Source: Bacteroidota bacterium (GTDB lineage Bacteria > Bacteroidota > Bacteroidia > Flavobacteriales > Flavobacteriaceae). From it: a DNA stretch of 15,110 nt. The stretch spans positions 1 to 15,110 of the forward strand of contig SBFL01000398.1 in assembly GCA_006227965.1 (NCBI GenBank), written 5' to 3'. This document shows positions 1-15,110 of the stretch, piece by piece (positions within the stretch are counted from its first letter, which is position 1; every line of letters begins with the position of its first letter). A program made the translations under genes and the position numbers. The notes under the pieces were generated by a model that was not told the DNA's origin, searched no databases, and was given only the letters and a program-made list of their open reading frames with translations.

Positions 1-348
1 GTTCAGCATCATGTTCATCACCCATTCAGGACTCCGGCGTTCATAGATGCCGCTCAGGTCAGGTCCGATCATCCGCTGGCCTATCATATGACATGCAGTG
101 CAGATCATCTGGAATTTGGACTCTCCGGCTTTGGCTAACTCAGCGTCTATTTCGGGATCAAAGGTAACAGAAGCAATGGGGCCGACCCCCTTGTTGTCCA
201 TGTCCACCGGTACTCCATCTGATGCCATTTCGGAGGTCGCTTCATTTTTGGTCCGGCTCATTTCAAAGCCGTCCTTTTTTTCCTCTTTTTTCTCACCGCA
301 ACCTGCAAGCAGTATGGCTGCGGTTGCTATCTGAAAGAATTTTTTCAT
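1..348 (-). CDS. Lipoprotein c-type cytochrome, partial (C-terminus outside window)
   Basis: Electron-transfer protein expected on the periplasmic side, anchored by lipid. The start ATG is at 348 reading left; 116 codons are present and the frame is open at base 1, so the gene is cut by the window edge. Seen: a short signal peptide with lipobox LAGC (lipidated Cys17), a charged Lys/Glu-rich linker (residues 19-35), then the class I haem c motif CTACH at 83-87 followed by IGPDLSGI and RRSPEWVMNMM. The distal Met ligand should lie in the missing part. Known of the family: small lipoprotein cytochromes with a KGVGP segment and an ERRSPEWVMNM-like segment occur next to clade II nitrous oxide reductase genes in flavobacteria. 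From memory of that family I infer a role delivering electrons to NosZ, but nosZ itself is not in the window. It could equally serve another periplasmic reductase or oxidase. It lies 45 bases after the hydrolase gene on the same strand. Confidence 0.85.
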   Translation of the reverse strand, partial: MKKFFQIATAAILLAGCGEKKEEKKDGFEMSRTKNEATSEMASDGVPVDMDNKGVGPIASVTFDPEIDAELAKAGESKFQMICTACHMIGQRMIGPDLSGIYERRSPEWVMNMMLN

Positions 349-367
349 GTATTCAAGCTGTTTTTTG

Positions 368-396
368 TGGGCCCTAAGATAATAAATTGGGCCCTA
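368..396. repeat. Two 9-bp direct repeats (TGGGCCCTA) 20 bp apart upstream of the cytochrome gene
   Basis: TGGGCCCTA occurs at 368-376 and again at 388-396, exactly 20 bp apart, about two helical turns. The core GGGCCC is itself palindromic. The right copy contains the stop codon of the hydrolase gene. Between and partly overlapping them, on the minus strand, is TATCTTAG (374-381), one mismatch from the Bacteroidota -7 element TAnnTTTG. The layout would suit a regulator bound on one helix face around the cytochrome promoter. This is inference from spacing only. Confidence 0.4.
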
Positions 397-1356
397 TTCA
401 CACTCCCTGAGGAATTCCAGGCTCCTTTGCTCGCTGTAATAATAGGTCCCCTCTCCGACAAACCCAACATGGCCGCCGTAATCCGGACTTTCGAAAAACA
501 ACCTGGGATGGTTCTTGCAGACTTCCCCCGGATAGCAGTGGGGCCCTAGAAAAGAATCGTTCCGGGCATTCAGCAACAGGGTGGGGACCCTGATTCCCTC
601 CAGGAATTGAAGGCTGCTGCACCGCGTATAGTAGTCAATGGCATCCGCGAAGCCGTGTGCCCTGCTCGTGTAGTAGTCATCGAAATCCCTCAGGCTTCTG
701 ATTTTGCCGGCCTCCTCCAGAGTGATCCGCCCGGGAAATCGCTTTTGTTTTTCCAATACTTTTTCCCGCAGGGTTGTGAGAAACCTGCGGGCGTACAACC
801 AGTTTTTCGGTTTGTTGAGTTCCAGGAGCGAATCATAAAGGTCACACGGTACCGAAATGGCGGCTGCCCCTGCTATGCGATTGGAGTAATGGGGCCGTTC
901 CCCCAGGAATTTGAGAATAAGATTACCCCCAAGGCTGAACCCTTTGAGGTAGATCCTGGAATAGGCATGGGCCTTCTCAATGTGCTGAATGACTGCTTCC
1001 AGATCCTCGGTGGCGCCGGAGTGATAGGAGCGAAAAAGCAGGTTGGGCTCCCCGCTGCATCCCCTGAGGTTTACCGCACATACATCATAACCGCTGGTAT
1101 TGAACAGGCGCGCGCTCCCGACCATGTAAGGACGTTGGGCATTTCCTTCCAGCCCGTGAAGCAAAATCAGCACTTTGTCTGTGGGCCCGTCTGCCCGGCT
1201 CCAGTCGAGGTCGATGAAATCTCCGTCGGGAAGGGTAATCCGTTCCCTGATCTGCTCCGGGGCCTCCACCTTTCGGAGCAGGGCGGAATAAATAGTGGCC
1301 AGATGCCCATTCCGGAAAAACACCTCGGGCCTGTAAGTGGAGGAAAGCAGGGGCAT
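394..1356 (-). CDS. YheT-type alpha/beta hydrolase
   Basis: A 320-residue alpha/beta-fold hydrolase of the YheT/UPF0017 family (E. coli YheT-like, related to ABHD1/3 lipases and esterases). Seen: the N-terminal family segment FFRNGHLATIY (13-23), oxyanion-region LHGLEG (66-71), nucleophile elbow GFSLGGN (139-145, Ser141), and likely acid and base Asp267 (NARNDSF) and His296 (YGGHVGF). All three catalytic residues are present and the length is normal, so the enzyme should be active. The substrate is unknown; family members act on acyl esters and the protein is probably cytosolic. The start ATG at 1356 overlaps the stop of the upstream bestrophin gene by one base in a TAATG junction, which points to translational coupling and supports this start. 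No signal peptide is visible. Confidence 0.92.
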   Translation of the reverse strand: MPLLSSTYRPEVFFRNGHLATIYSALLRKVEAPEQIRERITLPDGDFIDLDWSRADGPTDKVLILLHGLEGNAQRPYMVGSARLFNTSGYDVCAVNLRGCSGEPNLLFRSYHSGATEDLEAVIQHIEKAHAYSRIYLKGFSLGGNLILKFLGERPHYSNRIAGAAAISVPCDLYDSLLELNKPKNWLYARRFLTTLREKVLEKQKRFPGRITLEEAGKIRSLRDFDDYYTSRAHGFADAIDYYTRCSSLQFLEGIRVPTLLLNARNDSFLGPHCYPGEVCKNHPRLFFESPDYGGHVGFVGEGTYYYSEQRSLEFLRECE

Positions 1357-2357
1357 TAGTAGAGGATATTGTTTATGGGAGCGACTTTCTCCGGAAGAGG
1401 GTCTTCATCCAGCATGTCCTTCAGATCGATTTCTATGGTTTTGCAGATAGCCGTCATTGGGACATCATTAAACCGACCCTCAAATGGGTCTTCACTGTTC
1501 TTGGCCACTCTGTCTATGGTAATGAAGATCCAGGAGATCAGCACCGAAAGGAGAATAGCCGCTGTTTCAAGCCAGATTATTCCAGAATGGCTGAGTCTCA
1601 GGAATTCTTCATCGAAGGCATTGAGCAGTCCAAAGGGGAGCAAAAGGACAAAGATCCATGCAAAGATGGTCCCGTAATAGGCATACTGACGGGGGAACGG
1701 AGTGTTCTTGATGCGCTCGCAGGCACCCTGGAAATTGTAGTTCTCCTCCAGCACCTTTTGCAGCATCAGGTTTTGAAATTCATTTATTTTTCCATCCTGC
1801 AACAGTTCCTTCAGATGGAGTCCCTGATTCTTAATCAAATGGGTGGCTGTGTTTTTGCGATCCTTGAGGTTTGCCAGTTCCCCTGCTGACACTAAGGGTT
1901 GAATGATGTCAGCGATGGTTCCGTAGGCCCTGTAACCCTCGATGTGCCGCTTGAGTGATTTGCTGCGGTCCAGCGAGAACGAAGTTGGTTGCCTCAATTG
2001 CACGCGCAAGGCATTGATCCAGGCCAGGTGGCGGTAGATGAGGATCCGCTGGTCTTCCGGGGCGTCTTTAACAAAACTTAGCACCTGCATGCCCCAGGTC
2101 CTTGAATAGTTTACAATGGCCCCCCAGAGTTTGCGGGCTTCCCAGAAACGGTCATAGCTCTGACTGTTCTTAAAACCGAGGTAAAAGGAAACCGCAATTC
2201 CAATTATGCTCAGCGGTTCAATGGCCAGAGAGATAAATGTCCATTCTAAATTGTAATACAAAAAGAAGACCAGGGATGACCAGATGATGAAGAACGCCAG
2301 TTCCTTCCAGGTGCCCCTTAGGACGGGGAGTAATCCTAAATTTCTTTTAACGTACAT
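1356..2357 (-). CDS. Bestrophin-family (UPF0187) ion channel
   Basis: A 333-residue inner-membrane protein of the bacterial bestrophin family, which forms pentameric ion channels (bacterial members studied range from cation- to anion-selective). Seen: hydrophobic segments at about 20-37 and 41-61, the signature region NSQSYDRFWEARKLWG (64-79), a long soluble helical middle, two more membrane segments at about 228-247 and 258-281, and the family C-terminal element EDPFEGRFNDVP (289-300). Length is normal. It is the second gene of a minus-strand run: 11 bases follow the NMO-type gene and the stop overlaps the start of the hydrolase gene. Ion selectivity cannot be read from the sequence with confidence. 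Confidence 0.92.
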   Translation of the reverse strand: MYVKRNLGLLPVLRGTWKELAFFIIWSSLVFFLYYNLEWTFISLAIEPLSIIGIAVSFYLGFKNSQSYDRFWEARKLWGAIVNYSRTWGMQVLSFVKDAPEDQRILIYRHLAWINALRVQLRQPTSFSLDRSKSLKRHIEGYRAYGTIADIIQPLVSAGELANLKDRKNTATHLIKNQGLHLKELLQDGKINEFQNLMLQKVLEENYNFQGACERIKNTPFPRQYAYYGTIFAWIFVLLLPFGLLNAFDEEFLRLSHSGIIWLETAAILLSVLISWIFITIDRVAKNSEDPFEGRFNDVPMTAICKTIEIDLKDMLDEDPLPEKVAPINNILY

Positions 2358-2368
2358 AGAGTCAGGGG

Positions 2369-3340
2369 TTATCCATACTGAGCTATCATGGCTGTCTGGT
2401 CCCTCAGAGCCTCCAGGAATTCCTTCCGGAGCCTCTCCACGAGCTTTTGTACCGGGAGGGTCTCGTGAATGGTGGCTGCTCCCTGCCCAGCAGACCAGAT
2501 GGTCTTCCAGGCCTTGGCTTCCGTATCCAGTTCCTTGCCGAAATCAATCTTGGTATTCTTTTTAAGATCTTCCTCGCTAAGGCCGGCCGCTTTGAGGCTT
2601 TGTGCCAGGAAGTTGGCATGTACCCCCGAGATGGCGGCCGTGTAAATGATATCGCTGGCCCCTGCCTCGATGATCATTTCCCGATAGGCTTCGGGGGCGG
2701 CGCTTTCCGAGGTGTTGATAAACCGGGTGCCCATATAGGCCAGGTCGGCTCCCATCTGAAGTGCTGAAGCTACGTCCCGGCCGGTGCTGATACAGCCGGA
2801 CAGGATCAGCGTTTTGTCATAAAATGATTCCACTTCTGCGACCAGCGTCATGGGATTGATGGTCCCTGCATGGCCTCCGGCCCCGGCCGAGACCAGGATG
2901 AGTCCGTCCACTCCTGCTGCCGCTGCTTTTTCCGCGTGTCTTTTCTTGATGATGTCGTGAAAAACGAGCCCCCCGTAACTGTGGACCGCATCCACCACCT
3001 GGGAAACCGCCCCCAAAGAAGTTATGATAAGGGGGACTTTGTGTTTGATGCAGAGCCTGAGGTCTGCCTCAAGCCTTGGATTCGTTGGATGGACGATCAG
3101 ATTGACCCCAAAAGGTGCTGGCTTCTTTCCCGTCTCGGCCTCAAAAGCAGCCAGGGTTTCCTTGATTTGGATGAGCCAAGCTTCAAATCCTTCGCTGCTC
3201 CTTTGGTTAAGGGCTGGGAATGTTCCTACTATACCGCTGGTACAACAGGCAACGACCAGTTCCGGATTGGAAATTAAAAACATGGGGGCTGCAATCACAG
3301 GAAGTGAAAGGTCCTTGATAAATGATGCTTTCTGAGTCAT
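2369..3340 (-). CDS. NMO-type FMN oxidoreductase (nitronate monooxygenase / 2-nitropropane dioxygenase family)
   Basis: A 323-residue TIM-barrel flavoprotein of the NMO/2-nitropropane dioxygenase-like family, which also includes FabK enoyl-ACP reductases. Family members use FMN to oxidise nitronates such as propionate 3-nitronate, or to reduce enoyl thioesters. Seen: N-terminal PVIAAPMFLISNPELVVACC (14-33), FGVNLIVHP (77-85), the phosphate and catalytic loop SAGAGGHAGT (151-160, with His157 in the position of the NMO catalytic base), SGCISTGRDVASALQMGAD (181-199) and MGTRFINTSES (203-213). The catalytic His argues for nitronate oxidation rather than a FabK role, though related proteins of unknown substrate are common. 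It is cytosolic and leads the minus-strand operon with the bestrophin and hydrolase genes. No clear -7 element was found in front of it; an AT-rich TATTTTTTA lies at 3359-3367 on the minus strand. Confidence 0.88.
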   Translation of the reverse strand: MTQKASFIKDLSLPVIAAPMFLISNPELVVACCTSGIVGTFPALNQRSSEGFEAWLIQIKETLAAFEAETGKKPAPFGVNLIVHPTNPRLEADLRLCIKHKVPLIITSLGAVSQVVDAVHSYGGLVFHDIIKKRHAEKAAAAGVDGLILVSAGAGGHAGTINPMTLVAEVESFYDKTLILSGCISTGRDVASALQMGADLAYMGTRFINTSESAAPEAYREMIIEAGASDIIYTAAISGVHANFLAQSLKAAGLSEEDLKKNTKIDFGKELDTEAKAWKTIWSAGQGAATIHETLPVQKLVERLRKEFLEALRDQTAMIAQYG

Positions 3341-3411
3341 ATGGATACGGATATGGGTTAAAAATAAGGATAAATCGAGGGATGCATTACACCTGTCCCC
3401 AATTTCGATGT

Positions 3412-3419
3412 ATTTTTGG
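3412..3419 (+). promoter_or_regulatory. Possible -7 promoter element before the thioesterase remnant
   Basis: TATTTTTG matches the Bacteroidota -7 consensus TAnnTTTG and lies 33 bases before the ATG at 3453. No TTG-type -33 element is seen at the usual 17-23 base spacing, and the area is AT-rich, so chance is possible. Confidence 0.3.
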
Positions 3420-3452
3420 TTTATTATGCACGCATAGTAAAATTTATACCAA

Positions 3453-3683
3453 ATGTACGTAAAGCACTTCGAATTCAGGTGGAGGGACCTGTATGCGAAC
3501 AGGCATCTTGGAAACAGTGCCTATATCAATTTTATGAGCCATACCCGGATGGCCAATTTCTATGAGAAGGGATTCAGCCAGGAAGTCCTCACTGCCCTTG
3601 ATTTCAGGGTTCTGACGCGGGAGGCCCCGGCGTTGTGCTATCCCCCGGAAAGACCTGTTTTAGGCTTCTTACTCACCAGATAG
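3453..3683 (+). pseudogene. Truncated acyl-CoA thioesterase (4HBT hotdog) remnant
   Basis: The first 48-50 codons read as the start of a 4-hydroxybenzoyl-CoA-thioesterase-like hotdog protein: FRWRDLYANRHLGNSAYI (8-25), FMSHTRMA (27-34) and EKGFSQE (38-44), the usual N-terminal strand plus hotdog helix with Asp/Asn and His near the active site. Intact family members run about 130-160 residues; this ORF stops at 76. From about base 3600 the translation (residues about 50-76) no longer resembles the family, and neither other forward frame resumes it, so the 3' two-thirds appears to be lost rather than frameshifted. The last 46 bases overlap the 3' end of the convergent DMT transporter gene. A likely cause is a deletion or rearrangement that joined the thioesterase start to this locus. 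The family call is firm for residues 1-48; loss of function is inference from length. Confidence 0.75.
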
Positions 3684-4540
3684 ACCCCCGTAAGCACTAG
3701 CAATGTAGCCACCAGGTTTAGCAGTGTCAGAGAGTCTTTCCCCATCAGCAGCGCAAAGAGGATGCCGATCACGGGCTGTCCATAGATAAATGCACTTACC
3801 GTCGATGCTTTCAGCTGGGTAAGTGCAAATACATTAAACAGGTAGGTGAGAAAGGTAGTGCCCACAATTACGAAACCAATGGCGGCCAGCCCTGAGGAGG
3901 GGATAATCTGCCACTCGATCTCAAGGAATTCCCCGAGGGTCAGGGGGAGGTTCATAAAGAATGCCAGGGTAAAGAGCCACTTCATCAGCGTGAAGGGATG
4001 GTATTTCTCGGTGAGCTTCTTGGCGAGGAGCAGGTAGAGCCCATAGCTGGTCGAATTAACTATGAAAAGAGCGTTTCCCAGAGGAATATTCGGCGCATTG
4101 ACGCTCTGGCCTTTATTCATAAAGATCAGGGCAAGGGCACCGGCAAGACCCATCCCGATTCCGAAAACCTTGCTCCGCGTTATTTTTTCGGCAATCAGGA
4201 AGATGGACAACACGGTCACGATAATAGGGGTAATGGTTATCAGTACGGAGCTGTTGATGGGGGTGGACAGTTCGAGTCCCTTGAAGAAGGCCAGCATATT
4301 GATCACCATGCCGAAAAGGGAGCACATCAGTAAACGCCCCCAGTCCCGTTTTTTAATTTGTTGACGTGGCCCCAGAAAGGAAATCGCCCAAAAAAGAAGG
4401 GCCGCTCCGCTCACCCTGAGGAAGATAAAACCGAACGCTCCCACATGGTGGGGCATTACCCCTTTTGCAATAGTGTGGTTCAGGCCATATATGGTAGTGG
4501 CACCCACAGCGGCCAGAATGGCCATGGTCCGTTTGTTCAA
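3638..4540 (-). CDS. EamA/DMT-superfamily transporter
   Basis: A 300-residue inner-membrane permease of the drug/metabolite transporter superfamily with two tandem EamA units and about ten predicted membrane helices. Seen: N-terminal ATTIYGLNHTIAKGVMP (14-30), FIFLRVSGAALLFW (39-52), LSTPINSSVLITITPII (91-107) ending the first unit, then a second unit from about 153 with NALFIVNSTSYGLYLLLAKKL, and FIYGQPVIGILFALLMG (251-267). The substrate is unknown; relatives export amino acids or metabolites. The start drawn is TTG at 4540, which overlaps the ArsC-like stop codon as TTGA and would give coupled translation. An in-frame ATG at 4525 (residue 6) is a good alternative and would leave a 12-base gap. 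The gene converges on the thioesterase remnant. Confidence 0.88.
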   Translation of the reverse strand: MNKRTMAILAAVGATTIYGLNHTIAKGVMPHHVGAFGFIFLRVSGAALLFWAISFLGPRQQIKKRDWGRLLMCSLFGMVINMLAFFKGLELSTPINSSVLITITPIIVTVLSIFLIAEKITRSKVFGIGMGLAGALALIFMNKGQSVNAPNIPLGNALFIVNSTSYGLYLLLAKKLTEKYHPFTLMKWLFTLAFFMNLPLTLGEFLEIEWQIIPSSGLAAIGFVIVGTTFLTYLFNVFALTQLKASTVSAFIYGQPVIGILFALLMGKDSLTLLNLVATLLVLTGVYLVSKKPKTGLSGG

Positions 4541-4890
4541 GAGTGCAGTGCTACTTTGGCAGCGGCCACTGTTTTAGCCGAATTGCCGATAAATACCTTC
4601 TCGCCCACCACTACCACGGGCCGCTTAAGGAACGTGTAGTGTTCCAGTAAGAGCTGACGGAAATCGCCCTCGCCCAATGAACGCTCCTTCAGATTCCGCT
4701 CCTGGTACAACCGGGCCCGCTTGCTGAAAAGAGCTTCATAACTTCCGGCCCTGTTTTTAAGTTCTTCCAGCTGACCGGGGCTAAGGGGAGTGGCTTTGAT
4801 GTCCTGCAATTCTATGCCATCCGTGGCATTGAGCTCCCTGAGAATGCGCCGGGAGGTGTCACAGGTACTCAGGTGATAAATTTTCTTCAT
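4537..4890 (-). CDS. ArsC/Spx-family thioredoxin-fold protein
   Basis: A 117-residue cytosolic protein of the arsenate reductase-like (ArsC/Spx/YffB) family. Seen: N-terminal strand and redox loop IYHLSTCDTSRRIL (4-17, with Cys10 at the ArsC nucleophile position), the middle segment LFSKRARLYQERNLKERSL (54-72), and the family C-terminal element FLKRPVVVVGEKVFIGNS (87-104). Length is typical. ArsC enzymes reduce arsenate via this Cys and three Arg residues, whereas many homologues of this size in Bacteroidota have no proven arsenate activity, and no other ars gene is nearby. I therefore call the family, not the reaction. It is the first gene of a two-gene unit with the DMT transporter, preceded by an exact -7 promoter match. 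The start ATG at 4890 gives the typical N-terminus. Confidence 0.88.
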   Translation of the reverse strand: MKKIYHLSTCDTSRRILRELNATDGIELQDIKATPLSPGQLEELKNRAGSYEALFSKRARLYQERNLKERSLGEGDFRQLLLEHYTFLKRPVVVVGEKVFIGNSAKTVAAAKVALHS

Positions 4891-4924
4891 GCCGTTGGTT
4901 TTTCCGAGCCGTTAAACCGTCTTT

Positions 4925-4954
4925 CAAAAGTAAGGCTTAAATTTAGAAACGAAA
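4925..4954 (-). promoter_or_regulatory. Promoter of the ArsC-like/DMT transporter unit
   Basis: On the minus strand TACTTTTG (4925-4932) is an exact match to TAnnTTTG. A TTTC, one base from the -33 TTTG, lies at 4951-4954 with an 18-base spacer. Transcription would begin near 4919, giving a leader of about 29 bases. Confidence 0.55.
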
Positions 4955-4971
4955 TCACCCAAAACAGCAGC

Positions 4972-5436
4972 ATGAACGAATCCTTTGTCTTCCAAACGCT
5001 CCTCAAACAAAGAAAACACCTTGCCAGGATCCTGACTGAAACCAGTCCTGAACACCTGCAGAGAATACCTGACGGGTTTAATAACAACATCTGGTGGAAT
5101 GCTGCCCATACCCTGGTAGTTCAGCAATTGCTTTGCTACAGACTTAGCGGACTTCCCATGCATATAGACAACGATCTGGCAGCAGCTTATTCCAAAGGCA
5201 CTTTTCCCGGAACCCTGCCCGAAGCCCGGATACGCGAGAAGATCTGCGACCTGTTAACCAGTACGGTAGGGCAACTGCGGCGGGACTTTGAAGAGGGGAT
5301 CTTCAAAGAATACACCTCCTATACAACCAGTGCAGGGGTGACCCTTGAAAACATCGAGGATGCGATACTTTTCAACCTTTACCATGAAGGGCTCCACATG
5401 GGGACAATCCTGGCATTGCTGAAAGCAGAGCGGTAG
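4972..5436 (+). CDS. DinB-like (DinB_2 superfamily) metalloprotein
   Basis: A 154-residue four-helix-bundle protein of the DinB/YfiT superfamily, which includes putative metal-dependent thiol (for example bacillithiol-type) transferases and many proteins of unknown role. Seen: the three-histidine metal site typical of the fold, His46 (WWNAAHTLV) and His138/His142 (YHEGLHMG), together with the N-terminal helix and DLLTSTVGQLRRDF in helix 3. The frame is open back to 4873, but the ATG at 4972 begins the normal N-terminal helix (MNESFVFQTLLKQRKHLARI), whereas the upstream extension overlaps the divergent ArsC-like start, so 4972 is chosen. A weak -7-like TAAATTTA lies at 4938-4945. The gene converges with the DUF3298 lipoprotein gene across only 9 bases. 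Confidence 0.85.
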   Translation: MNESFVFQTLLKQRKHLARILTETSPEHLQRIPDGFNNNIWWNAAHTLVVQQLLCYRLSGLPMHIDNDLAAAYSKGTFPGTLPEARIREKICDLLTSTVGQLRRDFEEGIFKEYTSYTTSAGVTLENIEDAILFNLYHEGLHMGTILALLKAER

Positions 5437-5445
5437 AGACCTCCC

Positions 5446-6180
5446 TTAAGGGGTTCGCGACAGGAAACCACCCACCTGTTCCATGGGGAATACAAGGACC
5501 AGGGCTCCATCTGCGTATGAGGCCGCCTCGTAGGGGTTGTAGTGCAGTACGATCCCTTCGTTTTCGAACCCCATATTCTGGGGAAGGCGGAACAGGTTGT
5601 CCTCAAACATGAAGCCCGTACTGTTGATCGGCGCATCTTCGGGGATGCTGTATTGCCGGCGGAAAGAGGCTTCCGCGAATTCCAAAAACGCTCCGGGGTC
5701 TTTGAACAATTCCTCTGCACCCAGTTCCATTCCCGTTTTTTTATCAAAGTTCAGGTACCGGGTTGCCGGGTACCCGTGTGCCCCACCCGTGAAAATATAG
5801 GTATCCATTTTAATGGTGATCACTTGGGAGTCTTCATAACTTTTGATGGCTTCCACCGAAGCTTCCCAACCTGTCAGTTCCTCAGGGAATTCCTCCTGCA
5901 TCTTGCGAAACCCGTCCTGAAAGTCCCTGATCGCTCCGGGGATGTCCTGGGCATCTTGCTCCTCATCATAGTCGAGCAATTCGATGATTTCCTCCCGAAG
6001 GGCGGTATTTACTGATGTTTCCAATTTGCCATCCCCTGGCATTTCCGGGATTATCACACGGACCACCGGACAGGTTTCACAGGCCATGCCCGAATATTCG
6101 CGCATCCGAATTTCAGTGGTTTTGTCCGGTTGGCATGCCATCAGAAGGCCAAAAAACAAAAAGAGGGTCGCGTTTCTCAT
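5446..6180 (-). CDS. RsiV-like (DUF3298/DUF4163) lipoprotein
   Basis: A 244-residue exported lipoprotein. Seen: signal peptide with hydrophobic core FLFFGLLMAC, lipidated Cys16; a CETC cysteine pair (34-37); an acidic helical region (about 57-105); and a C-terminal DUF3298 domain with YIFTGGAHGYPATRYLNFD (128-146), ELGAEELFKD (152-161), and YNPYEAASYADGALVLVFP (214-232). DUF3298/4163 domains occur in the RsiV anti-sigma factor, where they bind lysozyme, and in the non-catalytic part of PdaC-type deacetylases. This protein has no anti-sigma or deacetylase domain, so I infer only a cell-envelope ligand-binding role. The frame extends to 6204, but the -7 element at 6202-6209 and the signal peptide both favour the ATG at 6180. 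Confidence 0.85.
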   Translation of the reverse strand: MRNATLFLFFGLLMACQPDKTTEIRMREYSGMACETCPVVRVIIPEMPGDGKLETSVNTALREEIIELLDYDEEQDAQDIPGAIRDFQDGFRKMQEEFPEELTGWEASVEAIKSYEDSQVITIKMDTYIFTGGAHGYPATRYLNFDKKTGMELGAEELFKDPGAFLEFAEASFRRQYSIPEDAPINSTGFMFEDNLFRLPQNMGFENEGIVLHYNPYEAASYADGALVLVFPMEQVGGFLSRTP

Positions 6181-6201
6181 TTCAGGATTTAAAAGATTTC
6201 C

Positions 6202-6209
6202 CAAAGATA
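6202..6209 (-). promoter_or_regulatory. -7 promoter element of the DUF3298 lipoprotein gene
   Basis: On the minus strand TATCTTTG is an exact match to TAnnTTTG; transcription would start near 6195, about 15 bases before the ATG at 6180. No convincing -33 TTG is seen at normal spacing. Its position excludes the longer reading frame start at 6204. Confidence 0.5.
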
Positions 6210-6249
6210 CAATTCACGTCTATACGGTAAGGTATTCTGCTTACAATGG

Positions 6250-6280
6250 TTGGATTGGGACCTGATTCGGGATACCTTTG
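6250..6280 (+). promoter_or_regulatory. Promoter of the cystathionine synthase/lyase-type gene
   Basis: TTG at 6250-6252 and TACCTTTG at 6273-6280 match the Bacteroidota -33 and -7 elements with a 20-base spacer. Transcription would start near 6287, leaving a leader of about 14 bases. The promoter lies inside the upstream extension of the reading frame and so supports the ATG at 6301 as the start. Confidence 0.6.
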
Positions 6281-6300
6281 TCAGAACACATCCAACCCGT

Positions 6301-7464
6301 ATGAAAAAGCCTTTGCGATTCAACAGTAAAACCATTCATGGCGGACAGCAACCGGACAAGGCCTATGGGGCCGTAATGCCGCCCATTTACCAGACCTCCA
6401 CTTTTGCACAGGATTCCCCCGGCTCCCATAAGGGCTTCGAATACTCAAGGAGCGGCAACCCTACCCGAAGTGCCCTTGAAGCTTCCTTTGCCAGCATTGA
6501 AAACGGGACTTACGGACTGGCCTTTGCCAGCGGCCTTGCGGCTATGGATGCCGTTATGAAACTTTTGTCGCCCGGGGATGAAGTCGTTTCCACAAACGAC
6601 CTGTACGGGGGCAGTTACCGCCTTTTCCGGAAAGTTTTCGAGCCCTTCGGCATCCGGTTTCGGTTCGTCGACATGCGGGACCTATCCCGGATTGAAGAGG
6701 CTATCGGCCCAAATACGCGTCTTATCTGGGTCGAAACACCAACCAATCCCATGATGAACATCATCGATATCCAGGCTGTCGCCGCGATGGCCAAAAAGCA
6801 CCAGGTACTTCTCGCAGTGGACAATACCTTTGCGACCCCTTATTTGCAAAGGCCCCTCGAGTTGGGCGCCGATATCGTTATGCACTCTGCGACCAAATAT
6901 TTAGGGGGCCACAGCGATGTGGTGGCAGGGGCGCTGATCGTACGGGATCAGGAGCTGGCCGATAAGCTCTATTTCATCCAGAACGCCAGCGGGGCTGTTT
7001 GCGGGCCTATGGACAGTTACCTGGTGCTGAGGGGGATCAAGACCCTCCATGTGCGCATGCAGCGCCACTGTGAGAACGGGGAGCAGATCGCGCGGTTCCT
7101 TCAGGCCCATCCCGCAGTGGACAGGGTCTTTTGGCCCGGGTTTGAGGACCACCCCAACCACGCCATTGCCAAAACACAAATGCTCGGTTTCGGGGGGATG
7201 ATTTCCTTTGTCCCCAGAGGCGCGAGCTACCGGGATGCCGTGAAGATCGTGGAGGCCCTGCGTGTTTTTACCCTTGCCGAATCCCTGGGAGGCGTTGAAA
7301 GCCTGGCGGGGCACCCGGCCAGCATGACACATGCCAGTATCCCGAAAGAAGAACGTGAGAAAAGCGGGGTTACCGATTCCCTTATCCGACTGAGCGTGGG
7401 GATAGAGGATGCGCAGGACCTTATCGAAGACCTCGGTCAGGCCCTGTCCCTTCTTGAAGCCTAG
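6301..7464 (+). CDS. Cystathionine gamma-synthase / cystathionine lyase-type PLP enzyme
   Basis: A 387-residue cytosolic PLP enzyme of the Cys/Met metabolism (MetB/MetC/CGL) family, which makes or cleaves cystathionine in transsulfuration and methionine synthesis. Seen: YSRSGNPTRSALE (48-60, Tyr and Arg binding the PLP phosphate of the partner subunit), ASGLAAMDAV (76-85), NDLYGGSYRLF (99-109, Tyr stacking on PLP), VETPTNPMM (144-152), AVDNTFATP (172-180, Asp174 to the pyridine N), the Schiff-base lysine Lys199 in HSATKYLGGHSD (195-206), SLGGVESLAGHPASMTH (328-344), and substrate-carboxylate Arg363 in LIRLSVGIED (361-370). All key residues are present and length is normal. Synthase versus beta- or gamma-lyase cannot be settled from motifs. 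The frame runs back to a TTG at 6250, but promoter and family N-terminus favour 6301. It faces a divergent lipoprotein gene and precedes gdhA. Confidence 0.93.
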   Translation: MKKPLRFNSKTIHGGQQPDKAYGAVMPPIYQTSTFAQDSPGSHKGFEYSRSGNPTRSALEASFASIENGTYGLAFASGLAAMDAVMKLLSPGDEVVSTNDLYGGSYRLFRKVFEPFGIRFRFVDMRDLSRIEEAIGPNTRLIWVETPTNPMMNIIDIQAVAAMAKKHQVLLAVDNTFATPYLQRPLELGADIVMHSATKYLGGHSDVVAGALIVRDQELADKLYFIQNASGAVCGPMDSYLVLRGIKTLHVRMQRHCENGEQIARFLQAHPAVDRVFWPGFEDHPNHAIAKTQMLGFGGMISFVPRGASYRDAVKIVEALRVFTLAESLGGVESLAGHPASMTHASIPKEEREKSGVTDSLIRLSVGIEDAQDLIEDLGQALSLLEA

Positions 7465-7501
7465 CCCAAATTATTTTGTCAAATTTTTAAAAAAAGGTGG
7501 G

Positions 7502-7528
7502 TTGAATTATGGGAAAGCCATAATTTTG
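7502..7528 (+). promoter_or_regulatory. gdhA promoter with an inverted repeat in its spacer
   Basis: TTG (7502-7504) and TAATTTTG (7521-7528) fit the -33 and -7 elements with a slightly short 16-base spacer; the -7 continues as TAATTTTGC, the same as the one before ileS. An 8-bp perfect inverted repeat, AATTATGG (7505-7512) and CCATAATT (7518-7525) around GAAAG, fills the spacer and runs into the -7. It could be an operator at which a bound protein blocks RNA polymerase, or a weak AT-rich terminator of the upstream gene, though the T run after it is only four bases. Confidence 0.55.
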
Positions 7529-7569
7529 CCGCTAAATTTTTAAGTTGACAATCCTATACCAATTTCACT

Positions 7570-8922
7570 ATGGCTGATATGCAAGCAACTATCGAGGCTT
7601 TTATGGACGAAGTAAGGGCCCGAAATAGCCACGAACCAGAGTTTCTTCAGGCGGTTCAGGAGGTGGCTGAAACCACCATCCCCTATATCGCTCAAAACGA
7701 TATTTACTACGGCAAGAATATTTTGCTTCGCATGGTGGAGCCGGAACGTCTGATCTCTTTCAGGGTTGCCTGGGTGGATGACAAGGGTGAAATCCATGTG
7801 AACCGGGGGTACCGGGTACAGATGAATTCTGCCATTGGGCCCTATAAGGGCGGACTTCGTTTCCACCCTTCGGTGAATGCGAGCATCCTTAAATTCCTCG
7901 CTTTTGAGCAGGTATTCAAAAACAGCCTCACCACCTTGCCCATGGGCGGCGGGAAAGGAGGTTCTGATTTTGACCCCAAGGGAAAATCGGACGATGAGGT
8001 CATGCGTTTTTGCCATGCTTTTATGACCGAGCTCTGCCGGCATGTGGGTCCCAACACGGATGTTCCTGCAGGCGATATCGGGGTGGGTTCCCGCGAGATC
8101 GGATTCCTTTTCGGGATGTACAAAAAGATCCGCAACGAATTCACCGGGGTCCTCACGGGGAAAGGACTATCCTGGGGAGGATCCAAGATCCGGCCCGAAG
8201 CTACCGGGTACGGAACAGTTTATTTCGCCGAAAACATGCTGAAGACCCGGGATGATTCCGTGGAGGGCAAAGAGGTTGTGATCTCCGGATCAGGGAACGT
8301 GGCCCAGTACGCTGCCGAAAAAGTAATTCAGCTTGGAGGTAAGGTCCTTACCCTTTCGGATTCAGGGGGGTATATCCATGATGAGGACGGTATTGATGCC
8401 GAGAAGCTCGCCTGGGTGATGGACCTTAAAAACAATCGCCGCGGCCGGATATCCGAGTATGTGGAGAAGTATCCGAAAGCCACTTATTATAAAGGGGAAA
8501 CACCATGGGGCGTCCCCTGTCAGATTGCCCTGCCCTGTGCCACCCAGAATGAATTGAACGGGGACGACGCCAGGACCCTCATCAGGAATGGCTGTATTTG
8601 TGTGGCTGAAGGTGCCAATATGCCTTCGACTCCTGAAGCCATGCATGCCTTTCAGGATTCCAGGGTGCTTTTTGCCCCCGGAAAGGCCTCAAATGCCGGA
8701 GGCGTGGCCACCTCCGGACTCGAAATGTCCCAGAATTCCCTCAGGATCAGCTGGACGCGGGAGGAAGTGGATCAACGGCTCCGTTCCATCATGTCCGATA
8801 TCCATGATTCTTGTGTGGAATACGGCATGGAGGCGGATGGATCCTGCAACTATGTTAAAGGGGCCAATATTGCCGGTTTTGTCAAGGTGGCGGACGCCAT
8901 GCTGGCCCAGGGAGTGATATAG
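7570..8922 (+). CDS. gdhA: NADP-type glutamate dehydrogenase
   Basis: A 450-residue hexameric-type glutamate dehydrogenase that converts 2-oxoglutarate and ammonium to glutamate, the low-affinity route of nitrogen assimilation. Seen: glutamate-binding region GPYKGGLRFHPSVN (90-103, Lys93), catalytic PMGGGKGGSDFDPKGKS (124-140, Lys129), PAGDIGVGSREIG (166-178, catalytic Asp169), the GLSWGGSKIRPEATGYG stretch (199-215), nucleotide-binding VVISGSGNVAQYAAEK (236-251) and GANMPSTPEA near 349-358. Length matches the roughly 450-residue GdhA subfamily (E. coli GdhA-like), generally NADP(H)-linked; cofactor choice here is by subfamily, not proven. It has its own promoter and ends at an intrinsic terminator, so it is probably monocistronic. 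Confidence 0.96.
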   Translation: MADMQATIEAFMDEVRARNSHEPEFLQAVQEVAETTIPYIAQNDIYYGKNILLRMVEPERLISFRVAWVDDKGEIHVNRGYRVQMNSAIGPYKGGLRFHPSVNASILKFLAFEQVFKNSLTTLPMGGGKGGSDFDPKGKSDDEVMRFCHAFMTELCRHVGPNTDVPAGDIGVGSREIGFLFGMYKKIRNEFTGVLTGKGLSWGGSKIRPEATGYGTVYFAENMLKTRDDSVEGKEVVISGSGNVAQYAAEKVIQLGGKVLTLSDSGGYIHDEDGIDAEKLAWVMDLKNNRRGRISEYVEKYPKATYYKGETPWGVPCQIALPCATQNELNGDDARTLIRNGCICVAEGANMPSTPEAMHAFQDSRVLFAPGKASNAGGVATSGLEMSQNSLRISWTREEVDQRLRSIMSDIHDSCVEYGMEADGSCNYVKGANIAGFVKVADAMLAQGVI

Positions 8923-8947
8923 CCTGTTCAGATACCTTTTTTTATAT

Positions 8948-8981
8948 CTCCCGGCGCCTTGTGTTCCGGGAGTTTCTTTTT
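8948..8981 (+). terminator. Rho-independent terminator of gdhA
   Basis: CTCCCGG (8948-8954) pairs perfectly with CCGGGAG (8966-8972) across an 11-base loop and is followed by TTTCTTTTT (8973-8981). It lies 26 bases after the gdhA stop and separates gdhA from recO. The minus strand lacks a matching T run, so it acts in one direction. Confidence 0.85.
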
Positions 8982-8990
8982 AAATGGATG

Positions 8991-8998
8991 TATCTTTG
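8991..8998 (+). promoter_or_regulatory. -7 promoter element of recO (and probably the TonB receptor gene)
   Basis: TATCTTTG is an exact TAnnTTTG match, identical to the element of the DUF3298 gene. It lies right after the gdhA terminator and 18 bases before the ATG at 9017. No clear -33 is seen. The in-frame ATG at 8984 lies before it, so a transcript from here can only use 9017. Confidence 0.5.
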
Positions 8999-9016
8999 GG
9001 GACCAACAGGGACCCG

Positions 9017-9736
9017 ATGCGAATCCGAACCAAAGCCATTGTACTGTCTACCCTTAAATACGGGGACCACTCCCTGATCGCAAAGGCCTATACGTCCGAA
9101 GCCGGGCTGCAATCCTTCATGCTGAAAGGCATCTTCAGGAGCCGGAAGGGAAAACTGAAAACGGCTTTCTTCCAACCGCTTACTCAGCTGGAAATCATTG
9201 CTAGCACCAGTCCTTCCGGAAAATTGGGCTACATTCAGGAAGCCCTGCTCAGTTATCCCTATACCACGGTCCATGCCGATATCCGGAAAGGCACCATAGC
9301 CCTGTTTTTATCTGAAATCCTCGGGCAAAGTATCCGGGAACAGGAACCGGACCCTGCCCTGTTTCAATTTCTGGAGGCATCCCTGCAGTGGCTGGACCAA
9401 CACGACAAAATCGCCAATTTCCATATAGGATTCCTGATAGCGCTGACCCGTCATCTCGGGTTCTATCCAGACACCATTAATTTACAGGCACCCTTCTTTG
9501 ATCTCACGGAGGGGGCTTTTTGCCATGAACCTTCTTTGAATCCCTGTATGAGCGGGGAGGAACTGGATCAATTCAGGGCTTTTTTAGGCACGGATTTTGA
9601 TGCAATTCATACGATCCGTTTGACCCAAAAACAGCGTCAAAGATTGCTCAGTCAGCTTGTCAGCTATTTTGAGGTACATTTGCACGGATTCAGCAAACCG
9701 AGATCCTTAGTCGTATTAGATGCAGTGTTTTCTTAA
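9017..9736 (+). CDS. recO: DNA repair protein RecO
   Basis: A 239-residue RecO-family protein, which anneals SSB-coated single strands and works with RecR to load RecA in the RecF pathway. Seen: N-terminal OB-fold region beginning RTKAIVLSTLKYGDHSLIAKAYTSEAG (from residue 4), with KGIFRSRKGKLK (about 38-49) as the basic segment and LGYIQEALLSYPYT (about 70-83), then a helical domain with the family element FHIGFLIALTRHLGFYPD. No four-cysteine zinc motif is present, as in many Bacteroidota RecO proteins. The frame also opens at an ATG at 8984, but family alignment of the RTKAIVL start and the -7 element favour 9017. Its last 17 bases overlap the start of the TonB receptor gene. Confidence 0.9.
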   Translation: MRIRTKAIVLSTLKYGDHSLIAKAYTSEAGLQSFMLKGIFRSRKGKLKTAFFQPLTQLEIIASTSPSGKLGYIQEALLSYPYTTVHADIRKGTIALFLSEILGQSIREQEPDPALFQFLEASLQWLDQHDKIANFHIGFLIALTRHLGFYPDTINLQAPFFDLTEGAFCHEPSLNPCMSGEELDQFRAFLGTDFDAIHTIRLTQKQRQRLLSQLVSYFEVHLHGFSKPRSLVVLDAVFS

Positions 9737-12149
9737 GCCAGCCTACGTTGTAATCCTTTCGGTTTTTCTGTTTTCGGGCGGGCTGCAGGCCCAGAAGATA
9801 CTTGTCTTTGATGAGGAAACGGGAGAACCCATTCCCGATGTTGCCATCTTTACCCGGGATCACTCTATTACCGCACTCACGGATTTTGACGGATACTTTG
9901 ATCTAAGCCCTTTCCCCAAAAATACCCGTATCGAAATGCGACACCTTAGCTACCAGACCCGGTTTATCACCCGGGAGGGAATCCTGCGTATGGGAAAAAA
10001 GGTGCCGTTGGAAGCAAAGGCGGAACAATTGCAGGAGATCGTGGTATCCATCTCCAAATGGGAGCAGCAGAAAAAGGACATTCCCCAGAAGGTCGAAACC
10101 ATTGGGGCTTCGTCCATTGCCTTTGCCAACCCTCAAACCTCAGCAGACCTCTTGCAGCAATCCGGGAAAATTTTTGTCCAGAAAAGCCAGTACGGCGGAG
10201 GCAGCCCCATGATCAGGGGTTTTGCCACCAACAGGGTCCTTATATCCGTCGACGGGATACGCATGAACAATGCCATCTTCAGGGGGGGCAATATCCAGAA
10301 CGTAATTTCCCTTGACCCCTATTCGCTGAGGAGTACGGAAGTCATCTTTGGCCCTGGCTCCGTGATATACGGAAGTGATGCCATCGGAGGAGTGATGAAT
10401 TTCTATACCCGCACCCCCAGGTTTTCCCTGTCCGATACCCTTGAGGTCAGCGGGAATGCCTCCTACAGGACGGCCACGGCATCCGGCGAACATACGGTTC
10501 ATGGGGATGTTGCCCTCGGAGACCAAAAATGGGCCTTTTTGAGCAGCCTTACCTACAACTCTTTCGGGGACCTGCGAATGGGCGTGCACGGCCCGGATTC
10601 CTATCTCAGGCCGTCGTATATAGTACGGGAAAACGGACAGGATGTGTTGAAACAGAATGAAGACCCAAGGGCCCAGGTACCCTCGGGCTATCAGCAGTGG
10701 AATTTTATGCAAAAAGTCCGGTACCAGCCGGGTAATCGCTGGTCGATAGATTTGGGGCTGCACTATTCTGAAACCTCAGATTTCCCCCGGTACGACAGGT
10801 TGATTCGGCCCGCCGACAACGAGGTCGGGCTGAGATCTGCGGAGTGGGATTACGGACCCCAGGTCTGGGGGATGGGAAATCTGCAGGTTTCCCACAGGGG
10901 CCGGGATACGTTTTATGATCGGATGAAGGTGACGGCGGCCTATCAGTATTTTGAGGAGAGCCGGAACGAACGGAATTTTATGGACGAAATACGCTACGGC
11001 AACCGTGAACAGGTGGATGCATATTCCCTGAACCTGGATTTTGAAAACCGGAAAATTGGAAACATCAGCCTTTTTTATGGATTGGAATATGTGGGCAACC
11101 TGGTTGATTCAGAGGGGGAAGAAGTAAATATACTAACCGGCAGCAGTGAACCCGGGCCCTCCCGTTACCCGGACGGGTCCGCCTGGACGAGCCTGGCAGC
11201 CTATGCCAATGCAACCTACCGCTGGAAGCCCAACCTGACCTTAATGACCGGGCTCAGGTACAGCCATTTCTGGATCGATGCTGAATTTGACCGCACCTAT
11301 TACCCCTTTCCCTTTGAGGAGGCCCGCCTGAATAACGGAGCCCTTACCGGAAGCATAGGGATCAGCTGGTTTGCCCGCCAAAACACACAGTTCACCCTGA
11401 ACGCCTCAACGGGTTTCCGGTCTCCGAATATAGACGATATCGGGAAGGTCTTTGACTCCGAGCCCGGGTCGGTGGTGGTACCCAATCCCGACCTGCAACC
11501 TGAGTACGCCTATAACATAGAGGCAGGGATCCGACAGAACATCAGGGATAAGGTAATGCTGAAAGGATCGGTGTATTACACCTATCTTTCAAATGCCATG
11601 GTAAGGCGTGATTATGCTCTAAATGGGGAGCGCACCATTGAGTACAATGGGGAGCCGAGCAATGTTCAGGCAATTCAGAATGCCGCCGATGCCTTTGTTT
11701 ACGGAATAGAACTGGGATTTGACGCCGCCCTTACTGAATTCTGGTCCTTCAGGGGGAACCTCACCCTGGCCGAAGGGGAAGAAGAGGAAGCCGACGGCAC
11801 CACCTCGGCGGCCCGCCATGTGGCACCTACATTCGCAGACCTGCAACTGGGCTGGGCCAAGTATCCCTTGAAATTAGCAATGGTTCTGAACTACAACGGG
11901 GAAATCCCCTACGACGACCTGGCATTCTCGGAACGGAACAAGGCCTATATCTATGCGAAGGATGCAGCCGGCAACCCGTTTTCCCCTTCCTGGTATACCC
12001 TGAGTTTCAGATCTGCCTATACCCTCTGGGACCGGTACCAGCTGACATTTGCCGTTGAAAACCTGACCAATCAGCGTTACCGGCCCTATTCTTCGGGTAT
12101 TGCAGCTGCCGGGCTAAATGTGATCGCCGGCCTGAACGTACAGTTTTAA
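9720..12149 (+). CDS. TonB-dependent outer-membrane receptor
   Basis: An 809-residue outer-membrane active transporter. Seen: signal peptide (1-25, ending GGLQAQ), a CarboxypepD_reg-like domain (about 27-98, with DEETGEPIPDVAIFT and TDFDGYF), a TonB-box-like LQEIVVS (104-110), the plug domain (about 115-230, with GSPMIRGFATNRVLISVDGI and GSDAIGGVMNFYT), and a 22-strand-type barrel with SDFPRYDRL, FRSPNIDDIG and VENLTNQRYRPYSSGI near the end, closing in Phe (NVQF) as expected for barrel assembly. The DFPRYDRL and NPDLQPEYAYN elements resemble the haemoglobin/transferrin-type group, so a haem or iron ligand is plausible but unproven; no SusD partner is adjacent, arguing against a glycan system. 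The ATG lies inside recO (17-base overlap) with no Shine-Dalgarno sequence, suggesting coupled translation from the recO transcript. Confidence 0.93.
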   Translation: MQCFLKPAYVVILSVFLFSGGLQAQKILVFDEETGEPIPDVAIFTRDHSITALTDFDGYFDLSPFPKNTRIEMRHLSYQTRFITREGILRMGKKVPLEAKAEQLQEIVVSISKWEQQKKDIPQKVETIGASSIAFANPQTSADLLQQSGKIFVQKSQYGGGSPMIRGFATNRVLISVDGIRMNNAIFRGGNIQNVISLDPYSLRSTEVIFGPGSVIYGSDAIGGVMNFYTRTPRFSLSDTLEVSGNASYRTATASGEHTVHGDVALGDQKWAFLSSLTYNSFGDLRMGVHGPDSYLRPSYIVRENGQDVLKQNEDPRAQVPSGYQQWNFMQKVRYQPGNRWSIDLGLHYSETSDFPRYDRLIRPADNEVGLRSAEWDYGPQVWGMGNLQVSHRGRDTFYDRMKVTAAYQYFEESRNERNFMDEIRYGNREQVDAYSLNLDFENRKIGNISLFYGLEYVGNLVDSEGEEVNILTGSSEPGPSRYPDGSAWTSLAAYANATYRWKPNLTLMTGLRYSHFWIDAEFDRTYYPFPFEEARLNNGALTGSIGISWFARQNTQFTLNASTGFRSPNIDDIGKVFDSEPGSVVVPNPDLQPEYAYNIEAGIRQNIRDKVMLKGSVYYTYLSNAMVRRDYALNGERTIEYNGEPSNVQAIQNAADAFVYGIELGFDAALTEFWSFRGNLTLAEGEEEEADGTTSAARHVAPTFADLQLGWAKYPLKLAMVLNYNGEIPYDDLAFSERNKAYIYAKDAAGNPFSPSWYTLSFRSAYTLWDRYQLTFAVENLTNQRYRPYSSGIAAAGLNVIAGLNVQF

Positions 12150-12186
12150 CTGTATTATACCAATTGAATATTCCGCATTCCCAACC

Positions 12187-12254
12187 TGGTGATTTTAACC
12201 GGACAGGGGGTTTTTACCTGTGGAAATGCAGGAAGATTTCGGTTAAAATCACTA
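12187..12254 (+). promoter_or_regulatory. Long inverted repeat upstream of ileS with alternative inner hairpins
   Basis: GTGATTTTAACC (12189-12200) is perfectly repeated in inverse as GGTTAAAATCAC (12241-12252). With one more G-C pair, two G-T pairs and flanking A-T pairs the stem reaches 12187-12203 with 12238-12254. The 34-base interior holds CAGG (12204-12207), CCTG (12217-12220) and CAGG (12229-12232), so the middle CCTG can pair with either CAGG but not both. The right arm directly abuts the ileS -7 element. It may be an operator pair, a terminator of the receptor transcript, or an RNA switch on read-through transcripts; the sequence does not decide. Confidence 0.6.
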
Positions 12255-12260
12255 ATTTTG
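12253..12260 (+). promoter_or_regulatory. -7 promoter element of ileS
   Basis: TAATTTTG is an exact TAnnTTTG match followed by C, the same nine bases as before gdhA. Transcription would start near 12267, with a leader of about 35 bases to the ATG. No TTG-type -33 is seen at normal spacing; the right arm of the inverted repeat fills the spacer, hinting at activator dependence or repression. Confidence 0.55.
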
Positions 12261-12301
12261 CGCATTTTAGAAAAACAAGGTACTGAATATCCTGGCGCCA
12301 G

Positions 12302-15110
12302 ATGAAGTTCAAAGAGTACAAAAAACTGGATCTCCCGAAGGTTGCTGAAGACATACTTAATTTTTGGAAATCCGGAGCGATTTTCGAAAAAAGCATCAGC
12401 ACTCGGGAAGGAGGCAGGCCATTCGTGTTCTACGAAGGCCCGCCCTCAGCCAATGGCATGCCAGGGATTCACCATGTGATGGCCCGGACCATCAAGGATA
12501 TATTCCCCCGCTACAAGACCATGAAGGGTTACCAGGTGAAGCGAAAGGCCGGATGGGATACCCATGGCCTGCCCATCGAACTCGGTGTGGAAAAAGAACT
12601 GGGGATTACCAAGGAGGATATCGGCACCAAAATTTCCATCGAATCTTACAATGAGGCCTGCAAAAAGGCTGTAATGCGCTATACGGATGTCTGGAATGAC
12701 ATGACCGAGAAGATCGGTTATTGGGTGGACATGAGAGATCCTTATATCACCTACAAGCCGAAGTATATGGAAACGGTTTGGTGGCTGCTGAAAGAAATCT
12801 ACGACAAGGGACTCATCTACAAGGGGTATACCATTCAGCCGTATTCCCCCAAGGCAGGTACCGGGCTGAGCTCCCACGAGCTCAACCAGCCAGGGACCTA
12901 TCAGGATATAACAGACACCACTGTTACAGCCCAGTTCGAGGCTGTGGCAGAATCCCTCCCCGGGTTCCTCAGGGAGGAGGCGGGAAAAATCTATTTCCTG
13001 GCCTGGACCACCACCCCATGGACCCTTCCATCGAACACAGCCCTGACGGTAGGTCCGAAAATCGATTACGTCCTGGTGGAAACCTACAACCAGTACACCT
13101 ACCAGCCCATAAAGGTGATTCTCGCCAAGTCCCTGGTGCCCCTTCAGTTTGGAAGTAGGTTCCAGGAGGTGCCCAGTGGGGAGGCCTGGCCGGAATACAC
13201 CTCTGACGACAAAAAGATTCCCTATCGGACCCTTATTGAATTCAAGGGGTCTGAGCTGCTTGGGATCCGCTACCGACAGCTGCTTGAGTACGCCCTGCCC
13301 TACGAACATCCTGAAAATGCATTCCGGGTGATTGCAGGGGATTTTGTCACCACGGAGGATGGAACAGGGATAGTTCACACGGCCCCGACATTCGGCGCGG
13401 ACGACATGCAGGTGGCCAGGGAGGCAGTGCCGCCCGTGCCCCCCATGCTGGTGCTGGACCAGGCAGGGAATCCGGTTCCTTTGGTGGACCTGCAGGGGAA
13501 GTTCCGTCCCGAAATGGGGGAGCTCGCAGGCAAGTACGTAAAGAATGAGTACTATGCGGAAGGGGAAGCCCCGGAGCGCTCTGTGGATGTCGAGATTGCC
13601 ATAAAGCTGAAGGAGGAGAACAAGGCCTTCAAGGTCGAAAAATACGTGCACAGCTATCCGAATTGCTGGAGGACGGACAAGCCCGTGCTGTATTACCCGC
13701 TGGATTCCTGGTTCATCAAGGTCACCGAGGTGCGGGACCGGATGTATGAACTCAACCAGCAGATCAACTGGAAGCCAAAAGCCACAGGGGAAGGCCGGTT
13801 CGGGAACTGGCTTTCCACAGCCAATGACTGGAACCTCTCCCGCTCACGGTACTGGGGGATCCCCCTGCCGATCTGGAGGACTGAGGACGGTCAGGAAGAA
13901 ATGATTATTGGATCGGCGGCTCAGCTGAAAGCCGAGATCGGCAAAGCCCTGGAGGCCGGTTTCATGGAGGTGGACCCCTTTCCTGACTTTGTGCCTGGAG
14001 ACATGTCGGAAGAAAATTACGACCGTATTGACCTCCATAAGAATATTGTGGATGGTATTACCCTGGTTTCACCTTCGGGAATACCCATGAAAAGGGAAAA
14101 CGACCTGATCGACGTGTGGTTTGACAGTGGCTCCATGCCCTACGCCCAGTGGCACTATCCTTTTGAGAACAGGGATTTAATAGATTCAGGAGCTTATTTT
14201 CCGGCAGATTTTATCGCCGAGGGGGTGGACCAGACTCGGGGATGGTTTTACACGCTCCATGCCATTGCTACCATGGCATTTGATTCAATCGCCTACAGGA
14301 ACGTGGTCTCAAACGGCCTGGTCCTGGATAAGGACGGCAAAAAGATGTCCAAACGGCTTGGCAATGCTGCGGATCCCTTTGAAACGATTCAAAGCCATGG
14401 GCCGGATGCCACCCGCTGGTATATGATTTCCAATGCCAACCCCTGGGACAACCTGAAATTCGATATGGACGGGATCGTGGAGGTAAAGCGTAAATTCTTC
14501 GGGACCCTTTACAATACCTATTCCTTTTTCGCCCTGTATGCCAATATAGACGGGTTTGACTACCGGGAAGCGGAAATTCCCCTGGGAGAGCGACCGGAAA
14601 TCGACCGGTGGATCCTTTCGGAGCTGAACACCCTGATCCTGGAAACGGACAGTGCCTATGAAGATTATGAGCCAACCCGGGCGGCACGGATGATCTCCGA
14701 TTTCGTTCAGGAAAACCTCAGTAACTGGTATGTAAGGCTTTGCCGCAGGCGTTTTTGGAAAGGGGACTACGGTCAGGATAAGATCTCGGCATACCAGACA
14801 CTGTTTACCTGCCTGAAGACGGTTTCAGAGCTGGCGGCCCCAATTGCTCCCTTTTTCATGGAACAGCTCTACAGGGACCTGATGGGCGGGGTGGTGCTTG
14901 AAGGGCATGAAAGTGTCCACCTGGCCTGGTATCCACAGGCGAATACGGAATTGATCGACAAGGAACTCGAGGCAAAAATGCTTAAAGCCCAGACGATCAG
15001 TTCCCTAGTTCTTTCCATTCGCCAGAAGGAGAAGATTAAGGTTCGCCAGCCGTTGCAGAAGGTGATGATCCCCGTGCTTGATTCCCGTCAGAGAAGGGAG
15101 ATCGAAGCAG
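12302..15110 (+). CDS. ileS: Isoleucyl-tRNA synthetase, type 2-like, partial (C-terminus outside window)
   Basis: Class I aminoacyl-tRNA synthetase charging tRNA-Ile; 936 codons are present of about 1,130-1,150 expected, open at the right edge. Seen: N-terminal YEGPPSANGMPGIHHVMART (44-63), where the HIGH signature reads GIHH (55-58); AGWDTHGLPIELGVEKELG; the CP1 editing domain with WTTTPWTLPSN (235-245) and DFVTTEDGTGIVHTAPTFGADD (residues 347-368, with Asp367/368 near the amino-acid carboxyl site); WNLSRSRYWGIPLPIW; DVWFDSGS; GVDQTRGWFYTLH; the KMSKS loop as KMSKR (681-685); and the anticodon-binding helical domain from about 700. KMSKR and overall style place it with the type 2, eukaryote-like group common in Bacteroidota. 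No frameshift or stop was seen. The ATG at 12302 gives the usual N-terminus. Editing appears intact. The altered HIGH motif is discussed in the findings. Confidence 0.95.
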   Translation, partial: MKFKEYKKLDLPKVAEDILNFWKSGAIFEKSISTREGGRPFVFYEGPPSANGMPGIHHVMARTIKDIFPRYKTMKGYQVKRKAGWDTHGLPIELGVEKELGITKEDIGTKISIESYNEACKKAVMRYTDVWNDMTEKIGYWVDMRDPYITYKPKYMETVWWLLKEIYDKGLIYKGYTIQPYSPKAGTGLSSHELNQPGTYQDITDTTVTAQFEAVAESLPGFLREEAGKIYFLAWTTTPWTLPSNTALTVGPKIDYVLVETYNQYTYQPIKVILAKSLVPLQFGSRFQEVPSGEAWPEYTSDDKKIPYRTLIEFKGSELLGIRYRQLLEYALPYEHPENAFRVIAGDFVTTEDGTGIVHTAPTFGADDMQVAREAVPPVPPMLVLDQAGNPVPLVDLQGKFRPEMGELAGKYVKNEYYAEGEAPERSVDVEIAIKLKEENKAFKVEKYVHSYPNCWRTDKPVLYYPLDSWFIKVTEVRDRMYELNQQINWKPKATGEGRFGNWLSTANDWNLSRSRYWGIPLPIWRTEDGQEEMIIGSAAQLKAEIGKALEAGFMEVDPFPDFVPGDMSEENYDRIDLHKNIVDGITLVSPSGIPMKRENDLIDVWFDSGSMPYAQWHYPFENRDLIDSGAYFPADFIAEGVDQTRGWFYTLHAIATMAFDSIAYRNVVSNGLVLDKDGKKMSKRLGNAADPFETIQSHGPDATRWYMISNANPWDNLKFDMDGIVEVKRKFFGTLYNTYSFFALYANIDGFDYREAEIPLGERPEIDRWILSELNTLILETDSAYEDYEPTRAARMISDFVQENLSNWYVRLCRRRFWKGDYGQDKISAYQTLFTCLKTVSELAAPIAPFFMEQLYRDLMGGVVLEGHESVHLAWYPQANTELIDKELEAKMLKAQTISSLVLSIRQKEKIKVRQPLQKVMIPVLDSRQRREIEA

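Follow-up and report, generated by a model that had tools for sequence, protein, structure and literature searches.

Is the unusual class I signature of the isoleucyl-tRNA synthetase (IleRS) gene at the end of this contig a peculiarity of one gene, the mark of an acquired resistance determinant, or the ordinary state of an inherited enzyme? The gene reads GIHH where related enzymes read HxGH, and the same exchange has been linked to extreme tolerance of the antibiotic mupirocin. In what follows, the window is the whole stretch of DNA that was analysed (15,110 nucleotides). The features on which the argument turns are these:

12302..15109, + strand: ileS, type 2 isoleucyl-tRNA synthetase, 936 codons from an ATG start at 12302; the contig stops at 15110, so the 3' end is missing
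12446..12448, + strand: Ser49, in the column of the type 1 Tyr (alignment column counts)
12464..12475, + strand: swapped class I signature GIHH (G55-I56-H57-H58), HxGH in related enzymes (direct reading, pattern search and alignment columns)
13010..13036, + strand: TTPWTLPSN, residues 237-245 (columns 236-238 are Thr in 188/188 alignment rows)
13361..13378, + strand: GTGIVH, residues 354-359 (Gly356 and His359 invariant in 188/188 rows)
14342..14356, + strand: second class I signature KMSKR, residues 681-685, in place of KMSKS (direct reading)

The TTPWTLPSN and GTGIVH segments are what we take to be motifs of the editing domain.

The type of the enzyme

Despite its truncation, the ileS translation scores 969.8 bits against TIGR00392, the NCBIfam ileS equivalog (cut-off 621.4), and it contains the tRNA-synt_1 and anticodon-binding domains. 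In the protein collection, the named sequences nearest to it come from Robiginitalea, which suggests that the window comes from a Robiginitalea-like member of the Flavobacteriaceae (Bacteroidota). The nearest full-length relative (P0001, 1133 aa) matches the query along its full length at 98% identity and carries DUF5915 (PF19302) at its C terminus, a part of the protein that in the window falls past the contig end. It is in this C-terminal part that type 2 enzymes are characterised by lacking a Cys-4 cluster. Among solved structures, the T. thermophilus IleRS (1ile, 709.5 bits) was one of the best matches, and the P. megaterium type 2 entries 8c8u, 8c8v, 8c8w and 8c9d reached 676.9-688.2 bits, with swapped HIGH letters visible in the alignment to 8c8w; type 1 entries, including 1ffy, gave at most 303.8 bits. 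The window's IleRS is also separated from the type 1 enzymes (six rows) on a tree of 188 sequences (see below). The absence of the Tyr that precedes ANG (Tyr-59 of E. coli) and the presence of a HYPFE motif have been described as features of type 2 IleRS (PMC4861432). Here, Ser49 replaces the Tyr and HYPFE is present (WHYPFENRD). A preliminary description of this DNA had associated the exchange with type 2 enzymes; the structure-search scores, the TIGR00392 score and the C-terminal PF19302 of P0001 uphold a type 2 assignment, and the window protein is, as judged from its sequence, a type 2 isoleucyl-tRNA synthetase.

With the type 1 enzymes (E. coli, S. aureus chromosomal) it would share the reaction, the class I fold and the editing domain, but the 23 fetched loci that we classed as type 1 all have HxGH together with KMSKS. 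With the canonical HxGH members of type 2 (P. megaterium IleRS2, T. thermophilus IleRS, MupA and MupB) it shares the family and the domains and would share a reduced sensitivity to mupirocin. The P. megaterium and T. thermophilus enzymes nevertheless keep HVGH, with Ki values of 1.08 and 0.20 uM, respectively (PMC10485003), whereas the window's enzyme has GIHH.

Reading and register of the signature

The codons GGG ATT CAC CAT at 12464-12475 are in frame and give GIHH in the context EGPPSANGMP-GIHH-VMARTIKD, just as the preliminary description had read them. When the patterns HxGH, G/AxHH and HGxH were sought in the 936-residue translation, GIHH at residues 55-58 was the sole match, and the translation holds no earlier HxGH that could be the true signature. 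The description had also aligned the motif after ANG. In our MAFFT alignment of 188 isoleucyl-tRNA synthetases these four columns do contain G/AxHH (156 rows) or HxGH (32 rows), position 58 being His in 188/188. The column before the signature is Pro in all 182 non-type-1 rows, so the register is secure. With Gly first and His third and fourth, GIHH falls in the G/AxHH class, which is defined by Gly or Ala first and His at both later positions. A sequencing error or chance is ruled out by the 29 loci that we fetched from further genomes within the genus, family or order, every one of which has G[I/V]HH at the signature; the pattern search and the alignment columns exclude a misplaced register. 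In the same genome, frames resembling LeuRS, MetRS and CysRS (named from the context of their motifs) have the canonical HVGH, HIGH and HEGH.

In the 188 rows, the Ser49 column, which is that of the residue before ANG, has Thr in 124 and Ser in 32 of the GxHH enzymes, Thr in the 19 HxGH type 2 enzymes, Phe in seven eukaryote-like enzymes with HYGH or HWGH, and Tyr in the six type 1 enzymes. Of the 156 GxHH rows, the 32 with Ser comprise the window's own, one for each of its 29 close relatives, and those from Parabacteroides and Riemerella. The residue in the Tyr-59 column has been tied to tRNA-dependent pre-transfer editing, type 2 enzymes being described with Thr or Phe, and the S. griseus IleRS, with a mupirocin Ki of 10 mM, does without this editing (PMC4861432); that enzyme is itself GxHH (PMC10485003). 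By analogy with it, Ser49 predicts an enzyme without tRNA-dependent pre-transfer editing.

The swapped motif in Bacteroidota

How common is the motif in the phylum? We ran DNA-pattern searches on 296 genomes sampled evenly from the window's phylum, the window's genome included. A G/AxHH pattern that requires Ala before AsnGly matched 192 of them, and the canonical HxGH pattern with the same requirement matched 0/296. When the 104 genomes missed by the G/AxHH pattern were searched again with the Ala position left free, 80/80 and 23/24 matched. The total is thus 295 of 296 genomes, a count of DNA patterns rather than of proven genes that is backed by the 29/29 fetched loci; the one genome without a match, G328, has a stated completeness of 88%. 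Reversed-pattern controls matched 3 of the 104 re-searched genomes and 2 of 296 in the HxGH run, with none among the matches listed in the first G/AxHH run, so chance explains few of the G/AxHH matches. The swapped motif is normal for the phylum and no peculiarity of the window's gene. Two GxHH pattern matches each were seen in G041, G142, G153, G220 and G256; the second in G041 reads ANGAPGFHH, unlike the first.

The enzyme also appears to be the only one of its kind in these cells. Among the matches listed, the window's genome (74.8% complete) has one isoleucyl-tRNA synthetase, and each of 40 genomes (the window's and 39 relatives) has one match of at least 1264 bits, the next best being ValRS-looking frames of at most 81.9 bits. 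In one genome (G025) a 32-residue piece of the same gene shows up in addition to the main match. In the window's genus, family and order, each relative has a single IleRS among these matches, 60-84% identical to that of the window. Downstream of ileS, the Parabacteroides and Riemerella records have a dksA-type zinc-finger gene and lspA (lipoprotein signal peptidase), and similar frames follow ileS at a flavobacterial locus (L025).

Because the motif is near-fixed in the phylum and the gene is apparently the only copy, we consider it highly likely that the window's IleRS is a normal, vertically inherited housekeeping enzyme of a Robiginitalea-like marine flavobacterium, belonging to the G/AxHH group of type 2. 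For the same two reasons, annotation tools should not call a GxHH ileS acquired resistance in this phylum. The motif has been in print since 2023; the additions made here are its phylum-wide scale and its occurrence in what is apparently the sole IleRS of the relatives examined.

Consequences for mupirocin

The preliminary description had pointed to published work linking the swapped motif to mupirocin, and rightly so: Brkic et al. 2023 report the same exchange with a millimolar Ki (PMC10485003). Their set comprises 379 sequences, in which type 2 is represented by 77 HxGH and 86 G/AxHH enzymes. Natural G/AxHH enzymes of type 2 have millimolar Ki values for mupirocin, and exchanging the motif shifts the Ki strongly (PMC10485003). 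The D. radiodurans enzyme (ALHH) goes from 6600 uM to 8.1 uM when given HVGH, an 823-fold decrease; in the opposite direction, the swapped motif raises the Ki from 0.20 to 35 uM in T. thermophilus IleRS and from 1.08 to 460 uM in P. megaterium IleRS2, changes stated as ~200-fold for both and, in the discussion, as ~430-fold for P. megaterium (PMC10485003). These exchanges cost at most 10-fold in kcat and KM, and type 1 enzymes given the GxHH swap lose their activity and form no product (PMC10485003). Type 1 enzymes have Ki values that are nanomolar or below (PMC10485003, PMC4861432).

The window's enzyme resembles the G/AxHH type 2 enzymes of D. radiodurans (ALHH) and S. griseus in its type and in the exchange of the first and third HIGH residues (PMC10485003); the fourth His and the KMSK core are kept in all of them. 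It differs in being a member of the Bacteroidota with GIHH, Ser49 and KMSKR, and in being known from sequence alone. By analogy with those enzymes, that of the window is very probably insensitive to mupirocin, and we infer that it came down by inheritance to the group as a whole and is no recent adaptation. The proposed mechanism is as follows. tRNA-Ile would be charged by an active site whose usual leading His sits two residues later. The tip of helix alpha1 would be shifted as in the published type 2 structures, bringing the third-position His beside the adenine. Upon binding of mupirocin the motif would move back, and in the published model the third-position His then clashes with the drug (PMC10485003). 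If the window's enzyme behaves in the same way, catalysis would be kept and mupirocin would bind very weakly. Given the kinetic cost of up to 10-fold in the published exchanges, we expect working catalysis on the ground that this is the only copy seen. The enzyme is distant from those with published kinetics (type 2 rows from other phyla are ~41-45% identical to it over aligned columns), and KMSKR, Ser49 and Leu673 are further differences in active-site columns.

The strings "bacteroid" and "flavobact" have 0 occurrences in the main text of Brkic et al. 2023 (PMC10485003), no further study of the motif was recognised by title among the papers listed by a literature search from 2023 on, and the portions of papers covered by our look-up gave no direct value for the mupirocin Ki or MIC of a Bacteroidota enzyme or host. 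In a culture-media model, mupirocin at 0.005 mg/ml raises the diversity of Bacteroidaceae, a weak but agreeing result (PMC13085705); the growth of clostridia on mupirocin media is uninformative for Bacteroidota (PMC11064412). The ileS of Bifidobacterium, a genus with intrinsic mupirocin resistance, offers another comparison: L082, a locus that bears the label B. breve, reads GTHH and is thus G/AxHH like that of the window, but it belongs to a different phylum and has KMSKH, not KMSKR. This locus conflicts with a published B. breve strain, with a mupirocin MIC of >1,024 ug/ml, for which HTGH and KMSKS are reported (PMC11091697).

Origin of the motif

The motif extends well beyond Bacteroidota. 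Species genomes scanned with the pattern PPTANGxP[G/A]xHH gave at least 116 loci: at least 35 in Actinomycetota, 14 in Chloroflexota, 14 in Bacillota, 11 in Pseudomonadota, 7 in Gemmatimonadota and 5 in Ignavibacteriota, fewer in others, at least 8 without a phylum and at least 4 in archaeal bins. These counts are no census, since the pattern leaves out the Ser form of the window. The bins labelled as archaea (Poseidoniales, Euryarchaeota) that have GIHH enzymes (L112, L126, L158, L159) may be mis-binned; in two of them (G355 and G356) the GIHH enzyme is the single strong genome match, among the matches listed. A GxHH type 2 enzyme coexists with a eukaryote-like HYGH enzyme in G339 (L198, L211) and G352 (L212, L207).

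Rows that were duplicated or short were removed first (228 to 197 to 188), and the FastTree tree was built with both motif columns excluded. The window falls in a GxHH clade of 66 rows (support 81); this clade also holds the full set of 29 close relatives, together with loci whose labels include Ignavibacteria, Gemmatimonadetes and Clostridiales. An HxGH group of 14 rows (support 48), from a Peptoniphilus-centred search, adjoins another GxHH clade of 83 rows. The HIGH state changes at least twice on this tree, and, because GxHH loci were gathered by pattern and HxGH is under-sampled, two is a minimum for this sample only. The swap may have arisen twice, or once with a later reversal, the joining branches having supports of 1, 3, 40 and 90. 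The published history of the motif has at least two gains and one reversal (PMC10485003).

What, then, fixed the motif? Tentatively, and with less than even confidence, we suggest that GxHH is an ancient alternative solution of the active site, frozen in whole phyla including Bacteroidota, with mupirocin insensitivity as a by-product and not the cause; in that case, intrinsic hyper-resistance to mupirocin at the level of the target would extend to practically all Bacteroidota. It seems unlikely that the swap is instead a resistance adaptation selected in the lineage by mupirocin or a similar compound. The motif raises the mupirocin Ki, and Brkic et al. favour antibiotic pressure as the cause of G/AxHH in general (PMC10485003). 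However, the state is nearly invariant in the sampled phylum (295/296), and on the 188-row tree, in which HxGH is under-sampled, it changes twice or more, compared with 23 changes for the fifth residue of KMSKS; a trait gained and lost according to exposure would look different. A single ancient selective episode, or ancient antibiotic pressure, may still have fixed the motif. The near-fixation reported here bears on this choice between antibiotic pressure and plain inheritance, and makes many sole-copy housekeeping enzymes available for testing the motif's origin.

That GxHH requires a compensating change of KMSKS to KMSKR, the two motifs having co-evolved, is very improbable. GxHH and KMSKR do occur together in 29/29 fetched relatives, and the fifth residue of the GxHH rows is Arg in 38/156 and His in 28/156. 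Yet more GxHH rows have plain KMSKS than any other form (84/156), and the 32 HxGH rows have Ser in 20, Arg in 6 and His in 6, i.e., Arg or His in 12/32. The LeuRS-like frame of the window's genome combines KMSKR with HVGH. Independent pairs number one or two on the tree, too few to test; the fifth residue changes 23 times against two for the HIGH state. Compensation was dropped for want of support from the row counts, the tree and the LeuRS-like frame.

Finally, ileS could be an acquired, mobile or second-copy resistance gene of the mupA kind, plasmid-borne type 2 genes being the known mobile form. The plasmid collection has 245 records that match the window's protein, irrespective of enzyme type, 143 of them from Staphylococcus. 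Against this stand the single copies described above and the scores of the NCBIfam exception models for MupA and MupB, enzymes whose signature is HxGH: 670.7 and 665.7 bits, far below the cut-off of 1900, although the truncation of the gene lowers them. Two Bacteroidota "plasmid" matches, of about nine among the matches listed, were examined and have chromosome-like housekeeping neighbours. On copy number, MupA/MupB scores and neighbours, we reject the mobile origin as scarcely credible. The two records, from Parabacteroides and Riemerella (L181, L182), are filed as plasmids; with dksA-type and lspA genes beside ileS, and lepA too in Riemerella, they look like pieces of chromosome rather than mobile ileS.

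The rest of the window

ARAGORN found no tRNA in the window, and no Rfam family reached the gathering threshold there, so that at this threshold no known RNA leader precedes ileS. An ORF at 1-348 on the minus strand has a CxxCH motif of the haem-binding kind and no Pfam match at 1e-5. Otherwise, the Pfam matches in positions 1-12149 point to ordinary genes: an alpha/beta hydrolase, a bestrophin, a nitronate monooxygenase, an EamA transporter, ArsC-like and DinB-like proteins, DUF3298, a Cys/Met PLP enzyme, a glutamate dehydrogenase, RecO and a TonB-dependent receptor.
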